64,000 nt of DNA, from NCBI RefSeq assembly GCF_008728835.1, contig NZ_CP042582.1:5749001-5813000 (forward strand), given 5' to 3'. The translations under genes were made by a program, and so were the position numbers. Under the pieces are notes generated by a model. The model had not been told where the DNA came from. It ran no database searches and saw only the letters and a list, made by a program, of their open reading frames with translations. Every line of letters starts with the position of its first letter. The first letter of the stretch is position 1. This document shows positions 1 to 64,000 of the stretch, one piece after another. Source of the DNA: Hypericibacter adhaerens. GTDB lineage: Bacteria; Pseudomonadota; Alphaproteobacteria; Dongiales; Dongiaceae.

Positions 1-940
1 CGGGCTGGGTGCGCATCGGCATATATTCGCGAAACGCCTGGCTGGCATTGGCCGAAAGCAGCGCCAGGCTCTTCACCTGATAGCGGTCGTCGTTGCCGAT
101 GACCTGGCGCGGATACCAGTTGTTGCGGGTCTCGTGATCGTCCCACTGGGCCAGCATCGGCACGGCCGCGTTGAAGGCGCGCAGGTTCTCGTCCATGAGA
201 TTGTATTTGTAGGCGCCGCGATAGTCGGCCAGCGTCTGGCAGACCTTGGATTTCTCCTCGGTGACGATGTTCTTCCAGGTGGTTCCGTCCGGCAGCGCCA
301 CCTCGGCCTTGATCGGTCCGTCGGCATAGATCGAATCGCCGGAATGGATGAAGAAGTCGGGCGTGAGATCCGTCATCGATTTGAAGATGGTCATGCCGCC
401 GAAGCCGGGATTGATGCCCCAGCCCTGGCCGGCCACGTCGCCGCCCCAGACGAAATTGACGTCGCGCTTGTCGGCGGGCGCCGTGCGGAAGCGACCGGTC
501 AAGGGTTCGCTCAGGCTGGCGAGGTCGCTCAGGTCCTCGAAGCTCACCCGGTAGAACACGTCCTGGCCGGCGGGCAGGCCCGTCAGCACCGTGCGCGCGG
601 TGAAGTCGCTGACATCGAGCGCCGCCGGACCGGCGATGCGGCTGGCATCGGCGAAGCCGTCGCTCGTCGCATACTCGACGATCATCCGTGCCGGCCGGTC
701 GGTGCGGGCCCAGATCACGGCGCCGTCGGCGCTGACATCGCCGCTCTGGACGCCGTGGGTGATGAGGGGCCGGCTGCCTTGGGCCAGCGCCGGGCGCGGC
801 ATCAGCAGCGAGGGGCCCGACAGCAGCGCGGTGCCGACGCCGGCCGTGCCGGCGCGCAGCAGCCAGCGGCGCGAGATCGAGGGCCAGAGGGGGGATTTGG
901 GCGAAGGGGTTTGGGCAGGCGGGGTCCGCTTGGCGCTCAT
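1..940 (-). CDS. phoD: PhoD-type alkaline phosphatase/phosphodiesterase (3' end outside window)
   Basis: The ATG at 940-938 opens a reading frame that runs off the left edge, so only about 313 N-terminal residues are present. Residues 24-50 carry a Tat-type signal (SRRWLLRAG) followed by a hydrophobic stretch and an A-x-A cleavage site (RPALAQG). After it come the PhoD N-terminal domain (ITHGVQSGDVSADGAVIWAR) and the start of the metallophosphatase domain, with the metal-ligand motifs GGDVAGQG, HSGDSIYADG and QWDDHETRNNW. PhoD enzymes are exported folded and hydrolyse phosphomono- or diesters in the periplasm, usually using Ca and Fe. The gene is divergent from tRNA-Thr. No Pho box was recognised upstream. 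The family call is firm; the substrate is not known. Confidence 0.9.
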   Translation of the reverse strand, partial: MSAKRTPPAQTPSPKSPLWPSISRRWLLRAGTAGVGTALLSGPSLLMPRPALAQGSRPLITHGVQSGDVSADGAVIWARTDRPARMIVEYATSDGFADASRIAGPAALDVSDFTARTVLTGLPAGQDVFYRVSFEDLSDLASLSEPLTGRFRTAPADKRDVNFVWGGDVAGQGWGINPGFGGMTIFKSMTDLTPDFFIHSGDSIYADGPIKAEVALPDGTTWKNIVTEEKSKVCQTLADYRGAYKYNLMDENLRAFNAAVPMLAQWDDHETRNNWYPRQVIGNDDRYQVKSLALLSANASQAFREYMPMRTQP

Positions 941-1246
941 CCGATGCTCTCCCGAATCGGTTGGGTCACTTGGGCCTGGATCGACCCTAAGCGCGCTCCG
1001 GGGCGATCCCGTGACGCGGCTGTTTCAGTGGCATCAAATTGGCCGCGGCCGGGGGACGCAGGTCCCGGTTCGGCCGCCCCCGGAGGAACCGGGCCCCTAA
1101 GGCTCTGTTGACCATTTGAGGCTAGTGTTTCAGGCCCTTCCCGGGCCTCGGATCGGTTGGCTGGCCGGCCAGTCCCGGGGAATTTACTATAGTTGACGGG
1201 ACCGGGGCGCCTGCACTAGCGTGCGCCGCCTCGAAATACCCCGGTC
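941..1246. other. intergenic region between phoD and tRNA-Thr
   Basis: This 306-base spacer separates two divergent genes. I see no convincing coding frame. The only recognisable signal is a possible tRNA promoter near its right end, listed separately. Several short GC-rich inverted repeats (for example around ggctggccggccag, near 1160) are of the kind expected by chance at this GC content. Confidence 0.5.
1193..1222 (+). promoter_or_regulatory. possible promoter of tRNA-Thr
   Basis: A good -35 hexamer TTGACG (1193-1198) is followed after 18 bases by TAGCGT (1217-1222), a weak -10 match. The predicted start lies about 15-20 bases before the tRNA, a normal leader length. The call rests on the -35 box and position only. 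Confidence 0.35.
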
Positions 1247-1321
1247 GCCGCAGTAGCTCAGGGGTAGAGCAACGCATTCGTAATGCGTGGGTCGGGGGTT
1301 CAATTCCCTCCTGCGGCACCA
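1247..1321 (+). tRNA. tRNA-Thr(CGT)
   Basis: The cloverleaf is complete. The acceptor stem gccgcag pairs with ctgcggc (1311-1317), the D arm is gctcaggggtagagc, the anticodon stem is acgca/tgcgt with loop ttcgtaa giving anticodon CGT (codon ACG, threonine), and the T arm is ggggg-ttcaatt-ccctc. The discriminator is A1318 and CCA is encoded at 1319-1321. The 3' end overlaps, on the other strand, the last codons of the GMC oxidoreductase gene. Confidence 0.95.
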
Positions 1322-3054
1322 TCTCCTTCCCCGCCCATCGCAGGGTCGCCGTGCTCCCGCGAGTCCGGCACCGGTGGTTGCGATCCGGCACGGGTTGCGG
1401 CGCCGATCCTATAGAACGGTGCATCCGACCGCGGCAGAGCCCGGTTCATGATGAAATCAGCGCCGCGCTCCGCGATCATGATCGTGGGTGCGTTGGTATT
1501 TCCGTTGGTCGCTTCCGGCATCACGGAGGCATCGATCACCCGCAGCGCCTCGATGCCATGCACACGGAGCTGCCCGTCGACCACCGCATCCGGCCCGCTC
1601 CCCATACGGCAGGTGCCGACAAAGTGGTATCCGGTTTCGGCATTCTCGCGGATGTATTCGTCCAGCGTATCGTCCCGGTCGGCGCGTGCACCGGGGCGGA
1701 TCTCGGCGCCGCGATAGGCGCGCAGCGCCGGCTGCTCCAGGATGTGGCGCGAGGCGCGGATCGCGGCTCGTGCCTCGGCCCAGTCTTCCGGCACGGCGAG
1801 GAAGTTCGGCTGGATAACCGGCGGGTCTTCGGGGCTGGAGGAGCGCAGGGTGACGGTGCCGCGGCTGAGGCTGCGCTGCGGTCCGAGATGGACCTGGTAG
1901 CTGTGGCCGGGCGACGTGGCCCGGCCGGAATAGTCGGCGGCGAGCGCCACGAAGTGCAATTGGACGTCGGGCCAAGCGATATCCGCCGCGGAACGCAGGA
2001 ACCCGCCCGCCTCGAAGAAATTGGAGGCGCCGAGACCCTTGCGTGTCGCCAGCCATTGGGCGCCGATCAGTGCCTGACGGTGCAGCTTGGTCGCGGGATA
2101 ATAGGTCACCGGCCGTGTGCACTGATAGGCGACGATGAACTCGATATGGTCGCCAAGGTTGCGCCCAACTCCCGGCAGGTCCTGCACCGGACGAATGCCG
2201 TGGCGCTTTAGCTCCGCCGCCGGGCCGATGCCGGACAGCATCAGGATCTGCGGCGATTGGATCGCCCCGGCGCAGAGCACGACCTCCCGCTTCGCCGTGA
2301 CGGTACGGTCGCGGCCCCGGCTGCGGAAGACGATGCCGGTCGCCCGCCCGCATTCGATCGCGACATGGGAGACCATGGCGCCGGTGCAGACCGCCAGGTT
2401 CGAACGGGAGGAGACCGGATGCAGAAAGGCCCGCGCGGTGCTCTCGCGGATACCGTTATGGATCGTCAGGTCCATCCGGCCGAAGCCTTCCTGGCGATAG
2501 CCGTTCATGTCGGTGACGAGCGCGTGGCCCGCTTCGTGCGCCGCTTCCAGAAACACCTGGTAGAGCGGGCTCAGGCCGAAACCCTTGGTGACATGCAGCG
2601 GCCCATCGCCGCCCCGATAGTCGTCGGGGCCCTGGTCATAGGTCTCGGAACGGCGAAAATAGGGCAGGCACTGCGCATAGCTCCAATCGGAGAGGCCGGG
2701 CTCTTTCGCCCAATTGTCGAAATCCATCGCATTGCCGCGGACATAGACCATGCCGTTGATGGTCGAAGAGCCGCCGAGCCCCTTGCCGCGAAAATAAGGA
2801 ATGCGTCGGTTGTTGAGGGCTGGGACCGGTTCGGTCAGGAACTGCCAATTGTAGGTCGTGCCGGCCAGCGGATAAGTGAGCGCTGCCGGCATCTGAATGC
2901 GGAAGTCCCACCAACGATCCGGACCGCCCGCTTCCAGCAGCAAGACCGAAACGTCGGGATTCGCGCTGAGGCGATTGGCAACGACACAGCCGGCCGATCC
3001 CGCACCGACCACGATATAATCGACCGCGTCGCTGTGCTCGCCGATCGCTTTCAT
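1300..3054 (-). CDS. GMC-family FAD-dependent oxidoreductase (choline/alcohol dehydrogenase-like)
   Basis: This 584-residue protein belongs to the GMC family, which oxidises primary or secondary alcohols to aldehydes or ketones using FAD. The N-terminus has the dinucleotide motif VVGAGSAG (residues 15-22) and the acidic LLLEAG end of the second strand. Both GMC signatures are present: [13 protein letters not shown] near residue 90 and [16 protein letters not shown] near 262. The catalytic His lies in [11 protein letters not shown] and the conserved Asn in GNTNAP near the C-terminus. The start overlaps the preceding gene by ATGA. The C-terminus has about 30 residues of low-complexity Gly/Ala-rich tail that the second GMC protein (8592-10268) lacks. 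Its stop codon lies inside the tRNA-Thr T arm. It is probably the last gene of the liv-type operon. The substrate is unknown. Confidence 0.9.
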
Positions 3055-3785
3055 GGCTCGGTCCCTTTTTCCTCGCCGGACTCCCCCGCCGTGATGGCCG
3101 CCGGCAACCGCGCTGCCGCAAAGGCGAAGCGCAGCAGCTCGTCCTGGTTGGGATTAGGCGGCCAGTGCACCGGCGCGTCCTCCGGGTAGGCCGCATGGAC
3201 GCCGGCGATCGTCTCGGCGCGGCTGAGCAGTGCCGCGGCGAAGGCCTCACGGCCTTCGCCGCTGAACCAACGCGCTCCCGTGAGCTCGATCGCCCGCAGA
3301 CCCGGCAGCCTGGTCGGCAGGCCGGCACGCCACTGGTTGGATATCCTCTCCAGCGCCTCGGCTGCCGCCAGCCCTTCGCCCGCCGCCTTCAAGGCTGCGG
3401 CGTGCAGCGCCTCGGTCTTCAGGCGCGCGCAGCGCGCGAGGTCGAGCCGCTGCTTGCGCGCAAGCGCGCCATAGGCCGATTGGTGCCGGCTGGCCAACCG
3501 CGCGTGGAAGGCATGGGCCAGGGGCACCAATTCCGGGTTGGTCGTCGCGATCGCGCGTTCGAGAGCGATCCAGGCGTTGACGGCCTCCTCGGCATTCGAT
3601 CGGCCTGCGACCACAAGGCCTGCATCGGTTTCGGCCAGCGCCCGCAAATGCCGGCTGACGGCCTGGAGAACATGACCCTTCAGCCCGTCAATGTGGGGGA
3701 CCACGCAAGCATCGATGAGACGACAACGCAGGGCGGGGGAGCACGCGAGGCTCGCAGCCCATAGCTGCCCGACGACGTCGCCCAT
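3051..3785 (-). CDS. hypothetical alpha-helical protein in transporter operon
   Basis: I do not recognise this family. The protein (244 residues from the ATG at 3785) is rich in Ala, Leu and Arg and looks wholly alpha-helical, with no signal peptide, membrane span or obvious metal site. An upstream ATG at 3818 would give 255 residues. I prefer 3785 because GGAG sits nine bases before it and it starts 4 bases after the preceding ATPase stop, whereas 3818 would overlap that gene by 29 bases. Its stop overlaps the start of the GMC oxidoreductase by ATGA, so the two are probably translationally coupled. It should share the regulation of the transporter operon. A cytosolic regulatory or accessory role is possible but unsupported. 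Confidence 0.7.
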   Translation of the reverse strand: MGDVVGQLWAASLACSPALRCRLIDACVVPHIDGLKGHVLQAVSRHLRALAETDAGLVVAGRSNAEEAVNAWIALERAIATTNPELVPLAHAFHARLASRHQSAYGALARKQRLDLARCARLKTEALHAAALKAAGEGLAAAEALERISNQWRAGLPTRLPGLRAIELTGARWFSGEGREAFAAALLSRAETIAGVHAAYPEDAPVHWPPNPNQDELLRFAFAAARLPAAITAGESGEEKGTEP

Positions 3786-3789
3786 GCGA

Positions 3790-4494
3790 TCAGACTCCGA
3801 TATAGGCAATCCGAACATGCTCGTTGTTTCGCAATTCGGCGCCGCTGCCGGTGAGAACGACGCTGCCGCGCTCGAGCACGACGGCGCTGTCGCAGATCGA
3901 GAGGGCGACGTTGGCGTTCTGCTCGACCAGCAAGACGGTCCGGCCGGTCTCGTTGATGCGCTGAATCACCTGCGTCATGGCGGAGACCATGATCGGCGAG
4001 AGACCCATCGAGGGCTCGTCCATCAGTATCAGCCGCGGGGACGACATCACCGCACGGCCGATGGCCAGCATCTGCTGCTCACCGCCGCTCAAGGTGCGAG
4101 CGAGCTGCCGCCGGCGTTCGGCGAGGCGCGGAAACTCGCCGCAGATCTGTTCGAAGTCGCGGTTGACCGCGCTCTTGTCCTGGCGCAGATAGGCCCCGAT
4201 CCGCAGATTTTCCTCGACAGTGAGGTCGGGAAAGACGCGGCGGCCCTCCGGCACATGGGCGATGCCGCGCGCGACGATCGCCTTCGGGTCCAGCCGGTCG
4301 ATGCGCTGGCCGTCGAACCAGATCTCCCCGCCCGAGGGACGTACCAGGCCGGATATGGCGCGCAGGGTCGTGCTCTTTCCAGCGCCGTTCGAGCCGATGA
4401 TGCTGACGATGCTGCGTTCCGGCACGGTGAGCGAAAGGTCCTGGACCGCCCGGACTGCACCGTACCGTACGGTGACATGGCGCAGTTCGAGCAT
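3790..4494 (-). CDS. branched-chain-type ABC transporter ATP-binding protein (LivF-like)
   Basis: This 234-residue ATPase is the second nucleotide-binding subunit of a hydrophobic-amino-acid-type (HAAT) importer. It has Walker A GSNGAGKST (about 34-42), the signature LSGGEQQM, Walker B LILMDEPSMGLSP and a switch His region ending VLLVEQNAN, which is typical of LivF. The ATG at 4494 shares its A with the TGA of the LivG-like gene; a GTG one codon earlier (4497) is an alternative start. It acts with the LivG-, LivM- and LivH-like proteins and the binding protein encoded upstream. The HAAT family also carries urea, amides and aromatic or dicarboxylic acids, so the substrate is not necessarily an amino acid. 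Confidence 0.92.
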   Translation of the reverse strand: MLELRHVTVRYGAVRAVQDLSLTVPERSIVSIIGSNGAGKSTTLRAISGLVRPSGGEIWFDGQRIDRLDPKAIVARGIAHVPEGRRVFPDLTVEENLRIGAYLRQDKSAVNRDFEQICGEFPRLAERRRQLARTLSGGEQQMLAIGRAVMSSPRLILMDEPSMGLSPIMVSAMTQVIQRINETGRTVLLVEQNANVALSICDSAVVLERGSVVLTGSGAELRNNEHVRIAYIGV

Positions 4495-5246
4495 CACGCC
4501 GCCCCCAGGTAGGCAGCCATGACCTCTGGATGGCGGCGCACCTCGTCCGGCGACCCCTCGGCGATCACCTTCCCGAAGTTGAGGACGGTAATGCGGTCAC
4601 AGAGCTGCATCACCGCGCGCATGTCGTGCTCGACCAGGATGATGGTTGTGCCGCGGTCGCGGATCTCTCTGATCATGGCGACCAGAGAGTCCTTTTCCCG
4701 TGCCGTCATGCCGGTGAAGGGCTCGTCGAGCAGCAGCAGGCGCGGCCGGGCGGCCAGGGCGACCGCGATGCCGAGCACGCGCTGCTGGCCGTGGGACAGG
4801 TCCACGGCGCGCGTCGCGGCCTTGTCGCCGATCCGGCAAAAATCGAGGGTCTGGCGGGCGTCGTGGAGTGCGGCCGCGCGATGGTCCTGACGCTCGATCA
4901 GCCAGTCCAGCGCATGACGCGGCCGGCTGACCAGGGCGCCGTAGACCACGTTTTCCAGCGCGGTCTGCTCGGCGAACAACAGGTTGGATTGGAAGGTGCG
5001 CACCAGGCCACGCCGCGCCCGCGCGGCGGTGGAGAGGCCGGTGACGTCGCTGCCATCGAAGACGACCGAGCCGGCATCCGGGCGATAGAAGCCGGTGATG
5101 ATGCTGAAGAGCGTCGTCTTGCCGGCGCCGTTGGGGCCGATCAGGCCATGGATGGCGCCAACCTCGACAGCCGCGCTCACATTTTCGATCGCGACCAAGC
5201 CGCCGAAGGTCTTGCGCAGGCCGGTGAGCTCGAGCAGCGCGGTCAC
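4494..5246 (-). CDS. branched-chain-type ABC transporter ATP-binding protein (LivG-like)
   Basis: This 250-residue ATPase pairs with the LivF-like subunit. It has Walker A GPNGAGKTT, the signature LSHGQQRVLGIA, Walker B LLLLDEPFTGM and the insert after the Q loop (SNLLFAEQTALENV) typical of LivG. A much longer open frame extends upstream but has no homologous content. The start is the GTG at 5246-5244, which overlaps the LivM-like stop as GTGA and gives the normal N-terminus (TALLELTGLRKTFGG). Together with its neighbours it energises uptake across the inner membrane. Confidence 0.92.
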   Translation of the reverse strand: MTALLELTGLRKTFGGLVAIENVSAAVEVGAIHGLIGPNGAGKTTLFSIITGFYRPDAGSVVFDGSDVTGLSTAARARRGLVRTFQSNLLFAEQTALENVVYGALVSRPRHALDWLIERQDHRAAALHDARQTLDFCRIGDKAATRAVDLSHGQQRVLGIAVALAARPRLLLLDEPFTGMTAREKDSLVAMIREIRDRGTTIILVEHDMRAVMQLCDRITVLNFGKVIAEGSPDEVRRHPEVMAAYLGAA

Positions 5247-6241
5247 TGCTGCGTCTCCGTGACACTGGGGTCGGGTGAGGCCGACGAAACCGGACCGCGC
5301 AGCCGCTCCACCAAGGGCACGAAGATTCGCTCCAGCCCTTGCGGACAGAACAGCATGACGCCGATCAGCAGCAGGCCATAGACGCCGGGGCGAAGCTCCT
5401 CGGCGAAGCGCAAGGCCTCGTCGAAGCCCAGCAGGATGATGCCGCCGAGGACTACGCCGTAGAAGGTCCGCGTGCCACCGACGATCGACCAGATCATCAG
5501 GTAGAGCGCGAAGTTGAGGTTGAAGCGGTTGGGCGTGATGCTGCCGAAGGCATAGGCCAGCAGCACGCCGGCGACACCGGCAAAACCGGCCGCCACCACG
5601 AAGGCGAGACGCCGATAGGAGCGAGAGTCGATGCCGACCGATTGGGCCAGGACGTCCTGTTGATTGACCGCGCGCCAGATCCGGCCGATGCGCGCGCTCT
5701 CGATCCGCCACATCAGGAAGAGGCAACAGACCACGATGGCGAGGGTGAGGTAGAAGAAATTGCCGGGATCGCCGAAGTCGATCTCGATGCCGGCGAGATC
5801 GAGGTAGGGCGGCCGGATGTTGGAGAGGCCGCGGGTGCCGCCGAAGAACGGAATCTTGCGCCAGAGCAGCCGGATCGCCTCGGCGGCACCGAAGCTGCCC
5901 ATCAGGAAATAGAAGCCCTTCATGCGGAGCAGCGGATAGCTGAGCACGGCCGCCACCGTCGCGGCCATCAGCGCACCCGCGGGCAGCGTCAAGGGAAACG
6001 GCCAGCCGTAGCCTTTGGCCAGGATCGCCGCGGTGTAGGCGCCGACACCCTGCAGCACCACATGGGCGAAGGACCATTCCCCGGTGAGCACGATGATCCG
6101 GTAGCTCGAGAGCATGAGGACGGTAATGGCGATCTCGGTGCAGAACGAGGTGTAGTAGTCGCCGAACACCGTCGGGATGAGCGCGGCAAGGGCAATCGCA
6201 AGGGTTGCGGAGGTGACCGGCAAAGCCTTGGCGAAGGTCAT
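5243..6241 (-). CDS. branched-chain-type ABC transporter permease (LivM-like)
   Basis: This 332-residue integral membrane protein has about nine or ten hydrophobic segments and the LivM features SYRIIVLTGEWSFAHV (a variant of the usual N-terminal loop) and the coupling motif region SVGIDSRSYRRLAFVVAAG. It forms the permease heterodimer with the LivH-like protein. The ATG at 6241 lies 2 bases after the LivH-like stop. The C-terminal 25 residues are hydrophilic, as usual. Some LivM proteins are fused to LivG, but here they are separate genes overlapping by 4 bases. Confidence 0.9.
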   Translation of the reverse strand: MTFAKALPVTSATLAIALAALIPTVFGDYYTSFCTEIAITVLMLSSYRIIVLTGEWSFAHVVLQGVGAYTAAILAKGYGWPFPLTLPAGALMAATVAAVLSYPLLRMKGFYFLMGSFGAAEAIRLLWRKIPFFGGTRGLSNIRPPYLDLAGIEIDFGDPGNFFYLTLAIVVCCLFLMWRIESARIGRIWRAVNQQDVLAQSVGIDSRSYRRLAFVVAAGFAGVAGVLLAYAFGSITPNRFNLNFALYLMIWSIVGGTRTFYGVVLGGIILLGFDEALRFAEELRPGVYGLLLIGVMLFCPQGLERIFVPLVERLRGPVSSASPDPSVTETQQ

Positions 6242-6243
6242 CG

Positions 6244-7110
6244 CTAGACCTTCTCCGCCTTGCCCAGCAGGCCGCTCGGCATGAAGATCAGCACGCCGAG
6301 CATGATGCAGAGGCCCGCGATGATGGCGATGGTGCTATCGATGTAGGCGGAGACGAAGGTGTAGAAGGTGGAATAGACCACGGAGGCGATGATCGCGCCC
6401 TCGATCGAGCCGATGCCGCCCATGATGACCACGATGAAGGCGGTAATGATGATGGGTTGGCCCATGAAGGGGCTGATCCGCACCAGCGGCGCCATCAACG
6501 ACCCCGCGGCGCCGGCCAGGCCTGCGCTCAGCATGATGGCATAGACGGCGATCCGGCCAATCGAGATGCCCTGCAGGCTCGCCGCCTCCCGGTCCTGGGC
6601 CGCGGCGCGGATCGCCCAGCCGAAGCGCGTGCCGCGCAAGAGCCAACTGAGCGCGCCCATCACGGCGATGGCGGCGAAGATGACGAACAGCCGGTGCCAG
6701 GGCAGGTTGACCGCCCCGAGCTTGAGGACACCCGGAAATGGCGTATCCACCAGCAGCGTGCTGTTGATGCCGAACAGCCAGACCATGGCGGTCTGCAGCA
6801 CCAGGAGGACGCCGACCGTGACGATCAGGCAGCCGACCGGGTTGCTCCGGAGACGCCGGAACAGAGCCACTTCCATGAAAGCGCCGATCAACGCCGTGAC
6901 AGCCACGGCGCCGGCCAGCCCGGCGAAGTAATTGAGTCCGAGCCCGGCGGTGACATACCAGGTCACATAGGCGCCGACCATGTAGAGCTCGCCGTGGGCG
7001 AAGTTCTCGATGCGCATCACCCCGAAGATCAGGGCCAAGCCGATCGAGACGAGCGCGGTTGCCGCGCTCGCCATCGCCGCATTCAACAGGGTATCGACCA
7101 GGAACTGCAT
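6244..7110 (-). CDS. branched-chain-type ABC transporter permease (LivH-like)
   Basis: This permease of 288 residues (from ATG 7110) has about eight membrane segments and the LivH hallmark GVMRIENFAHGELYMVGAY in the first third. The coupling helix region reads AAAQDREAASLQGI. I chose ATG 7110 because MQFLVDTLLNAA aligns with the normal LivH N-terminus. A GTG at 7149, overlapping the binding-protein stop as GTGA, would add 13 charged residues (MSDRRPRGVGPSS) and cannot be excluded, since neither start has a strong ribosome binding site. The gene lies in the operon order binding protein, H, M, G, F. Confidence 0.88.
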   Translation of the reverse strand: MQFLVDTLLNAAMASAATALVSIGLALIFGVMRIENFAHGELYMVGAYVTWYVTAGLGLNYFAGLAGAVAVTALIGAFMEVALFRRLRSNPVGCLIVTVGVLLVLQTAMVWLFGINSTLLVDTPFPGVLKLGAVNLPWHRLFVIFAAIAVMGALSWLLRGTRFGWAIRAAAQDREAASLQGISIGRIAVYAIMLSAGLAGAAGSLMAPLVRISPFMGQPIIITAFIVVIMGGIGSIEGAIIASVVYSTFYTFVSAYIDSTIAIIAGLCIMLGVLIFMPSGLLGKAEKV

Positions 7111-7145
7111 GGAGGAAGGTCCGACGCCCCTAGGGCGCCGGTCGC

Positions 7146-8423
7146 TCACTTCTTCTGGTCAGGCATCAAATTCTCTTCGCGGAAGCGCTTTACGACGAGG
7201 TCCCGGTGCTTTTCGTACCAACTCGCCTGGTTGCTGAGCTCGACGATATCGACCTTGCCGCTCTTCACCACGACGATCGGCCAGGAGCCGACGAGGGCGT
7301 TGTTGATTCCGAACAGATCCTGACCCCACCAGACGGCGGGACCGTACATGTGGGCCGGCGGATTGGCCTTCATGCTGGCGAGGAGCGCGTCCGGCTCCGT
7401 GGTGTTGGCGGCTTCGACCGAGCGTTTCCAGACCTCCAGACAGGCGGCGAATTCCCAGGTGGTATTGTTCCAGCCGCCCGGAAAGGCCTTTTCCACGTCG
7501 GCATAGAAACCGCCCGGATCGGGGAAGCCCGGCGCGGACTTGTTGATGTTGGGGTCGTCGAAGCGCGGGAAGAAGGTGATGGCCCCCTCCATGTATTCCA
7601 CGCTCGTGCGCTTCACCATGTCCGGCAGCAACTCGAGACCGGCATGCAGAATCCGGCCCTTGAAGCCCTGCAGGAAGAGCTGCTCGACCAAGAGCAGCGC
7701 GAAGGAGGGATAGGCCGTGTCGAGGCAGACCGCCTGCGGCTTGCTGGCGAGCAACGCGCTCACCACCGGCGCGAAGTCCGTCGTCGCGGCGTCGAAATAC
7801 TGGTCCTTGACGATCTCGAAGCCGTGCGCGTCGAAGCCGGCGCGCCAATAAGCGAGCGCGACGCGGCCCGTGAGGTCGTCCTGGGCGCAGAGCGCGACGG
7901 TCTTCACGTCTGGCTCCACCTTGCGCAGATACTCTGCGCCGCAGCCGAAATAGAGAGGATGCACCTCGACCGGCGCCAGCAGGTATTTGGAGTCGGGATT
8001 GAGGTCGGTAACGTAGAGGGTCGAGGTCAGCAGCTTGTTGCGGTTGGAGAAGTCCTGGATCGCCGACCAATCGTCGCCGCCGATCACCATCGTGTACGCG
8101 ACCTCCTGGTCGACGAAGGATCGCGCGCCCTCCAGGGTCTTCTCGGCGACATAGGCGCCGTCGAAGGCGACGACTTCGACCTCGTGCTGCTTGCCGTCGA
8201 TCTTCACCCCTCCCGCCTTGTTCGTGCGCGCGGCCCAGACGTCGGCGCCGTTCCTGCCCGGCACTCCCCAGAGCGCGAGGTCGCCGGTCAATGGCAGAAG
8301 CGCGCCGACCCGGACTTTGGGGTCGGCCGCGCGCACGATGTTCGGCATGGCGATGGCGGAGGCCGTGACGCCGGCGGCGATAAGCGCCTGACGGCGCGTG
8401 AACCGAGACTTGAGCCTGGGCAT
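7146..8423 (-). CDS. ABC transporter substrate-binding protein, branched-chain amino acid family (Tat signal)
   Basis: This 425-residue periplasmic receptor is the first gene of the transporter operon. Residues 1-32 look like a Tat signal (RFTRRQALIAAG, hydrophobic core, cleavage near NIVRAADP). The mature part begins with KVRVGALLPLTGDLALWG, the typical start of the Peripla_BP_6 fold. The ATG at 8423 has AGGAG six bases upstream. The protein is longer than LivK of enteric bacteria, as is common for alphaproteobacterial members of the family. The ligand cannot be deduced. Co-regulation with CoA ligases and dehydrogenases suggests an organic acid or amide rather than leucine. Confidence 0.9.
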   Translation of the reverse strand: MPRLKSRFTRRQALIAAGVTASAIAMPNIVRAADPKVRVGALLPLTGDLALWGVPGRNGADVWAARTNKAGGVKIDGKQHEVEVVAFDGAYVAEKTLEGARSFVDQEVAYTMVIGGDDWSAIQDFSNRNKLLTSTLYVTDLNPDSKYLLAPVEVHPLYFGCGAEYLRKVEPDVKTVALCAQDDLTGRVALAYWRAGFDAHGFEIVKDQYFDAATTDFAPVVSALLASKPQAVCLDTAYPSFALLLVEQLFLQGFKGRILHAGLELLPDMVKRTSVEYMEGAITFFPRFDDPNINKSAPGFPDPGGFYADVEKAFPGGWNNTTWEFAACLEVWKRSVEAANTTEPDALLASMKANPPAHMYGPAVWWGQDLFGINNALVGSWPIVVVKSGKVDIVELSNQASWYEKHRDLVVKRFREENLMPDQKK

Positions 8424-8450
8424 GGTTTTCTCCTGTTTGGCGGCACGTAA

Positions 8451-8510
8451 CGGTCAGTATCTTGTGTAGACTGACTGGATGCTCTAGTTTTTAGACCCAC
8501 TGGTCAGTAT
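8451..8510. promoter_or_regulatory. divergent promoter region with three copies of a shared candidate TetR operator
   Basis: Between the binding-protein gene and the second GMC gene are cggtcagtat (8451-8460), agactgactgg (8468-8478) and tggtcagtat (8501-8510). Read on one strand these give ATACTGACCG, AGACTGACTGG and ATACTGACCAGT. The last includes a near-palindrome ACTGGTCAGT. Related sites occur in the other divergent promoters of this region (16875 and 24698). Their positions over the transcription starts fit a repressor site. The assignment to the TetR protein at 18603-19223 is inference. Confidence 0.55.
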
Positions 8511-8591
8511 TCGCCAGGAGATGCGGTTTCGCAAGCTTTTTTGCGGAGCGATCGCCTCGGCCGCGCGATCGGGACGGAGATCGACAGAACG

Positions 8592-10268
8592 ATGGTTGGG
8601 CGTGATACCGGTGCCCTCGGGGACAGTTTTGATTTCGTCGTCGTGGGGGCGGGGTCGGCGGGCTGCGTTCTGGCGGCGCGGCTGACCGAGGATCCGAAGG
8701 TGCGGGTGCTGCTGCTTGAAGCCGGCGGCTCCGATCGGGACTGGCGGATCGAGATGCCGCTCGGTGTCGGGGCATTGCTGGAGAGCGGCAGGCACAACTG
8801 GAACTATGTCACCGAGCCGGAACCGGAGCTGGGCGGGCGGCGGATCGATCATCCGCGCGGCAAGGTGCTGGGCGGCTCCTCCTCGATCAACGGCATGGTC
8901 TATACCCGCGGCCATGGCCGCGACTATGACGGCTGGGTGAGCGAACACGGATGCACCGGTTGGGGTTACGCCGACCTGCTCCCTTACTTCCAGCGCGCCG
9001 AGACATCCGCCGGACCGCGCGATCCCTATCGCGGCAGCGCCGGGCCGTTGCGGGTGATGCCGCCCGACATCGCGGGGAGACCGCTCAATGCCGCCTTCAT
9101 GGAGGCGGGGAAGCAGGCAGGCTATCCGCTGACCCGGGACAGCAACGGGTTGCAGCAGGAGGGTTTCGGCCCGAACGAGATGACGATCTCCGGCGGCCGG
9201 CGCTGGAGCGCCGCGCGCGCCTATCTCGATCCGGCACGCGGTCGGCCGAACCTCAAGATCCTATCGGACGTCCTGGTCGAGCGCGTCGTCTTCGAGGGCA
9301 AGCGCGCAACCGGCGTCGCCGGCCGGCGGGACGGCCAGGCCTTCTCCGTTCGCGCCCGCGAGGTCATCGTCAGTGGCGGCTCGATCAACTCGCCGCAGGT
9401 CCTCATGCTGTCCGGCATCGGCCCCGCGGACCATCTCCAATCGCTCGGCATGGCCGTCGTGGCCGATCGCCCGGCGGTCGGGCAGAATCTGCAGGACCAT
9501 CCCGATCTTACGGTGCAGTACTGGCTGAAGCAGCCGGTCTCGCTGTTCCCGGCGACCCGGTTCCCGGGCAAGTGGCTGACCGGGCTCACATGGTTTCTCG
9601 CGCGGGAGGGCCTCGCCGCCACCAACCAGTTCGAGGCGGCCGCCTTCATCCGGACGCGGGCCGGCATCGACCATCCGGACCTGAAGCTCGAGCTCCTGCC
9701 GCTGGCCTTCCGGCCCGGCAGCTTCGCCCCGCATCCCGGTCATGCCTGCCAGATCCACATGACCATGCTGCGCGCCGAAAGCCGCGGTACGCTCACGCTG
9801 CGCAGCGCCGATCCCAAGGCGTCGCCGCGTCTTCAGTTCAATTACCTTTCCGATGCGCGCGATCTCGAGACAATGCGCCGCGCCGTCCGCCTGACCCAGG
9901 AGATCGTGCGTCAACCGGCGCTGCAGGCCTATGTCCGCGATGAGATCGCGCCGGGCCCCGCCGGCGCGAACGAGGCCTCGCTGGAACGATGGATCCGCGA
10001 CAACATCGCCACCGCGTTTCATCCGGCCGGCACCTGCCGCATGGGCGGCGATCCCGACTCCGTGGTCGATCCGCAGCTCTGCGTGCGTGGCGTCGAGGGC
10101 CTGCGCGTGGTGGATGCTTCGATCATGCCGCAAGTGGTCAGCGCGAACACCAACGCACCGACCATCATGCTGGCCGAGCGGGCGAGCGACATCATCCGCG
10201 GCTTGTCCCTGCCGGCCTCCAACCTGCCCTATTGGACGCATCCGAACTGGCAGACCGCGCAGCGCTGA
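8592..10268 (+). CDS. GMC-family FAD-dependent oxidoreductase, second paralogue
   Basis: This 558-residue GMC enzyme is a paralogue of the one at 1300-3054. It has VVVGAGSAG at residues 16-24, GKVLGGSSSINGM near 90, [16 protein letters not shown] near 260, and the C-terminal catalytic region AFHPAGTCRMG and [13 protein letters not shown]. The start is the ATG at 8592; a TTG at 8541 in the same frame adds only residues without homology character. GGAG precedes the ATG by 12 bases. It is divergent from the transporter operon and convergent with the nitrilase-family gene, with only 8 bases between their stops. A likely role is the first oxidation of an imported hydroxylated substrate, or oxidation of an intermediate. 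Confidence 0.9.
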   Translation: MVGRDTGALGDSFDFVVVGAGSAGCVLAARLTEDPKVRVLLLEAGGSDRDWRIEMPLGVGALLESGRHNWNYVTEPEPELGGRRIDHPRGKVLGGSSSINGMVYTRGHGRDYDGWVSEHGCTGWGYADLLPYFQRAETSAGPRDPYRGSAGPLRVMPPDIAGRPLNAAFMEAGKQAGYPLTRDSNGLQQEGFGPNEMTISGGRRWSAARAYLDPARGRPNLKILSDVLVERVVFEGKRATGVAGRRDGQAFSVRAREVIVSGGSINSPQVLMLSGIGPADHLQSLGMAVVADRPAVGQNLQDHPDLTVQYWLKQPVSLFPATRFPGKWLTGLTWFLAREGLAATNQFEAAAFIRTRAGIDHPDLKLELLPLAFRPGSFAPHPGHACQIHMTMLRAESRGTLTLRSADPKASPRLQFNYLSDARDLETMRRAVRLTQEIVRQPALQAYVRDEIAPGPAGANEASLERWIRDNIATAFHPAGTCRMGGDPDSVVDPQLCVRGVEGLRVVDASIMPQVVSANTNAPTIMLAERASDIIRGLSLPASNLPYWTHPNWQTAQR

Positions 10269-10276
10269 GCGGGTGC

Positions 10277-11160
10277 TCAGCGCTTCAGGCGGGCATAGAG
10301 TTCCGGACGCCGGTCGGCAAGCTGCCGAATCTCGGATTTCGTGCGGGAGAGCCTCAGCCGCGCGAGATCGAGATCCACGTGCAACAGGCTCTCCGTGTTC
10401 TTCGCCGCTTCGGCGTAGGTGCCGTCCGCGATTGCGAAGCGATTGTCGATCGGGCATGCGACATAGGCGCAGCCGACGCAAACCACGGGATGGTCGGTGG
10501 GAATGCCGAGATCGCCGACGATCGGCGAGACGCAGACATAGATCTGGTTCTCCACCGCCCGGGCCTGGGCGCTGTGCCGGACGCGCCAGTATCCGCGTTC
10601 CGTGGTGAGCGAAGGGACCAGCAGGACCTCGATCCCCTCCGCCACCAGATGTCGCGTCAACTCCGGAAACTGGACGTCGTAGCAGATCGCCAGGCCGATC
10701 CGGACGCCCTCGATCTCGAACGGCGTCAAGGTTTCGCCACCGACGGTGTCGATGGCCTGCTCCGGCCGGGTCGGGTGCAGCTTGTCCTGGCGCAGCAGCG
10801 TGCCGTCCGGCAGGGCGATGTATGCGCTGTTGAGCCCATGCCCCTTCTCCTCGTGCCAGAACGAGGCGCCGGCGATGGCGATGCGGTGGCGGCGCGCGAC
10901 CTCGCGGAGGCAGTCGGTGTAAGCGCCGAGCAGCGGCGTCAGGCGGCGGCGATAGAGACCGGCGACGCCCGGTACCGTGGTCGCGCCCGCCTCCGGGTCG
11001 CCCCAGAGCAGGCCGAGACAGGCGAGCTCCGGGAGCAGCAGCAGGCGGCTGCCCTCCGCCGCGGCCTCGCCGGCGAGCGCTTCGATATGCGCCCGGAAGG
11101 CCCCCACATCCGGATAGCGCCGGATCGCCAAGGTCGCGACCGAGATCTTCAGGGTGTCGG

Positions 11161-11164
<4 letters not shown>
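10277..11164 (-). CDS. carbon-nitrogen hydrolase (nitrilase superfamily)
   Basis: This 295-residue protein has the complete Glu-Lys-Cys catalytic triad of the nitrilase superfamily: Glu in LLLPELACLG (about residue 46), Lys in RQDKLHPT and Cys in GLAICYDVQFPE. The downstream Glu-containing segment and ARAVENQIYV are also typical. Members hydrolyse nitriles, amides or N-carbamoyl groups, and this one looks more like an amidase or carbamoylase than a true nitrilase. The ATG at 11164 overlaps the CoA ligase stop by ATGA. It is the last gene of the operon starting at 16808 or 15987. In context it could open a half-amide or carbamoyl intermediate made by the imidase-like enzyme. Confidence 0.88.
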
Positions 11165-12651
<1,487 letters not shown>

Positions 12652-12675
12652 CGCGCGATTGCCGCTATCCGAAGG

Positions 12676-13158
12676 TCAGGCCGGCTTGCGCATCATCAGC
12701 AGCTTCCACTCGCCTTCCTGGACCACCTCGCCGCGCTGGTTCACCAGCTGGACATGGAAAAAGACGAGCCCCTGGGTCGGCTTCTTCGACTCGCGCTTGC
12801 CGGTCACTTTTTCCTCGACATGGATCGTGTCGCCGATCTTGATCGGGCCCTTCAGGTCCCAGTTCATGCCGAGGAAGGCGATCGCCGTGCCTTCCTTGAT
12901 GCCGAGGCGGCTTTCGAGGCCGGTCGCGATGGCGAAGCCCGCCGGGCCGTGCAGAATGCGGCCGCCGAAGATCGTGGTCTTGGCGAATTCCTCGTCGGTA
13001 TGGATCGGGTTGTGATCGCCAGTCATGGCCGCGAAATTGACGATGTCGGTCTCGGTGATGGTCCGGCGTGGGCTGACCCAGCTGTCCCCGGGGTTGAGCT
13101 CCTCGAAATAGCGCGCATCCTTGCCGATCTTCGGGGCCACAGTTTTCGTCTCGCTCAT
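12676..13158 (-). CDS. MaoC-like (R)-specific enoyl-CoA hydratase
   Basis: This 160-residue hot-dog-fold protein has the hydratase 2 motif FAAMTGDHNPIHTDEEFA (about residues 43-60), with the catalytic Asp and His, followed by GGRILHGPAGFAIATGL. It hydrates a trans-2-enoyl-CoA. The frame is open upstream, but the ATG at 13158 has AAGGA nine bases before it and gives the usual length. It sits between the acyl-CoA dehydrogenase/imidase genes and the CoA ligase, which supports a beta-oxidation-like route. Confidence 0.9.
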   Translation of the reverse strand: MSETKTVAPKIGKDARYFEELNPGDSWVSPRRTITETDIVNFAAMTGDHNPIHTDEEFAKTTIFGGRILHGPAGFAIATGLESRLGIKEGTAIAFLGMNWDLKGPIKIGDTIHVEEKVTGKRESKKPTQGLVFFHVQLVNQRGEVVQEGEWKLLMMRKPA

Positions 13159-13190
13159 GGTTGGTCCTTGGTTATTGGTCTGAGAGCCGG

Positions 13191-14009
13191 TCAGCGCCCG
13201 AGCCGGCGCTGCGCTTCCTGTCGCAGGGTGGAGAAGCGGACACCCGCCTGTGCCTTCATATGCGCCACCAGGCGGTCCAGCATGGTGATGCGCGGCCCGC
13301 GGCCGATGATCTCCGGATGGTTGGTGAGGTTGAAGACACCGTCCTCGACTTGCGCATGGCAATAGTCGAACTCGGCCCGCCAGATCGTCCCCACCTCGGC
13401 GGGATCGCGCAGGCCCTGGTTGATCGGCTTCACCATGAACTGGAAGTAGGGGTAGTCGTCGAGCTCCCAGGCCACCGGGAACTCGATCAGCCCGCATTCC
13501 TTTCCGGGCGTGAAGCCGGTCTCGGTCACCACATCGCCCCGGCGCGGGCGATAGGGCCGGAAGTCGTCGGCCATCAGGCTGCTGTCGTAGAGATAGCCGC
13601 GCTCCTCCAGCACGTCCATGCTGTGCGGGCTGAGATCCCAGGCAGGCGAGCGGTAGCCGACCGGCCGCGCGCCGATGATCCTCTCCAGCACATCCTCGCT
13701 CCGGGCCAGGAGATCGACCTCTTCGGCCCGTGACAGCGCGACCGGCGATTCATGGATGAAGCCATGGGCGGCGATCTCGTGGCCCGCGGCGGCGATCTCG
13801 CGCACCGCTTCCGGAAAGCTTGCCGCGGTATGCGCAGGGACGAAGAAGGTTGCGGGTATCCGATGTCGCTCCAGCAGCTTCAGCACCCGCGGCAGGCCGA
13901 CACGCGCACCATATTCCCCGCGTGAGAGCGGCGTCGGCGATGTCAGCTTGAAGGTGCTGACCCAGATCGAGAGCAGATCGACGTCGAAGGTGAGGCAGAC
14001 GGTTGTCAT
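13191..14009 (-). CDS. polysaccharide-deacetylase-fold hydrolase, PuuE/cyclic imide hydrolase-like
   Basis: This 272-residue NodB-fold protein has no signal peptide, so it is cytosolic and unlikely to act on cell-wall polymers. The metal site is visible as Asp in LTFDVD (about residue 10) and His-x4-His in AAHGFIHESP. The segments SRGEYGARVGLPRVL, ATFFVPAHTA and GYRSPAWDLSPHSM are typical of the PuuE allantoinase and cyclic imide hydrolase branch, which opens cyclic amides or imides. Its ATG overlaps the acyl-CoA dehydrogenase stop (ATGA). A role in opening an N-heterocyclic substrate is inference from family and neighbours (racemase-like and nitrilase-like genes). Confidence 0.85.
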   Translation of the reverse strand: MTTVCLTFDVDLLSIWVSTFKLTSPTPLSRGEYGARVGLPRVLKLLERHRIPATFFVPAHTAASFPEAVREIAAAGHEIAAHGFIHESPVALSRAEEVDLLARSEDVLERIIGARPVGYRSPAWDLSPHSMDVLEERGYLYDSSLMADDFRPYRPRRGDVVTETGFTPGKECGLIEFPVAWELDDYPYFQFMVKPINQGLRDPAEVGTIWRAEFDYCHAQVEDGVFNLTNHPEIIGRGPRITMLDRLVAHMKAQAGVRFSTLRQEAQRRLGR

Positions 14010-15202
14010 TGCGGCAGTCCCAACAGGTCGATGTCCTGGCCCTCGAGGATGCGCCGGGCGATGACCAGCTTCTGGATGTCGTTGGTGCCCTCGCCGACGA
14101 TATAAAGCGGCGCCTCGCGGTAGAGCCGTTCGATCGGATAGTCGGCGACATAGCCGTAGCCGCCGTGAATGCGCAAAGCGTCGTCGACGATGGCGCTGCA
14201 GGTCTCGCTGGCAAAGAGCTTGGCCATGCCGGATATCATGTCGGCGCGGTTGCCTTCCGCTTTCGCCTGCGCGGCTTCGCGCGTGATCAATCGCGCCGCC
14301 ACCAGCCTCGTCGCCATCTCGGCGAGCCGGAGCTGCACGGCCTGGTGCTGGTCGATGGTGACGCCGAAGGCCTTGCGTTCGCCGGCATAGCGCCGGGCCT
14401 CGTTCAGCGCATCGGCCGCCAATCCAACCGCGCTTGCCGCGATCGCGATCCGCCCCACCTCGAGACCGTCGAACAGCTGCTGCAGCCCGCGGCCCGCCTC
14501 GCCGCCGACGAGAGCCGCGCTCGGCACAAGCGCGTCCTGAAACAGGATCTCGACCGTATCGACTTGCCCGTAAGCCATCTTGTGGAAGGTGCCGGCGACC
14601 TTGACGCCCGGAATCTCCTTCTCCACCAGCAGCAAACTGATGCCTCGTTTCGCCGGCTGAGCGGCGGGATCGGTCTTCGCCAGGACCAGCAGCAAGTCGG
14701 CCCGCCGGCCGTTCGTGACGAAAAACTTGCTGCCGCTCAACGTGAACCCGTCGCCGGCAGGCCGCGCGGTGGTGGCAATCGCCTGCAAATCGGAGCCGGC
14801 GCCCGGCTCGGTCAGGCAGAGCGCGGCGCGCAACTCTCCCGTGGCCATCTTCGGGAGATACCGCGCCCGCTGGGCTCCCGTGCCGTGCTTTCCGATGACA
14901 TAGGCGACCGTGCTATGGCTGTTTACATAAGCGGCGAGGCTGGTCCAACCCTTGGCCAGCTCCTCCATGATCGCGGCGAAGACCGGCAGGCGCAGCCCGA
15001 GGCCGCCCTGCTCTTCGGGTATCGCGAGGCCGAACAATCCGAGGCCCCGCATCCGCTCGAGCAGCGCCTCGGGATAGGCGCCCTCGCGCTCCAGCCGCAT
15101 CACCTCGGGTCGCACCTCCTTGGCGACGAAGCGGCGCACCGTTTCCAGAACGGCAAGCTCCGCCGCGTCGAAACCGGCGATCGACCCCGGATCTGCGGTC
15201 AC
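14006..15202 (-). CDS. acyl-CoA dehydrogenase
   Basis: This 398-residue FAD enzyme shows the acyl-CoA dehydrogenase domains in order: helical N-terminus ending GLFGLAIPEEQGGLGL, the middle beta domain with CLTEPGAGSDLQAI (FAD/substrate contact) and KFFVTNGRRADLLLV, and the C-terminal helical domain with the GYGYVADYPIERLYREAP signature followed by VGEGTNDIQKLVIARRIL. The usual catalytic Glu position of short/medium-chain enzymes falls in YREA. It oxidises an acyl-CoA to the enoyl-CoA and passes electrons to an ETF, for which EtfA and EtfB are encoded at 22018-23783. The GTG start at 15202 overlaps the SDR stop as GTGA. Confidence 0.93.
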   Translation of the reverse strand: MTADPGSIAGFDAAELAVLETVRRFVAKEVRPEVMRLEREGAYPEALLERMRGLGLFGLAIPEEQGGLGLRLPVFAAIMEELAKGWTSLAAYVNSHSTVAYVIGKHGTGAQRARYLPKMATGELRAALCLTEPGAGSDLQAIATTARPAGDGFTLSGSKFFVTNGRRADLLLVLAKTDPAAQPAKRGISLLLVEKEIPGVKVAGTFHKMAYGQVDTVEILFQDALVPSAALVGGEAGRGLQQLFDGLEVGRIAIAASAVGLAADALNEARRYAGERKAFGVTIDQHQAVQLRLAEMATRLVAARLITREAAQAKAEGNRADMISGMAKLFASETCSAIVDDALRIHGGYGYVADYPIERLYREAPLYIVGEGTNDIQKLVIARRILEGQDIDLLGLPQ

Positions 15203-15987
15203 GTCGCGGTCCAGCCCCCGTCGATGGCGATCGCCTGCCCATTGATATAGGCGGCATGGTCCGAGGCGAGGAAGACGGCAAGATCGCCGACTTCCGATGG
15301 CGTACCCTTGCGCCGCGCCGGCACCAGGCGCTTATAGCCGTCGGGGTCGGCACCGACTCCTGCCATTTTCGGCGCATCCTCGCCGAGGATCCGGGTCGAG
15401 TTGGCGCGAATCTCGGTCTGGATCACGCCGGGGCAGATCGCGTTGATCGTGATGCCGTTCTCCGCGTACGTGCATGCGATCTGCCGGGTGAGGCCGACGA
15501 TGGCGAACTTGGAGGCGGTATAGGAGGCGCCGTCGGCAGCGCCCCGCAGACCGCCGACCGACGATGTGTTGATGATCCGACCGGAGCCTTGAGGCACCAG
15601 ACGCCTCAGCGCCGCCTGGCAACCGAAGAAGGTGCCTTTGAGGTTGATGTCGATCACCTTGTCCCAGAGCGATTCCGAAGTGTCGAGGCAGCTCGCGAAA
15701 CCGTCGAACACGCCGGCATTGTTGACCATGATGTCGAGCCGGCCGAAGCGGTCGACGCCGGCCTGCACCAGAGCATCGACCTGGTCGCCGTCGCGGACAT
15801 CGACCTTGACGAAGTCCACGGTGCCGCCCTTGCCCTTGATCTTGGCCACGGCGTCGCGGCCTTTGTCATCGAGGATGCCGCCGATCAGGACTTTCGCCCC
15901 GGCGGCCGACAGCGCCTCCGCGATGCCGAGGCCGATCCCCGTCTCGCCGCCGGTGATGACCGCGTTTTTGCCCGAGAGAATTGACAT
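15199..15987 (-). CDS. short-chain dehydrogenase/reductase
   Basis: This 262-residue classical SDR has the cofactor motif TGGETGIG (residues 12-19), NNAG near 90, the catalytic Ser in NTSSVGG and Tyr-x3-Lys in YTASKFA, and ends with the GGW tail common to oligomeric SDRs. The acidic or basic residue after strand 2 that would separate NAD from NADP use is not clear (VLIGGILDD). It probably oxidises a hydroxyacyl or alcohol intermediate. The ATG at 15987 is 41 bases after the racemase-like stop, in the same operon. Confidence 0.92.
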   Translation of the reverse strand: MSILSGKNAVITGGETGIGLGIAEALSAAGAKVLIGGILDDKGRDAVAKIKGKGGTVDFVKVDVRDGDQVDALVQAGVDRFGRLDIMVNNAGVFDGFASCLDTSESLWDKVIDINLKGTFFGCQAALRRLVPQGSGRIINTSSVGGLRGAADGASYTASKFAIVGLTRQIACTYAENGITINAICPGVIQTEIRANSTRILGEDAPKMAGVGADPDGYKRLVPARRKGTPSEVGDLAVFLASDHAAYINGQAIAIDGGWTAT

Positions 15988-16028
15988 GAAAGCTCCGTTG
16001 GCTGGGCGGCGTCTTCGGCAGGCTGGCG

Positions 16029-16808
16029 TCAGAGGGCCGAGGGGCGGCCGAACTTGGCGCGCACTTCGGCGAACTCGCTGCCATTGCGCTGCTGTGGCTT
16101 CTGGTAGTAGCCGCCGCGGTCGATGTTATAGAGACCCTGCTTCTTCAAGTCGCCCAGCGACTCCGCCATCTTCAAGGCAAAGGTGTTGGTGTTGAGGATG
16201 GTCTCGTCGCGCGGCGCCTTGGTGTCGATCAGCCACTTCTCCATGCTGGCGGCGATGATGGTGCAGCCCAGCACCACGACCTCCGCGCGGCTCTTCTCCT
16301 TGGCCTTCCTGCACTTGGCGATCGCGTCCTTGGCGACGCCCTCGGTGTCGCGGATCATGTCGGTAACCCACCAGTCGATGCAGGTGACATCCCGGCATTC
16401 CGGACCGCCGTAAAGCTTGGTGAGGTCGCGGAGGTAGGGCACCGCCTTGTGGTGGTCGGTCACCAGCACATAGTCGTGCCCGTAATAGGGCGCCATCATG
16501 ATGGTCGCCTCCAGCGGTCCGATCACCGGGATATCGACCAGCTCCCGCGCGACGCGAACGCCGGGGTCGTAGCAGCAGCCGACGATGACGGCGTCGAATC
16601 CCTGCTGCTCGGCGCGCATCACGTCTTCCATGACCACCAGCTCGACGATGTGCTTGTTGTAATAGTAGTCGATATTCTCCGGGCAGTTTTCGGTGTTCGT
16701 GATGACGATCTCGGTATCCGGCCGCGCATAGGACAGCAGCGTCTCCTTGATGAGATTGTTGTAGACCGGAGTACCAAAGGGATTGATGAAGTTGATCCTC
16801 ACACTCAT
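16029..16808 (-). CDS. Asp/Glu/hydantoin racemase-superfamily protein
   Basis: This 259-residue protein has both cysteine motifs of the superfamily: VGCCYDPGVRVARELVDIPV near residue 90 and VVLGCTIIAA near 190. The first resembles hydantoin racemases, but other members are maleate isomerases or arylmalonate decarboxylases, so the reaction remains open. A strong GGGAGG precedes the ATG by five bases. It is the first gene of the leftward catabolic operon and is divergent from the flavoprotein at 16974, with a shared candidate operator between them. Confidence 0.85.
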   Translation of the reverse strand: MSVRINFINPFGTPVYNNLIKETLLSYARPDTEIVITNTENCPENIDYYYNKHIVELVVMEDVMRAEQQGFDAVIVGCCYDPGVRVARELVDIPVIGPLEATIMMAPYYGHDYVLVTDHHKAVPYLRDLTKLYGGPECRDVTCIDWWVTDMIRDTEGVAKDAIAKCRKAKEKSRAEVVVLGCTIIAASMEKWLIDTKAPRDETILNTNTFALKMAESLGDLKKQGLYNIDRGGYYQKPQQRNGSEFAEVRAKFGRPSAL

Positions 16809-16874
16809 AGCCGCCTCCCGGTTCGCTGGTTCCGTTATGCACGCAGCGCGTCTTGCGCAACGTGGCGCAGAGTG

Positions 16875-16892
16875 ATACTGACTGATGAGTAT
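16875..16892. promoter_or_regulatory. candidate TetR operator between racemase-like and flavoprotein genes
   Basis: ATACTGACTGATGAGTAT forms an imperfect palindrome (ATACT...AGTAT) in the otherwise GC-rich divergent spacer 16809-16973, followed by a run of seven T. Its left half matches the ATACTGAC half-sites at 8451-8510 and 24721-24734. It is 66 bases from the racemase-like start and 81 bases from the flavoprotein start. Confidence 0.55.
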
Positions 16893-16973
16893 TTTTTTCC
16901 GTCTTGCCGGTTAAAGTCAAGGCGGGAATGCCGTAACGGCGGTTTTGAGCCAGTGTCGCGGGGATCGCATTCC

Positions 16974-18599
16974 ATGTCGGATCTCGATGCCGTCATCATC
17001 GGCGCCGGACATAACGGCCTCGTTTGCGCCAGTTATCTCGCCAAGGCCGGTCTCAGGGTCGCGGCGTTGGAGCGGCGCGGCGTGGTCGGCGGCCCGGTCG
17101 TCACCGAGGAACTCTGGCCCGGCTACCATATCTCGGTCGCGGCCTTTTGGATGTCCTTGCTGCAGCCGAAGATCATGCTCGATCTCGACCTGCGGAAACA
17201 CGGCATCGACGTGCTGCAGACGCCGGCCGGATTCCAGCCCTTCGCCTCCGGCGGCAGCCTGGTGTTCTGGTCCGACACGGCGCGAATGCAGGAGGAGATC
17301 CGCAAGTTCTCGGCCGCCGACGCCGAGGCCTGGCCGCGCTTCGTGGCGCATATGGAGGGGCTGATGCCCCATCTCCGGCGCCTGCTGTTCGAGGTCCCGG
17401 TCGACCCCACCACCGGCCGCCTCGGCGATATGGCGCGCTCGCTCGCCCTGGCCTGGCGGTTCCGCCATGTCGGAAGGCAGTTCTATGACGTCTGGGACCT
17501 CCTGACCCTGAGCGCCCACGACTTTCTGCGCCGTTGGTTCGAGAGCGAGACCCTGCTGACGGCGCTGGGCTGCTACGCCTCCGGCAGCGGCGGCAATATC
17601 AGCCCGAAGACGCCGGGCTCGGCCTATGTGCTGGCGCGGCCGATGCTGCGCGACCCCGATACGCCCGCCGGACCCGGCGGGCTCGTGAAAGGCGGCATGG
17701 GCGCCGTCACCCAGGCGATGCGCCGCGCCGCCGAGGCGGCCGGCGTCGTCATCCGCACCGACGCCGAGGTTGCGCGGGTGATCGTCGAGAACGGCGCCGC
17801 CTGCGGGGTCGAGCTCAAGAACGGCGAGCGCGTGCTGGCCAAGGCGGTGATCGCCAATGCCAATGCGCGGACGACGTTCCTGCGCCTGGTCGAGCCGACC
17901 CATCTCCCGGCCGGCTTCCTGGCCGCCATTCGGCGTATCCGCACCGAATCTTCCTGCTTCAAGATCAACCTCGCGACCGAGGCCCTGCCGCGCTGGACCG
18001 CCTACGATTCGCGCAAGCTTGCGGCGGAGAATCCGGGCTCGATCACCATTGCGGAGAACCTGGACGAGCTGGAGGAGGCATTCGAGTCCGCGCGCCATGG
18101 CCGCATGGCGCCGCGGCCCTATCTCTGGATCCTGACTCCCAGCGCGTTCGACCCCACCGTTGCTCCGCCCGGCAAGCATGTCGTCAGCGTGTTCGGCGGT
18201 CATGTGCCCTATCGCCTGCAGGGCCGGGACTGGGACGACGCGGCGCGGGAGGAGCTTTATGAGATCGTGATGCGGCAGATCGCGCGCTACGCACCGGGCT
18301 TCGGCAACAGCGTGATCCACAAGCAGGTTCTGGTGCCGCAGGACCTGGAGCGGATCTTCGATCTGCCCGGCGGTCATGTGCATCACGGCGAGCTCAGCAT
18401 CGACCAGATCTTCTTCCGGCGGCCCGTGGCGCATGCCGCCGGCTATCGCTCGCCAATCGCCAATCTCTATATGTGCGGCGCCTCGACCCATCCCGGCGGG
18501 GGCGTTACCGGCGTGCCCGGGCACAACGCGGCCAAGGTGATTCTGCAGGATCGGAAGAAGGGCGTGAGGCCGGAGCTGTTCGCCTGGCGCGGCGCCTGA
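16974..18599 (+). CDS. FAD-dependent oxidoreductase, PYROXD2/phytoene-desaturase-like
   Basis: This 541-residue flavoprotein begins with the dinucleotide motif DAVIIGAGHNGLVCASYLAK (residues 5-24) and continues ALERRGVVGGPVVTEELWPG, the variant seen in the PYROXD2/phytoene desaturase-like branch. The C-terminal FAD-contact region is CGASTHPGGGVTGVPGHNAA. The family includes carotenoid desaturases and many uncharacterised oxidases of hydrophobic or amine substrates. With no carotenoid genes nearby, a role in the local catabolic route is more likely. The ATG at 16974 gives the canonical N-terminus. It is transcribed alone and its stop is 3 bases from the convergent TetR stop. Confidence 0.88.
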   Translation: MSDLDAVIIGAGHNGLVCASYLAKAGLRVAALERRGVVGGPVVTEELWPGYHISVAAFWMSLLQPKIMLDLDLRKHGIDVLQTPAGFQPFASGGSLVFWSDTARMQEEIRKFSAADAEAWPRFVAHMEGLMPHLRRLLFEVPVDPTTGRLGDMARSLALAWRFRHVGRQFYDVWDLLTLSAHDFLRRWFESETLLTALGCYASGSGGNISPKTPGSAYVLARPMLRDPDTPAGPGGLVKGGMGAVTQAMRRAAEAAGVVIRTDAEVARVIVENGAACGVELKNGERVLAKAVIANANARTTFLRLVEPTHLPAGFLAAIRRIRTESSCFKINLATEALPRWTAYDSRKLAAENPGSITIAENLDELEEAFESARHGRMAPRPYLWILTPSAFDPTVAPPGKHVVSVFGGHVPYRLQGRDWDDAAREELYEIVMRQIARYAPGFGNSVIHKQVLVPQDLERIFDLPGGHVHHGELSIDQIFFRRPVAHAAGYRSPIANLYMCGASTHPGGGVTGVPGHNAAKVILQDRKKGVRPELFAWRGA

Positions 18600-18602
18600 A
18601 AT

Positions 18603-19223
18603 CTACTTCTTCTTGTTCTTCTTGAGATAGCCGTTGGCGAGGAGCTCGGCGCAATAGTCGGCGATCTGCTCGGCAGAGAAAGCACCCTGCTCCTTGTACC
18701 AGACATAGAGCCAGTTGCACATGCCGAGCAGGCCGCTGACGGCGATGTGGGCCGGCATGCCGCAGAATACGCCGGCCGCGATGCCCGCTTCGTAGACCTC
18801 CTCGATCATCGCGTCGTACTGGCGCTTCTTCTTCGCGTTCTCCTTGCGCTGCTGATCGGTCAGCTCGCTTTCCTCGCGGAAATAGATCGCGGTCCAGTCG
18901 CGCCGCTCCATGACGTTCAGGGCGTGACGGCGGATGATCTGCGCCATCGCTTCTGCGGGCGGCAGGTTGCGGCTGCGGATCTCGGAGACGCCGGCGAAAT
19001 AGCTGTCGTAGATCCGCTGGAAAATCTGCCAGAGGATCTCGTTCTTGCTCGTGAAGTAGTAGTAGACGACCGACTTGGTGTAATCGAGGCTGGAGCCGAT
19101 ATCGTCGATGGTGACCGCGCGGTAGCCCCGCTCCGCGAAAAGCCTTGCCGCCGCCGCCAGGATCTCATCCTGGACATAGGCCTGCTTCCTGGCCTTGAGT
19201 TCGGCACGGGGCGAGGGTTTCAC
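18603..19223 (-). CDS. TetR/AcrR-family transcriptional regulator
   Basis: This 206-residue regulator has an N-terminal helix-turn-helix domain (AARLFAERGYRAVTIDDI, then SVVYYYFTSKNEILW, residues 20-65) and a C-terminal helical ligand-binding domain of the type often responding to acyl-CoA or small hydrophobic ligands. It starts with GTG at 19223, with AAGGAG seven bases upstream. The C-terminus is Lys-rich (KKNKKK). It is the only regulator in the 1.3-28 kb catabolic region, making it the best candidate to bind the repeated ATACYGAYNGGT sites. Its own upstream region lacks a good copy of that motif but has a different palindrome. Confidence 0.93.
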   Translation of the reverse strand: MKPSPRAELKARKQAYVQDEILAAAARLFAERGYRAVTIDDIGSSLDYTKSVVYYYFTSKNEILWQIFQRIYDSYFAGVSEIRSRNLPPAEAMAQIIRRHALNVMERRDWTAIYFREESELTDQQRKENAKKKRQYDAMIEEVYEAGIAAGVFCGMPAHIAVSGLLGMCNWLYVWYKEQGAFSAEQIADYCAELLANGYLKKNKKK

Positions 19224-19283
19224 GCTGGAACTCCTTGATGACGGGGCACGGTCGGCAAACTAATGCCCAATCTCGGACTGGCA

Positions 19284-19300
19284 AGTCAATAAATTTGACT
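19284..19300. promoter_or_regulatory. palindrome AGTCAA-n5-TTGACT upstream of the TetR gene
   Basis: AGTCAA (19284-19289) and TTGACT (19295-19300) form a perfect inverted repeat with 5-base spacer taaat, flanked by GGCA and TGCC. On the minus strand its TTGACT could serve as the -35 box of the TetR gene, but no good -10 follows. It lies in the 93-base spacer between the TetR start and the next gene's stop and could be an autoregulatory site or the promoter. Confidence 0.35.
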
Positions 19301-19316
19301 CGTGCCGAGGAGCCCT

Positions 19317-20477
19317 TCACGTGTTGTAGGACCCGGCCGTCCAGCGCCGCAGCGCGCGCCAACCGGGGTCCAGCTTGGCGAAGCGGTCGAGCCCCAGGCC
19401 GTCGATCGGGACCTGGCTGCGCCCGTCGAGCGCGAGGTCGCAAATCGCCTGGCCGATGCTGGGTGCAAGGCCGAAGCCATGGCCGGAGGCGGTCGCGATG
19501 ATCATGCCGTCCGGCGCGGCGAGCCGCTCGATGATGCAGGTCTGGTCCGGTGTCACCTCGAGCACCCCGGACCAGCTGCGCAGGACCGGCGTGTTTGCGA
19601 GGCTGGGGAAGAGCTCGGCCAGACGCCGGGCAATGTTGCGGATGACCGGGGTTCCGGGCTTTGCCGGCTCGCCGGTGAGATCGACATCGACCCATTCATG
19701 CGGTCCGCCGTTGAAATGAATGTTGCCGCGGCGGGTCTGCCGAAGAGAAAGCCCGTGGCCGACCATGGCGACGTCGAACAGTCGCGGCAACGGCACCGTC
19801 ACCATGGCCTCCAGACGCACCGGAGCCAGCGGCACCGTCACGCCGACCATGGCCGCGATCAGCCCGACCTGCGGTCCGGCGCAATTGATGACGACGGGTG
19901 TCGAAATCGAACCGTTCGGTGTCTGCACCGCCCTCACCTTGCCGCCGGCGACCGTGATGCCGAGGGCCGGCGTCTGTTCGCGGATCGCACCGCCGGAATC
20001 GCGGAATGCCCAGGCGAAGGCCTGGCTCGCGCGCTGCGGATTTGCGTGACCGCCCCGGGTCGTGTGCAAACCGCCCAGGGTCTGTTCGGACAAGCAGGGC
20101 GCGATCGCCCGCGCCCCGGCACCGTCCAGCAACTGCACGGGTATGCCCGCCGCCTGCCATTGCGGGCAGATGTCCCGCAATTCGGCGAGGCGATCCGGCT
20201 CCAGGGCGACCCAGAGGCGCCCGCCGGGCAGCCATTCGGTGGGATAGCCGAGCCGTTCGTCCAAGGTCGACCAGAGCGTCTCCGCCGCCGCGGCGAGCGG
20301 CGCCTCCAGCGGCTGCTCGCCGCGCAAGCTGAGGAAGCCGGTGGCGCGTCCCGATGCCTCCCAGGCGACGCGACCCTTGTCCAGCACGATCACCTTGGCG
20401 CCCCGCTGTGCCAGCCAATAGCCGGCGGAGAGGCCCATGATGCCGGCGCCGATGACGACGGCGTCAGCCTTCTCCAC
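19317..20477 (-). CDS. FAD-dependent oxidoreductase, D-amino-acid oxidase (DadA/SoxB-like) family
   Basis: This 386-residue protein has the GxGxxG motif VVIGAGIMGLSAGYWLAQRG near its N-terminus, WEASGRATGF in the FAD-contact region, and the DAO C-terminal signature ATASGHGFGLAPSIGQAICD. I start it at GTG 20477, because GGAG lies seven bases upstream and the domain begins immediately. An in-frame ATG at 20507 would add ten basic residues. It overlaps the end of the FAD/BFD-domain gene by 14 bases. This pairing resembles the two-subunit opine/nopaline oxidases and HcnBC-type dehydrogenases, in which a DAO-like subunit pairs with a FAD/[2Fe-2S] subunit to oxidise a secondary amine or amino acid. 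Confidence 0.87.
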   Translation of the reverse strand: MEKADAVVIGAGIMGLSAGYWLAQRGAKVIVLDKGRVAWEASGRATGFLSLRGEQPLEAPLAAAAETLWSTLDERLGYPTEWLPGGRLWVALEPDRLAELRDICPQWQAAGIPVQLLDGAGARAIAPCLSEQTLGGLHTTRGGHANPQRASQAFAWAFRDSGGAIREQTPALGITVAGGKVRAVQTPNGSISTPVVINCAGPQVGLIAAMVGVTVPLAPVRLEAMVTVPLPRLFDVAMVGHGLSLRQTRRGNIHFNGGPHEWVDVDLTGEPAKPGTPVIRNIARRLAELFPSLANTPVLRSWSGVLEVTPDQTCIIERLAAPDGMIIATASGHGFGLAPSIGQAICDLALDGRSQVPIDGLGLDRFAKLDPGWRALRRWTAGSYNT

Positions 20478-22011
20478 GGCCGCTCTCCATCGCCTTCGCG
20501 CTGGCATAGCCCGGCGCCCCCTCATCCACCGGATGCAGCCAGATCGGCCAGGTTCGCCGCATCTCGTCGGTCTCCTCGCCGGCCCAAAGCACGCTGAGCG
20601 GCAACGCCCGCACGGGCGCACGGTAGGATCCTGGAACCAGCGCGGCCGGCGGCGTGCCCGCCGCCTCCGCCAGCAGCAGCAGCACCTGGTCGCGGCAGCG
20701 CTTGCCCTGGCAGTGGCCCATACCCGCGCGGGTCATGCGCTTCAGTATGTCCTGGCTGTTGCGGCTCGCGGGCGGCAATGCGCCGACGCCACCGCAGCTT
20801 TTCAGGTTGCCGGCGTTGAGATATTTCGGCGGGCTGACCTCGAGCAGCTCGCGCCGGGTCACGTCCTCGCATTGGCACACCACGACATCCATGCCACCGG
20901 CCTTGACCAGGGAGCGGAGCCAGTGACCGGCCGCCGCGAGGACAGAGTCGCCGCCGGCGACAGCGAGCGCCTCACCCTCCGCAGCCACGTTCCGGCCCTC
21001 GGCCGCTGCGACGGCGCGGGCCGCGCGGCGTCCCTGCTCGGCGGCGATTCCCGGGTCGAGATGCATCGGTTCCGCGACGCCGGCGCCATCGCCGGCCACG
21101 TAGACATTGGCGATCGAACTGCGGAACGAGGCGTCAAGCACCGGAGCCCAGCCGCCGCGGGCCGCGTCGAACGCGATGCGGCAGCCCGTGAGAGACGCGA
21201 GCTCGACATTCGGCACCGCGCCGAACGCCATGCAGACCGTGTCGCAAGCGATCTCCTGCGCCGAGTCCCGCACCGGGTTCGTCGCGGCATCGACGGCCAC
21301 CAGGCGCACCGCGCACACCTCCTGCTCGCCGAGTGCCCGCTCGATGGTGTGCCCGGTGTGGAACGAGACACCCGCCTGCGCCAACTCGGCGGCCAAGGCG
21401 GCATCGCCGCGGATCGCCGGCGCCGCTTCCACGAGCGCGGCCACCGTCACGCCCTTCTCCAGGGCAAGTTTCGCGGTGCGCAAGGCGATGTTGCCGGAGC
21501 CGAGGATCACCATGCGGCTCCCCGACAGGGCCTGGTAACGGTCGAGCAGCGCCGCGGCTCCGTTGGCACCGAGCACGCCGGGCAACTGCCAGCCGGGAAA
21601 GGAGAGGACGAGATCGCGCGACCCCGGCGCCAGGATCAGGTGATCATATTCGATCAGCCAGGAGCGCTCGCCGTCGGCGAGGCCAAGCTGCGGCGCGGCC
21701 AGGTGCGTGCTGTTCGCCCCCGGCCGATAGCTGCCCCAGATGCAGGTCCCGGTCAGGATTTCGACGCCAGCCTCGAGGCATTCCAGCAACGGTTCGTTGG
21801 CGCCGAGCACACGCTCGCCGATGGTGGCGGCATCGTCCAGCACCGCGGCGAGCCGCGCGCCATAGAAGTAGGGCGCATCGAGACTCATCGCCTGGAGACC
21901 CTGCGGATGCTCATCGATCAGCGTGACCTTCAGTCCAAGCTGCGCCGCCTCCAGCGCGGCGGCACAGCCGGCAACGCCGGCGCCCACCACAATCAGCTGT
22001 TCCTTGGCCAT
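20464..22011 (-). CDS. FAD/NAD(P)-binding oxidoreductase with BFD-like [2Fe-2S] domain (HcnB/OoxA/SoxA-like)
   Basis: This 515-residue protein has an N-terminal FAD motif VVGAGVAGCAAALEAAQLG, a second nucleotide site MVILGSGNIALRTAKLA near residue 170, and a C-terminal bacterioferritin-associated-ferredoxin-like domain with Cys in VVCQCEDVTRREL, KSCGG and GMGHCQGKRCRDQ (about 405-465). This is the arrangement of the large subunit of opine oxidase, HcnB and sarcosine oxidase alpha C-terminal regions. The start is ATG 22011; a GTG at 22017 is possible. Its tail overlaps the DAO-like gene, so the two probably form one enzyme. Electrons could pass to the adjacent ETF. Confidence 0.87.
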   Translation of the reverse strand: MAKEQLIVVGAGVAGCAAALEAAQLGLKVTLIDEHPQGLQAMSLDAPYFYGARLAAVLDDAATIGERVLGANEPLLECLEAGVEILTGTCIWGSYRPGANSTHLAAPQLGLADGERSWLIEYDHLILAPGSRDLVLSFPGWQLPGVLGANGAAALLDRYQALSGSRMVILGSGNIALRTAKLALEKGVTVAALVEAAPAIRGDAALAAELAQAGVSFHTGHTIERALGEQEVCAVRLVAVDAATNPVRDSAQEIACDTVCMAFGAVPNVELASLTGCRIAFDAARGGWAPVLDASFRSSIANVYVAGDGAGVAEPMHLDPGIAAEQGRRAARAVAAAEGRNVAAEGEALAVAGGDSVLAAAGHWLRSLVKAGGMDVVVCQCEDVTRRELLEVSPPKYLNAGNLKSCGGVGALPPASRNSQDILKRMTRAGMGHCQGKRCRDQVLLLLAEAAGTPPAALVPGSYRAPVRALPLSVLWAGEETDEMRRTWPIWLHPVDEGAPGYASAKAMESGRGEG

Positions 22012-22017
22012 CTCCAC

Positions 22018-22992
22018 CTAACCCTGCGTCGCACGCAGCTCCCGGACCCGCGCAGTAAAGGCTGGAACGATCTCCTTGGCATCGCCGACCACGCCGAACC
22101 GCGCGACGCGGAAGATGCTCGCCTCTTGATCCTTGTTGATGGCCACGATCGCCCTGGCGCCCGTCAAGCCCGCCAGATGATGCACGGCGCCGGAAATGCC
22201 GATCGCGAGATAGAGATCGGGGCTGACCTTCTGGCCGCTGAAACCGATCTGCTGCGAATGCGGTACCCAGCCGAGTTCCACCACGGCGCGCGTGGCGCCA
22301 ACGGCGGCGCCGAGCGCGGTTGCCGTCGCCTCGACCAGATGCCAGTTTTCCTTGGCACCAAGCCCGAGTCCTCCGGAGACGATGATCTTGGCCGATTTCA
22401 GACGCGGTCCGGCCGCGGCCGATTCCGGCTTTTCCTCGATCAGGGCGACGCGCGACACGAGATCCGGGACCGCGACCGGCATGATCGGGACGCAGGCCGC
22501 CGTCGTAGGCACGGGAGCAAAGGCACCCGGGGCGAGGGTCGCAAAGCGCAGCGGTCCATCGACCTCGTATTCCGCCTGGACCGCGCCGCCGCATACCGGC
22601 CGGGTCGCGATCAGGGTACCGCCCTTGAAGGCGAGCCCGGTGCAGCCGGTCGCCAGCGGAACGCCAAGGCGTCCGGCAAGCAGCGGCACCCATTCGGCCG
22701 TCTCCGCCGTTTGCGGGAACAACACCAGATCCGGCGCCGCGCGCCCGATGATCGCCGCCGCCGCCGCCGCATGTCGCTCCGCGATATAGGGGGTGAGTTG
22801 CGGGTGATCCGAGACAAACAGTCCCGAAAGGGCGGCTCTGGCGAACAAGCCCGCCGCCGCGGCAAGATCGTGTCCGATCAGCGCGCCCTGGACGGGTGTC
22901 TGTCCAACCGCCTGTGCCGCCGCGACGGCTTCCAGCGTTGCGCCGGCGAGTTCCCCATCGGAGAGCGAGCCGAAAACCAGGATCCCCGCCAT
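22018..22992 (-). CDS. etfA: electron transfer flavoprotein subunit alpha
   Basis: This 324-residue protein has the C-terminal FAD domain typical of EtfA: IVSGGLGLGAKENW, then the signature VPHSQQIGFSGQKVSPDLY, AIGISGAVHHLAG and INKDQEASIFRVARFGVVGD. Its ATG shares one base with the EtfB stop (TGATG). ETF accepts electrons from acyl-CoA dehydrogenases and related flavoproteins. Placement beside a dedicated dehydrogenase pair suggests a pathway-specific ETF. No ETF:quinone oxidoreductase is in the window. Confidence 0.95.
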   Translation of the reverse strand: MAGILVFGSLSDGELAGATLEAVAAAQAVGQTPVQGALIGHDLAAAAGLFARAALSGLFVSDHPQLTPYIAERHAAAAAAIIGRAAPDLVLFPQTAETAEWVPLLAGRLGVPLATGCTGLAFKGGTLIATRPVCGGAVQAEYEVDGPLRFATLAPGAFAPVPTTAACVPIMPVAVPDLVSRVALIEEKPESAAAGPRLKSAKIIVSGGLGLGAKENWHLVEATATALGAAVGATRAVVELGWVPHSQQIGFSGQKVSPDLYLAIGISGAVHHLAGLTGARAIVAINKDQEASIFRVARFGVVGDAKEIVPAFTARVRELRATQG

Positions 22993-23783
22993 CAGATCAT
23001 TCCTTCCTGGCGCAGGCGGTCGGCCAGGGCGACCCCGGCAGCCGCGGCCGACGGGGCGGCAATCAGCTCGGCGCGGCTCTCCGGCATCGGCGAGACGGAA
23101 AGGCGCCGCAGGATGAGCGCCGGCATGGGTGGCTCGATACCGAGATCGGCCGCCGACCAGGTCGGAATTTCGGCCTTCTTCGCCAGCATCACGCCCTTCA
23201 AGGGTGCAGGCCGTGGCTTGTTGATCTCGTTGGAGACCCCGAGCACCGCCGGCAGCATGACTTTGAGACGCTGCGTCGTCCCGTCGCCGATCCGCTCGAC
23301 CGTCGCACCGCCGGCCGCGTCGATTGTGAATCCCTTTACGGGCGTGATGACCGGAAGATCGAGCAGCGCCGCGAGGCGTTGCGGCACCTGACCGGCATCG
23401 GTGTCGGACGCCTGGCGGCCGGCGAGGATCAGATCCACCGGCGCGAGCTTGCGGATGGCGGCGGCAAGCAGCGCCGCCGTCGCCGCGCTGTCCGCGGCAA
23501 GGCCAGTGGGCCCGGCGATCAGAACCGCGCGGTCGCCACCCATCGCAAAGGCGCGGCGTAGCGCGGCCTTGACGGACTCGTCGCCGATGCTGAGCAGGGT
23601 GATGCTGCCGCCGTGCTTCTCCTTGAGCATGACGGCAGCTTCGACGGCATTGGCATCGTAGCCGTTCATGACCGGGCTCATGCCGGCGAGCGGATCCAGC
23701 GATCGCCCGTCGTCGGATATCCGCAGCTGCACCGCGGGCGTGTTCGGGTCGAGGACCTGCTTCAGGGCAACGACAATATGCAT
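22992..23783 (-). CDS. etfB: electron transfer flavoprotein subunit beta
   Basis: This 263-residue protein begins MHIVVALKQVLDPNTP and contains the EtfB regions MNGYDANAVEAAVMLKE, LAGRQASDTDAGQVPQRLA and the signature-like LPAVLGVSNEINKPRP. It pairs with EtfA encoded immediately downstream. The gene starts 22 bases after the stop of the citrate-synthase-like gene in the same leftward operon. The C-terminal AMP-binding tail is shorter and more Ala-rich than in housekeeping EtfB. Confidence 0.95.
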   Translation of the reverse strand: MHIVVALKQVLDPNTPAVQLRISDDGRSLDPLAGMSPVMNGYDANAVEAAVMLKEKHGGSITLLSIGDESVKAALRRAFAMGGDRAVLIAGPTGLAADSAATAALLAAAIRKLAPVDLILAGRQASDTDAGQVPQRLAALLDLPVITPVKGFTIDAAGGATVERIGDGTTQRLKVMLPAVLGVSNEINKPRPAPLKGVMLAKKAEIPTWSAADLGIEPPMPALILRRLSVSPMPESRAELIAAPSAAAAGVALADRLRQEGMI

Positions 23784-23805
23784 GGTCCGGATTCCGCCGT
23801 GAGGG

Positions 23806-24627
23806 TCAGTTCCCGGTCCAGCCGGCGGCCTTGAGATCGGCGACGAGCTCGCGGCGCGGCCGCGCGTACTCCACCGTCTCGTCCGGCACGGTCCGGATGC
23901 GCACCTTGCTTTGCAGCTCCTCGGAGATATGGGCGATCACCCCGGGCATGCTGGACATCAGGGCGATGCCGGTCATCTCCGCAGGGGTGAAACCCATCTG
24001 CGCCAGGATCGCTGCCATCATGCCGACTTCGTTGATCACGATCTCCGGCTTGCCGGTCTTGGCCGTGAAGGCTCTGTGCAGCGCCTCATACCAGTCGCAC
24101 AATGGCCCCCAGCAGCCCTCCGCCTGGGCGATGCTCTTCAGCTTCTGCGCCCGCGGATCCGTGAAGCGGAAATTGGGATGGCCGAACCCCGGGACCCGCC
24201 GGCCGGCGGCGCGAAGCCGGTCGATCTCCGCCGCCGCCGCGGTGTCGTCGGCGCCACTCGCCTGCCCGGCGGCGGCAAAGCTCTCCGCAATGAACCGCCC
24301 GGCATCGTCCGGCGCCAGGGTGTATTCCCCGACCGAGAGAATGGCGGTGGCGAGGCCCGCCGTCATCGAAGGATTGGCCGAAACACAGTAGCGGGCGGCC
24401 ACGGTCCCGGGCTTCTTCAACGCATAGTCCAGGACCGAGCACAGGATCGCGTCCATCATCCGGGCCTCGCCCGGCTTCGGCAGCCTGCCACGGATCAGCA
24501 AATAGGCGGCGGCGGAGAAGGAAAGCCGTCCGATCAGGTCGCCGAGGCTATAGCCCCGGATGAAAACGTCCGCGGCCTCCACGTCGCTGACCGCCGTGCT
24601 CCAGGACCGCTTGCCTTGTCCGTCCAT
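23806..24627 (-). CDS. short citrate synthase-like / citryl-CoA lyase-like protein
   Basis: At 273 residues this is much shorter than citrate synthase (about 430) and close to stand-alone citryl-CoA lyases. Recognisable blocks are RGYSLGDLIGRLSF, the His block RRVPGFGHPNFRFTDPRAQKL (equivalent to citrate synthase GHxVYK) and the C-terminal PGVIAHISEELQ. The HGGA block that carries the first catalytic His in citrate synthases reads VGEYTLAPDD here, and the segment expected to contain the catalytic Asp reads VINEVGMMAAIL. The chemistry may therefore differ from citrate formation or cleavage. GAGGA precedes the ATG by four bases. It is the first gene of the leftward operon with etfBA. Confidence 0.8.
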   Translation of the reverse strand: MDGQGKRSWSTAVSDVEAADVFIRGYSLGDLIGRLSFSAAAYLLIRGRLPKPGEARMMDAILCSVLDYALKKPGTVAARYCVSANPSMTAGLATAILSVGEYTLAPDDAGRFIAESFAAAGQASGADDTAAAAEIDRLRAAGRRVPGFGHPNFRFTDPRAQKLKSIAQAEGCWGPLCDWYEALHRAFTAKTGKPEIVINEVGMMAAILAQMGFTPAEMTGIALMSSMPGVIAHISEELQSKVRIRTVPDETVEYARPRRELVADLKAAGWTGN

Positions 24628-24697
24628 GTTTTCCTCGATATCCGGCGCCAGCCGTCCGGGCGGCGCTTACTCTTGCCTGGCATTTTCCCTAGCATAG

Positions 24698-24734
24698 TTA
24701 GACCAGTCGGTATACAAAAAAGACCTATCAGTAT
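24698..24734. promoter_or_regulatory. two candidate TetR operator copies between the citrate-synthase-like and NMO-like genes
   Basis: TTAGACCAGTCGGTATAC (24698-24715) and AGACCTATCAGTAT (24721-24734) lie in tandem in the divergent spacer 24628-24776. On the opposite strand they read ATACCGACTGGTCT and ATACTGATAGGTCT, which align with the sites at 8451-8510 and 16875-16892. The first contains the imperfect palindrome ACCGACTGGT. The stretch is strikingly AT-rich compared with its surroundings and probably covers both transcription starts. Confidence 0.6.
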
Positions 24735-24776
24735 AAGAGACCCTGCCACGATTGAGCCAGGGAGGAGAGAGACGCG

Positions 24777-25895
24777 ATGATGCGGACCCCCGTCACCGAG
24801 ATGTTCGGCATCGAGTTGCCGGTCTTCGCCTTTTCGCATTGCCGGGACGTGGTTGTGGAAGCCTCGCGGGCGGGCGGAATGGGGGTGCTGGGGGCCGCCT
24901 GGATGACGCCGGACGAGCTGGAAGTCGCCCTCAAATGGATCGACGAGAAGATCGGCGGCAGGCCCTATGGCGTCGACCTGGTGTTCCCGGGCACCTTCGC
25001 CGCCGACGCCGATGAGGACGATCCCCAGCGGCTGGTCCCGCAAGGGCATCGGGACTTCATCGGCAAGGTGATCGACCGCGCGCAGATCCCTCCGCTCCCC
25101 GCCGAAGACGCCGCGCAATTCAACCGCGAAAACGCCGCCAAGATGCGCATGACGCCGCTGGAGAGCGAGCGAGCGCTGGAGATCGCGCTGCGGCATCCGG
25201 TGAAGTTCGTGGTCGGCGCGATGGGCGTGCCGCCGAAGCATGTCATCGATCGCGTCCATGCCCGCGGCATCAAGGTCGGCGGCCTGATCGGCGCGGTGAA
25301 GCACGCGGTGAGGCAGCGCGATGCGGGCGTCGATGTGCTGATCGCCCAAGGCAGCGAGGCAGGCGGCCATGTCGGTCGGATTTCCTCCATGGTGCTCTGG
25401 CCCCAGGTGGTCGACGCGGTGGCGCCGCTGCCGGTGCTGGCGGCCGGCGGCATCGGCCGAGGCCGACAGTTCGCCGCCGCCATGGCACTGGGTGTCGCCG
25501 GCGTCTGGTGCGGATCGATCTGGCTTGGCACCCGCGAAAGCGAGCTCAACCCGGAAATGAAGCAGCGCATGTTCGGTGCGGCGTCGGAGGATGCCGTGGT
25601 CAGCGAGGCCCTGACCGGCAAACCCTGCCGCATCCTGAAGAGCGCCTATACCGAGGCCTGGGACCAGCCCGGCGCGCCGAAACCGCTGACCTTCCCGCTT
25701 CAGTCGATCCTGGTGGGCGAGCCGCTGCGCCGCGCCGAACGGGCGCATCGTCTCGACTACTGGACCTATGCCGTGGGCCAGATCGTCGGCGACATGAAGT
25801 CCGAGACCTCGGTCCGGCAGATCTTCGCCGATCTTCTGACAGAGTATGTCGCCGCCGTCGATCACGTGACAGAGCTGACCGCCGAAGCAGAGTAG
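24777..25895 (+). CDS. nitronate monooxygenase-like FMN protein (2-nitropropane dioxygenase family)
   Basis: This 372-residue TIM-barrel flavoprotein has the family blocks TEMFGIELPVFAFSHCRDV, SRAGGMGVLGAAW, VLIAQGSEAGGHVG (FMN phosphate and catalytic region) and PVLAAGGIGRGRQFAAAMALG. The His of EAGGHVG is the residue used by bona fide nitronate monooxygenases, but the family is heterogeneous and includes enoyl reductases. A strong GGAGGAGA precedes the ATG pair at 24777/24780. It is divergent from the etf operon and upstream of the SucCD-like genes, with which it may be co-transcribed. Confidence 0.85.
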   Translation: MMRTPVTEMFGIELPVFAFSHCRDVVVEASRAGGMGVLGAAWMTPDELEVALKWIDEKIGGRPYGVDLVFPGTFAADADEDDPQRLVPQGHRDFIGKVIDRAQIPPLPAEDAAQFNRENAAKMRMTPLESERALEIALRHPVKFVVGAMGVPPKHVIDRVHARGIKVGGLIGAVKHAVRQRDAGVDVLIAQGSEAGGHVGRISSMVLWPQVVDAVAPLPVLAAGGIGRGRQFAAAMALGVAGVWCGSIWLGTRESELNPEMKQRMFGAASEDAVVSEALTGKPCRILKSAYTEAWDQPGAPKPLTFPLQSILVGEPLRRAERAHRLDYWTYAVGQIVGDMKSETSVRQIFADLLTEYVAAVDHVTELTAEAE

Positions 25896-25906
25896 GCCGC
25901 GCGAGG

Positions 25907-25920
25907 ACAGTCGGCATACC
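25907..25920. promoter_or_regulatory. weak further copy of the shared motif before the SucC-like gene
   Basis: acagtcggcatacc in the 39-base spacer differs from the 24698 site core (agtcggtatac) at one base over 11. It may be an internal operator or chance. Listed because of its position directly ahead of the SucC-like start. Confidence 0.25.
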
Positions 25921-25934
25921 ATTCCCACAAGCCC

Positions 25935-27080
25935 ATGCTGCTGCTGGAGCATCAAGGAAAGGGACTCCTTCGCCGGCATGGAATTGCCACGCCTCACGGC
26001 ATGCCGGTGGCGAACGCAGCGGCGCTCGACCAGGCGCTCCGCACCCTGCCGCCGCACCTCGTGCTGAAGGCACAGATCTTCGGCGGCGGCCGCGGCAAGG
26101 GTGGCGGCATCGCCTTCGCGGCGACCGCGGACGAGGCGAGCGCGGCCTATGCCGCTCTACGGAATCGGGCAATCAACGGCCTGCCGGTGGAATCCGTGCT
26201 GATCGAGGAACGGATCGACCACCTTCGGGAGCGCTATGCCGGGCTCGTGATCGACTCCGGCGAGATCCGGCTCCTGTTCGGGCGCGCGGGCGGCGTCGAG
26301 ATCGAGGAGATCACGGCGCGAGATCCTGGAAATCTCGCCGGTTTCGCGGTGGATCCGATCGACGGCCCGGCTTCCGGCTCGTTCGCCGACTGCTTCGACC
26401 GGCTCGGCTTCGCGTTGGAATATCGCGGGGAATACGAGGCGATCGGCCGTGCGCTCTTCGCGCTGGCACGAAGCTGCGACGCCACCACGGTGGAGATCAA
26501 TCCCCTGGTCGAGCTGCCGCAGGGTCGATTGCTCGCGCTCGACGCCCGCGTCTTCATTGACGACGACGCGCTCGGCCGTCAGGCGGAACTGGCCGCGCTG
26601 CGGCCGCACCAGGCCGCAATGTCGTCAGCTCGAAGCGACGTGGCCGGCCTGCGCTTCAAGGATAATCCGGCCGGAGGCACGATCGGGCTGATCGGCCTCG
26701 GCGGCGGCCTCAACGTGACGCTGATGGACTGGATCGCCGAGAGCGGCGAGCAGGTTGCGCGCCTGGTGGATATCGATCCGGCGATCGGCGCCGGCCGCGC
26801 CGCCGAGGGGTTTGCGGCCGCGCTCGCCGCTTTCGACGAGGACAGTGCCATCCACGCGGTGCTGCTCAACATCATTACCTGCGGCTATCGCCTGGATGAG
26901 ATCACCGCAGCCCTGCTGCCGGCGCTCGCGGCGCGGAACGGCAAGGCCAAGCCCGTCATCCTGCATCTTCGCGGCAATGCGGGGGCGCGGACGCCGGCGA
27001 TGCTGGCGCACGCGGGGTGCCTCAACAGCGCCTCGATCGCAGCCGCGGTCGCCGACGTCATCGCCGCCGCGCGGGCATAG
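25935..27080 (+). CDS. SucC-like CoA ligase beta subunit (ATP-grasp)
   Basis: This 381-residue protein resembles the beta subunit of succinyl-CoA synthetase and its malate-CoA ligase (MtkA) and citryl-CoA synthetase relatives. The ATP-grasp part shows HQGKGLLRRHGI at the N-terminus, LVLKAQIFGGGRGKGGGI, the Mg-binding TTVEINPLVELP near residue 195, and the C-terminal ligase domain with IGLIGLGGGLNVTLMDWI, where succinyl-CoA synthetase has GAGLAMATMD. Overall sequence is divergent (NIITCGYRLDEI for NIFGGI), so the acid is probably not succinate. Start ATG 25935 lacks a clear ribosome binding site. It pairs with the SucD-like gene two bases downstream. Confidence 0.85.
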   Translation: MLLLEHQGKGLLRRHGIATPHGMPVANAAALDQALRTLPPHLVLKAQIFGGGRGKGGGIAFAATADEASAAYAALRNRAINGLPVESVLIEERIDHLRERYAGLVIDSGEIRLLFGRAGGVEIEEITARDPGNLAGFAVDPIDGPASGSFADCFDRLGFALEYRGEYEAIGRALFALARSCDATTVEINPLVELPQGRLLALDARVFIDDDALGRQAELAALRPHQAAMSSARSDVAGLRFKDNPAGGTIGLIGLGGGLNVTLMDWIAESGEQVARLVDIDPAIGAGRAAEGFAAALAAFDEDSAIHAVLLNIITCGYRLDEITAALLPALAARNGKAKPVILHLRGNAGARTPAMLAHAGCLNSASIAAAVADVIAAARA

Positions 27081-27082
27081 AC

Positions 27083-27967
27083 ATGGCGATCCTGGCCGGC
27101 CGGCACTCAAAAGTCCTCGTCTGCGGCATCGCCAATCCGCTGGCGCGATTCCAATGCGAGGAGATGCTGCGCCACGGCACGCAGGTCAGCGGTGTCGTCG
27201 GCTTGGAGAGCGACGTCGCCGGCTGGGTCTCTCCGCCTCTCCCCATCTTCATCGATCCCGCCGTGGCGGCAGAAGCCTCGGGCGCCGATCTCGCGATGGT
27301 CTTCACGCCGCCTCTGGAAGTGAAGGCCGTGGTGAGCGCATTGATCGCGGCGCGCACGCCCGTCGTGGTCTGCCTTACCGAGCATGTGCCGGTTCACGAC
27401 GCCGTCGTTCTCCGCCACTTGGCGAAACGCGCGGGGACCCTCCTGATCGGCCCGAATTCCAGCGGCCTCCTGTCGCCCGGCCGCGCCAAAGCGGGATTTT
27501 TCGTCGAGGATATCTGCCAACCGGGCCCCGTCGGCCTGGTGGCCAAAAGCGGCTCGCTGGCCTATGCGGTGATGTCCGAGCTGAAGAGCGCCGGGCTCGG
27601 CATCAGCACCGTGGTCTCGATCGGCGGCGATGCCGTGAAGGGCGCCGATTTCCGCGACATCCTGGCTCTCTTCGCCGCCGACCCGGAGACGCGGGCGATC
27701 GTGATGCTGGGCGAGATCGGCGGAAACGACGAGGAAAACGCGGCGGGCTGGCTGCATGAACACCCGATCGCAAAGCCGGTTGTCGGCTTCATCGCCGGCC
27801 GCTCGGTGCCGCCCGGTCAAGCCATGGGCCATGCCGGCGCGATTGCCCAACGCGGCCGCGGTGACTATGCCGCCAAATGCAGCGCTTTGGCGACGGCTGG
27901 GGTCGTTCTGGCACGCAACATCGGTGCTGTTCCTCGGCTGGTGGCCATGAATTTGGCTGTCGGCTGA
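27083..27967 (+). CDS. SucD-like CoA ligase alpha subunit
   Basis: This 294-residue protein has the CoA-binding Rossmann start VLVCGIANPLARFQCEEML, FTPPLEVKAVVSALI, GPNSSGLLSPGRAKAGFF (equivalent to GPNCPGIITP), VSIGGDAVKGADFRDILALF, and the phosphohistidine loop MGHAGAI with the active-site His retained. The frame is open for 22 further codons upstream, but the ATG at 27083, two bases after the SucC-like stop, gives the normal N-terminus. With the beta subunit it should form an ATP- or GTP-dependent acid:CoA ligase. Some such pairs (malate-CoA ligase, citryl-CoA synthetase) work with a lyase, which makes the nearby citrate-synthase-like gene notable. Confidence 0.87.
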   Translation: MAILAGRHSKVLVCGIANPLARFQCEEMLRHGTQVSGVVGLESDVAGWVSPPLPIFIDPAVAAEASGADLAMVFTPPLEVKAVVSALIAARTPVVVCLTEHVPVHDAVVLRHLAKRAGTLLIGPNSSGLLSPGRAKAGFFVEDICQPGPVGLVAKSGSLAYAVMSELKSAGLGISTVVSIGGDAVKGADFRDILALFAADPETRAIVMLGEIGGNDEENAAGWLHEHPIAKPVVGFIAGRSVPPGQAMGHAGAIAQRGRGDYAAKCSALATAGVVLARNIGAVPRLVAMNLAVG

Positions 27968-28047
27968 ATGCCAGGAGCTCGAGAAGGTCGCTCGAGGCTG
28001 CCGACGCAAAGCGTTCGCGCCTTTCGCGGAGGGTGGTGTGTGCGGGA

Positions 28048-28560
28048 TCAGCCCCGATCCACCGCCTGATGGAGCTCGCGATAGGCGCGGACGAGCTGGT
28101 CCAGGCTGAAGGCGCGATTTCGGCCGCTGGGATTGGGCAGCACCCAGGTCGCGGCACCGCCGAAGGCTGCCGCTTGTGAACCCCAGTCGATCTGCCGCTG
28201 GCCGGAGAGCGCGGAATAGGCGGCTTTGCCGAGAAAGGCGACGAACCGCGGCGCGTAGCGCCGGATCTTCCGTTCGAATTGCGCGGCGGCGGCGGCGAAG
28301 TCTCGCGTGGATAGCTCGTCCGCCCGCGCGGTCGCTCGCGCCACCACCGCCGTCAGGCCGCAGCGGTAGGTGAGGATCGTGCGATCGTTCTCGGGCGAGA
28401 TTTCCTGCGGTGTGAAACCGGCAAGGTGGATCACCCGCCAGAAGCGATTGCTTCTCCGGACAAAATGATGCCCGGCGACGGCCGCCGAGAGCGCGGGATT
28501 GATCCCGCAGAAGATCACGGCAAGGTCCTTCGCGAGGATGTCTTCGAGCGAGCCGGCCAT
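28048..28560 (-). CDS. mug: G/U mismatch-specific uracil-DNA glycosylase
   Basis: This 170-residue protein aligns along its full length with Mug. It has VIFCGINPALSAAVAG (catalytic Asn in GINP), RRSNRFWRVIHLAGF, TYRCGLTAVVARATARADEL and the DNA-contact motif WVLPNPSGRN. It removes uracil or ethenocytosine from mismatches in double-stranded DNA. The frame is open upstream to 28659, but the ATG at 28560 gives the family's normal start. It sits convergently after the SucD-like gene, with an 80-base gap, and marks the end of the catabolic region. Confidence 0.9.
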   Translation of the reverse strand: MAGSLEDILAKDLAVIFCGINPALSAAVAGHHFVRRSNRFWRVIHLAGFTPQEISPENDRTILTYRCGLTAVVARATARADELSTRDFAAAAAQFERKIRRYAPRFVAFLGKAAYSALSGQRQIDWGSQAAAFGGAATWVLPNPSGRNRAFSLDQLVRAYRELHQAVDRG

Positions 28561-28678
28561 CTTTTGTCCCACAACCTCGTCGGAGCCAAACCGACCGCGT
28601 GCCGATCGCCTCACCCGCGGGCACGGACCGCATCGTGCCGGCGATCGCCAAGAATGCAACCGGCCGCGATCGGCCCCG

Positions 28679-31600
28679 TCAGCGCCGGCGGCGGAGACGG
28701 TTGATGACCCGTGCCAGCGCCGGCAGCCGGCGGACCAGCCGGCGCAAGGGGGCCGTCAGGCGATAGGAAAGGCTGTTCTCGAGCGCGTGGATGCGCGTCT
28801 CGAGGGCGAGCAGCTCCACCGGCCGGGGCGACGGGGCGGCGGTAATCCGGATCTTCTCCAGCGGAGGGCGGTCACGGGTCTCCCAGTTCTCGAAAGCCTC
28901 GTTGTAGAAATCGATCAATTCGGCGCGCACATACTCTTCCCGCGCGATCAGCCCGACGCTGCGATGGGCCCGGCGCAGGATCTCCTCGGCCTGGTCGGGC
29001 GGCAACGACGCGGCCATATGAACGGCTTCGGCCAAGGCCGGCGCATCGTGGCCTCCGGCCAGGATGCCCCCGTAGCGGTGGCGCAGAATCTCTCCGATCC
29101 CGCCGACGTCGGTCGTCACCACCATCAGGCCCGCGGCCATGGCCTGCAGCACGGTCTGCGGCATCGACTCGTCGGTCGATGCCATCAGCAGGATCTGGCA
29201 GCGCCCCTGGTAGAAGTGCTCCGGCTTGTCGATGAAGCCGTGGATCGTCACCCGATCCTGGAGCCCCAGCGAAAGGATCGCCTTGCGGCAGGCATCGGGA
29301 TAGTCCGGCACGATCCGGTCGTAGCCGATGATGTCCAACGTCACATCCAGTCCCTGCCGTGCCAGGAGCCCGACGGCGCGGATCGCCTCGAGCTGATTCT
29401 TGCGAGGTTGGAGCGTGCCCGACATCAGCAGATGCAGACCGGAGCCCGGCTCGCGGCGGCGCGACAGGTTGGCTGGGAACGCATCGAAATAGGCCGGTTC
29501 GACCGGGCAGACGATCCGCCGGACGGGCTTGTGCATCGCTTGCGCCCAGTCGCGCGCATAGCGGAGCGAGGAACAGTGGATCGCGTCGGCGATATTCCAG
29601 GCCGCGCCCTCCTCCATGGGCATGAACTGATGCAGGCTCACCGCCACCGGCACCTTGAGCGCCCCGCCGGCGAAGATCGCGGTCGGATTCCAGACCGCGG
29701 CATGAAGCAGGCCCACATCATGAGCCTCGATCTGGCGGGCCATGGTCTCGCCATCCTGCCGGTCCTTGTCGTCGGGCGTTCGATGCTCATCGCCGCCCAT
29801 CGGGCCGTCGGTATAGCCAATCCTCCAGCGGCTGGAGATCAGGGGCGCGTCGCCGCTGACACCGGCCCAGCGTTCCGCGAAGATCCTCCCATCCTCCTCG
29901 TTCGAGGCGCCGATCACGCCGACCAGCCTGAACCCCAGCGACCTCGCCATCTGCGCATGGCGCAGCAAATGCAGCGTCGCGCCGCCGAGAGAGGTTTCAT
30001 GGAAGACATAAGCGATGGCGCGCCGGCCCAGCCGGCGATGCAGGTCCGCCGCGTCGAAGCAGGCGGCAAAATCGACGAGCTGTCGCTCGGTCGCGTAGCG
30101 TTTCTGCGCGAAGGCCCGCGCCCGCTCGAGCATGGCGGCACGCCCGTCCCGCCCGAGCGCCTGTGCCCGCCCGAGCGCCGACCGCCATCCTTCGATCGTG
30201 TTGGGCGTCTTGAGACAGATATCGTCCGGCAGGCCCTGATAAGGAGGCGCGTCGGTGAAGATGCAGATGGCGCCGCTGGCGACGGCTTCGAGAAGTTTCA
30301 CCGGGCTCTTGCTGCGCGACGCCAGAAGCTGATCGTCCAGCGGGACCAGCATGATGTCGAACGAGGCCTGCAACAACCGCGATCGATAAAGATCATAGGA
30401 ATGGGTAAAGGGCTGCCAGGAGACCGGGCAGGGCAGGGATCCGAACGCGGCGGGATCCAGGCCCCAGAAATGAAACTCGATGGCGTCGGGTGCCGCCTCG
30501 GCGAAAGCGGCCAGCGCCGGCCATAGCGCCTGCAGGATCTCGCGGCGGACCGGCCCGCTCAGCACCGCCACGCTGAGCCGGTTTCCCCGGCTGTAGGGGC
30601 GCTCGCTCAGGAAGCGCAAGGGAATGTTGGTATCGAGCCTCAGCACGTGGGGATTGAGGGCGGCCATGTCGGCGTTGATCTGGTCGCTGTAGCCGATACA
30701 GGCGTGAGCTTCGCGAATCTGCGTCTCGATCGCGGCCCGGGCCGGCGTTCCCGGCGCCAGGAACCGATGCTCCGGACCCACCTCGTCGAACCGGAGCATG
30801 TTGTCGTCCATCAGATAGACGCAGGATCGATCCGCCTTCAGCGCGTTCAGCACCCTGGTGGTGCCGTCGGTGACCGTTCGGTACATGATCAGCGTGTCGG
30901 CACCGCTCCAGGCAACCGAACCGATCTCACGCTCGGGGACGAAGAAATTCGAATAGGGGCTGTCGTCGAGACGCGTGAAGTTCCGGATCGTGACATCGAT
31001 GCTGGTGGAGAAATCCGGCTTCACGACCGCCAGGGCCTTGCGCTTGCGACGCGAGACCATCGCCGGCAGCAGCGCCTCGGTGCGGGCATAGTCGTGCTGC
31101 GTGACGAGGAACGGAATGATCGACCGGCGCCGGATCTGGTCGACCTCCCGCTCCGAGAAGACCTGGCGCAGCATTGCCGTTCCGGCGACCTCATAGCGCC
31201 GGATGGCGGCCGGCTTGAGCGCTTCTTCGCGCGGGATCTCCAGATACTTGCGGTAGATCGTGTGGTCGTGCGGGATCGAGGTGCCGAGCGAGTTCGGCTG
31301 GAAAGCGCGCACCTTCGCGACGACCGCGTCGAGGAAGATGAAATCCGCAACGGCGCCGAACCGGAGCCAGAGATCGTAGTCGCTGTAGCGCCGGCAGACG
31401 ACATGCGGATCGTACATGCCGGCGATCTCGAACAACTCGATCGGGTGCAGGACGCTGTTGTTGGCGATGTAGTTGCCGCCGACGAGCCGGCCATAGTTGA
31501 AGGAGGCGCCGAGCCTGCGCGTGGTCTCGGGCTGCCCCGGCGGCGCGGCCTCGAGATCGGCAATGCCGTAGACGACGGACGGCTTCTCGCGCCCCTCGAT

Positions 31601-31984
31601 CGCCTCGACCCTGATCTTCAGGCTTTCCGGCGTCCAGAGATCGTCGTCGAACTGATACCCGATCAGCCGCCCCCGGGCGGCCATCGCCGCCTGATTCACG
31701 CGCAACGCGGGCAAGCCGCTGTTCCTGCGGTACCGATGCACCGTCACGCGTGGATCGGCGCGTCGATACTCGTTCAGGATGTCGGCGGTGCCGTCGCGCG
31801 ACCCGTCGTCGACGACGATGAGCTCGAAATCGCCATAGCTCTGCGACAGCACGCTGTCGATGGCGCTCCCGAGCATGCGCTCGGCACGAGCGTAGGTCGG
31901 AAGAACGATCGAGACGGTGGGGGCGTTGGGAGCATCGGCCCGGCGGTCGACGACGAGATCCTGGAAAAAATCCTCAAATCGCAT
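28679..31984 (-). CDS. large bifunctional glycosyltransferase (GT2 plus GT4-type domains)
   Basis: This 1101-residue protein combines two glycosyltransferase modules. Residues 20-250 are a GT2 domain (TVSIVLPTYARAERMLGSAI, LIVVDDGSRDGTADIL, and GYQFDDDLWTPE with the metal-binding Asp cluster). Residues from about 700 form a GT-B/GT4 domain (MSGTLQPRKNQLEAIRAVG, VTIHGFIDKPEHFYQG, STDESMPQTVLQAMAAGLMVVTTDVGGIGEIL). The middle (about 330-620) resembles another degenerate GT-B fold. There is no signal peptide, so it acts at the cytosolic face, probably building a surface polysaccharide. It is divergent from the acyltransferase gene. Donor and acceptor are unknown. Confidence 0.88.
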   Translation of the reverse strand: MRFEDFFQDLVVDRRADAPNAPTVSIVLPTYARAERMLGSAIDSVLSQSYGDFELIVVDDGSRDGTADILNEYRRADPRVTVHRYRRNSGLPALRVNQAAMAARGRLIGYQFDDDLWTPESLKIRVEAIEGREKPSVVYGIADLEAAPPGQPETTRRLGASFNYGRLVGGNYIANNSVLHPIELFEIAGMYDPHVVCRRYSDYDLWLRFGAVADFIFLDAVVAKVRAFQPNSLGTSIPHDHTIYRKYLEIPREEALKPAAIRRYEVAGTAMLRQVFSEREVDQIRRRSIIPFLVTQHDYARTEALLPAMVSRRKRKALAVVKPDFSTSIDVTIRNFTRLDDSPYSNFFVPEREIGSVAWSGADTLIMYRTVTDGTTRVLNALKADRSCVYLMDDNMLRFDEVGPEHRFLAPGTPARAAIETQIREAHACIGYSDQINADMAALNPHVLRLDTNIPLRFLSERPYSRGNRLSVAVLSGPVRREILQALWPALAAFAEAAPDAIEFHFWGLDPAAFGSLPCPVSWQPFTHSYDLYRSRLLQASFDIMLVPLDDQLLASRSKSPVKLLEAVASGAICIFTDAPPYQGLPDDICLKTPNTIEGWRSALGRAQALGRDGRAAMLERARAFAQKRYATERQLVDFAACFDAADLHRRLGRRAIAYVFHETSLGGATLHLLRHAQMARSLGFRLVGVIGASNEEDGRIFAERWAGVSGDAPLISSRWRIGYTDGPMGGDEHRTPDDKDRQDGETMARQIEAHDVGLLHAAVWNPTAIFAGGALKVPVAVSLHQFMPMEEGAAWNIADAIHCSSLRYARDWAQAMHKPVRRIVCPVEPAYFDAFPANLSRRREPGSGLHLLMSGTLQPRKNQLEAIRAVGLLARQGLDVTLDIIGYDRIVPDYPDACRKAILSLGLQDRVTIHGFIDKPEHFYQGRCQILLMASTDESMPQTVLQAMAAGLMVVTTDVGGIGEILRHRYGGILAGGHDAPALAEAVHMAASLPPDQAEEILRRAHRSVGLIAREEYVRAELIDFYNEAFENWETRDRPPLEKIRITAAPSPRPVELLALETRIHALENSLSYRLTAPLRRLVRRLPALARVINRLRRRR

Positions 31985-32195
31985 TCTTGGTGCCCAACCG
32001 GGACGTTCGATATCGGTCGACAGTAGTCGACCCGACGCAAGGGGCGCAACGGCCGAGGGCCTCGCGGGCGCGGTTTCGATACCGACCCGTCGACAACCCG
32101 TCGTTGCGTTCGTTGACAGGAATCGTCCCGCGCTGGCACTATGGGCTATTCGACGAACTCCTCCCGGTCCGCTCTCTCCGAGCGCTCATCGCTCA

Positions 32196-33290
32196 TTGAA
32201 TCAATCCTCCGGACTTTTTCGCTTCCGCGGAATCCAGTGCTTGCGAGCGATCGCGGCGACCCTGGTGCTCGCTCAGCATGCCGTTTATTTCGCGGGGCTG
32301 ACCGAAGGCGAAGACATGATGGCGTTTCGCTATCTCTATGTCGGAGCCATCGGGGTCTTCTTGTTCTTCATGATCTCGGGCTTCGTCATGGCCCTGCAGA
32401 CCGGCCAGCCGGCCCGGCGTTTCGCGCTGCACCGTCTCCTGCGGATCTATCCCGGCTACCTGCTGGCGTCGTTCGTCAATCTGCTGCTTCTGGCGCTCTT
32501 CTTGCCGGGCGCCCTGCAGGATCCTCGCTTCGAGATTTCTCTCCTGCTGCTGCCCAGCGGCAGCTTGAGCCCGATGCTCCAGGTTCCTTATTGGTCGCTG
32601 ATCTACGAGATCGTCTTCTATTTTCTGCTGTTTCTTGCAATAGCGCTGAAGCTCCGACCCGCGATCCAGACGGCCTTCATGCTGGTCTGGGCCCTCTTGA
32701 TTCTGATGGCGCCGGCCTTGAGCGTTCGCAGCGACTTCTGGGCCTCGGCCGGTGCCGGGACCATCCTGTTCTCCCCCTTCAATCTCTATTTCATCGGCGG
32801 GTTCCTTCTGTGCGGCGCCCTGCAGCACGGACGGCGTTTTGCCCTCGCCTTGTGGCTGGCGATGATCCTTGTGGAATCCCTGTGGCGGGGCGCCGTGATG
32901 AACGAGTTCCACATCAGGCTCATTCTCTGTGGCGGCGCCGGTCTCGCCCTTGCCAGCCTGCTGCCCTGGATTCCATGGCCGCGCCTTCTGGCCCGGATCG
33001 GCGACTGGTCCTACGGTCTCTATCTGGTGCATCTGCCGATCATCGTCGCCCTCTATCAGCTTCTGAAGGACGATGGCCCGGGGTTCTGGCCGGCGTTCGC
33101 CATCTTCTTTGGCGCCGGCCTCGCCGGCGGGAGCGCCTTCGGCGGTCTTGAATATTGGCTTTATCGCCGCTCCCTGCGTCCGCTGGCCGATCGGCTTTCC
33201 GGCAAGTCCGTTTCTTCCGGAGCCCGCGATCGGGGGACCGGCCCGGTCTCGACGGTCGTCCCGGCGGTGACAGCCTCTCCCCGTTCCTGA
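32196..33290 (+). CDS. acyltransferase 3 family membrane protein (OafA/NodX-like)
   Basis: This integral membrane acyltransferase has the N-terminal family motif FRFRGIQCLRAIAATLVLAQHAVYF, with the catalytic His in the first membrane helix, FFMISGFVMAL, and about ten hydrophobic segments ending with DWSYGLYLVHLPIIVALYQLL. Members O-acetylate surface glycans or lipids using acyl-CoA. The frame is open far upstream (to 31917), but the only plausible start giving a normal N-terminus is TTG 32196 (364 residues). It lacks a convincing ribosome binding site, so the exact start is uncertain. It fits with the flanking glycosyltransferases. Confidence 0.82.
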   Translation: MNQSSGLFRFRGIQCLRAIAATLVLAQHAVYFAGLTEGEDMMAFRYLYVGAIGVFLFFMISGFVMALQTGQPARRFALHRLLRIYPGYLLASFVNLLLLALFLPGALQDPRFEISLLLLPSGSLSPMLQVPYWSLIYEIVFYFLLFLAIALKLRPAIQTAFMLVWALLILMAPALSVRSDFWASAGAGTILFSPFNLYFIGGFLLCGALQHGRRFALALWLAMILVESLWRGAVMNEFHIRLILCGGAGLALASLLPWIPWPRLLARIGDWSYGLYLVHLPIIVALYQLLKDDGPGFWPAFAIFFGAGLAGGSAFGGLEYWLYRRSLRPLADRLSGKSVSSGARDRGTGPVSTVVPAVTASPRS

Positions 33291-33368
33291 TCGTTGCGGC
33301 GCGCCCGCCCGGCTCCGGGAACGCGGCGCCCTTTGGACTTGATCACGGAGATGCCGACAGGACGGCGA

Positions 33369-34073
33369 TCAGAGTTGCGGCCGCCACTCTTGGGCGGCGG
33401 CCTCGGCACCATCGATCTCTTCGGGCGACAGCGTCGGCGCGACCGCATCGATCGCCTGCAAGGCATCCTCGTTGCCGCCATTGGCCGCCAGGCGGAACCA
33501 CGTATAGGCCGCCTTCATATCCACCGGTACGCCTTCGCCGCGCGCATAGACCAGCCCGAGATTGTATTGGGCGATCGCCAGGCCCTTGTTCGCGGCGGCC
33601 GTGAACCAGTTCAGGGCGGCTTTCGGATCGCCCTTCATGCCATCGCCGCTCCAGGCCATGGCGCCCAGATTGTTCATCGCCTGCGCGTTGCCATGCTCTG
33701 CCGCCCGGCGGTACCAATCCGATGCGGTGGAGAGGCTCCGGGTCACGCCCCGCCCCTGCGCATAGAGATCGCCCAGCGCCAGCTCCGCGTCAGGGTAGCC
33801 CTGGACCGCCGCCTTCTCGAACCATTGCCGGGCCGAGGAATAATCGACCGGCAGGCCGGCGCCCTCCCGATAGATCGATCCGAGCTTGTACTGGGCGGCC
33901 GGGTCGCCGGCCTCGGCCAAAGGCTTCAGCAAGGCCAGGGCGCTTGCCCAGTCGCCTTTGGCCATCGCGGCGGCGGCTTCGTCGAGCTCGGCTCCCGCCG
34001 CTCGTGCCGTCGAGGCGGCGGCAAGGAGGAGCATTGTCAACAGGAACGCCACCCGCGCCGCACGCCACCGCAT
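33369..34073 (-). CDS. secreted Sel1-repeat (TPR-like) protein
   Basis: This 234-residue protein has a clear Sec signal peptide (MRWRAARVAFLLTMLLLAAA, cleavage near ARAAGAEL) and then about five Sel1-like repeats of 36 residues (for example AQYKLGSIYREGAGLPVDYS, AMNNLGAMAWSGDG, AQYNLGLVYARGEGVPVDM). Such repeats mediate protein-protein contacts in the periplasm and are frequent near exopolysaccharide genes. It is convergent with the acyltransferase gene. No catalytic residues are expected. The 212-base spacer on its right shows no recognised signal. Confidence 0.9.
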   Translation of the reverse strand: MRWRAARVAFLLTMLLLAAASTARAAGAELDEAAAAMAKGDWASALALLKPLAEAGDPAAQYKLGSIYREGAGLPVDYSSARQWFEKAAVQGYPDAELALGDLYAQGRGVTRSLSTASDWYRRAAEHGNAQAMNNLGAMAWSGDGMKGDPKAALNWFTAAANKGLAIAQYNLGLVYARGEGVPVDMKAAYTWFRLAANGGNEDALQAIDAVAPTLSPEEIDGAEAAAQEWRPQL

Positions 34074-34285
34074 CGCCTATACCGAACCCCCCGTTTCCGG
34101 TCCGGCAGGCGGGGCTTGCGTTCCGACATCGAGCCAGCAGCAGGTTCTCAATCGTTTGCCCATTCCGTCTCGGCCAAGCAAATCGAGATTATCGAAACTT
34201 CGGCGAGTCGCGAAGAAGGCCGGACGGGTGCCTGAAATCCGGCCCGACTGCATCGAGGCGCGAACGGGCCCGCGGCCCCGATTGG

Positions 34286-36460
34286 TCAGCGGCCCAGCAA
34301 AGCCCGCCCGGCGTGACGGGCGAGGTTGACAAGCCGGCGCAGCTTCATGGCCAGCTTGAAGGCCCGAGAATTGAGCTGAATGGCGGCCTGGTCGGCGACA
34401 TAAAACAGCCTTGCATATTCGCTATGGAGCCGGGCCTGGTGGCTCAGGGCATCCGCCGGGCGGGTCGCCTCGCAGATTGATTGAAGGACCCGCTGGCTCG
34501 CTTCCGGATCGAAGCGCTTCACGCAGAATCTCTCGAGCCGGCGGAGCAGCTCGACCCGGCGATCCGGATCCGATGCCCCTTCCAGGACCGTGACAAGGTT
34601 CGCCGCGCCCGGGGCGGCTTTCAGCACGCCGTCATCCTCGCCGATCCCGTGAAAGGCCGCCTCGTCGCAAACGACCGGAACCGCGCCCAGATAGAGAGCG
34701 GTGAGAAGAAGGCCCGGGGCCTTGTGGTCGATATCGAGGCTCGTGCCTTCGGGATGTACCAGCAGATCGATGCCCAGCGCGCGCCAGCCCTGGATGAAGG
34801 CGTCATAGGAACTCGCCCGCGGGAGGGACCGCGAGGCCACGGGAGAAGGCGGCGGCGCCCAGCCGTCGGCTCCCGGATTCGAAGGCGCCGTGGCGACGAG
34901 CTCGACATCCCGATGCTGCGACAGGCGAAGCAGCGCGGGATAGAGGCTGTCCTGCAGCGACTTCCGGCGGAACCCGTCGTCGGTCAGGCCGATGCGCAAT
35001 TTGCCGAGATGCGGTTCGACCGCGACCCGGTGCGCCTTGTCCATCGTCGCGCGGTCGAATGCCGGTCCGAGCAGCCGCAGGTTGGCATGCAGGGCGTTCG
35101 CCTTGTAGCGCTCGACGAGCGCGGGCGATATTGCCAGCACGCCTTTGAAGACTTGCAAGGCTTGCTTGACGTCGTCCGGATCGGATGGCGCGCGTTCGGA
35201 GGAGCCCCGCGCCGGACGGATCGGATCCTCGTCGGCAAGCTGATAGACGTCGATCCCGAAATTCTTGCAGACGGCCATGGCGTGCCGGCACCTGTCCTCG
35301 AAGGGCATGCCGGCGACGATCAGCGCGTCGCAGAACAGGAGATGCCGTGTCTGAGACGCCTGCGGTGCGCGAAGGTCGATGAACCTCAGCTCTCCGCCGA
35401 ACCGGTCGCGGAGGGCGTCGAAGCAGAGAGAGGTCATCGCATCGAGGCTTCCGGCGACGCCGATGATGGGCCGATTGGATTGGGTCAGCCGCCGCTGGTC
35501 GGCATCGTCGGCAATCTGCGCCTTCCTCGCCCAGCTCTTGTCTTTGAAGAACTTCCGGACGTTGATGGTCGCCGCGGCGAGAGCGAAGGAGGTTTTTTCC
35601 GGAAGAGCCCAGACGTCGCGGTCCGGGAGTCTCGAAGGCAGAAGCGTCGCGTCGTCCCTCGAGCCATAGAACTCGGACATGACGTCCTGGAAGACGGGAT
35701 AGGTGCTCCCCAGGCTGTCGGAACGCGCCGAGCCGAATTCCCGCCCGATGAAGGCGGGAATCGGCACGATCGGAAAGCGCCGTTGCACACGCCGCCACAG
35801 ATCCCAATCGCAGTTCCGCGTCGCCATGATGTGCGGATCGTAGAAGCCGATCGTCTCGACGATCTGCCGCGGCATCAGAACCGAGGCGTTGGCAATGAAA
35901 TTCTCCTGCCAGAGCTGGGCGTAGGGGGGCAGCTCCTGTCCCAGCACGCGATGGACTCCGCTCCAGCCCACCATCTGGACATAACCATGAACGAGCGAAT
36001 CGGGGTTGGCGCGGGCTGCCGCGACCAATGCCTCGAAGGCGCCCGGTTCATAGATGAAATCGTCGAAGGCGAAGCCGATGAATTTCCCGCGCGATTTGAG
36101 ATAGGCTTCGAGCTCCGAAACCGCCGGAAGGCCGATATTCCGCGGATGCGTCAGGCAGCTGATCCGGCCGTCCCTGGCCATCCAGTTCCTGACGATCTCG
36201 GCGCTGCCGTCGGTCGACGCATCGTCGACGACGATGAGCTCGAAATCGCGAAAACTCTGCCGACAGATGCTCTCGATCGCCCGCTGCAGAAGGCCGTCGG
36301 CGCCGCGCCTGAAGGTCGGCAACAGGATCGAGAGCTCGGGCGAGGCGGTGCCATGACCGCCGCCGGGCGACCAGACGGTATCGGCGATGAGGTCCGCGAC
36401 CTTGATCGCGACGGTCGGCGGACGGCTCGCCTGGGCGGTGGATTGGGGGGCGTCCAACAT
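34286..36460 (-). CDS. glycosyltransferase (GT2 domain plus C-terminal GT-B-like domain)
   Basis: This 724-residue protein starts with about 45 linker residues, then a GT2 domain (LSILLPTFRRGADGLLQRAI, LIVVDDASTDGSAEIV, FIGFAFDDFIYEPGAFEAL with the Asp pair, about residues 43-270). The C-terminal 400 residues look like a degenerate GT-B glycosyltransferase fold (KLRIGLTDDGFRRKSL, HKAPGLLLTALYLGAVPVVCDE). It resembles a shortened version of the 1101-residue enzyme and probably acts in the same glycan pathway. The DegT aminotransferase and GNAT genes lie immediately upstream on the same strand, a 48-base gap from the GNAT stop. Confidence 0.85.
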   Translation of the reverse strand: MLDAPQSTAQASRPPTVAIKVADLIADTVWSPGGGHGTASPELSILLPTFRRGADGLLQRAIESICRQSFRDFELIVVDDASTDGSAEIVRNWMARDGRISCLTHPRNIGLPAVSELEAYLKSRGKFIGFAFDDFIYEPGAFEALVAAARANPDSLVHGYVQMVGWSGVHRVLGQELPPYAQLWQENFIANASVLMPRQIVETIGFYDPHIMATRNCDWDLWRRVQRRFPIVPIPAFIGREFGSARSDSLGSTYPVFQDVMSEFYGSRDDATLLPSRLPDRDVWALPEKTSFALAAATINVRKFFKDKSWARKAQIADDADQRRLTQSNRPIIGVAGSLDAMTSLCFDALRDRFGGELRFIDLRAPQASQTRHLLFCDALIVAGMPFEDRCRHAMAVCKNFGIDVYQLADEDPIRPARGSSERAPSDPDDVKQALQVFKGVLAISPALVERYKANALHANLRLLGPAFDRATMDKAHRVAVEPHLGKLRIGLTDDGFRRKSLQDSLYPALLRLSQHRDVELVATAPSNPGADGWAPPPSPVASRSLPRASSYDAFIQGWRALGIDLLVHPEGTSLDIDHKAPGLLLTALYLGAVPVVCDEAAFHGIGEDDGVLKAAPGAANLVTVLEGASDPDRRVELLRRLERFCVKRFDPEASQRVLQSICEATRPADALSHQARLHSEYARLFYVADQAAIQLNSRAFKLAMKLRRLVNLARHAGRALLGR

Positions 36461-36508
36461 GCGACCGATCCGGATCAGCTCAGCCGGGAAAAGCGGGATC
36501 GGGCATCG

Positions 36509-37162
36509 TCATCGCCGCGGAATGGGATAGGAGAGCACGGCCAGCCCGAACGGAAGATTCGAGAGCGACGCGTCGGCCACCACCTCGCGACGGACGATGT
36601 CGCCGTCGCGGGATTCCCGGAGCGGCAGGATCTCCTCCTGGACGAAGCCGTTGCGCTCCTGATGGCGGATCGCCGTCCGGTTGTTCGACAAGACCCGCAC
36701 GACCAGCCTGCGCGCGCCGAGGTCGTCGATGGCCCAGCGGATGATCCTCTGGGCCACCAGGCCGAACAGCCCGGCCGGCACGCCGGCCGCGCCGCGCAGG
36801 GTATTGTCGATCTCGGCCTCGCCATCGCCGATCAGCAACAGGCCGTAGTGACCCAGCCGCTCGCCGTTCGCCGCTTCCACCAGGAACAGGATTCGCCCCG
36901 GATCGCCGACCGGGAAGCGGCTCATCCAATGGCGGGTCCCTTCGGGGCTGAAGGGAACGATCGTCAGGAAGCGTTCCTTGTTCTCTTCGCGCCAGCGCGC
37001 GATTGTCGCGATCAGCCCGTTGTCGGTCAGGTCGGATTCCACGATCGGCCTGATCCTCGCGACGACGGCGCCGGCCGAATCGCGGATCTCGAAGCGAAGC
37101 GGGTCACTCGGGGATTTCGCGCGCGCGAGCTTCCGCTCAGCGGCCGGCCATGATCCCGACAT
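36509..37162 (-). CDS. GNAT-family N-acetyltransferase
   Basis: This 217-residue acyltransferase has a GNAT core: beta strands with GRILFLVEAANGERLGHYGL, an acetyl-CoA-binding loop region (AGVPAGLFGLVAQRIIRWA in place of the usual Q/RxxGxG/A) and the C-terminal RRLVVRVLSNNRTAIRHQER-NGF motif. The ATG at 37162 overlaps the aminotransferase end by 26 bases and has a perfect AAGGAG seven bases upstream. GNATs next to DegT aminotransferases commonly acylate the amino group of an amino sugar, which is the likely role here. Confidence 0.82.
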   Translation of the reverse strand: MSGSWPAAERKLARAKSPSDPLRFEIRDSAGAVVARIRPIVESDLTDNGLIATIARWREENKERFLTIVPFSPEGTRHWMSRFPVGDPGRILFLVEAANGERLGHYGLLLIGDGEAEIDNTLRGAAGVPAGLFGLVAQRIIRWAIDDLGARRLVVRVLSNNRTAIRHQERNGFVQEEILPLRESRDGDIVRREVVADASLSNLPFGLAVLSYPIPRR

Positions 37163-38318
37163 GAGGCGTCTCCTTCGCCGCCGCGGGCCGACTTTGCCGA
37201 TGCGAAAACCGGATCACCCGATCGATCACGGTGTCGACGTCGGCATCCGTGAGCCGAAGGTGCAGCGGCAGGGAGATGATCCGTTCGGACGCCTGTTCGG
37301 CGTTCGGGCAGAGGCCGCGGCAATCGGCGAACATGCGGTAGTTGGTGTTGGTGAGATAGTGCACGCCGGGAAAGATTCCGCATTCGTTGAGATACACCAT
37401 CATCCGATCGCGGTCGTCGACGGTGATCTGGTAGAGGTGGCGCGATGATTCGCAGCCCGGCGGCACGGGGACCGTGGCGACCCTCTCCTGGCCGCCGAAC
37501 CCGGAATCGTAGCGCGCGGCGATCTCGCGCCGGCGCGCATTGTCCCGCTCCAGGTACGGCAGCTGCGCCAGCGCGATCGCGGCCATGATGGAGTTGCCGT
37601 GGTATTTGAAGCCCACATACTCCACGTCATAAAGCCACTTGTAGGTGCCGCCCTCGCTGGTCCGCGTATAGGTGTCCTTGTTGATGCCAAGCCAGGTCTT
37701 CTTCCGGGCGATCGCATCCAGATGCTCGTCGTCGAAACAGATCATCCCGGAATCGGCCGTGGGCAGGTTCTTGACGGCCTGGAAGGAATAGACGGTCGCG
37801 TCGCCGCGGGGCGTGCGGCCATGCAGCCGCGTGCCGGCCATGTGGGCGGCATCCAGGATCAGCTTTATACCGTGGGCGGCGCAAAGCGACTGAATCTCCT
37901 CGAGACGGCCCGTGCTGCCGCCGAGCCCGACGAAAATCACCGCCCGCGTGCGCGGCGTGATGAGCTGCTCCACCGAGCGGGGGTCGAGGCAGAGATATTC
38001 GTCGATGTCGGCGAAGACGGGCTTGAGGCCCTCATAGAGAATGGCGTGGTTGGTCGAAACGAAGGTCAGGGGCGTGGTGATGATCTCGTCTCCGTCCTTC
38101 CAGCCGTACTCCTCCTTGAAGATGTTCAGGGCGAGATGAAGGCCGGCCGTCGCCGAGTTCAGGAAATGCGCATGGGGAAGACCGGTATGGTCTTTCCAAC
38201 GATTCTCGATCTCGACTGTCTTGAAGCCGAGCCCGGTCCAGCCGCGCTCGAGGCACTCACGGATTTCCGCGAGAACTTCCTCCACGGCGAAGCTCGGGAC
38301 GAAGAGTTGAATGCTCAT
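37137..38318 (-). CDS. DegT/DnrJ/EryC1/StrS sugar aminotransferase
   Basis: This 393-residue PLP enzyme transfers an amino group, usually from glutamate, to a nucleotide-linked keto sugar. Visible blocks are the N-terminal RGWTGLGFKTVEIE, LNSATAGLHLALNIF, DEIITTPLTFVSTNHAIL, LILDAAHMAGT (Asp binding PLP) and YSFQAVKNLPTADSGMI, with the Schiff-base Lys. I use ATG 38318, which has AAGGA upstream; a TTG at 38348 is less likely. It is the first gene of the DegT-GNAT-GT2 operon, so the glycan probably contains an N-acylated amino sugar. Confidence 0.92.
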   Translation of the reverse strand: MSIQLFVPSFAVEEVLAEIRECLERGWTGLGFKTVEIENRWKDHTGLPHAHFLNSATAGLHLALNIFKEEYGWKDGDEIITTPLTFVSTNHAILYEGLKPVFADIDEYLCLDPRSVEQLITPRTRAVIFVGLGGSTGRLEEIQSLCAAHGIKLILDAAHMAGTRLHGRTPRGDATVYSFQAVKNLPTADSGMICFDDEHLDAIARKKTWLGINKDTYTRTSEGGTYKWLYDVEYVGFKYHGNSIMAAIALAQLPYLERDNARRREIAARYDSGFGGQERVATVPVPPGCESSRHLYQITVDDRDRMMVYLNECGIFPGVHYLTNTNYRMFADCRGLCPNAEQASERIISLPLHLRLTDADVDTVIDRVIRFSHRQSRPAAAKETPHVGIMAGR

Positions 38319-38645
38319 GGGCTTCGTTTCCTTCGGGGGTAATGCCAAGCCATCAGGTCGTCGTCCGACTCTCGACGCAACGAGCCATCGGCCTCGCGCT
38401 CCGGTTGCCGATGGCCGCCAATGAATCTACGGAGAAAGGAAAACCCAGAAGCTTCGAAACCCTGGGAAGGAAATCGCAAATGTTTGAGGCGTCACTGATT
38501 CTTGCGGAGGTTGAAATTTTTTCTGCGGTCCGAGGCTGACGGTCCAATATGATAATAAGAGCGTGCCGTCGTCAATCCGGTCATCGGGATTGGGCATAAC
38601 GGTGCGACGGCAACCGTTCGGTTGCCGGGGGGCGGGAAATGCGGG
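38319..38645. other. intergenic region between the DegT operon and RND pump genes
   Basis: This 327-base spacer separates two leftward transcription units. It includes the most AT-rich stretch of the neighbourhood (around 38505-38572, with ttgaaattttttc and tccaatatgataataagag), which should hold the leftward promoter of the DegT operon. I could not fix -35/-10 boxes. Short open frames exist but show no protein-like character. Confidence 0.5.
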
Positions 38646-41600
38646 CTACTCGGCCGGGGCCTCGGCGCGCCGGCGGCGGGCTTCCTCCTCGCGCTCGATC
38701 GCGGCATGCTCGCGCGCGGATTCGACGATCGCGTCGGGAAGCTTCTTCGGCGCCAGCAGCGAGTAGGCGACCGGTACCACGAACAGGGTCAGGAGCGTGC
38801 CCAGGGTCATGCCGCCGACGATGACCCAGCCGATCTGCTGGCGGCTCTCGGCACCCGCCCCGGTGGCGAGCGCCAGGGGGATGGCGCCCAGCACCATGGC
38901 GCCCGTCGTCATCAGGATCGGCCGCAGCCGCAAGGAGGCCGCCTCGATCACGGCCTCGATCTTGGCCTTGCCTTGCGCCCGCAGCTGGTTGGCGAACTCG
39001 ACGATCAGGATGCCATGCTTGGTGATGAGCCCCACCAGCGTGACGAGGCCGATCTGGCTGTAGACGTTGAGCGTGCCGTGGGTGAAATGCAGCGCCGCGA
39101 GCGCCCCGGTCATGGCGATCGGCACGGTCAGCATGATGATGAGCGGATCGCGGAAGCTCTCGAACTGCGCCGACAGCACCAGGAAGATGAAGACGAGGGC
39201 CAGCGCGAAGACGACATAGAGGCTGCTCGAGGCCTGCAGGAACTCGCGCGACTGGCCGGCATAGTCGATCGAGACCGGGGTGGTGGCGACCCGGGCCACG
39301 GTCTGGCGCAGGAACTCGAGCGCCTGCCCCAGGCTATAGCCGGGCGCGATCGAGGCCGTGATGCGCGCGGCCCGGAGCTTGTTGAAGTGGTTGAGCTCGC
39401 GCGGCGCCACGGTCTCGTCGATCTTGACCAGGTTGGCGAGCGGGATCATGTCGCCCGTGCGGCCGCGCACATAGATCGCGCTGATGTCGCCGGGCCGGCT
39501 GCGCTCGGTCTCCTCCATGCGCAGGATCACGTCGTACTGCTCGCCCTCGAGCTTGAAGCGCGTGATCTGGCGCGAGCCCAGCAGCGTCTCGAGCGTGCGG
39601 CCCAGGGCCGCCACGGGCACGCCCAGGTCGGCGGCCTTGTCGCGGTCGACATCGATCCGGAGCTCCGGCTTGTTGAGCTTGAGGTCGGTGTCGAGATTGG
39701 CGAGGCCCGGATTCTTCGCGGCCTCGGCCATGATCTTGTTCACCAGATCCTGCAGCTCCTCATAGGTGCCGGTGGTCTGCACCACGAACTGGACCGGGGT
39801 CTGGTCGAATTCCTGGCCCAGCGGCGGGAACAGGATCGGGAAGGCCAGCAGGCCCGGATTGGCGAACATCGGGCCCGACAGGCCCTGGACGATCTCGAAG
39901 GCCGAACGCTTGCGCTTCGACCAGTCGACGAAGCTCATGAAGCCGATCGCCTGGTTCACCACCGGGAAGCCGGTCACGGTGAAATAGGCCTCTTTCTCCG
40001 GCACGCCCTCCCAGAGCTGCTCGATCATCTTGAGGTAGCGGTCGGTATAGCCCGCCGTGGCGCCCTCGGGCGCGATCATGATGGCGAGCAGCGAGCCGCG
40101 ATCCTCGTAGGGGGCGAGCTCCGAAGGCAGCAGCCGGAAGGTGAAGACGCCGGCGCCGGCGACCAGCAGGAAGAGCAGCACCACGACGATTCGCCAGCGC
40201 AGGACCGCGCCCAGGAAGCGGCGATAGCCGTCGGTGAGACCGACCAGCGCGCGCTCGATCGTGTTGTAGACGAAGCCATGGCGCGCGCTGTGCTTGAGCA
40301 TGCGCCCGCACATCATGGGCGAGAGGGTCAGGGCCACGAAGCCCGAGATCAGCACGGCGCCCGCCAGGGTCAGCGCGAACTCGACGAAGAGCCGCCCGGT
40401 GCGGCCCTCGGTGAAGGCGAGCGGCGCGAACACGGCGGCCAGCGTCAGCGTCATGGCCACGACCGCGAAGCCGATCTCGCGCATGCCCTTGAGCGCGGCA
40501 TCGATCGGCTTCAGCCCCTCCTCGATATGGCGGAAGATGTTCTCCAGCACCACGATCGCGTCGTCGACCACGAGCCCGATCGCCAGCACGAAGGCGAGCA
40601 GCGTCAGCGTGTTGATGGAGAAGCCGCAGAGGAACATGATCGCGAAGGCGCCGATCAGCGAGACCGGGATGGTGACGAGCGGCACCAGCGTGGCCCTGAG
40701 CGAGCGCAGGAACAGGAAGATCACCCCCACCACCAGCAGCACGGCCTCGCCGATGGTGTGGTAGACCGCCTCGATCGAACGATCGATGAAGACCGCCGAA
40801 TCGTAGGCCATGTCGATCTTCATGCCGGGCGGCAGCTGCGCCTCGATCTCGGGGATGGCGTCGCGCACGGCCCGCGACACGTCGAGCGGGTTGGCGACCG
40901 ACTGCTTGACCACGCCCAGCGCCACGGCGCTCTTGCCCTGGAAGCGGGCGATGATGCGGTCGTCCTCGGCGCCGATCTCGACCCGCGCCACGTCGCGCAT
41001 CCGCACCAGATAGCCGTCGGCATTCTTGAGGATGATGTTGCCGAACTCTTCGGGCGTGCGCAGGTCGGTCTGCGAGACGACGGTGAACTCGCGCCGCGTG
41101 CCCTCGATCCGGCCCGCCGGGATCTCGGCGTTCTGGGCCACCAGCGCGGCCTCGACATCCTGGGTGGTGAGCTGATAGGCCGCGAGCTTGTCGCGGTCGA
41201 GCCAGATGCGCATGGAATAGCGCCGCTCGCCATAGATCGGCACGTCGGCCACGCCGGGCAGGGTCTGCAGCCGGTCCTGCACCACCCGGTCGGCGAAATC
41301 GGTGATCTCCAGGTCGGAATGGCGGTCGGAGGAGAAGGCGAGATAGAGGATCGGCTCGGCGTCGGCCTCGACCTTGGAGACGACCGGCTCCTCGATGCCG
41401 TCGGGCAGCTCGCCGCGCACGCGCGCCACGCGGTCGCGCACATCGTTGGCGGCGGCATCCACGTCGCGGGTGATGCGGAAGCGGGCGGTGATCTGGCTTT
41501 CCTCGGACCGGCTGATCGAGGTGACGTATTCCACGCCCTCGATGCCGGAGAGCGAATTCTCGATGGTCTTGGTGACCTGGCTCTCGACGATCTCGGCCGA

Positions 41601-41762
41601 GGCGCCGCGATAGGTGGTCGAGACCGTCACCACCGGTTCGTCGATATTGGGATATTCGCGCACGGTGATGCGCGAATAGGAGACGAGCCCGATCAGCGTC
41701 AGCACGATCGAGAGCACGGTCGCGAAGACCGGGCGCTTGATGCAGATGTCGGAGATGCGCAA
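38646..41762 (-). CDS. RND-family multidrug efflux transporter, inner-membrane subunit
   Basis: This 1038-residue HAE1-type RND pump has the N-terminal cytosolic helix and first span RISDICIKRPVFATVLSI, large periplasmic loops, and the proton-relay Asp pair GLVVDDAIVVLENIF in TM4. It ends with the expected spans and a Glu/Arg-rich tail. I assign TTG 41762 as start, because GGGAG lies seven bases upstream and the resulting N-terminus is the canonical one. The open frame continues into the adaptor gene without homology. It acts with the adaptor encoded 25 bases upstream. No outer-membrane channel or regulator gene is adjacent, so a TolC-like partner must be elsewhere. Confidence 0.93.
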   Translation of the reverse strand: MRISDICIKRPVFATVLSIVLTLIGLVSYSRITVREYPNIDEPVVTVSTTYRGASAEIVESQVTKTIENSLSGIEGVEYVTSISRSEESQITARFRITRDVDAAANDVRDRVARVRGELPDGIEEPVVSKVEADAEPILYLAFSSDRHSDLEITDFADRVVQDRLQTLPGVADVPIYGERRYSMRIWLDRDKLAAYQLTTQDVEAALVAQNAEIPAGRIEGTRREFTVVSQTDLRTPEEFGNIILKNADGYLVRMRDVARVEIGAEDDRIIARFQGKSAVALGVVKQSVANPLDVSRAVRDAIPEIEAQLPPGMKIDMAYDSAVFIDRSIEAVYHTIGEAVLLVVGVIFLFLRSLRATLVPLVTIPVSLIGAFAIMFLCGFSINTLTLLAFVLAIGLVVDDAIVVLENIFRHIEEGLKPIDAALKGMREIGFAVVAMTLTLAAVFAPLAFTEGRTGRLFVEFALTLAGAVLISGFVALTLSPMMCGRMLKHSARHGFVYNTIERALVGLTDGYRRFLGAVLRWRIVVVLLFLLVAGAGVFTFRLLPSELAPYEDRGSLLAIMIAPEGATAGYTDRYLKMIEQLWEGVPEKEAYFTVTGFPVVNQAIGFMSFVDWSKRKRSAFEIVQGLSGPMFANPGLLAFPILFPPLGQEFDQTPVQFVVQTTGTYEELQDLVNKIMAEAAKNPGLANLDTDLKLNKPELRIDVDRDKAADLGVPVAALGRTLETLLGSRQITRFKLEGEQYDVILRMEETERSRPGDISAIYVRGRTGDMIPLANLVKIDETVAPRELNHFNKLRAARITASIAPGYSLGQALEFLRQTVARVATTPVSIDYAGQSREFLQASSSLYVVFALALVFIFLVLSAQFESFRDPLIIMLTVPIAMTGALAALHFTHGTLNVYSQIGLVTLVGLITKHGILIVEFANQLRAQGKAKIEAVIEAASLRLRPILMTTGAMVLGAIPLALATGAGAESRQQIGWVIVGGMTLGTLLTLFVVPVAYSLLAPKKLPDAIVESAREHAAIEREEEARRRRAEAPAE

Positions 41763-41787
41763 AGGACGGGCTCCCGATGCCGACGGT

Positions 41788-42978
41788 TCAGCCGCCGCCG
41801 GCGCCGGCATCGCTGCCGGAACCGCCCGCCGCCGGCTGGTTCTCCGTGGTGCCGCTCTCCCCGGAGGCACCCTGGCCGGGCGCCTCCTGGCCCGAGCCCG
41901 AGGGTGCCGTGCCGTTCGGGATCGGCGTCACGCCCATGCCATCGGCGATCTTGAGCTGGCCCGCCGTCACCACCAGTTCGCCGGCCTTGAGCCCCTCCAG
42001 CACCTCGACCTTGTCGTTGATGTATTCGCCGACCTTGACCGCCGTCTGCACCGCCTTGCCATCGACGACGCGGAACACGAACTTCTGGCTGCCGAAGGGC
42101 ACGATCGCCGATTCGGGCACCAGCAGCGCGTTGGGATGGGTGTCATAGACCAGGGAGACGCGGGCGAAGAGACCGGGCCGCAGCTTGTCGAGGCTGTTGG
42201 GGACATGGGCGCGCAGCACGATCGCCCGGCCGCCGGCGTCGATCAGCGGGTCCATCGCATAGATCGTGCCTTCGAAGGTCTCGCCTGGCAGGGCGTCGAT
42301 GGCGAGCTTGATGGTCTGGCCGAGATTGACGGTGGTGTAGTAGATCTCCGGCACGCGGAAATCGACCTTCAGCGGATCGACCTGCTCGAGATTGATGATC
42401 ACGTCGCCGGCATCGAGATAGTCGCCGAGGCTGACCCGGCGCAGGCCCAGGACGCCGTCGAACGGCGCCCGGAGCTCGGTTTTGGCCAGGTTGGCCTGCG
42501 CCAGCGCGATGCGGGCGAGGTTCTCGTTCAGCGCGGCGACGGCGCGCTGCATCGACTGCTCGCTGGCCACCTCGCCCGCGCGCATCTTCTTGTAGCGCTC
42601 GACATCGGCCTTCGCGAGATCGAGGCCCGACTGCGCCTGCTCCAGTTCGGCGCGATAGACCGACTGGTCGAGCCGGGCGATCACCGTGCCCTCGTCGATC
42701 TTCTGGCCTTCCTGCACCAGGATCTCGGCCAGCCGGCCGGGAATCTCGGGCGCGACGCGGATCGATTCGTTCGAGCGCAGCGTGCCCACCGCCGGGATCA
42801 CCAGGTCGATGCTGGCGGTCTCGACCGGGCTCGCTTCGACCGGGATCGAGAAGCCGCCGGCCGGGGCCTCGCTGGAGGCCGAGGCCGCTTCCTGCGCGGC
42901 CTGACGGGTCTTCCACCAATAGCCGCCCGCGGCCGCGGCGGCGATCAGGAGGATGACGATCAGAACAATCCTGCGCAT
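41788..42978 (-). CDS. RND efflux periplasmic adaptor (membrane fusion protein)
   Basis: This 396-residue adaptor has a single N-terminal membrane anchor (RRIVLIVILLIAAAAAGGYW), a lipoyl half-domain PGRLAEILVQEGQKIDEGTV, an alpha-hairpin (about 105-165), the second lipoyl half TELRAPFDGVLGLRRVSLGDYL, and beta-barrel and membrane-proximal domains. It ends in a Gly/Ser/Pro-rich disordered tail of about 40 residues, longer than usual. It bridges the RND pump and the outer-membrane channel. The 214-base spacer on its right (42979-43192) should hold the promoter. Confidence 0.93.
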   Translation of the reverse strand: MRRIVLIVILLIAAAAAGGYWWKTRQAAQEAASASSEAPAGGFSIPVEASPVETASIDLVIPAVGTLRSNESIRVAPEIPGRLAEILVQEGQKIDEGTVIARLDQSVYRAELEQAQSGLDLAKADVERYKKMRAGEVASEQSMQRAVAALNENLARIALAQANLAKTELRAPFDGVLGLRRVSLGDYLDAGDVIINLEQVDPLKVDFRVPEIYYTTVNLGQTIKLAIDALPGETFEGTIYAMDPLIDAGGRAIVLRAHVPNSLDKLRPGLFARVSLVYDTHPNALLVPESAIVPFGSQKFVFRVVDGKAVQTAVKVGEYINDKVEVLEGLKAGELVVTAGQLKIADGMGVTPIPNGTAPSGSGQEAPGQGASGESGTTENQPAAGGSGSDAGAGGG

Positions 42979-43192
42979 AGGCGTGCAGTCCTCGGGTTTC
43001 GATTCCCGCGCGAAAAGAATCAGGTTGACGCGAGGGGCCCTGGATATAAGCCGAACCCAGGCGCCAAGCCAACCCCGGATTACTTTTCTGTCATGGGCTT
43101 TGCCGGGGCGGAAAGGGCGGGCCGCCTCAGGATCGAACGAGCGGTCGACCCAGGACCTCGCTCGAAGCTTGGAAGCTAGAGCGTAGCGGTTC

Positions 43193-43765
43193 CTAGAACG
43201 AGGACATCGGCTCGGTCAGGAAGGCCAGCTCCTCGGGTGTGCTGTTGCGGCCCAGGCAGCGGTTCCGGTGCGGAAAGCGCCCGAAACGCTCGATGATCTC
43301 GTGGTGGCGCGCCACATAGCGGAACGCCTCCTCGGCCTTGCCGCGCCGGGGATCGCCCTCATGCGCCTCGACCCAGCCCCGGAACAGGTCCATGGCCCGG
43401 CACTGGTCGGCCAGCGATTCGGAATGTTCCAGCGGCATGTAGAAGAAGAAACGCTGGTCCAGCGGCAGCGCCTGGTCGTGGCCGCGCGCGATGGCGCGCA
43501 TCGCGATGGCGAGCGTCACCGCATCATGGAGATAGGCCCGCGGGCTCTCGCGATGGATGTTGCGCGGGAACTGGTCGAGCAGCACCACCAGCGCCAGCGC
43601 CGTGTCGGGCCGCCGCTCCCAGTCGGCGAAGCGCCCTTGCGCGGCGGGCTCGATCCATCCGCTGAAGCGGTGGCGGATCTCCGCATCGAAGGCGGCGTTC
43701 TTCTCGAACCAGAGCGGCCGGGCATAATCGGAAAGCCAGAACTCCAGCAGCAGGCGCGGATCCAT
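43193..43765 (-). CDS. DUF924 family protein
   Basis: This 190-residue protein matches the DUF924 family: N-terminal LLLEFWLSDYARPLWFEKN, VVLLDQFPRNIHRESPRAY, FFFYMPLEHSESLADQC and the C-terminal RFGRFPHRNRCLGRNSTPEE. The family is all-helical, TPR-like and of unknown function, and widespread in proteobacteria. The start is 4 bases after the kinase-like stop, so it is the last gene of that operon. No catalytic assignment is possible. Confidence 0.9.
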   Translation of the reverse strand: MDPRLLLEFWLSDYARPLWFEKNAAFDAEIRHRFSGWIEPAAQGRFADWERRPDTALALVVLLDQFPRNIHRESPRAYLHDAVTLAIAMRAIARGHDQALPLDQRFFFYMPLEHSESLADQCRAMDLFRGWVEAHEGDPRRGKAEEAFRYVARHHEIIERFGRFPHRNRCLGRNSTPEELAFLTEPMSSF

Positions 43766-43769
43766 CGGC

Positions 43770-44702
43770 TCAGGGTCCCCGGCGCACGGCGTCGAGATGC
43801 CGGCCGAAATCCCGGCTGCCCATCAGCGCCTGGCAGCGCTCGAAGCGGTTCACCGCATAGCCCCAGAAATCGTCGACCGGGTTCTGGTTCATGAGCTGGA
43901 TGCAGCCCCACAGCGTCCAGAGCAGGTCGCACAGGGCCTTGTACATCACCATGCGGCCGACATCGTTGGCGGGCGCCCTGCCCTCGAAATAGGCCTCGAG
44001 CTCGGCCGCGTCCTGGTCGGACCCGAATCCCGCCTCGACCGAGAGATCGCCCAGATCCCACATCGGATCGTTGTTGCCGGCATATTCCCAGTCGACGATC
44101 ACCATGCGCGTGCCGGTATCGAGGAAGTTCTCGGCCAAGGGATCGCAATGGCAGGGCTTGAGCGGCAGGGGATGGCGGGCGAGCGCCGCGCGGACTGCCT
44201 CGGCCTCCTTCTGCACCGCTTCGTAGCCGTCCGGCACCTTGGCGCCCTTGGCGCGCAGCAGGCCCAGGTAATTGTCCATCATCTGGAACAGCTCGAAGCG
44301 GCCGGCGAGCGTCTCGCCCGAGTCATGCATCTTGCGGAAGGCGCGCGCTGCGCGCGCCACCGCGCCCAGATCCTTGAAGCGCTCGGCGTTCATGGTGACG
44401 GCGCCTTCGATGAAGCCCGTCACCTGGAGCCCGTCGGCGGCATCGAAGAAGAGGAGCGGCGCGTTCACGCCGGCGCGGTCGGCCGCGGCCGCGTTCCGAT
44501 GCTCCGCCTTGCGGTCGATATAGTCGGAGGTGCCGGCACCCGGGATGCGCAGCACATAGGCTTTCCCGTCCGGCGTGGCGATCTTGTAGTTGCGGTTGGT
44601 GAGCCCGCCCAGCCGCTCGATCCGGGCCCGGGCCGGATCGGCCTGGGCCAGGAACGGGATCCGGCTGAAGAGGGACTGGACCTCCTCGATTTCCCCGCTC
44701 AT
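43770..44702 (-). CDS. choline/ethanolamine kinase-like phosphotransferase (APH fold)
   Basis: This 310-residue protein has the kinase motifs LGGLTNRNYKI (nucleotide-binding loop), LPLKPCHCDPLAENFL (catalytic Asp; Brenner motif in which the usual HxD reads CHCD) and MVIVDWEYAGNNDPMWDLGD (metal-binding Asp). This pattern is typical of bacterial choline kinase-like and LicA-like proteins. It follows the DMGDH-like gene after 67 bases. A role in phosphorylating an amino alcohol would fit the methylated-amine theme but is inference. Confidence 0.85.
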   Translation of the reverse strand: MSGEIEEVQSLFSRIPFLAQADPARARIERLGGLTNRNYKIATPDGKAYVLRIPGAGTSDYIDRKAEHRNAAAADRAGVNAPLLFFDAADGLQVTGFIEGAVTMNAERFKDLGAVARAARAFRKMHDSGETLAGRFELFQMMDNYLGLLRAKGAKVPDGYEAVQKEAEAVRAALARHPLPLKPCHCDPLAENFLDTGTRMVIVDWEYAGNNDPMWDLGDLSVEAGFGSDQDAAELEAYFEGRAPANDVGRMVMYKALCDLLWTLWGCIQLMNQNPVDDFWGYAVNRFERCQALMGSRDFGRHLDAVRRGP

Positions 44703-44769
44703 CTGCGCATTCCCCCCTTTCCCGGATGGCCCGGTCTTGATGCCGGGCCTGGCCGGGTCTCGACGGCAC

Positions 44770-47208
44770 TCAGCTCTTCAAACGTTCCATCTTCGGATCA
44801 TAGAGCGCCCCCTCATGGCGTGTCGCCCGATAACGATCGCCATAGGCCTCGATCTCATAGACGCCGTCGGTCCCGAGCGGCGCGATGTCCTCGTTCGCCA
44901 GATAGGCATAGAGGATCGACCTGCCGACCGTGTGGCCGAAATTGGCGCTGGTGGCGGTGGCGACCGGCTTGCCGTCCTTGAGCACGCATTCGCCGCCGAT
45001 CACGGCCAGATCGAGCTCGCGGCGCTGATCGAGGGTGAAGCTGCAGAGCCGGCGCTTGGGGCCATCGGCCTTGGCGCGGGCCAGCGCCTCGCGGCCGATG
45101 AAATCGGGCTTCTTCAGCGCGACGCGGAATCCGAGCCCCGCCTCGAAGGGGTTGTAGTCGGGCGTGATGTCCGAGGACCAGTAGAGATAGCCCTTCTCCA
45201 TCCGCAGCGTGTCGATGGCACGGTAGCCGACATCGGCGATGCCGAATTCCTCGCCCGCTTCCCACAAGGTCTCATAGAGATGCTGGGCATATTCGGTCGG
45301 CAGATGCAGCTCCCAGCCGAGCTCGCCGACATAGCCGATGCGCGCCGCCAGCACGGGGGCGGCGCCCACCGCGATCTCGCGGGCGGTGGCGAAGGGGAAG
45401 GCCGCGTTGGAGACATCGGCCTCGGCCACCTTCTCCAGCACGCGGCGTGCCTGCGGTCCGCACAGATTGATGGTGGCGCGGCCCGAGGTCATGTCCACCA
45501 GATGGACCGAACCGTCGCGCGGCAGGTGGCTGCGGATCCAGTGGAAATCGTGGGTGGCGAAGGCGCTGCCGGTGACGAAATAGAAGCGGTTCTCCTCCAG
45601 CCGGATGAAGGTGACATCGGCCTCGATGCCGCCGCGCTCGTTGCAGAGCTGGGTATAGATCACGCTGCCCAGGGGCTTGTCCATGTCGGCGGCGCAAAGG
45701 CGCTGGAGGGCGGCCAGCGTGCCCGGTCCCAGGATCTCGGCCTTGGAAAAGGAGGTTTGGTCGATCAGCGCCACGCGCTCGCGCACCGCCCGATGCTCGG
45801 CGCCGACGGCATCGAACCAGTTGGCGCGGCCGAAGGAAGGCCGGTCCTCGGCCTCCATGTCCGCCGGCGCGAACCAGTTCGGCCGCTCCCAGCCGCCGCG
45901 CGAGCCGAACACGGCGCGCTTGGCCTTGAGCGTGTCATAGAGCGGGCTGCGGCGGATGCCGCGTGCGGAATGATGCTCCTGCCTGGGATAGCCCAGCGCG
46001 TAATATTTGCCATAGAGGTCGATCGCGCGCGGGAAGCAGAAGGCCTTGGTGGCGTGGTGATAGCCGAAGCGGCGGATGTCGAGCGGCCAGAGATCGAGGC
46101 TGGGCCTGCCCTGCACGATCCATTCCGCCATCATGGCGCCGGCCCCGCCGCCGCCCGCGATGCCATAGGTGAACCCGGCCGCGACGAAGACATTGTCGAG
46201 CTCGGGCGCCTTGCCCATCACATATTCGCCGTCGGCGGAGAAGGGGATCGGGCCGTTGACGAGCTCGCGCGCGCCCACCGTCTCGACGATCGGCGTGCGC
46301 TTGAAGGCCGCCTGCGCCAGGCTCTCGAAGCGCTCGAAATTGCCGGGCAGGAGCTGCTGGCCGAAATCGGGCGGGATGCCGTTCTCGCCGAAGCCCGGCG
46401 TGCCTTCCTCCCAGCCGCCGATCACGATGCCGCGGACCTCGGGCTTGTAGTAGATGCGCAAATCCGGGTCGCGCAGCGTCGGCATGGTCTTGGGCAGGTC
46501 GGGGATCGGATCGGTGATGAGATATTGATGCTCGACCGCGATCGAGGGCACGCGCACGCCCATCGAGAGGCCCAGCTCGCGCGCCCACATGCCGCCGGCA
46601 TTGACGAGGATGTCGCAGGTGATGCGGCTGTCCGGGGTGAGAACAGCGGCCACACGGCCGTTCTTGACCTCGAAGCCCGTGACCTTCACGCCCTGCCGGA
46701 TCTTGGCGCCCTTCATGCGGGCACCCTTGGCGAGCGCCTGGGTCAGGCTCGCCGGATCGGCATAGCCGTCGCTCGGCAGATAGGCCGCCGCCAGCACGCC
46801 CTCGGTCGAGAGGATGGGACAGAGCTCCTGCGCTTCCTGAGCCGAGAGCAGATGCATCTCGAGGCCGAAGCTCTTGGCCATGGTGAGCGCGCGCTTGATC
46901 TCGATGAGCCGGCCGGGCGAGGAGGCGAGGCGCAGGCTGCCGACCCGCTTCCAGTCGGTCGCCTGGCCGGTCTCGGCCTCGAGCGTGTCGTAGAGTGCCA
47001 CGCTCCGCTGCAGCATGCGCGTCAGGTTGCGCGAGGCGCGCAGCTGCCCGACCAGGCCCGCCGCATGCCAGGTCGCGCCATGGGTGAGCCCGCTCTTCTC
47101 CAGGAGCAACACGTCGGTCTTGCCCATCCGCGTCAGGTGATAGGCGATCGAGCAGCCGATGATGCCGCCGCCGACAATGACGATTTCCGCATGCTCCGTG
47201 GCGGCCAT
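44770..47208 (-). CDS. dimethylglycine/sarcosine dehydrogenase-like flavoprotein with GcvT domain
   Basis: This 812-residue protein has an N-terminal DAO-type FAD domain (IVIVGGGIIGCSIAYHL, residues 9-25; SGLTHGATWHAAGLVGQL with the His that carries covalent FAD in this family) and a C-terminal aminomethyltransferase (GcvT) half. That half has SFSKAEILGPGTLAALQRL, YVGELGWELHLP and the barrel domain ending VGRSILYAYL. Such enzymes demethylate dimethylglycine, sarcosine or related N-methyl compounds and pass the one-carbon unit to tetrahydrofolate. The ATG at 47208 has AGGGA upstream. A terminator-like hairpin lies only 18 bases before it. It shares a strand with the polyamine-type transporter genes. 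Confidence 0.92.
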   Translation of the reverse strand: MAATEHAEIVIVGGGIIGCSIAYHLTRMGKTDVLLLEKSGLTHGATWHAAGLVGQLRASRNLTRMLQRSVALYDTLEAETGQATDWKRVGSLRLASSPGRLIEIKRALTMAKSFGLEMHLLSAQEAQELCPILSTEGVLAAAYLPSDGYADPASLTQALAKGARMKGAKIRQGVKVTGFEVKNGRVAAVLTPDSRITCDILVNAGGMWARELGLSMGVRVPSIAVEHQYLITDPIPDLPKTMPTLRDPDLRIYYKPEVRGIVIGGWEEGTPGFGENGIPPDFGQQLLPGNFERFESLAQAAFKRTPIVETVGARELVNGPIPFSADGEYVMGKAPELDNVFVAAGFTYGIAGGGGAGAMMAEWIVQGRPSLDLWPLDIRRFGYHHATKAFCFPRAIDLYGKYYALGYPRQEHHSARGIRRSPLYDTLKAKRAVFGSRGGWERPNWFAPADMEAEDRPSFGRANWFDAVGAEHRAVRERVALIDQTSFSKAEILGPGTLAALQRLCAADMDKPLGSVIYTQLCNERGGIEADVTFIRLEENRFYFVTGSAFATHDFHWIRSHLPRDGSVHLVDMTSGRATINLCGPQARRVLEKVAEADVSNAAFPFATAREIAVGAAPVLAARIGYVGELGWELHLPTEYAQHLYETLWEAGEEFGIADVGYRAIDTLRMEKGYLYWSSDITPDYNPFEAGLGFRVALKKPDFIGREALARAKADGPKRRLCSFTLDQRRELDLAVIGGECVLKDGKPVATATSANFGHTVGRSILYAYLANEDIAPLGTDGVYEIEAYGDRYRATRHEGALYDPKMERLKS

Positions 47209-47226
47209 GGTTCCCTATCGCTCCGT

Positions 47227-47261
47227 CAAGAAAAACGGCCGCCCCCATGCCGAGGCGGCCG
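47227..47261 (-). terminator. intrinsic terminator or attenuator just before the DMGDH-like gene
   Basis: On the minus strand an 8-bp perfect stem (CGGCCGCC, 47261-47254, with GGCGGCCG, 47243-47236) and 10-base loop are followed immediately by TTTTTCTT (47235-47228). This is a canonical Rho-independent terminator for leftward transcription. It ends 18 bases before the DMGDH-like ATG, leaving no room for a promoter between them, so either readthrough is regulated or the gene depends on partial readthrough. Confidence 0.75.
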
Positions 47262-47353
47262 CGCCTTAAGCGGTTCTACTCAAGCGGATTGCCGGGCGCC
47301 GTTCAAGCCGTCGCTCATTGGAAAGACATCGCCCTTGCCCGCGATCTCGCTCT

Positions 47354-47490
47354 CATCCCCTCCCCCCTCGCGGGGGAGGGCGAGGGAGGGGGCTGACTCG
47401 GCCTGAGAAGCAGGGATGTACCGCTCATGCACGGTGTCTCCCATCGAGACTTCCCCCTCCCTGACCCTCCCCCGCGAGGGGGGAGGGGAT
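47354..47490. repeat. inverted pair of CCCTCCCC-rich intergenic repeats (copy 1)
   Basis: Arm 1 (47354-47392) and arm 2 (47453-47490) are near-perfect reverse complements of about 38 bases, 60 bases apart. Each arm is itself hairpin-forming (cccctcgcgggggag). The same element occurs at 49726-49829. Located between the GST stop and DMGDH start, it would form a very stable RNA stem. It is typical of REP-like dispersed repeats of GC-rich proteobacteria. Confidence 0.85.
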
Positions 47491-47497
47491 AAGGTGT

Positions 47498-48130
47498 TCA
47501 AGCCGCCAGGCCGTTCGCCGGCAGGATGCGCTGCACGGCCGGCCTGGCCCGCACCAGCTCGGCACAGCGCTTCACGTTCTTGAAGCGGCCATAGAGGTCG
47601 GGCAGGGGCTCCTGCCAGCAGGACAGCATGAACAGGAAGGCATCGCAGGCGCTGTAGCGGTCGCCCAGCAGATAGGGGCCCTTTTCACCCAGCGCCTTGT
47701 CGATCCGGCCCCAGATCTGGGCGAGATCCTTCCGGGCCCGAGACTGCACGAGCGGGGCACCCTTGGGATCGTCGGTAAGCCGGTCCGGATAGTAGTAGGC
47801 CAGATAGGCCGGCTGCAGCGTGTTGGTGAGATGCGCCAGCCATTGGTAATAGAGGCCGCGCGCCGGCTCGGCGATCGAGGGCGCCAGCTTCGCCTCGGGG
47901 TGGCGGTCGGCCAGATAGAGGCAGATGGCGGCCGATTCGAACAGCGCCTGCTTGCCGTCGATCACCAGCGTGGGGATCTTGCCGTTGGGGTTGAGCTTCA
48001 GATAGTCGGCGGTCTGGTGCTGCTGCTGCGAGGTGTCGATGGTCTTGAGCTCATGCGGCGCAGCGATCTCCTCGAGCAGGATCTGGGGCGCCAGGGCCGC
48101 GCTGTTGGGGCCCCAGTAAAGCGTGTACAT
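47498..48130 (-). CDS. glutathione S-transferase family protein
   Basis: This 210-residue GST has the thioredoxin-fold N-terminus (LYWGPNSAALAPQILLEE), DYLKLNPNGKIPTLVIDG with the cis-Pro and LFESAAICLYLADRHPEAKL that binds the glutathione gamma-Glu. The helical C-terminal domain includes YLLGDRYSACDAFLFML with the N-capping Asp. The usual catalytic Ser/Cys/Tyr position is Ser11 or nearby. The stop lies 8 bases from the repeat pair. The gene follows the cysteine hydrolase after 24 bases in the same operon. Its substrate is unknown. Confidence 0.92.
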   Translation of the reverse strand: MYTLYWGPNSAALAPQILLEEIAAPHELKTIDTSQQQHQTADYLKLNPNGKIPTLVIDGKQALFESAAICLYLADRHPEAKLAPSIAEPARGLYYQWLAHLTNTLQPAYLAYYYPDRLTDDPKGAPLVQSRARKDLAQIWGRIDKALGEKGPYLLGDRYSACDAFLFMLSCWQEPLPDLYGRFKNVKRCAELVRARPAVQRILPANGLAA

Positions 48131-48154
48131 GGTGCGGTTCCTTGCCTCCCGGGT

Positions 48155-48745
48155 TCAAGCGGCCGCGAATTGCTTGAGGAACTCGCGCGTCGACATGACG
48201 CGCGCGAACCCGCCGCCGAGGAAATCGCCCACGGCGTCGCGAACCTGCTCCTGGTCCCTCTTCGCGGTGCCGGGCGTGCCGGTCGCGTCGAGGACGAAAT
48301 CGACGTAGTAGTCGAGATCATGCGCGTCACGCGCCGTCGTGTCGCAGCAGAAGTTGGTCATGAAGCCGGTGACGACCACGCGCGTCACGCCGAGCTTCTG
48401 CAGCTTCTCGTGCAGGCCGGTGCCGGCGAAGGAGGAATAGCGGCTCTTCACGATCTCGTTGGCCTTGGCCGGGACCGCGAGCTTTTCGTCATAGGCCACC
48501 GCGTCGGTCTTCTCCTTGAAGCTGAAATCCGAGGCGGGGCCGGCGAAATCGAACATGCGGCCGAGGTCCGAACCGTCGAGCTTATGGACATGGCGGATGA
48601 AGAAGACCGGCTGCTTCTTCTCGCGGAACTTCTCGATGAGCTGGTTGATCCGTTTGACGGTCTGGCCGGCGTTCTTGCAGTAGAGCTCGTTGCCCTTGAC
48701 CGTATAGATCCGCTGCACATCGACAACCAACAACGCGGTCGACAT
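48155..48745 (-). CDS. isochorismatase-like cysteine hydrolase
   Basis: This 196-residue protein has the catalytic triad of the isochorismatase-like hydrolases: Asp in LLVVDVQRIY (residue 9), Lys in ANEIVKSRYSSFAGTGL and Cys in VVVTGFMTNFCCDTTARDA, preceded by the non-proline cis bond segment VTGF. Family members hydrolyse N-carbamoylsarcosine, ureidoacrylate, nicotinamide or biuret. Beside a sarcosine/dimethylglycine dehydrogenase-like gene, an N-carbamoylsarcosine-type substrate is an attractive guess only. Start: ATG 48745 with GGAG six bases upstream (ATG 48751 also possible). Confidence 0.9.
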   Translation of the reverse strand: MSTALLVVDVQRIYTVKGNELYCKNAGQTVKRINQLIEKFREKKQPVFFIRHVHKLDGSDLGRMFDFAGPASDFSFKEKTDAVAYDEKLAVPAKANEIVKSRYSSFAGTGLHEKLQKLGVTRVVVTGFMTNFCCDTTARDAHDLDYYVDFVLDATGTPGTAKRDQEQVRDAVGDFLGGGFARVMSTREFLKQFAAA

Positions 48746-48860
48746 CGTCATCTCCGTTCCATGCCCAAAGTGAGTGTCCGCGAGACACCGCGGACGGCGA
48801 GTGAGGGTGCCGCCAAGGAACAGGTTCGACAAGCCACTTCTTGCACCGCCGGTTGGGGGA

Positions 48861-49691
48861 TCAGGCCGCCTTTGCCTTCGGTTTTTCGCCGCGCCGCAGC
48901 AAGAACTGCGCGCTGAAGAGCAGGATGAGCGAGACCGTCAGCACCACCGTTCCGATCGCGTTGATCTCGGGTGTGACGCCGCGGCGGATCGAGGCGAAGA
49001 TGTAGATCGGCAGCGTGGTCTTGGAGCCGGCGACCCAGAAGGCGACGACAAAATCGTCGAAGCTGAAGGTGAAGCTCAGAAGGAAGCCGGCGACCACCGC
49101 CGGCAGGATCAGGGGCAGGGTTACCTGACGGAAAGTGCCCCAGGGCGTGGCGTAGAGATCGGCCGAGGCTTCCATCAGGCTGCGGTCCATGCCGGCGATG
49201 CGCGCCCGCACGATCACGATCACCAGCGCGAGGGAGAACAGGGTATGGGCGGCGATGATCGAGCCGAAGCCCATTCCCAGCTGCGGCGCGGTCGCCGGAT
49301 CGCCGGGCCAGATCGTGGTCAGTATGTTGTTGACCAGGCCGAAGGTCGTCACCAGCGCGATCAGGGTCGAAATGCCGATGACGATGCCCGGCACCATGAT
49401 CGCGATATAGGTCATGGCATCGAAGAAGAGGCGGGCGGCACCCCGGACCCGCTGTATGGCCAGAGCCGCCATGGTGCCGAAGACCGTGGCGAGGCTGGCC
49501 GAGCTCGAGGCGACGATGAGGCTGTGGGTCACCGCCTCGATCACGAAACGATTGTTGGCGGCCTTGCCGTACCAGAGCGTCGAGAAGCCCTGGAAGTCCG
49601 AGGCATTGTTCCCGCTGTTGAAGCTGAACAGCACGATCAGCACGATCGGCGCATAGAGAAACAGATAGACGGCGATGCTATAGGCGCGCAT
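48861..49691 (-). CDS. polyamine-type ABC transporter permease (PotC-like)
   Basis: This 276-residue permease of the binding-protein-dependent family has six predicted spans, the N-terminal LYAPIVLIVLFSFNSG typical of PotC, and the EAA coupling loop MEASADLYATPWGTFRQVTLPLILP. It forms the membrane channel with the PotB-like protein. The C-terminus is Lys/Ala-rich. The gene is separated from the PotB-like gene by a 179-base spacer containing copy 2 of the inverted repeat. Confidence 0.92.
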   Translation of the reverse strand: MRAYSIAVYLFLYAPIVLIVLFSFNSGNNASDFQGFSTLWYGKAANNRFVIEAVTHSLIVASSSASLATVFGTMAALAIQRVRGAARLFFDAMTYIAIMVPGIVIGISTLIALVTTFGLVNNILTTIWPGDPATAPQLGMGFGSIIAAHTLFSLALVIVIVRARIAGMDRSLMEASADLYATPWGTFRQVTLPLILPAVVAGFLLSFTFSFDDFVVAFWVAGSKTTLPIYIFASIRRGVTPEINAIGTVVLTVSLILLFSAQFLLRRGEKPKAKAA

Positions 49692-49725
49692 GGCGATCTA
49701 TCGGAGAGGGCGGAGCGGTTGCCCA

Positions 49726-49829
49726 CCCCCCTCCCTCACCCTCCCCCACAAGGGGGGAGGGGATAAGAACGCGGGCGGCGCCGACAAAATCATCCCCTCC
49801 CCCCTTGTGGGGGAGGGCAGGGAGGGGGG
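49726..49829. repeat. inverted pair of CCCTCCCC-rich intergenic repeats (copy 2)
   Basis: Arms 49726-49763 and 49792-49829 are reverse complements over about 38 bases with a 28-base spacer. Each contains a smaller hairpin (ctcccccacaaggggggag). Sequence and arrangement match copy 1 at 47354-47490 with a few substitutions. It lies within the transporter operon between the PotB-like stop and PotC-like start, where a strong stem could stabilise or attenuate mRNA. Confidence 0.85.
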
Positions 49830-49870
49830 AGCCGCGTCCCCGCTGTCGGACATCAACCTCATCCCAGCCG

Positions 49871-50752
49871 CTACAGCAGCGATACGTCGCGGCCGGCGCC
49901 GTAGCGGCGGGTCACGCGCAGATAGATGGTGACGGTGGCCAGCATGATGACGACCAAGCCCATGGCGACGGCCGAGCCGAACGGCCAGTTGCGCGACTGC
50001 AGGAAAAGATCGACCAGCGCGTTGCCGATGAAGAACACCTTGCCGCCGCCGAGGAGCTGCGGGATCAGGTACTCGCCCATCAGCAGGATGAAGACCAGCA
50101 TGCAGCCGGTGATGACGCCGGGCGCGGAGAGCGGCAGCGTGACCTGCAGGAAGCTGCGCCAGGGATTGGAGCCCAGATCGGCCGCGGCCTCGATCAGCCG
50201 CTTGTCCAGCCGCTCGAGGCTCACGAAGATCGGGAACACCATCAGCGGCAGATAGCCATAGACCATGCCGATCAGGACCGAGAGCGGCGTGTTGATGAGC
50301 CGGACCTCGCCCAATCCCAGCCACTCGATGACTGCCGGCAGGCCGCGCCCGCCCAGGATGAACATCCAGGCATAGGTGCGGATCAGGAAGCTGGTCCAGA
50401 AGGGGACGATGACGAGGATCAGCAGGAAGAGCCGCATCCGCGGGCTCGCCTTGATCGCGAGATAGTAGGCGAGCGGATAGGCCGCGAGCAGGCAGACGAT
50501 GGTGCCGACCGGCGCCAGGATCAGCGTGTTGCGGAAGGCGGCGGCGCGCGCCGGCAGATTGAGGTAGTTGGCGATGGTGAAGGCCGCCTGATAGCCGCCG
50601 GCGGCGGCCCGTTCGCCGAAACTGAACACGACGACGATCGCGAGCGGGACCACCAGCAGCGCCAGATACCAGAATGCGCTGGGCGCCAGCAGCAGCACCG
50701 TGATCCAACGGGTGCGCCTTTCGGCCTGATCGCTCTGGGTCGCTGTCGCCAT
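49871..50752 (-). CDS. polyamine-type ABC transporter permease (PotB-like)
   Basis: This 293-residue permease has a hydrophilic N-terminus, six spans (first: VLLLAPSAFWYLALLVVPLA), FWTSFLIRTYAWMFIL, and the EAA loop IEAAADLGSNPWRSFLQVTLPLSAPGV. It is the partner of the PotC-like subunit. PotB/PotC-type permeases carry spermidine, putrescine and also other cations such as betaines or opines, so the solute is open. Confidence 0.92.
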   Translation of the reverse strand: MATATQSDQAERRTRWITVLLLAPSAFWYLALLVVPLAIVVVFSFGERAAAGGYQAAFTIANYLNLPARAAAFRNTLILAPVGTIVCLLAAYPLAYYLAIKASPRMRLFLLILVIVPFWTSFLIRTYAWMFILGGRGLPAVIEWLGLGEVRLINTPLSVLIGMVYGYLPLMVFPIFVSLERLDKRLIEAAADLGSNPWRSFLQVTLPLSAPGVITGCMLVFILLMGEYLIPQLLGGGKVFFIGNALVDLFLQSRNWPFGSAVAMGLVVIMLATVTIYLRVTRRYGAGRDVSLL

Positions 50753-50779
50753 GAATTCCGATACGGAAAGAGAGAAACC

Positions 50780-50842
50780 CCCTCGCCCGTTCCCTCTCCC
50801 CGAGGAAGGGGAGAAGGTTCCGCGTCAGCGGCCGGGCGAGGG
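50780..50842. repeat. nested hairpin repeat between binding-protein and PotB-like genes
   Basis: CCCTCGCCCG (50780-50789) pairs perfectly with CGGGCGAGGG (50833-50842), enclosing a second stem CTCCCC (50796-50801) with GGGGAG (50808-50813). It is related in composition to, but distinct from, the repeat pairs at 47354 and 49726. Its position 16 bases after the binding-protein stop suggests 3' mRNA stabilisation or partial termination, often seen after binding-protein genes. Confidence 0.7.
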
Positions 50843-50858
50843 AGGCGCGGTCAGGAAC

Positions 50859-51995
50859 TCAGGCCGACTTGAAGCGCGCCATGATCTCGGCGCGGGCCGG
50901 GTTGGTCAGCGTCGCCGCCGCGCCGAACTCGAGCGGGGCCAGGAGCTCGGCCGCCGGATACATGATCGGATCCTCGAGCAGCTCCTTGGGCAGGAGCTTG
51001 TTGGTGCGGGAGTCTGCCGACGGATAGCCGTGGGCCTGCACTTCCTTGGCGTTGACCTCGGGCGTCAGCAGGAAGTTGGCGAGCGCATAGCCGGCGGCGC
51101 GATGCGGCGCGCCCTTGGGCACGGCATAGAAGTCGGACCAGATCTCGCCGCCTTCCTTGCCGATCACGTATTCGATCTCGGGCATGTCGCGATGCATCTG
51201 CTTGCCGTCGCCGGTCCAGCAGACCGTGAGCCAGGCATCGCCGTTACGCATCGAGGGCTGGTAGTCCGAGTTGATCGCGAAGAGATGGGGCTTGGCCGCC
51301 AGGAGCAGCTTCTCGGCATCGCCCAACTCCTTCGGATCGATCGAGTTGAAGGAGTAGCCGTAATATTTGAGGGCGTTGCCGATGGTGGTGAGCTGGTAGT
51401 CATGCACCATGGCGCGGCCGGTATATTTGCCCATCGCCAGGTCCCAGAAATCCTTCCAGGAGGTCATCTTCTCGGTGATCTTCTTGGTGTTGACCGCATA
51501 GCCCGTGGTGCCCCAGTCCTTGGAGACCGCGTAGGTCTTGCCGTCGATCGTGCCGGCCTCGACGAAGCGCTGCTCCATCGCCGCGGGGTCGTAGGCCGGC
51601 AGCAGCGAGAGATCGAGCGGCTCGATCAGGTCGAGCTCCTTGTAGGTCGAGATCGTGTAGTTGGTCGGCACGAACAGGTCCCAGCCGGTGCCGCCGGCCT
51701 GGAGCTTCGCCAGCATCTCCTCGTTCGAGCCGAACACGTTCACCTCGACGGCGACGCCGGTCTTGGCGGTGAAATCCTCGAAGTTCTTCGGGTCGTGATA
51801 GTTGGGCCAGGTGGTCAGCGACACCCGGTCGCCGAGATCGCCGGCATAGGCCGCGCGCGGCATCACCAGTTCCGGCATGGCCTTGGCCAGCACGGCCGTC
51901 GCCACGCCCAGCCCCGTCACGCCCAGGAACTGCCGGCGCGAGATCGAGCCCTTCTGCCAGCGGCGCAGGTGATAAGTGAATTCCTTCCGATCCAT
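50859..51995 (-). CDS. polyamine-type ABC transporter substrate-binding protein (PotD/PotF-like, Tat signal)
   Basis: This 378-residue receptor carries a Tat signal (SISRRQFLGVTGLG, residues 17-30) with cleavage near AAYAGDLG. The mature protein starts VSLTTWPNYHDPKNFEDFTA, the PotD-type opening, and has DLFVPTNYTISTYKELDLIEPLD, KTYAVSKDWGTTGYAVN and WSDFYAVPKGAPH. The Tyr/Trp-rich ligand residues of PotD are partly replaced, so the ligand may not be a simple polyamine. The gene follows the PotA-like ATPase after 133 bases. Confidence 0.92.
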   Translation of the reverse strand: MDRKEFTYHLRRWQKGSISRRQFLGVTGLGVATAVLAKAMPELVMPRAAYAGDLGDRVSLTTWPNYHDPKNFEDFTAKTGVAVEVNVFGSNEEMLAKLQAGGTGWDLFVPTNYTISTYKELDLIEPLDLSLLPAYDPAAMEQRFVEAGTIDGKTYAVSKDWGTTGYAVNTKKITEKMTSWKDFWDLAMGKYTGRAMVHDYQLTTIGNALKYYGYSFNSIDPKELGDAEKLLLAAKPHLFAINSDYQPSMRNGDAWLTVCWTGDGKQMHRDMPEIEYVIGKEGGEIWSDFYAVPKGAPHRAAGYALANFLLTPEVNAKEVQAHGYPSADSRTNKLLPKELLEDPIMYPAAELLAPLEFGAAATLTNPARAEIMARFKSA

Positions 51996-52128
51996 GGTCG
52001 TCTCCTCTCCTGTCGGTTTGTCCGTCGTCTTTCCCGGCGACGGTTCGTCTTACGAGCGACGGTAGAACCCCATCTTTTCGGCCGGTGGCGCCGTCGTGTT
52101 CCGCTGCACCGGCTGAAAACCCTCCGAT

Positions 52129-53292
52129 CTAGGCGTCGACCAGCGCCAGCGCGCCCTGGCGCCGCCAGCCGAGTCCCACCCGGCTGCCGGGCGCGAAGGC
52201 GCCGGAGCCGGCGCGCGAGGCCTTGGGGGCCCGCACCAGCACGGTGCCGAGCTCGGCCGTCTCGATGCTGAACTCGGTCTGGTCGCCCAGATAGATCCGG
52301 TTATGGACCCGGCCGGTGAAGCGGTAGTCGAGGCCGCGGCCGCCCTGGGCATCGCCCTCGTCCCAGAGCTCCACGATCTCGGGGCGCACGGCGATGACGG
52401 CGCGCGCCTGGCCGGCCAGCGGCTCGCCCTTGCGCGAGAGCGGGGCGGCGAGCGTCACGTCGCGGTCGGTCTTGAGCGCGGCGCCCCCGGAATCCTGCTG
52501 CAGCAGCCGGCCGGCGAAGAAATTCGATTCGCCGACGAAATCGGCGACATAGCGATTGACCGGCGCGTCATAGAGCTCGCTGGGCGGGCCCATCTGGACG
52601 ATGCGCCCGTCGCGCATGATGCCGATCGTATCGCTCATAGAGAGCGCCTCCTCCTGGTCGTGGGTGACCAGGATGAAGGTGATGCCGACCTCGCGCTGCA
52701 GGTTCTGCAGCTCGATCTGCATGTCCCGCCGCAGCTTGCGGTCGAGGGCGGCCAGGGGCTCGTCCAGCAGCAGCACGGTCGGGCGGTTGATGAGCGCGCG
52801 CGCCAGCGCCACGCGCTGCTGCTGCCCGCCGGAGAGCTCCCAGATGCGCCGCTTGCCCATGCCGGGCAGGCGCACCAGCTCCAGCGCCTCGCCGACCCGC
52901 CGCTCGATCTCGGCCCGGGCCGGCTGCGGCCGGCGCTGCCGAAGCCCGTAGGCGATGTTGGCGAAGACGTCGAGATGCGGGAACAGGGCGTAATGCTGGA
53001 ACACCATGTTCACCGGGCGCTGGTAGGCCGGCACGCCCACGACCGAGCTGCCGCCGATCTCGATGGCGCCCTCGGTCGGCTGCTCGAAGCCCGCGATCAG
53101 GCGCAGCGTCGTGGTCTTGCCGCAGCCGGAGGGCCCGAGGAAGGAATGGAAGGCGCCGCGCGGAATCTCGAAGGAGACATGATCGACCGCGACGACGGCG
53201 GCGAAGCGTTTGGACACGCCGCGAAATCGCACATCCGGCTCGCCCGGGGCCGGTCGCGGTTCGGTTGCGGTGCTGATGGTGGCAATCGCCAA
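52129..53292 (-). CDS. polyamine-type ABC transporter ATP-binding protein (PotA-like)
   Basis: This 387-residue ATPase has Walker A GPSGCGKTT (about residue 54), signature ELSGGQQQRVALARAL, Walker B TVLLLDEPLAALD and switch His VTHDQEEALSMSD, then a C-terminal TOBE domain. It starts with TTG 53292, with GGGAAG about five bases upstream. It is the first gene of the leftward operon potA-like, binding protein, potB-like, potC-like, hydrolase, GST. It is divergent from the LuxR-type regulator at 53430, which probably controls it. Confidence 0.92.
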   Translation of the reverse strand: MAIATISTATEPRPAPGEPDVRFRGVSKRFAAVVAVDHVSFEIPRGAFHSFLGPSGCGKTTTLRLIAGFEQPTEGAIEIGGSSVVGVPAYQRPVNMVFQHYALFPHLDVFANIAYGLRQRRPQPARAEIERRVGEALELVRLPGMGKRRIWELSGGQQQRVALARALINRPTVLLLDEPLAALDRKLRRDMQIELQNLQREVGITFILVTHDQEEALSMSDTIGIMRDGRIVQMGPPSELYDAPVNRYVADFVGESNFFAGRLLQQDSGGAALKTDRDVTLAAPLSRKGEPLAGQARAVIAVRPEIVELWDEGDAQGGRGLDYRFTGRVHNRIYLGDQTEFSIETAELGTVLVRAPKASRAGSGAFAPGSRVGLGWRRQGALALVDA

Positions 53293-53352
53293 CGGCGCTT
53301 CCCAGTCCCAGACGGCTTCGAGGTGAGCCTATCCCTTTGTTTTGCCATGAGG

Positions 53353-53380
53353 TTGCGACATCTACCCCGTTCTGTATATA
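53353..53380 (+). promoter_or_regulatory. predicted sigma-70-type promoter of the LuxR-type gene
   Basis: TTGCGA (53353-53358) and TATATA (53375-53380), spaced by 16 bases, form a good promoter reading right, with a predicted start near 53387 and a leader of about 43 bases. It is the AT-richest segment of the divergent spacer 53293-53429. Confidence 0.55.
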
Positions 53381-53390
53381 CCTCCATGGT

Positions 53391-53432
53391 GATAGATTTG
53401 ACCGGGTGGCACCGGTTTAGGGGATAGATTTG
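53391..53432. promoter_or_regulatory. candidate operator: direct repeat gatagatttg around palindrome accgggtggcaccggt
   Basis: The decamer gatagatttg occurs at 53391-53400 and again at 53423-53432, overlapping the TTG start of the regulator gene. Between them is accgggtggcaccggt (53401-53416), an inverted repeat ACCGG-n6-CCGGT. A site here could serve autoregulation of the LuxR-type gene and control of the divergent transporter operon. The regulator assignment is inference. Confidence 0.4.
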
Positions 53433-54248
53433 TCCGCGCTCGATCCCGACTGGCATCGCAACATCGCCGCCGCCCTGACGGCGATGGAGACGCCGGATTT
53501 CGCCCCGGCCCTGGTGCGGGCGCTGGCCGGCGTGGCGGAATTCGATTTCTCGGTCATCTTCGGCTATCGCGGCGAGGCGCGGCCGATCGATCTCTTCGAC
53601 AATTTCCCGGCCCACCGGCGCGACGTGTTCGTGACGGACTATCAGGCCGGCCCCTACCTGCTGGACCCCTTCTACCATGCCAGCCGCAGCCGGGTGCCGA
53701 GCGGGCTCCACCGCATGCGCGAGCTGGCGCCCGACCGCTTTTATCAAAGTCAGTACTACCGCTCCTACTACGCAAGGACCGGGCTCGCCGAGGAGATCGG
53801 CTTCTTCTTCGCGCCCTCCGCGGACGCCACGGTGGTGATCTCCCTGATGCGCGACGGGCACCGCACCGTCTTTCCCGCCCGCGAGATGAACCGCCTCCAT
53901 CTGGTGGCGCCGGTCGTGATCGCGGCGGCCGAGCGGAACTGGCGCCGGCTCGAGGCCGAGCCTGCCGCCGCCAGCGCCAAGGGCCCGCCCGGCAGCGACG
54001 GGCTCCCGTCGGGCCCCGATCTCGTCAGGCTGTTCGATGATTTCGGCCAGCGGCCCTTGACGCGGCGCGAGCGCGAGGTGGGGGCGCTGGTGCTGCGCGG
54101 CCATTCCTCGGAGGCGATCGCGCGCCAGCTCAAGATCGCGTCGGGCACGGTCAAGATCCACCGCAAGAACATCTATGCCAAGCTCGGCATCGCCAGCCAG
54201 GCGGAGCTGTTCTCGATGTTCCTCTCGGCGCTGACGGGGAAGGGCTGA
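53430..54248 (+). CDS. LuxR-type helix-turn-helix transcriptional regulator
   Basis: This 272-residue regulator has a C-terminal LuxR DNA-binding domain (QRPLTRREREVGALVLRGHS, IARQLKIASGTVKIHRKNIY, AKLGIASQAELF; about 208-268) and an N-terminal sensor-like domain of about 180 residues without recognisable autoinducer residues. It starts with TTG 53430, with AGGGGA five to six bases upstream. Divergent placement beside the polyamine-type transporter suggests it controls that operon in response to the solute or a product. Confidence 0.9.
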   Translation: MSALDPDWHRNIAAALTAMETPDFAPALVRALAGVAEFDFSVIFGYRGEARPIDLFDNFPAHRRDVFVTDYQAGPYLLDPFYHASRSRVPSGLHRMRELAPDRFYQSQYYRSYYARTGLAEEIGFFFAPSADATVVISLMRDGHRTVFPAREMNRLHLVAPVVIAAAERNWRRLEAEPAAASAKGPPGSDGLPSGPDLVRLFDDFGQRPLTRREREVGALVLRGHSSEAIARQLKIASGTVKIHRKNIYAKLGIASQAELFSMFLSALTGKG

Positions 54249-54264
54249 CCCTTCGATCCCTTCA

Positions 54265-54300
54265 AAACAAAACGCCCGGGAGCGCAAGCTCCCGGGCGTC
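54265..54300 (-). terminator. intrinsic terminator between LuxR-type and BI-1 genes
   Basis: A perfect 12-bp stem, ACGCCCGGGAGC (54273-54284) with GCTCCCGGGCGT (54289-54300) and GCAA loop, is followed on the minus strand by TTTGTTTT (54272-54265). It terminates the leftward BI-1 gene, whose stop is 30 bases away. It may also stop rightward LuxR-type transcripts, although no T tract follows in that direction. Confidence 0.9.
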
Positions 54301-54329
54301 CGTTATCGATCGCTGCTGGATCGGATCGC

Positions 54330-55046
54330 TCAGTTGCGGTTGCCGAACAGGCGCAGCAGCATCAGGAACAGGTTGATGAAGTCGAGATAGAGATTGAGGG
54401 CGCCCATGATCGCCTTCTTGGCGGCGATGTCGTGCCCGTCGAGCTCGCTATACATCGACTTGATGCGCTGCGTGTCGTAGGCGGTGAGGCCGGTGAAGAT
54501 CAGCACGCCGATCACCGAGACCGCGAACTGCAGCGCGGCGCTCGCCAGGAAGATGTTCACCACCGAGGCGATGATGATGCCGATCAGGCCCATGAACAGG
54601 AACGAGCCGAGACCGGTCAGGTCGCGATGGGTGGTGTAACCGTAGAGGCTCATCGCGGCGAAGGTGCCGGCCGTGATGAAGAACACCCGGGCGATCGACA
54701 CGCCGGTATAGGCCGCGAAGATATAGCTGATGGAGAGGCCCATCGTGGCGGCGAACACCCAGAACAGGGCCTGGGCGCCGCCGACCGACATCTTCGCGAT
54801 GCGGAAGCTGAAGATCATCGCCAGCACCACGGGCGCGAACATCACCACATAGGCGAGCGGGGTGCCGTAGACGGCGTTGAGGAAGGTCGGATTGGTGCCG
54901 ACGACATAGGCGATGATGCCGGTCACGGCCAAGCCGCCGGTCATGTAGTTGTAGACGCGCAGCATATACTGCCGCAGGCCCACATCGACGTCGGCGGCGG
55001 AGGCCTGCGCGCGCGTCATCAGACGCGGATCGGGTCCCATAGCCAT
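54330..55046 (-). CDS. Bax inhibitor-1/YccA family membrane protein
   Basis: This 238-residue integral membrane protein has seven hydrophobic segments, the motif region YMTGGLAVTGIIAYVVG at the first span, and the C-terminal half-TM with FTGLTAYDTQRIKSMY and LNLYLDFINLFLMLLRLFG, which are hallmarks of the BI-1 (UPF0005) family. Family members act as pH-sensitive calcium-leak channels or protease modulators; the bacterial role is unsettled. ATG 55046 has AGGAGG 12 bases upstream. The frame is open upstream to 55364 without homology. Confidence 0.92.
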   Translation of the reverse strand: MAMGPDPRLMTRAQASAADVDVGLRQYMLRVYNYMTGGLAVTGIIAYVVGTNPTFLNAVYGTPLAYVVMFAPVVLAMIFSFRIAKMSVGGAQALFWVFAATMGLSISYIFAAYTGVSIARVFFITAGTFAAMSLYGYTTHRDLTGLGSFLFMGLIGIIIASVVNIFLASAALQFAVSVIGVLIFTGLTAYDTQRIKSMYSELDGHDIAAKKAIMGALNLYLDFINLFLMLLRLFGNRN

Positions 55047-55311
55047 GGCGTTTCGTTCCCTCCTGGGGTTAGCCACAAAACTCGCTCCCCCAATATTGGA
55101 GGCTGGGCACCCGGTTTCAATAGTTTTCAAAGGGGTATTGGGGCCGCTTTTGCAATGGCTCCAATTTCGGCCCAAAACCGGCCCCCGGCTTGACCTTGGG
55201 GGCCGCGGACCGTCATAAAAGCGCCCTTCCGGAGCGCCGAAACCTCTTGGAAAACCCGACCGGACCGGCCCCGAACGCCCCTTTACCCTCCTGAGAGCCC
55301 TTCCAGACCCC

Positions 55312-56340
55312 ATGAATCGCATCTTTTCCGGCGTCCAGCCCACCGGCAACCTGCATCTCGGCAATTATCTGGGCGCGATCCGCAACTGGGTGCGGCTCCA
55401 GGACCAGTTCGACTGCATCTTCTGCATCGTCGACCTCCATGCGATCACGGTCTGGCAGGACCCGGCGGAGCTGCGCAAGAGCACGCGCGAGGTGACCGCC
55501 GCCTATCTCGCCGCCGGGATCGACGGGAAGAAGCATATCGTCTTCAACCAGAGCCAGGTGCCGGGCCATGCCCAGCTCGCCTGGATCTTCAACTGCGTGG
55601 CGCGGCTGGGCTGGCTCAACCGCATGACCCAGTTCAAGGAGAAGTCGGGCAAGCAGCGCGAGAACGCCTCGGCGGGCTTGTACGTCTATCCGAACCTGAT
55701 GGCGGCCGACATCCTGCTCTACAAGGCGACCCATGTGCCGGTCGGCGAGGACCAGAAGCAGCATGTTGAGCTCGCCCGCGACATCGCCCAGAAGTTCAAC
55801 AACGATTTCGGTGTGAATCTTTTCCCGCTGCCCGAGCCGATGATCCAGGGGGCGGCCGCCCGCGTCATGTCGCTGCGCGACGGCACCAAGAAGATGAGCA
55901 AATCCGACCCTTCCGACATGAGCCGCATCAACATGACCGACGATGCCGATCTCGTGGCGCAGAAGATCCGCAAGGCCAAGACCGACCCGCACCCGCTCCC
56001 CGGTCCCGAGGCGCTGGGGGCCGGCGGCCAGGTCAAGGACGAGGCGCTCACAGCCCGGCCCGAGGCCTTCAACCTGCTGGGCATCTATGCCGCGCTCTCC
56101 GACCGGCCGCTCGCCGCCGTCATCGCGGAGTTCGAGGGCAAGGAGTTCTCGGCCTTCAAGCAGGCCCTGACCGACCTCGCGGTCGCGACGCTCGGCAAGA
56201 TCGGGAACGAGATGAAGCGCCTCCTGGCCGATCCGGCGGAGATCGACGGCGTGCTGCGTCACGGCGCCGAGCGCGCCCGGGCGGTCTCGACGCCCATCCT
56301 GCGCGAGGTGGAGGATGTGGTGGGCTTCCTGCGCCCCTGA
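55312..56340 (+). CDS. trpS: tryptophanyl-tRNA synthetase
   Basis: This 342-residue class I synthetase charges tRNA-Trp. It begins [20 protein letters not shown], with the HIGH-equivalent motif GNLHLGNY, and has [37 protein letters not shown] (Trp pocket) and the KMSKS loop [11 protein letters not shown]. Length is normal. It is divergent from BI-1 with 265 bases between starts. Confidence 0.97.
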
Positions 56341-56515
56341 CCTGACAGACCGATCCGCCTTTGACCCCGGATCGTCCGACCGTGGGTCGTCTGCGCTGCC
56401 AGGCCGCAGGCGGCGGCCGGGCTTGCCGACCCCGAAGGCTCGCTGCATCTGGTAGCGTCGGGCCGCTGCGACAGCCCCGACCCCTTCGCGGGAGCCTGCA
56501 AGACCGGAGCGCCGG

Positions 56516-57520
56516 ATGAGCGAGAACGATCCTCTCCTGAACGACCCGCTGCTGGAGGCGCCGAAGCCCCGCTGGCGCCGGTGGCTGCCCTCGGTCAGCC
56601 GGGGCCGGCTGCTGCGCTGGGCCTTGCGCGCGTTCCTGGCGCTCCTTGTCATCGCCGCCCTCTACTACCCGGTCGGCATGCTGGTCGTGCACCGGATCGA
56701 CGACGATCCGAACTTCCAGGCGCCGGCGACGCCCGAGGGTGCCAGCCGCGCGGTCGCCATCGCCGCCGCCCTGATCGACCGCGAGGTCGGCCAGCATGGC
56801 TGGCCCTCGAACGACCCCTTCTTCATGCCCGGCTGGGCGCTCGACAACATGCCCAACTACCAGCAGGGCATCGTCTCGGCACTCTCCCGCTTCGTGCAGG
56901 AGATGCGCGACCAGATCAGCCGGGTGCGCGCCACGAGCCAGGCGGACCCCGACCTGGAGAAGGCCGCGGGCCAGCTCAGCTACTCGCCCACGGTGTGGAT
57001 CTTCGATTTCTCGACCTCCTGGGCGCCCACCGCGTCTTCCGAGCAGCAATATCTCGCCGCCGCCCGGCTTCTGAAGAACTTCAACGATCGCCTGTCTCGC
57101 GGCCAGGCCGTGTTCGAGCGCCGGGCCGACAATCTCCAGGCCACGCTCGACCGCATCGGGGCCGATCTGGGCTCGGCCTCGGCCGTGCTCGACAAGCAGG
57201 TGGAGGAACATTCGGGCGACTGGGTCGATTTCCAGGCCGACGACATCTTCTATGCCACCAAGGGCCGGCTCTATGCCTATGGGCTGCTGCTGCGCGAGCT
57301 CGAGATCGATTTCGCCCAGGTCATCGCCGAGCGCGATCTCAAGGCCGCCTGGGACCAGATGGTCCAGTCCTTCGAGGTCGCGGCCTCCCTCAAGCCCCTG
57401 GTGGTGGTGAACGGCCGGCCCGACGCCTTCCTGCGGCCGAGCCATCTGGCCGCGCAAGGCTTCTTCCTCTTGCGTGCCCGCACCCAGCTGCTGGAGATCT
57501 CGAACATCCTGCAGAAGTGA
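56516..57520 (+). CDS. DUF2333 family membrane-anchored protein
   Basis: This 334-residue protein has a Pro/Arg-rich cytosolic N-terminus, one membrane span (WALRAFLALLVIAALYYPVG, about 36-56) and a long helical periplasmic domain containing GWPSNDPFFMPGWALDNMPN, SYSPTVWIFDFSTSWAPTAS and YGLLLRELEIDFAQVI. This matches the DUF2333 family of proteobacteria, of unknown function. A terminator hairpin lies 4 bases after the stop, so it forms a single-gene unit or follows trpS. Confidence 0.9.
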   Translation: MSENDPLLNDPLLEAPKPRWRRWLPSVSRGRLLRWALRAFLALLVIAALYYPVGMLVVHRIDDDPNFQAPATPEGASRAVAIAAALIDREVGQHGWPSNDPFFMPGWALDNMPNYQQGIVSALSRFVQEMRDQISRVRATSQADPDLEKAAGQLSYSPTVWIFDFSTSWAPTASSEQQYLAAARLLKNFNDRLSRGQAVFERRADNLQATLDRIGADLGSASAVLDKQVEEHSGDWVDFQADDIFYATKGRLYAYGLLLRELEIDFAQVIAERDLKAAWDQMVQSFEVAASLKPLVVVNGRPDAFLRPSHLAAQGFFLLRARTQLLEISNILQK

Positions 57521-57523
57521 CCG

Positions 57524-57547
57524 AGGGAGCGGCTCCAGCCGCTCCCT
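57524..57547 (+). terminator. hairpin terminator after the DUF2333 gene
   Basis: AGGGAGCGGCT (57524-57534) and AGCCGCTCCCT (57537-57547) form an almost loopless 11-bp palindrome starting 4 bases after the stop codon. The following bases (ggttcgtcc) are only weakly T-rich, so termination efficiency is uncertain. Confidence 0.6.
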
Positions 57548-57554
57548 GGTTCGT

Positions 57555-57606
57555 CCCCACGCCCGGGTCCGGCCGTAGGCCGGCCCGAGCGTAAGCTCCC
57601 GTGGGG
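57555..57606. repeat. three-way-junction-like structured element
   Basis: CCCCACG (57555-57561) pairs with CGTGGGG (57600-57606). Inside are CCGGCC-gta-GGCCGG (57569-57583), extended by GGG (57565-57567) with CCC (57584-57586), and GAGC-gtaa-GCTC (57587-57598). Nearly every base is paired, giving a closed junction with two internal hairpins. It may be a structured RNA or a REP-like element. Confidence 0.65.
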
Positions 57607-57658
57607 ATCCATGAACACCCATGGCGCCTCCCCTGTCGCTCGGTTTGTGTTCATGGAT
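57607..57658. repeat. 12-bp perfect inverted repeat
   Basis: ATCCATGAACAC (57607-57618) and GTGTTCATGGAT (57647-57658) are perfect reverse complements around a 28-base interior. It abuts the preceding junction element directly and overlaps the next stem by two bases. Confidence 0.75.
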
Positions 57659-57712
57659 GCCGGCCGTAGCCTGTCCTCGTGTGCGCCTGCGGCGCGACAC
57701 GGGGGCCGGCAT
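57657..57712. repeat. REP-like hairpin ATGCCGGCC...GGCCGGCAT
   Basis: ATGCCGGCC (57657-57665) pairs with GGCCGGCAT (57704-57712). Inside, CGTGT and ACACG flank a CGCC/GGCG stem (about 57678-57701). The outer stem followed by gacgg is a form common in dispersed palindromes of alphaproteobacteria (general knowledge; copy number in this genome not tested). Confidence 0.65.
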
Positions 57713-57966
57713 GACGGAAGGATGCAAACCGCCCGCCCTCTCCGTCGGGGGAGGCCACCGATGGGTGCAGGCGCACCGCATCGTCGGGACGATGGCGCGC
57801 TCTCGCGTGAAAACGGCGGTGGCAGGCTTTCCAGAGCCTGCGGCACCTGTGTAATCTCCAGGGAAATCGAGGGCTTTACCCGATTCGGGCGGCGTCGCGC
57901 GGGACCGGGTATCTGGGCTCTGGATTCGCGCCCGATTCCGCGTTGGTGAGTTCCCGAGCTCCGGCC

Positions 57967-58890
57967 ATGCAGATTTACCTGCCGATCGCCGAGATGTCCC
58001 TCGACATCTTCATCCTGCTGGCGCTCGGCGGTGGCGTGGGATTCCTGTCCGGCATGTTCGGCGTGGGCGGCGGGTTCCTGCTGACGCCGCTCCTGATCCT
58101 GATCGGCGTCCCGCCCGCGGTCGCGGTGGCGACGCAGGCCAACCAGGTCGTGGCCTCGTCGGTGTCGGGCGTGCTCGGCCACTGGCGGCGCGACAATGTC
58201 GATTTCAAGATGGGCTTCGTGCTGCTGGTCGGCGGCTTCTTCGGCTCGACGGTCGGCGTGCTGCTGTTCGGATTCTTGCGCCGCCTGGGCCAGATCGACC
58301 TGGTGATCGGCCTCTCCTACGTGCTGCTGCTGGGCCTGATCGGCACGCTGATGATGGTCGAGAGTCTCGGCAGCATCCTCAGGCGCCGCCATCACCTCGT
58401 GGCGCCGCGCAAGCTGCACCAGCATATCTGGCTGCACGGCCTGCCCTTCAAGGTCCGCTTCCGCAAGTCGCGGCTCTATATCAGCGCGCTCCTGCCGATC
58501 GCGGTGGGCTTCTTCGTCGGCATCATGTCGGCGCTGATGGGCGTGGGCGGCGCCTTCATCCTGGTGCCGGCGATGATCTACATCCTCGGCATGCCGACCA
58601 TGGTCGTGGTCGGCACCTCGCTGTTCCAGATCATCTTCGTCGCCGCCAACGTGACCCTGCTGCAATCGGTGCAGAACCAGACGGTCGATGTGGTGCTGGC
58701 GCTGGTGCTGACGGTCGGCGGCGTGATCGGCGCGCAGATCGGCAGCCGCGTGGTGCAGAAGCTGCCGGCCGACCAGATCCGCGTGTTGCTGGCGGCGCTC
58801 GTGCTGGTGGTCGGCGTGGTGCTGGCCTGGGAGCTGGTGGCGACGCCCAAGAACATCTATTCCATCACCCTCGTCGGAGATGTGCTGTGA
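57967..58890 (+). CDS. TSUP-family membrane transporter (TauE/SafE-like)
   Basis: This 307-residue protein has about eight membrane segments and the duplicated family motif: GFLSGMFGVGGGFLLTPLLI in the first half and GIMSALMGVGGAFILVPAMI in the second, each followed by a VATQANQV or VVGTSLFQ segment. TSUP proteins export or import sulfite, sulfonates or other organic anions. I use ATG 57967; a GTG at 57943 is possible. Its stop overlaps the next gene as GTGA, and such pairing with TIGR02186 proteins is known. Confidence 0.9.
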   Translation: MQIYLPIAEMSLDIFILLALGGGVGFLSGMFGVGGGFLLTPLLILIGVPPAVAVATQANQVVASSVSGVLGHWRRDNVDFKMGFVLLVGGFFGSTVGVLLFGFLRRLGQIDLVIGLSYVLLLGLIGTLMMVESLGSILRRRHHLVAPRKLHQHIWLHGLPFKVRFRKSRLYISALLPIAVGFFVGIMSALMGVGGAFILVPAMIYILGMPTMVVVGTSLFQIIFVAANVTLLQSVQNQTVDVVLALVLTVGGVIGAQIGSRVVQKLPADQIRVLLAALVLVVGVVLAWELVATPKNIYSITLVGDVL

Positions 58891-59654
58891 CCGCCGGCGG
58901 CACGATCCGCTGGCAGGCGCCGGCGCTGCTGCTGCTGGCGCTGCTCGCGCTCGCGGGTTCGCAATCGAGGCCCGCGCAGGCGGCGCCCCTGATCGCCGAT
59001 CTTTCCAATCACCTGATCGCCATCACCACGGGCTTCGCCGGCACCGACGTGCTGATGTTCGGCGCCACCGACGGGCCCGGCGACATCATCGTCACCGTGC
59101 GCGGGCCGCTGACCGACGTGGCGGTGCGGCGCAAGGAGCGCGTCGCCGGCATCTGGGTCAATCGCGACAGCCTCACCTTCGGGCTGGTGCCGAGCTTCTA
59201 CGCGGTCGCCAGCAGCCGGCCGATCGAGGAGCTCCTGACGCCCGAGCTGCTGCAGCGCCAGCAGGTGGGCGCCAACAACCTCTCGCTGATCCGGCCCGAC
59301 GCGAGACCCACCAAGGTCGAGGAGTTCCGCCAGGCGTTGTTCCGGGTGAAGGAGCAGCAGGGCCTCTATGCGCCGGTCCTGGGCAAGGTCAGCTTCCTCG
59401 GCAACCAGCTCTTCCGCACGGATCTTCGTTTCCCCTCCAACGTGCCGGTCGGGAGCTACCTGATCGAGGTCATGCTGATCCGCGACGGCAGGCTGGTCAG
59501 CGCCCAGACCACGCCCCTCGTCATCAGCAAGGCCGGCCTGGGCGCGGCGATCTATCAGTTCGCCCACACCCAGTCGCTGGCTTATGGTGTCTCCGCGGTC
59601 CTGGCGGCCCTGCTTCTGGGCTGGTTCGCCTATCTCATCTTCCGCAAGATCTGA
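58887..59654 (+). CDS. TIGR02186 family membrane-anchored periplasmic protein
   Basis: This 255-residue protein has an N-terminal signal (APALLLLALLALAGSQSR, cleavage near AQAAPLIA), a periplasmic beta-rich domain (LIADLSNHLIAITTGFAGTD, DIIVTVRGPLTDVAVRRKER) and a C-terminal membrane anchor (LAALLLGWFAYLIF). It matches the conserved TIGR02186 family, usually encoded beside TSUP permeases, presumably as an accessory subunit. It starts with GTG, overlapping the permease stop. Confidence 0.88.
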   Translation: MTAGGTIRWQAPALLLLALLALAGSQSRPAQAAPLIADLSNHLIAITTGFAGTDVLMFGATDGPGDIIVTVRGPLTDVAVRRKERVAGIWVNRDSLTFGLVPSFYAVASSRPIEELLTPELLQRQQVGANNLSLIRPDARPTKVEEFRQALFRVKEQQGLYAPVLGKVSFLGNQLFRTDLRFPSNVPVGSYLIEVMLIRDGRLVSAQTTPLVISKAGLGAAIYQFAHTQSLAYGVSAVLAALLLGWFAYLIFRKI

Positions 59655-59672
59655 TCCGGAAGGAGGCCTTCC

Positions 59673-60221
59673 ATGTGCCCTGCCACCGAACCCCCGGCCA
59701 AGCCGCCCAGTACCGAGACGGCATCCGCCGACACCGCCGCGACAGAAGCCCCCAGGACGCAGGCGCGCGTCTTCCTGGTCGTGGTGGACGAATCGCCCGA
59801 GCTCAAGGTGGCCCTGCTCTATGCCTGCCGGCGCGCGCAGAAGACTGGTGGGCGCGTCGCCCTCCTTCATGTCGCCGAGACCGGCGACTTCCAGCAGTTC
59901 TTCGGCGTGGGCAAGGTGATGGCGCAGGAGACGCGCCAGGCCGCCGAAGCCCTGATGCAGAAGATGGCGGCCGAGGTCTATCGCCTCTCGGGCGCCATGC
60001 CGGTGCTCTATCTGCGCGAAGGCGATCGCCGCGACGAGCTGATCAAGCTCATCAACGAGGAACCCTCGATCTCGATCCTGGTGCTGGGCGCCTCCACCAG
60101 CTCCAAGGGCCCGGGCCCCCTGGTCTCGGCCTTGAGCGGCAAGTTCGTCGGCAAGCTGCGCGTGCCGCTCACCATCGTTCCCGGCAATCTCTCGGACCAG
60201 GACATCCAGAGCATCGCCTGA
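59673..60221 (+). CDS. universal stress protein (UspA) family
   Basis: This 182-residue protein has a 30-residue disordered Pro/Thr/Ala-rich N-terminus, then a Usp domain (RVFLVVVDESPELKVALLYA, GGRVALLHVAE) with the ATP-binding loop LVLGASTSSKGPGPLVSAL, a variant of the classical G-2x-G-9x-G-S/T motif, and the end VPLTIVPG. It lies 18 bases after the TIGR02186 gene and 10 bases before the HAD gene, in one operon. Confidence 0.92.
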   Translation: MCPATEPPAKPPSTETASADTAATEAPRTQARVFLVVVDESPELKVALLYACRRAQKTGGRVALLHVAETGDFQQFFGVGKVMAQETRQAAEALMQKMAAEVYRLSGAMPVLYLREGDRRDELIKLINEEPSISILVLGASTSSKGPGPLVSALSGKFVGKLRVPLTIVPGNLSDQDIQSIA

Positions 60222-60231
60222 GGAGCCCGAT

Positions 60232-60912
60232 TTGCCCTCGCTTCCGCCGGCCCGGCCCGATCTCGTCATCTTCGATTGCGACGGCGTGCTCATCGACAGC
60301 GAGCTCATCGCCTGCCGTGTGCTGTCCGACGCGCTGGGGGAGGTGGGCATCGCCATCCCGGCCGAGGAGATCGCCGAGCGCTATGTGGGGCTGACCGGCG
60401 ATGCGATCTTCGCCGATCTCAAGGCGCGGACCGGGCGGTCGATCCCGGAGGGTTTCCGCGAACGCACGCGGCCGCGCCTCGAAGCGGCCTTCGAAACCGG
60501 GCTGCAGCCGATGCCGGGCATCCTGGCGCTGCTGGCCGCGCTGCCGGTGCGGGCCTGCGTCGCTTCGGGCAGCCCGCCCGACCGGCTGCATCACTCGCTC
60601 GCGGTGGCGGGCCTGTTCGACCGTTTCACGCCCCACATCTTCAGCGCGGCCCAGGTCGCGCGCGGCAAGCCGGCGCCCGATCTCTTCCTGCTGGCGGCCT
60701 CGCGGATGGGCGTGGCGCCGGAAGCCTGCTGGGTGGTCGAGGACAGCCGCGCGGGGATCGAAGCCGCGCAGGCGGCGGGCATGACGGCGCTCGGCTTCGC
60801 CGGCGGCTCCCATTGCCGCGACGGGCATCCCGAGAAGCTTCGCCAGGCGGGTGCGGTCCTGGTCTTCCAGCGCCTGCAGGAGCTGGCGGACCTGCTGGCG
60901 GTGTCGCGCTGA
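60232..60912 (+). CDS. HAD-superfamily hydrolase (phosphoglycolate/sugar phosphatase-like)
   Basis: This 226-residue HAD subfamily IA enzyme has motif I LVIFDCDGVLIDSE (nucleophile Asp near residue 12), motif II VRACVASGSPP, motif III Lys in ARGKPAPDLFLLA and motif IV WVVEDSRAGIEAAQAAGM. It probably dephosphorylates a sugar phosphate or similar small substrate. The start is TTG 60232 with AGGAG six bases upstream. Confidence 0.92.
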   Translation: MPSLPPARPDLVIFDCDGVLIDSELIACRVLSDALGEVGIAIPAEEIAERYVGLTGDAIFADLKARTGRSIPEGFRERTRPRLEAAFETGLQPMPGILALLAALPVRACVASGSPPDRLHHSLAVAGLFDRFTPHIFSAAQVARGKPAPDLFLLAASRMGVAPEACWVVEDSRAGIEAAQAAGMTALGFAGGSHCRDGHPEKLRQAGAVLVFQRLQELADLLAVSR

Positions 60913-60953
60913 CGGCCGGCGATCGACGACGCTCTCGAAGATTGCGCGCCATC

Positions 60954-61892
60954 TTGAGGAAACGGCTTTTCCTGCCCTTGGGGTTGATCTTGGGATTGCT
61001 GCCCACATCGGCGGGAGCCTGGACGGAAACGGAGGTCGCGCGGGACGGCCTTCACGGCACGCTGACGATGCCCGACGGCAGCGATCCCGTGCCGGCCGTG
61101 CTGATCCTGGCCGGATCGGGCCCGGTGGATCGCGACGGGAATCTGCCGGGGGCCCGCAACGACAGCCTGAAGCTCCTGGCCCAGGGGTTGGCGGAACGGG
61201 GCATAGCCGCCTTGCGGATCGACAAGCGCGGGATCGGGGAAAGCCGTGCGGCCGGCATCCGCGAAGAGGATCTGCGGGTCGAGACCTATGTGGCGGATGC
61301 GGTCGGCTGGCTCGATCTCCTGCATGCGTATCGCCGCATCGAACGCCTGTCGCTCCTCGGCCACAGCGAAGGCGCGCTCGTCGCCACGCTCGCCGCTCAG
61401 CAGGCGACGGTGGCGGGCTTGATCCTCATCGCCGGTGTGGGCGAGCCGGCGGCGCGGCTCATCGAACGCCAGCTTTCCGCCGCAGGCGTTCCCGCCGATC
61501 TGCAGGCGGCGTCGCGGCGGATCGTCGATGAGCTGGAACGGGGACGGCCGGTCCCGGAGGTGCCGCCCGCGCTCGCCGCGCTCTATCGCCCGAGCGTGCA
61601 GAATTATCTGATGTCGTGGCTGCCGCTCGATCCGGCGCGCGAGCTCGCGAAAACGGCGCTGCCGGTTCTCGTCATCCAGGGAACGGCCGATCTTCAGGCG
61701 AGCGTCGAGGATGCCCGCCGGCTCGCGGCCGCGCGGCCCGACGGGGAATTGCGGCTCATCGAGGGCATGAACCACGTGCTGAAGGACGCGCCCGCCGAAC
61801 GCCTGCCCAATCTCGCGATTTACGACCGCCCGGAGCTTCCTCTGTCGGCATCCTTGGTGCCGGCCATCGCGGATTTTCTCGACGACCGTTAG
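60954..61892 (+). CDS. secreted alpha/beta hydrolase
   Basis: This hydrolase of about 312 residues has a signal peptide (RKRLFLPLGLILGLLPTSAG, cleavage near AGAWTE) and an alpha/beta-hydrolase fold: PAVLILAGSGPVDRDGN (oxyanion region), ALRIDKRGIGESRAAG, nucleophile elbow LLGHSEGALVA, VIQGTADLQASVEDA (Asp) and IEGMNHVLKDAP (His). It resembles bacterial prolyl-peptidase/dienelactone-type esterases of unknown substrate. The start is uncertain: TTG 60954 gives a classical signal peptide, TTG 60942 would add four residues, and neither has a clear ribosome binding site. Confidence 0.82.
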   Translation: MRKRLFLPLGLILGLLPTSAGAWTETEVARDGLHGTLTMPDGSDPVPAVLILAGSGPVDRDGNLPGARNDSLKLLAQGLAERGIAALRIDKRGIGESRAAGIREEDLRVETYVADAVGWLDLLHAYRRIERLSLLGHSEGALVATLAAQQATVAGLILIAGVGEPAARLIERQLSAAGVPADLQAASRRIVDELERGRPVPEVPPALAALYRPSVQNYLMSWLPLDPARELAKTALPVLVIQGTADLQASVEDARRLAAARPDGELRLIEGMNHVLKDAPAERLPNLAIYDRPELPLSASLVPAIADFLDDR

Positions 61893-61902
61893 CCCCCGCG
61901 TC

Positions 61903-61942
61903 CCTCGGCATCGCTGCTTTCGCCGAAGGCTCTCAATTTTTC
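61903..61942 (+). terminator. probable terminator after the alpha/beta hydrolase gene
   Basis: CCTCGGC (61903-61909) pairs with GCCGAAGG (61922-61929) with one bulged A, followed by tctcaatttttc. The T tract starts a few bases late, so efficiency is uncertain. It separates the hydrolase from the zinc operon. Confidence 0.45.
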
Positions 61943-61948
61943 TGTTGC

Positions 61949-61970
61949 ATGTTATGTTATAACATAACAT
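61949..61970. promoter_or_regulatory. Zur box controlling the zinc transporter operon
   Basis: A perfect 22-bp palindrome with core TGTTATGTTATAACATAACA (61950-61969) lies 28 bases before the first gene of the zinc operon. It matches the known Zur-box form (TGTTATAnnATAACA-like) of proteobacteria. Zinc-loaded Zur would bind here and repress the operon, so the importer is made under zinc shortage. It probably overlaps the promoter. Confidence 0.88.
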
Positions 61971-61998
61971 TCTGCGGCGAAACTCATGGGGGATGGCC

Positions 61999-62124
61999 AT
62001 GCGGGTCCACGATGCCTTCTCGTCTTCCGTCATGGCGCGTTCGGCGGCGGTCCGCTTGGTCGCGGCTGCGGCCGTCGTCGCCGGGCTTTGGGGGATCATC
62101 GCCTGGGCGGTCGCTCTGCCATGA
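61999..62124 (+). CDS. small single-span membrane protein heading the zinc operon
   Basis: This 41-residue protein starts MRVHDAFSSSVMARSAAVRL and ends with one strongly hydrophobic segment (VAAAAVVAGLWGIIAWAVAL). ATG 61999 has GGGGG six bases upstream; ATG 61993 in the same frame is an alternative. Its TGA overlaps the ATG of the ATPase gene (ATGA), which is the strongest evidence that it is translated. It lies directly downstream of the Zur box. I know no function. It may be an accessory or regulatory peptide of the importer, or act mainly in translational coupling. Confidence 0.65.
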   Translation: MRVHDAFSSSVMARSAAVRLVAAAAVVAGLWGIIAWAVALP

Positions 62125-62876
62125 CGCTGGCGCCGATCCGGTTCAACGATGTCTCGATCGCCTATGACCGCCATCTCGCCGTCCGGCATCTCTCGGGAAG
62201 CTTCGCGCCCGGGAGCCTGACCGCGATCGCGGGTCCCAACGGGGCCGGGAAATCGACGCTGCTGAAGGCGCTGATGGGCGAGCTGCGCGTGGCCGCCGGC
62301 TCGATCGATCGCGGCGGCTTGCGCGTCCGGGATGTCGGCTACCTTCCCCAGGCGGTCGATATCGACCGGCGCTTTCCGCTGACGGTGGCCGACACGGTGA
62401 TGCTCGGCGCCTGGCGCGAGACGGGCGCCTTCGGCAGCATCGCGGCCGCCGCCGCGCTCAGGGCACGCAAGGCGCTGACCGCCGTGGGGCTCGAGGGGTT
62501 CGAGCGCCGCCATATCGGGTCGCTCTCCGCCGGGCAGTTCCAGCGCGTGCTGTTCGCGCGGCTGCTGCTGCAGGACGCCAAGGTGATCGTGCTCGACGAG
62601 CCCTTCACGGCGATCGATGCGCGCACGACGCGCGATCTCCTGGAGATCGTCCGGCGCTGGCATGGCGACGGCCGCACCGTCATCGCGGTCCTGCATGATT
62701 TCGAGCAGGTGCGGACGCACTTCCCGCAGACCTTGCTGCTGGCGCGCGGCGCCGTCGACTGGGGTCCGACCGAGACGGCTCTCTCGCCCGCGAACCTGCT
62801 GCGGGCGCGTGCTATGGCGGAAAGCTGGGAAGAAGAGACGCCGGTCAAGGCTCGGCGGGCCGGAGAGCGTTCATGA
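62121..62876 (+). CDS. aztA: zinc ABC transporter ATP-binding protein (AztA/ZnuC-like)
   Basis: This 251-residue ATPase has Walker A GPNGAGKST (residues 38-46), signature GSLSAGQFQRVLFARLL, Walker B KVIVLDEPFTAID and switch His AVLHDFEQV. The N-terminal VSIAYDRHLAVRHLSGSF and the permease context fit the AztABC subgroup better than enteric ZnuC. It energises zinc import. The ATG overlaps the small-protein stop, and its own TGA overlaps the permease start (ATGA). The gene name is by family resemblance. Confidence 0.88.
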   Translation: MTLAPIRFNDVSIAYDRHLAVRHLSGSFAPGSLTAIAGPNGAGKSTLLKALMGELRVAAGSIDRGGLRVRDVGYLPQAVDIDRRFPLTVADTVMLGAWRETGAFGSIAAAAALRARKALTAVGLEGFERRHIGSLSAGQFQRVLFARLLLQDAKVIVLDEPFTAIDARTTRDLLEIVRRWHGDGRTVIAVLHDFEQVRTHFPQTLLLARGAVDWGPTETALSPANLLRARAMAESWEEETPVKARRAGERS

Positions 62877-63745
62877 CCCTCTACGGCGCCGTGATCGAGC
62901 CCTTCAGCCAGTACGGCTTCATGCGGCGCGCGCTCGTGGCCTCCATCGCGCTGGGCCTCGGTTCCGGTCCGGTGGGTGTGCTGCTCATGCTGCGCCGGAT
63001 GAGCCTTGTCGGCGACGCCATGAGCCATGCCGTGCTGCCCGGCGCCGCCGTCGGCTATCTCGTCGCCGGCAGCCTCTCGCTCCTCGCGATGGGCGTCGGC
63101 GGCCTCGTCGCGGGGTTGAGCGTCACGCTCCTTTCCGGCCTCGTCAGCCGGACGACCTCGCTGCGCGAGGATGCGAGCTTCGCGAGCTTCTACCTGACCT
63201 CGCTGGCGCTCGGCGTCCTGATCGTCTCGCTGCGGGGCTCCAACATCGACCTGCTGCATGTGCTGTTCGGCACCATCCTCGCGATCGACGCCACGGCGCT
63301 CTATCTGGTCGGCGGCATCGCCTCCCTGACGCTCGCCGTGCTGGCGCTCGTCTACCGGCCGCTTGTCGCCGAATGCTTCGACCCGGGCTTCCTGCGCGCG
63401 GTCGGCGGCCGCGGCGCGCTCTATCATCTGGTGTTCCTGTTTCTCGTCGTGATCAACCTGGTCGCCGGCTTCCAGGCGCTGGGCACGCTCATGGCGGTCG
63501 GCATGATGATGCTGCCCGCCTCGGTGGCGCAGCTCTGGGCGCGGACCCTGCCCGTCATGGCGCTGGTCGCCGCGCTGACGGCCTCGGTCTCGGGCTTCGT
63601 GGGCCTGATCGCTTCCTTTCATCTCGGCTTCGCTTCGGGCCCGACGATCATCCTCACCGGAAGCGTCATCTATGGCGGCTCGCTGCTCCTGGGGCCGTCC
63701 GGCGTCATCCGGCGCCTGCTTCCCCGCCCGCGAGGCGCGGGCTGA
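62873..63745 (+). CDS. aztB: zinc ABC transporter permease (AztB/ZnuB-like)
   Basis: This 290-residue ABC-3 family permease has about eight or nine spans, the N-terminal FSQYGFMRRALVASIALG, RRMSLVGDAMSHAVLPGAAVGYLVAG (conserved ABC-3 motif), SLRGSNIDLLHVLFGTIL and YRPLVAECFDPGFLRAVGG, a pattern typical of AztB. It forms the membrane channel of the zinc importer and follows the ATPase with a 4-base overlap. Confidence 0.9.
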   Translation: MTLYGAVIEPFSQYGFMRRALVASIALGLGSGPVGVLLMLRRMSLVGDAMSHAVLPGAAVGYLVAGSLSLLAMGVGGLVAGLSVTLLSGLVSRTTSLREDASFASFYLTSLALGVLIVSLRGSNIDLLHVLFGTILAIDATALYLVGGIASLTLAVLALVYRPLVAECFDPGFLRAVGGRGALYHLVFLFLVVINLVAGFQALGTLMAVGMMMLPASVAQLWARTLPVMALVAALTASVSGFVGLIASFHLGFASGPTIILTGSVIYGGSLLLGPSGVIRRLLPRPRGAG

Positions 63746-63765
63746 ACCCACCAAAGGAAAATTCC

Positions 63766-64000
63766 ATGCGACCGACCAAGCCGATTCTGGGGCTCGTGGC
63801 CTCGGCTGCCATCATCCTGGGCAGCAGCGCCGCCCTGGCCAAGACCCTCGACACCGTCGTGAGCTTCACCGTGCTGGCCGACGTCGTGAAGAATGTCGGC
63901 GGCGACCATGTGCGGGTGAAGAGCTTCGTGCCGCCGAACGGCGACCCTCACGACTACGAGCCGACGCCCGACGACGCCAAGGCCCTCAAGGCCGCCGATC
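63766..64000 (+). CDS. aztC: zinc ABC transporter substrate-binding protein (AztC/ZnuA-like), 5' part
   Basis: About 78 N-terminal residues are present before the window ends. A Sec signal (KPILGLVASAAIILGSSAAL, cleavage near ALA-KTL) is followed by DTVVSFTVLADVVKNVGGDH and the metal-binding segment PPNGDPHDYEPTPDDAKAL, with the first zinc-ligand His, characteristic of cluster A-I metal receptors. AAAGGA lies seven bases before the ATG. It delivers periplasmic zinc to the permease. Confidence 0.9.
   Translation, partial: MRPTKPILGLVASAAIILGSSAALAKTLDTVVSFTVLADVVKNVGGDHVRVKSFVPPNGDPHDYEPTPDDAKALKAAD

Follow-up and report, generated by a model that had tools for sequence, protein, structure and literature searches.

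Gene organisation at the ligase/lyase locus

The window analysed here is a stretch of 64,000 nt from Hypericibacter adhaerens (NZ_CP042582.1, positions 5,749,001-5,813,000 of the forward strand; assembly GCF_008728835.1), and all coordinates refer to it. A citryl-CoA-lyase-like gene on the minus strand (23806-24627), encoding a 273-residue protein with a citrate synthase fold, is separated by a divergent promoter spacer of 149 bases (24628-24776) from three genes on the plus strand. These encode an NMO-family flavoprotein (PF03060; 24777-25895), a SucC-like subunit that starts 39 bases past the NMO-family gene (25935-27080) and a SucD-like subunit that starts 2 bases past the SucC-like stop (27083-27967). 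The SucC/SucD-like pair and the lyase-like gene named in the initial annotation are present, with intact open frames and family scores beyond chance; as stated there, the phosphohistidine loop GHAGAI is kept (SucD residues 249-254; 27827-27844), and the spacer bears an operator, with two exact copies of ATACYGAYNRGT at 24702-24713 and 24723-24734, both read on the minus strand. It is the NMO-family gene, however, that faces the lyase on the other side of the spacer, so that the ligase subunits are not its flanking neighbours.

A catabolic island with a common operator

The ligase and lyase genes belong to a catabolic island of about 27 kb (1300-27967). The initial annotation had overlooked this island, which already holds an AMP-forming ligase, as well as the NMO-family gene. 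Going down from the lyase gene, and on the minus strand unless stated otherwise, the island encodes EtfB (22992-23783) and EtfA (22018-22992), an FAD oxidoreductase of SoxA/HcnB-like type that also gives a weak BFD-like [2Fe-2S] match (20464-22017), and a DAO-family (SoxB/glycine-oxidase-like) FAD enzyme that is probably an amine dehydrogenase (19317-20621 as the longest ORF, the true start lying probably at about 20.5 kb). These are followed by a TetR regulator (TetR_C_24; 18603-19223), a CrtO/CrtI-like FAD oxidoreductase on the plus strand (16974-18599, with its ATG at 16974; searches used 16995-18599), an Asp/Glu/hydantoin racemase family protein resembling hydantoin and allantoin racemases (16029-16808), an SDR dehydrogenase (15199-15987) and an acyl-CoA dehydrogenase (14006-15202). 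Next come a polysaccharide-deacetylase-family protein that is imidase-like (13191-14009), with 3qbu (HpPgdA) as best PDB match and PuuE-type proteins after it, a MaoC-type hydratase (12676-13497, the domain occupying the C-terminal half of the longest ORF) and the AMP-forming acyl-CoA ligase (11161-12651). A branched-chain-type ABC transporter with two ATPases, two permeases and a substrate-binding protein (3790-8423) lies between two choline-dehydrogenase-like GMC oxidoreductases, one on the plus strand (8541-10268) and one on the minus strand (1300-3054).

Further operator copies are found between the racemase-like and CrtO-like genes (16875-16892, one mismatch on each strand) and between the ABC substrate-binding and GMC genes (8449-8510, minus strand; one mismatch at 8449-8460, exact at 8499-8510). 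Copies of the motif precede NMO-SucCD and the lyase, the CrtO-like and racemase-like genes, and the GMC and ABC genes. In 19 loci that were not used to derive it, the motif is enriched (64 found vs. 17.8 expected), whereas 19 control loci show no enrichment (13 found vs. 12.6 expected). The TetR regulator is the presumed reader of this operator, and we consider it very probable that the genes form one regulon and one island.

The SucCD-like pair

The pair belongs to the superfamily of SucCD-fold ADP-forming acyl-CoA ligases: alongside the phosphohistidine loop, the ATP-grasp motifs GGRGK and EINPL are kept in the SucC-like subunit. The best named models are SucC (213 bits) and SucD (275 bits), which could speak for a duplicated ordinary succinyl-CoA synthetase that sits in the island by chance. 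We regard this as extremely improbable, since neither score reaches its curated cut-off (370 and 336, respectively) and the SucC-like subunit is only 32% identical to a separate SucC encoded elsewhere in the genome. In addition, a SucC tree places the pair with two others, from genomes described below, in one 100/100 group on a long branch, apart from SucC and MtkA. Two loops that are constant across the 42 SucC/MtkA rows compared are altered in the SucC-like subunit, NGAG being replaced by LGGG (LIGLGGG, 26688-26708) and NIFGGIxRCD by NIITCGYRLDE (26868-26900). The three pairs have LIGLGGG, N[IA]I[TS]CGYxLDE, GPNS[ST]G, KSGSLAYA and GGDxVKG in common and retain G[GA]RGK, EINPL and GHAGAI. We are therefore rather confident that the pair is not a succinyl-CoA synthetase. 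An MtkAB identity was rejected as well: the SucC-like subunit scores 137 bits where the MtkA model requires 604, falls outside the MtkA clade and is without NIFAGINRCDW. Of the phylogenetic comparison with SucCD, MtkAB and CcsAB that the initial annotation had proposed, the tree covers SucC and MtkA rows; SucD and CcsA/CcsB were compared through scores and residues, the latter two by bit score. Among the matches listed for two SucC-like queries against a plasmid collection (25 of 76 and 12 of 90), identities were at most 35%, in alignments that cover half the protein or to ordinary SucC.

The citryl-CoA-lyase-like protein

The lyase-like protein is a member of the NF004869 citryl-CoA lyase subfamily (327 bits; curated cut-off 212). 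Its best PDB match is the citryl-CoA lyase of Hydrogenobacter (6hxp, 142 bits), which is also the top match of the predicted structure by fold, at a middling model quality (pLDDT 72.8). While this likeness favours true citrate cleavage by citryl-CoA synthetase and citryl-CoA lyase (CcsAB and Ccl), such a route is very improbable: the SucC-like subunit is nearer to SucC (151 bits) than to CcsA (59 bits), the SucD-like subunit is nearer to SucD (212 bits) than to CcsB (112 bits), and the lyase-like protein has lost two residues of 6hxp. The Asp position is V201, preceded by E200 (24025-24030), and the Arg position is S226 (23950-23952); H150, within GFGH at 24178-24189, and R159 are kept.

These changes are those of a clade of 21 proteins (support 100/99), all of which have the His of the GFGH/GYGH motif at position 150, Val at the Asp position, an acid at position 200 and Ser or Thr at position 226. 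Among the 34 other lyase-like proteins compared, none has the acid and 32 have the Arg. Loss of the Asp is not peculiar to the clade, because 17 of those 34 are also without it (38 of 55 overall). The clade is narrower than the NF004869 model; a protein of another genome (G072) scores 230 bits with that model but retains NIDG and is not part of the clade. The protein is probably not a citryl-CoA lyase, and a non-citrate substrate is likely for the clade as judged from these residues. The initial annotation had suggested a substituted citrate or malate; its departure from citrate is backed by the altered positions in both the ligase and the lyase.

With Val in place of the Asp, the protein might lack cleavage altogether, which raises the question whether it instead hydrolyses CoA thioesters or catalyses a condensation. 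We take D1026 of ACLY to be the residue that corresponds to the Asp of 6hxp. Passages of a study on human ACLY describe the matching Asp as essential and its role as debated (PMC10115795). This alternative, which follows from the loss of the Asp throughout the clade, seems improbable to us given the invariant neighbouring acid, the retention of H150 and R159, and the catabolic gene content of the island.

Occurrence in other genomes

Islands of this type are found in Alpha-, Beta- and Gammaproteobacteria, and their carriers include Pseudomonas, Paraburkholderia and Rhizobium, among others; in Rhizobium, the islands are also carried by plasmids for which conjugative transfer is predicted. Within about 10-12 kb of the lyase, 23 loci contain deacetylase-family and SDR genes (19 each), AMP-forming ligase, RidA and TetR genes (16 each), racemase-like genes (15) and MaoC genes (14), and amidase genes are frequent. 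In a control set of 20 loci from other lyase subfamilies, none of those seven counted partners occurs at more than two.

The SucCD-like pair is much rarer. We found it in the present genome, in a second one (G008) and in Rhizobium sp. Root1212. A lyase of the clade is encoded in all three, within the same type of island, and neither pair nor lyase was detected at E <= 1e-70 in 384 other sampled genomes of the same class. Neither outcome that the initial annotation would have counted as a refutation, firm grouping with housekeeping SucCD or a lack of co-occurrence elsewhere, was obtained. The co-occurrence holds in one direction: 17 of 20 lyase-clade genomes are without the pair. Together with the AMP-forming ligase already in the island, this makes the pair dispensable for the lyase step in general. 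A further genome with SucCD beside a lyase gene (G129) was dropped as an independent case. Its lyase belongs to a different clade, and its SucC is of the ordinary alphaproteobacterial type, adjoining the housekeeping SucC of H. adhaerens in the tree and scoring 595 bits against the MtkA model, whose cut-off is 604.

Does the pair, then, form an activate-then-cleave module with the lyase, as the initial annotation thought possible? This idea is partly supported. The shared island in three of three genomes speaks for it, the scarcity of the pair against it, and direct feeding of the lyase by SucCD has, in our judgement, almost an even chance. A realistic but less favoured possibility is that the island is one but the steps are separate, with the AMP-forming ligase and MaoC feeding the lyase and SucCD acting elsewhere, for example in reverse, harvesting ATP from an acyl-CoA product, or in activating a side product. 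ADP-forming CoA ligases work in both directions, which would allow the former. The AMP-forming ligase is near at least 16 of the 23 lyase loci (17 with a longer Root1212 stretch), replacing or accompanying SucCD, whereas the pair is at 2, and in Root1212 the pair lies 33 kb away from the lyase. On the other hand, the pair was found solely in lyase-clade genomes, and in H. adhaerens the NMO-SucCD side and the lyase share a bidirectional operator spacer. G008 keeps the NMO-SucC-SucD order with a thioesterase-like gene between NMO and the lyase, and has operator copies directly before the lyase, facing the thioesterase-like/NMO/SucCD genes.

A proposed pathway

Our tentative reading, to which we give somewhat less than even chances as a whole, is that the TetR-controlled island degrades a nitrogen-containing compound, probably a cyclic imide, lactam or amine, with SucCD and lyase acting on non-canonical substrates. 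The SucCD-like pair would charge a pathway acid other than succinate, malate or citrate with CoA, forming ADP, and the lyase-like protein would perform a retro-Claisen split of a non-citryl beta-hydroxyacyl-CoA, releasing an oxo compound together with acetyl-CoA or a substituted acyl-CoA. In the most likely order, an imide or amide ring would first be opened by the deacetylase-family imidase and the SDR enzyme (with an amidase in relatives), giving a substituted malate or fumarate. This could be charged by the AMP-forming ligase and then hydrated by MaoC, or the hydroxyacid could be charged directly by SucCD; the lyase would then split the resulting substituted malyl-CoA into acetyl-CoA and a 2-oxo acid. 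Speculative candidates for the substrate are opine-like compounds, pantothenate, pyrrolizidine or tropane alkaloids, and substituted maleimides.

A more specific version, which we consider rather unlikely, would be a previously undescribed aerobic catabolic route for a nitrogen heterocycle or imide. There, a SucCD-type ligase would form a substituted malyl-CoA, perhaps one bearing an amino group, and a re-tooled citryl-CoA lyase, its acid moved by one residue and its Arg lost, would release acetyl-CoA and a 2-oxo acid. The two enzymes would add a third pair of the activate-then-cleave kind to CcsAB/Ccl and MtkAB/malyl-CoA lyase. It is plausible, as the initial annotation held, that such a module would be new in catabolism; among the literature matches listed, as far as their text was available, neither the island nor a catabolic use of citryl-CoA lyase is described.

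Since the active sites are altered in both enzymes, both probably act on a different molecule. If so, the citryl-CoA-lyase and SucCD folds would have been re-used jointly for a non-citrate substrate, many "citryl-CoA lyase" family matches may do something else, as the frequent lack of the Asp suggests, and a conserved island of Rhizobium, Pseudomonas, Paraburkholderia and others would gain testable chemistry.

Comparison with known systems

For ring opening, the fungal nicotinate pathway offers an analogy. There, HxnW, HxnM and HxnN, a ketoreductase/polyol-dehydrogenase-type enzyme, a cyclic imidase and an amidase, act in succession, with 3qbu as the nearest known structural homologue of HxnM, according to passages of PMC9304392. 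Island loci likewise combine an SDR with a 3qbu-like protein and, in many cases, an amidase, although in H. adhaerens neither an amidase nor RidA has a match in the window up to 30 kb, and the passages on the fungal pathway (PMC9304392) show no CoA ligase or lyase step. ATP-citrate lyase was rejected as a counterpart, the ligase and lyase being encoded here by separate genes on opposite strands instead of fused domains.

With SucCD, the pair shares its fold, ATP-grasp motifs and GHAGAI loop, but differs in its sub-cut-off scores, its long separate branch, its altered NGAG and NIFGGI loops and the presence of a housekeeping copy elsewhere in the genome. In MtkAB and malyl-CoA lyase, a SucCD-type ligase supplies a retro-Claisen lyase, and in principle the present genes could work alike; malyl-CoA lyase has another fold, whereas the lyase here has that of citrate synthase. 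CcsAB and Ccl of Hydrogenobacter thermophilus (6hxq, 6hxp) also combine an ADP-forming SucCD-fold ligase with a separate, short lyase of the citrate synthase fold. Compared with them, the ligase here is nearer to SucCD, the lyase differs at the Asp and Arg positions, and the genes lie in a catabolic island instead of serving carbon fixation.

The ligase pair and its neighbourhood

The genome of H. adhaerens is a single 5.87-Mb contig, in which a catabolic island of about 27 kb (1300-27967) encodes a 273-residue lyase-like protein with a citrate-synthase fold (23806-24627, minus strand) and, on the plus strand, a SucC-like subunit (25935-27080) and a SucD-like subunit (27083-27967) that starts two bases past the SucC-like stop. 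The initial annotation had located these genes correctly, but had the ligase pair flanking the lyase gene; an NMO-family gene (24777-25895, plus strand) in fact lies between the lyase and SucC-like genes, and a 149-base spacer separates it from the divergent lyase gene. Directly after the SucD-like gene comes a uracil-DNA-glycosylase-superfamily gene (28048-28659, minus strand), followed by very large minus-strand ORFs (28679-36460; 1101 and 724 aa) that, to the eye, look glycosyltransferase-like.

The SucC-like protein scores 213 bits with the NCBIfam SucC model (cut-off 370) and 137 bits with the MtkA model (cut-off 604), and the SucD-like protein 275 bits with the SucD model (cut-off 336). 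Against the PDB, the former gives 151 bits with SucC (3ufx) and 59 bits with CcsA (6hxq), the latter 212 bits with SucD (2yv1) and 112 bits with CcsB. The genome has one further SucC, 32% identical to the SucC-like protein. In a 45-row SucC tree, the proteins of H. adhaerens, of G008 (a second genome of the order) and of Rhizobium sp. Root1212 occupy one side of a branch with support 100/100, and three MtkA-type rows form a separate group; the branch leading to the Root1212 row is long (3.93), yet this protein shares the signature letters. These lie in the NGAG and NIFGGI loops, which presumably line the acid-binding site. In a 44-row comparison, H. adhaerens and G008 differ from all 42 others in having LGGG for NGAG and NIITCG for NIF[GA]G, with GGRGK and EINPL retained; Root1212 has LGGG and NAISCG at the same loops. 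The SucD-like protein retains GHAGAI and GEIGG, and its GFTG, GPNCPG and SRSGTL motifs are altered.

A lyase clade with altered active-site positions

The lyase-like protein scores 327 bits with NF004869, and its best match in the PDB (142 bits) and by fold (Foldseek E 2.7e-14; predicted model, pLDDT 72.8) is the Hydrogenobacter citryl-CoA lyase 6hxp, whose NVDG aligns pairwise with NEVG. We compared 55 lyase-like proteins taken from the loci, leaving out near-copies (among them L094, which resembles L095, and L085, a second copy of G008) and matches below 180 residues (among them L102, a gene read in two frames). The clade of the H. adhaerens lyase comprises 21 of these (support 100/99). All 21 have Val at position 201, where the other 34 are split between Asp (17) and other residues (17); loss of the Asp alone is therefore not peculiar to this clade, and the label "citryl-CoA lyase" would be too broad. 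Position 200 is Glu or Asp in 21/21 vs. 0/34, position 226 is Ser or Thr throughout the clade and Arg in 32 of the 34 others, H150 is present in 21/21 and 32/34, and R159 is in all 55. We take the Asp position of 6hxp to be that of the essential Asp of human ACLY. That Asp is described as essential and its role as debated (PMC10115795). The altered positions suggest a changed substrate, without the group held by the Arg. NATG, NANG or similar replaces NVDG in many alphaproteobacterial citryl-CoA-lyase-like proteins (loci L006-L083).

Conservation of the island and distribution of the pair

Beside the lyase gene are genes for EtfB, EtfA, an HcnB/SoxA-like and a DAO-type flavoprotein, TetR and a CrtO-like oxidoreductase; further out are racemase-like, SDR, acyl-CoA dehydrogenase, deacetylase-family, MaoC and AMP-ligase genes, two GMC oxidoreductases and an ABC transporter. 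A 255-aa ORF between the ABC ATPase and GMC genes (3051-3818, minus strand) is 49% conserved in G008 and has no Pfam match.

A scan of 84,980 species, each represented by a single genome, with two short peptide patterns drawn from a lyase alignment gave 20 loci, 19 at ≥55% identity and one, from Variovorax, an outlier at 38%; three Rhizobium plasmid records and the H. adhaerens locus itself brought the set, outlier excluded, to 23. Partners were counted within ~10-12 kb (more for H. adhaerens and G008) at ≥35% identity, and the counts are lower bounds as several loci end early; a longer Root1212 stretch supplies most of the core. Deacetylase-family and SDR genes occur in 19/23 each, AMP-ligase, RidA and TetR in 16/23, racemase-like in 15/23, MaoC in 14/23, NMO in 12/23, EtfA with EtfB in 11/23, amidase and thioesterase-like in 10/23, and SucCD in 2/23. 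DAO and HcnB-like genes share the same 9/23 loci, as acyl-CoA dehydrogenase and CrtO-like genes share an identical 8/23; these paired oxidation genes are swappable modules around a common core. In 20 control loci centred on other lyase subfamilies, every island partner was found in at most two (maximum MaoC), and SucCD in one, the housekeeping pair of genome G129; there (L067), ordinary SucCD lies within ~4 kb of a lyase gene from a different clade. At L081 (genome G196), a different lyase clade adjoins DAO-like (29%) and HcnB-like (27%) flavoproteins, so the amine-dehydrogenase/lyase link may be wider than the present clade. At two Rhizobium loci (L155, L156) the island is plasmid-borne, and the plasmids are predicted to be conjugative; genes for GABA-transaminase, SSADH, ETF-QO and a second EtfAB are present there, next to genes whose annotations read DMSP-lyase family and adenylate kinase.

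Within the order, the pair is present in 2 of the 17 genomes searched (H. adhaerens and G008), the same two with this lyase above the model cut-off. The next best match among 299 genomes of the phylum has 38% identity, and among 385 genomes sampled from the class the SucC-like and lyase profiles at E ≤ 1e-70 found none besides H. adhaerens. Among the 19 genomes of the other scan loci, Variovorax included, Root1212 has a SucC-like protein at 39% (220 bits; its own other SucC, 98 bits), and the rest gave matches at 29-35% only (the three in Variovorax judged by identity alone). The Root1212 pair shares a 78-kb contig with the lyase gene, at a distance of 33 kb, and is surrounded by CrtO-like, acyl-CoA dehydrogenase, deacetylase-family, AMP-ligase, amidase, MaoC, GMC and TetR genes. 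From these searches, all genomes found with the pair have the lyase clade, and 17 of 20 lyase-clade genomes lack the pair.

A shared operator

Comparison of the H. adhaerens and G008 spacers yielded the operator motif ATACYGAYNRGT. With at most one mismatch it has 11 matches in the window vs. 1.9 expected; as the window also served in choosing the pattern, this count is not an independent one. Six matches lie between island genes: those at 8499, 24702 and 24723 are exact, those at 8449, 16875 and 16881 near. Of the other near matches, one is within the MaoC ORF (12990) and four are beyond the island (32079, 36370, 40037, 42657). In 19 related loci unused in the derivation there were 64 matches vs. 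17.8 expected from Markov-resampled sequence, with zero in three of them; 19 control loci had 13 vs. 12.6 expected. The placement and this excess indicate that the SucCD, lyase, NMO, CrtO-like and GMC genes are probably a shared regulon, most likely that of the island's TetR.

A proposed route and its relation to known systems

The best PDB match of the deacetylase-family protein is 3qbu (197 bits). According to PMC9304392, no known structural homologue of HxnM is closer than 3qbu; HxnM is a cyclic imide hydrolase that follows a ketoreductase-type enzyme and is itself followed by an amidase. Together with the amine-dehydrogenase-like, RidA, amidase and hydantoin-racemase-like genes, this likeness suggests a nitrogen heterocycle or imide as the substrate of the island. 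AMP-ligase and MaoC would lead to a beta-hydroxyacyl-CoA, the type of ester split by citryl-CoA-lyase-like enzymes; SucCD would make the same ester type straight from the hydroxyacid, as malate-CoA ligase does. The activate-then-cleave module initially proposed is thus reasonable in a wider sense, in which the lyase is commonly accompanied by the AMP-ligase rather than by SucCD. In the reading we prefer, SucCD is an extra entry, present in three genomes with very full islands; the main rival reading is that SucCD acts at another step of the same route.

No description of the island was found among the literature matches listed, which covered few subscription papers. In working principle the system resembles both CcsAB with citryl-CoA lyase and MtkAB with malyl-CoA lyase, but is a member of neither: scores and residues set it apart from the former, and score and tree from the latter.
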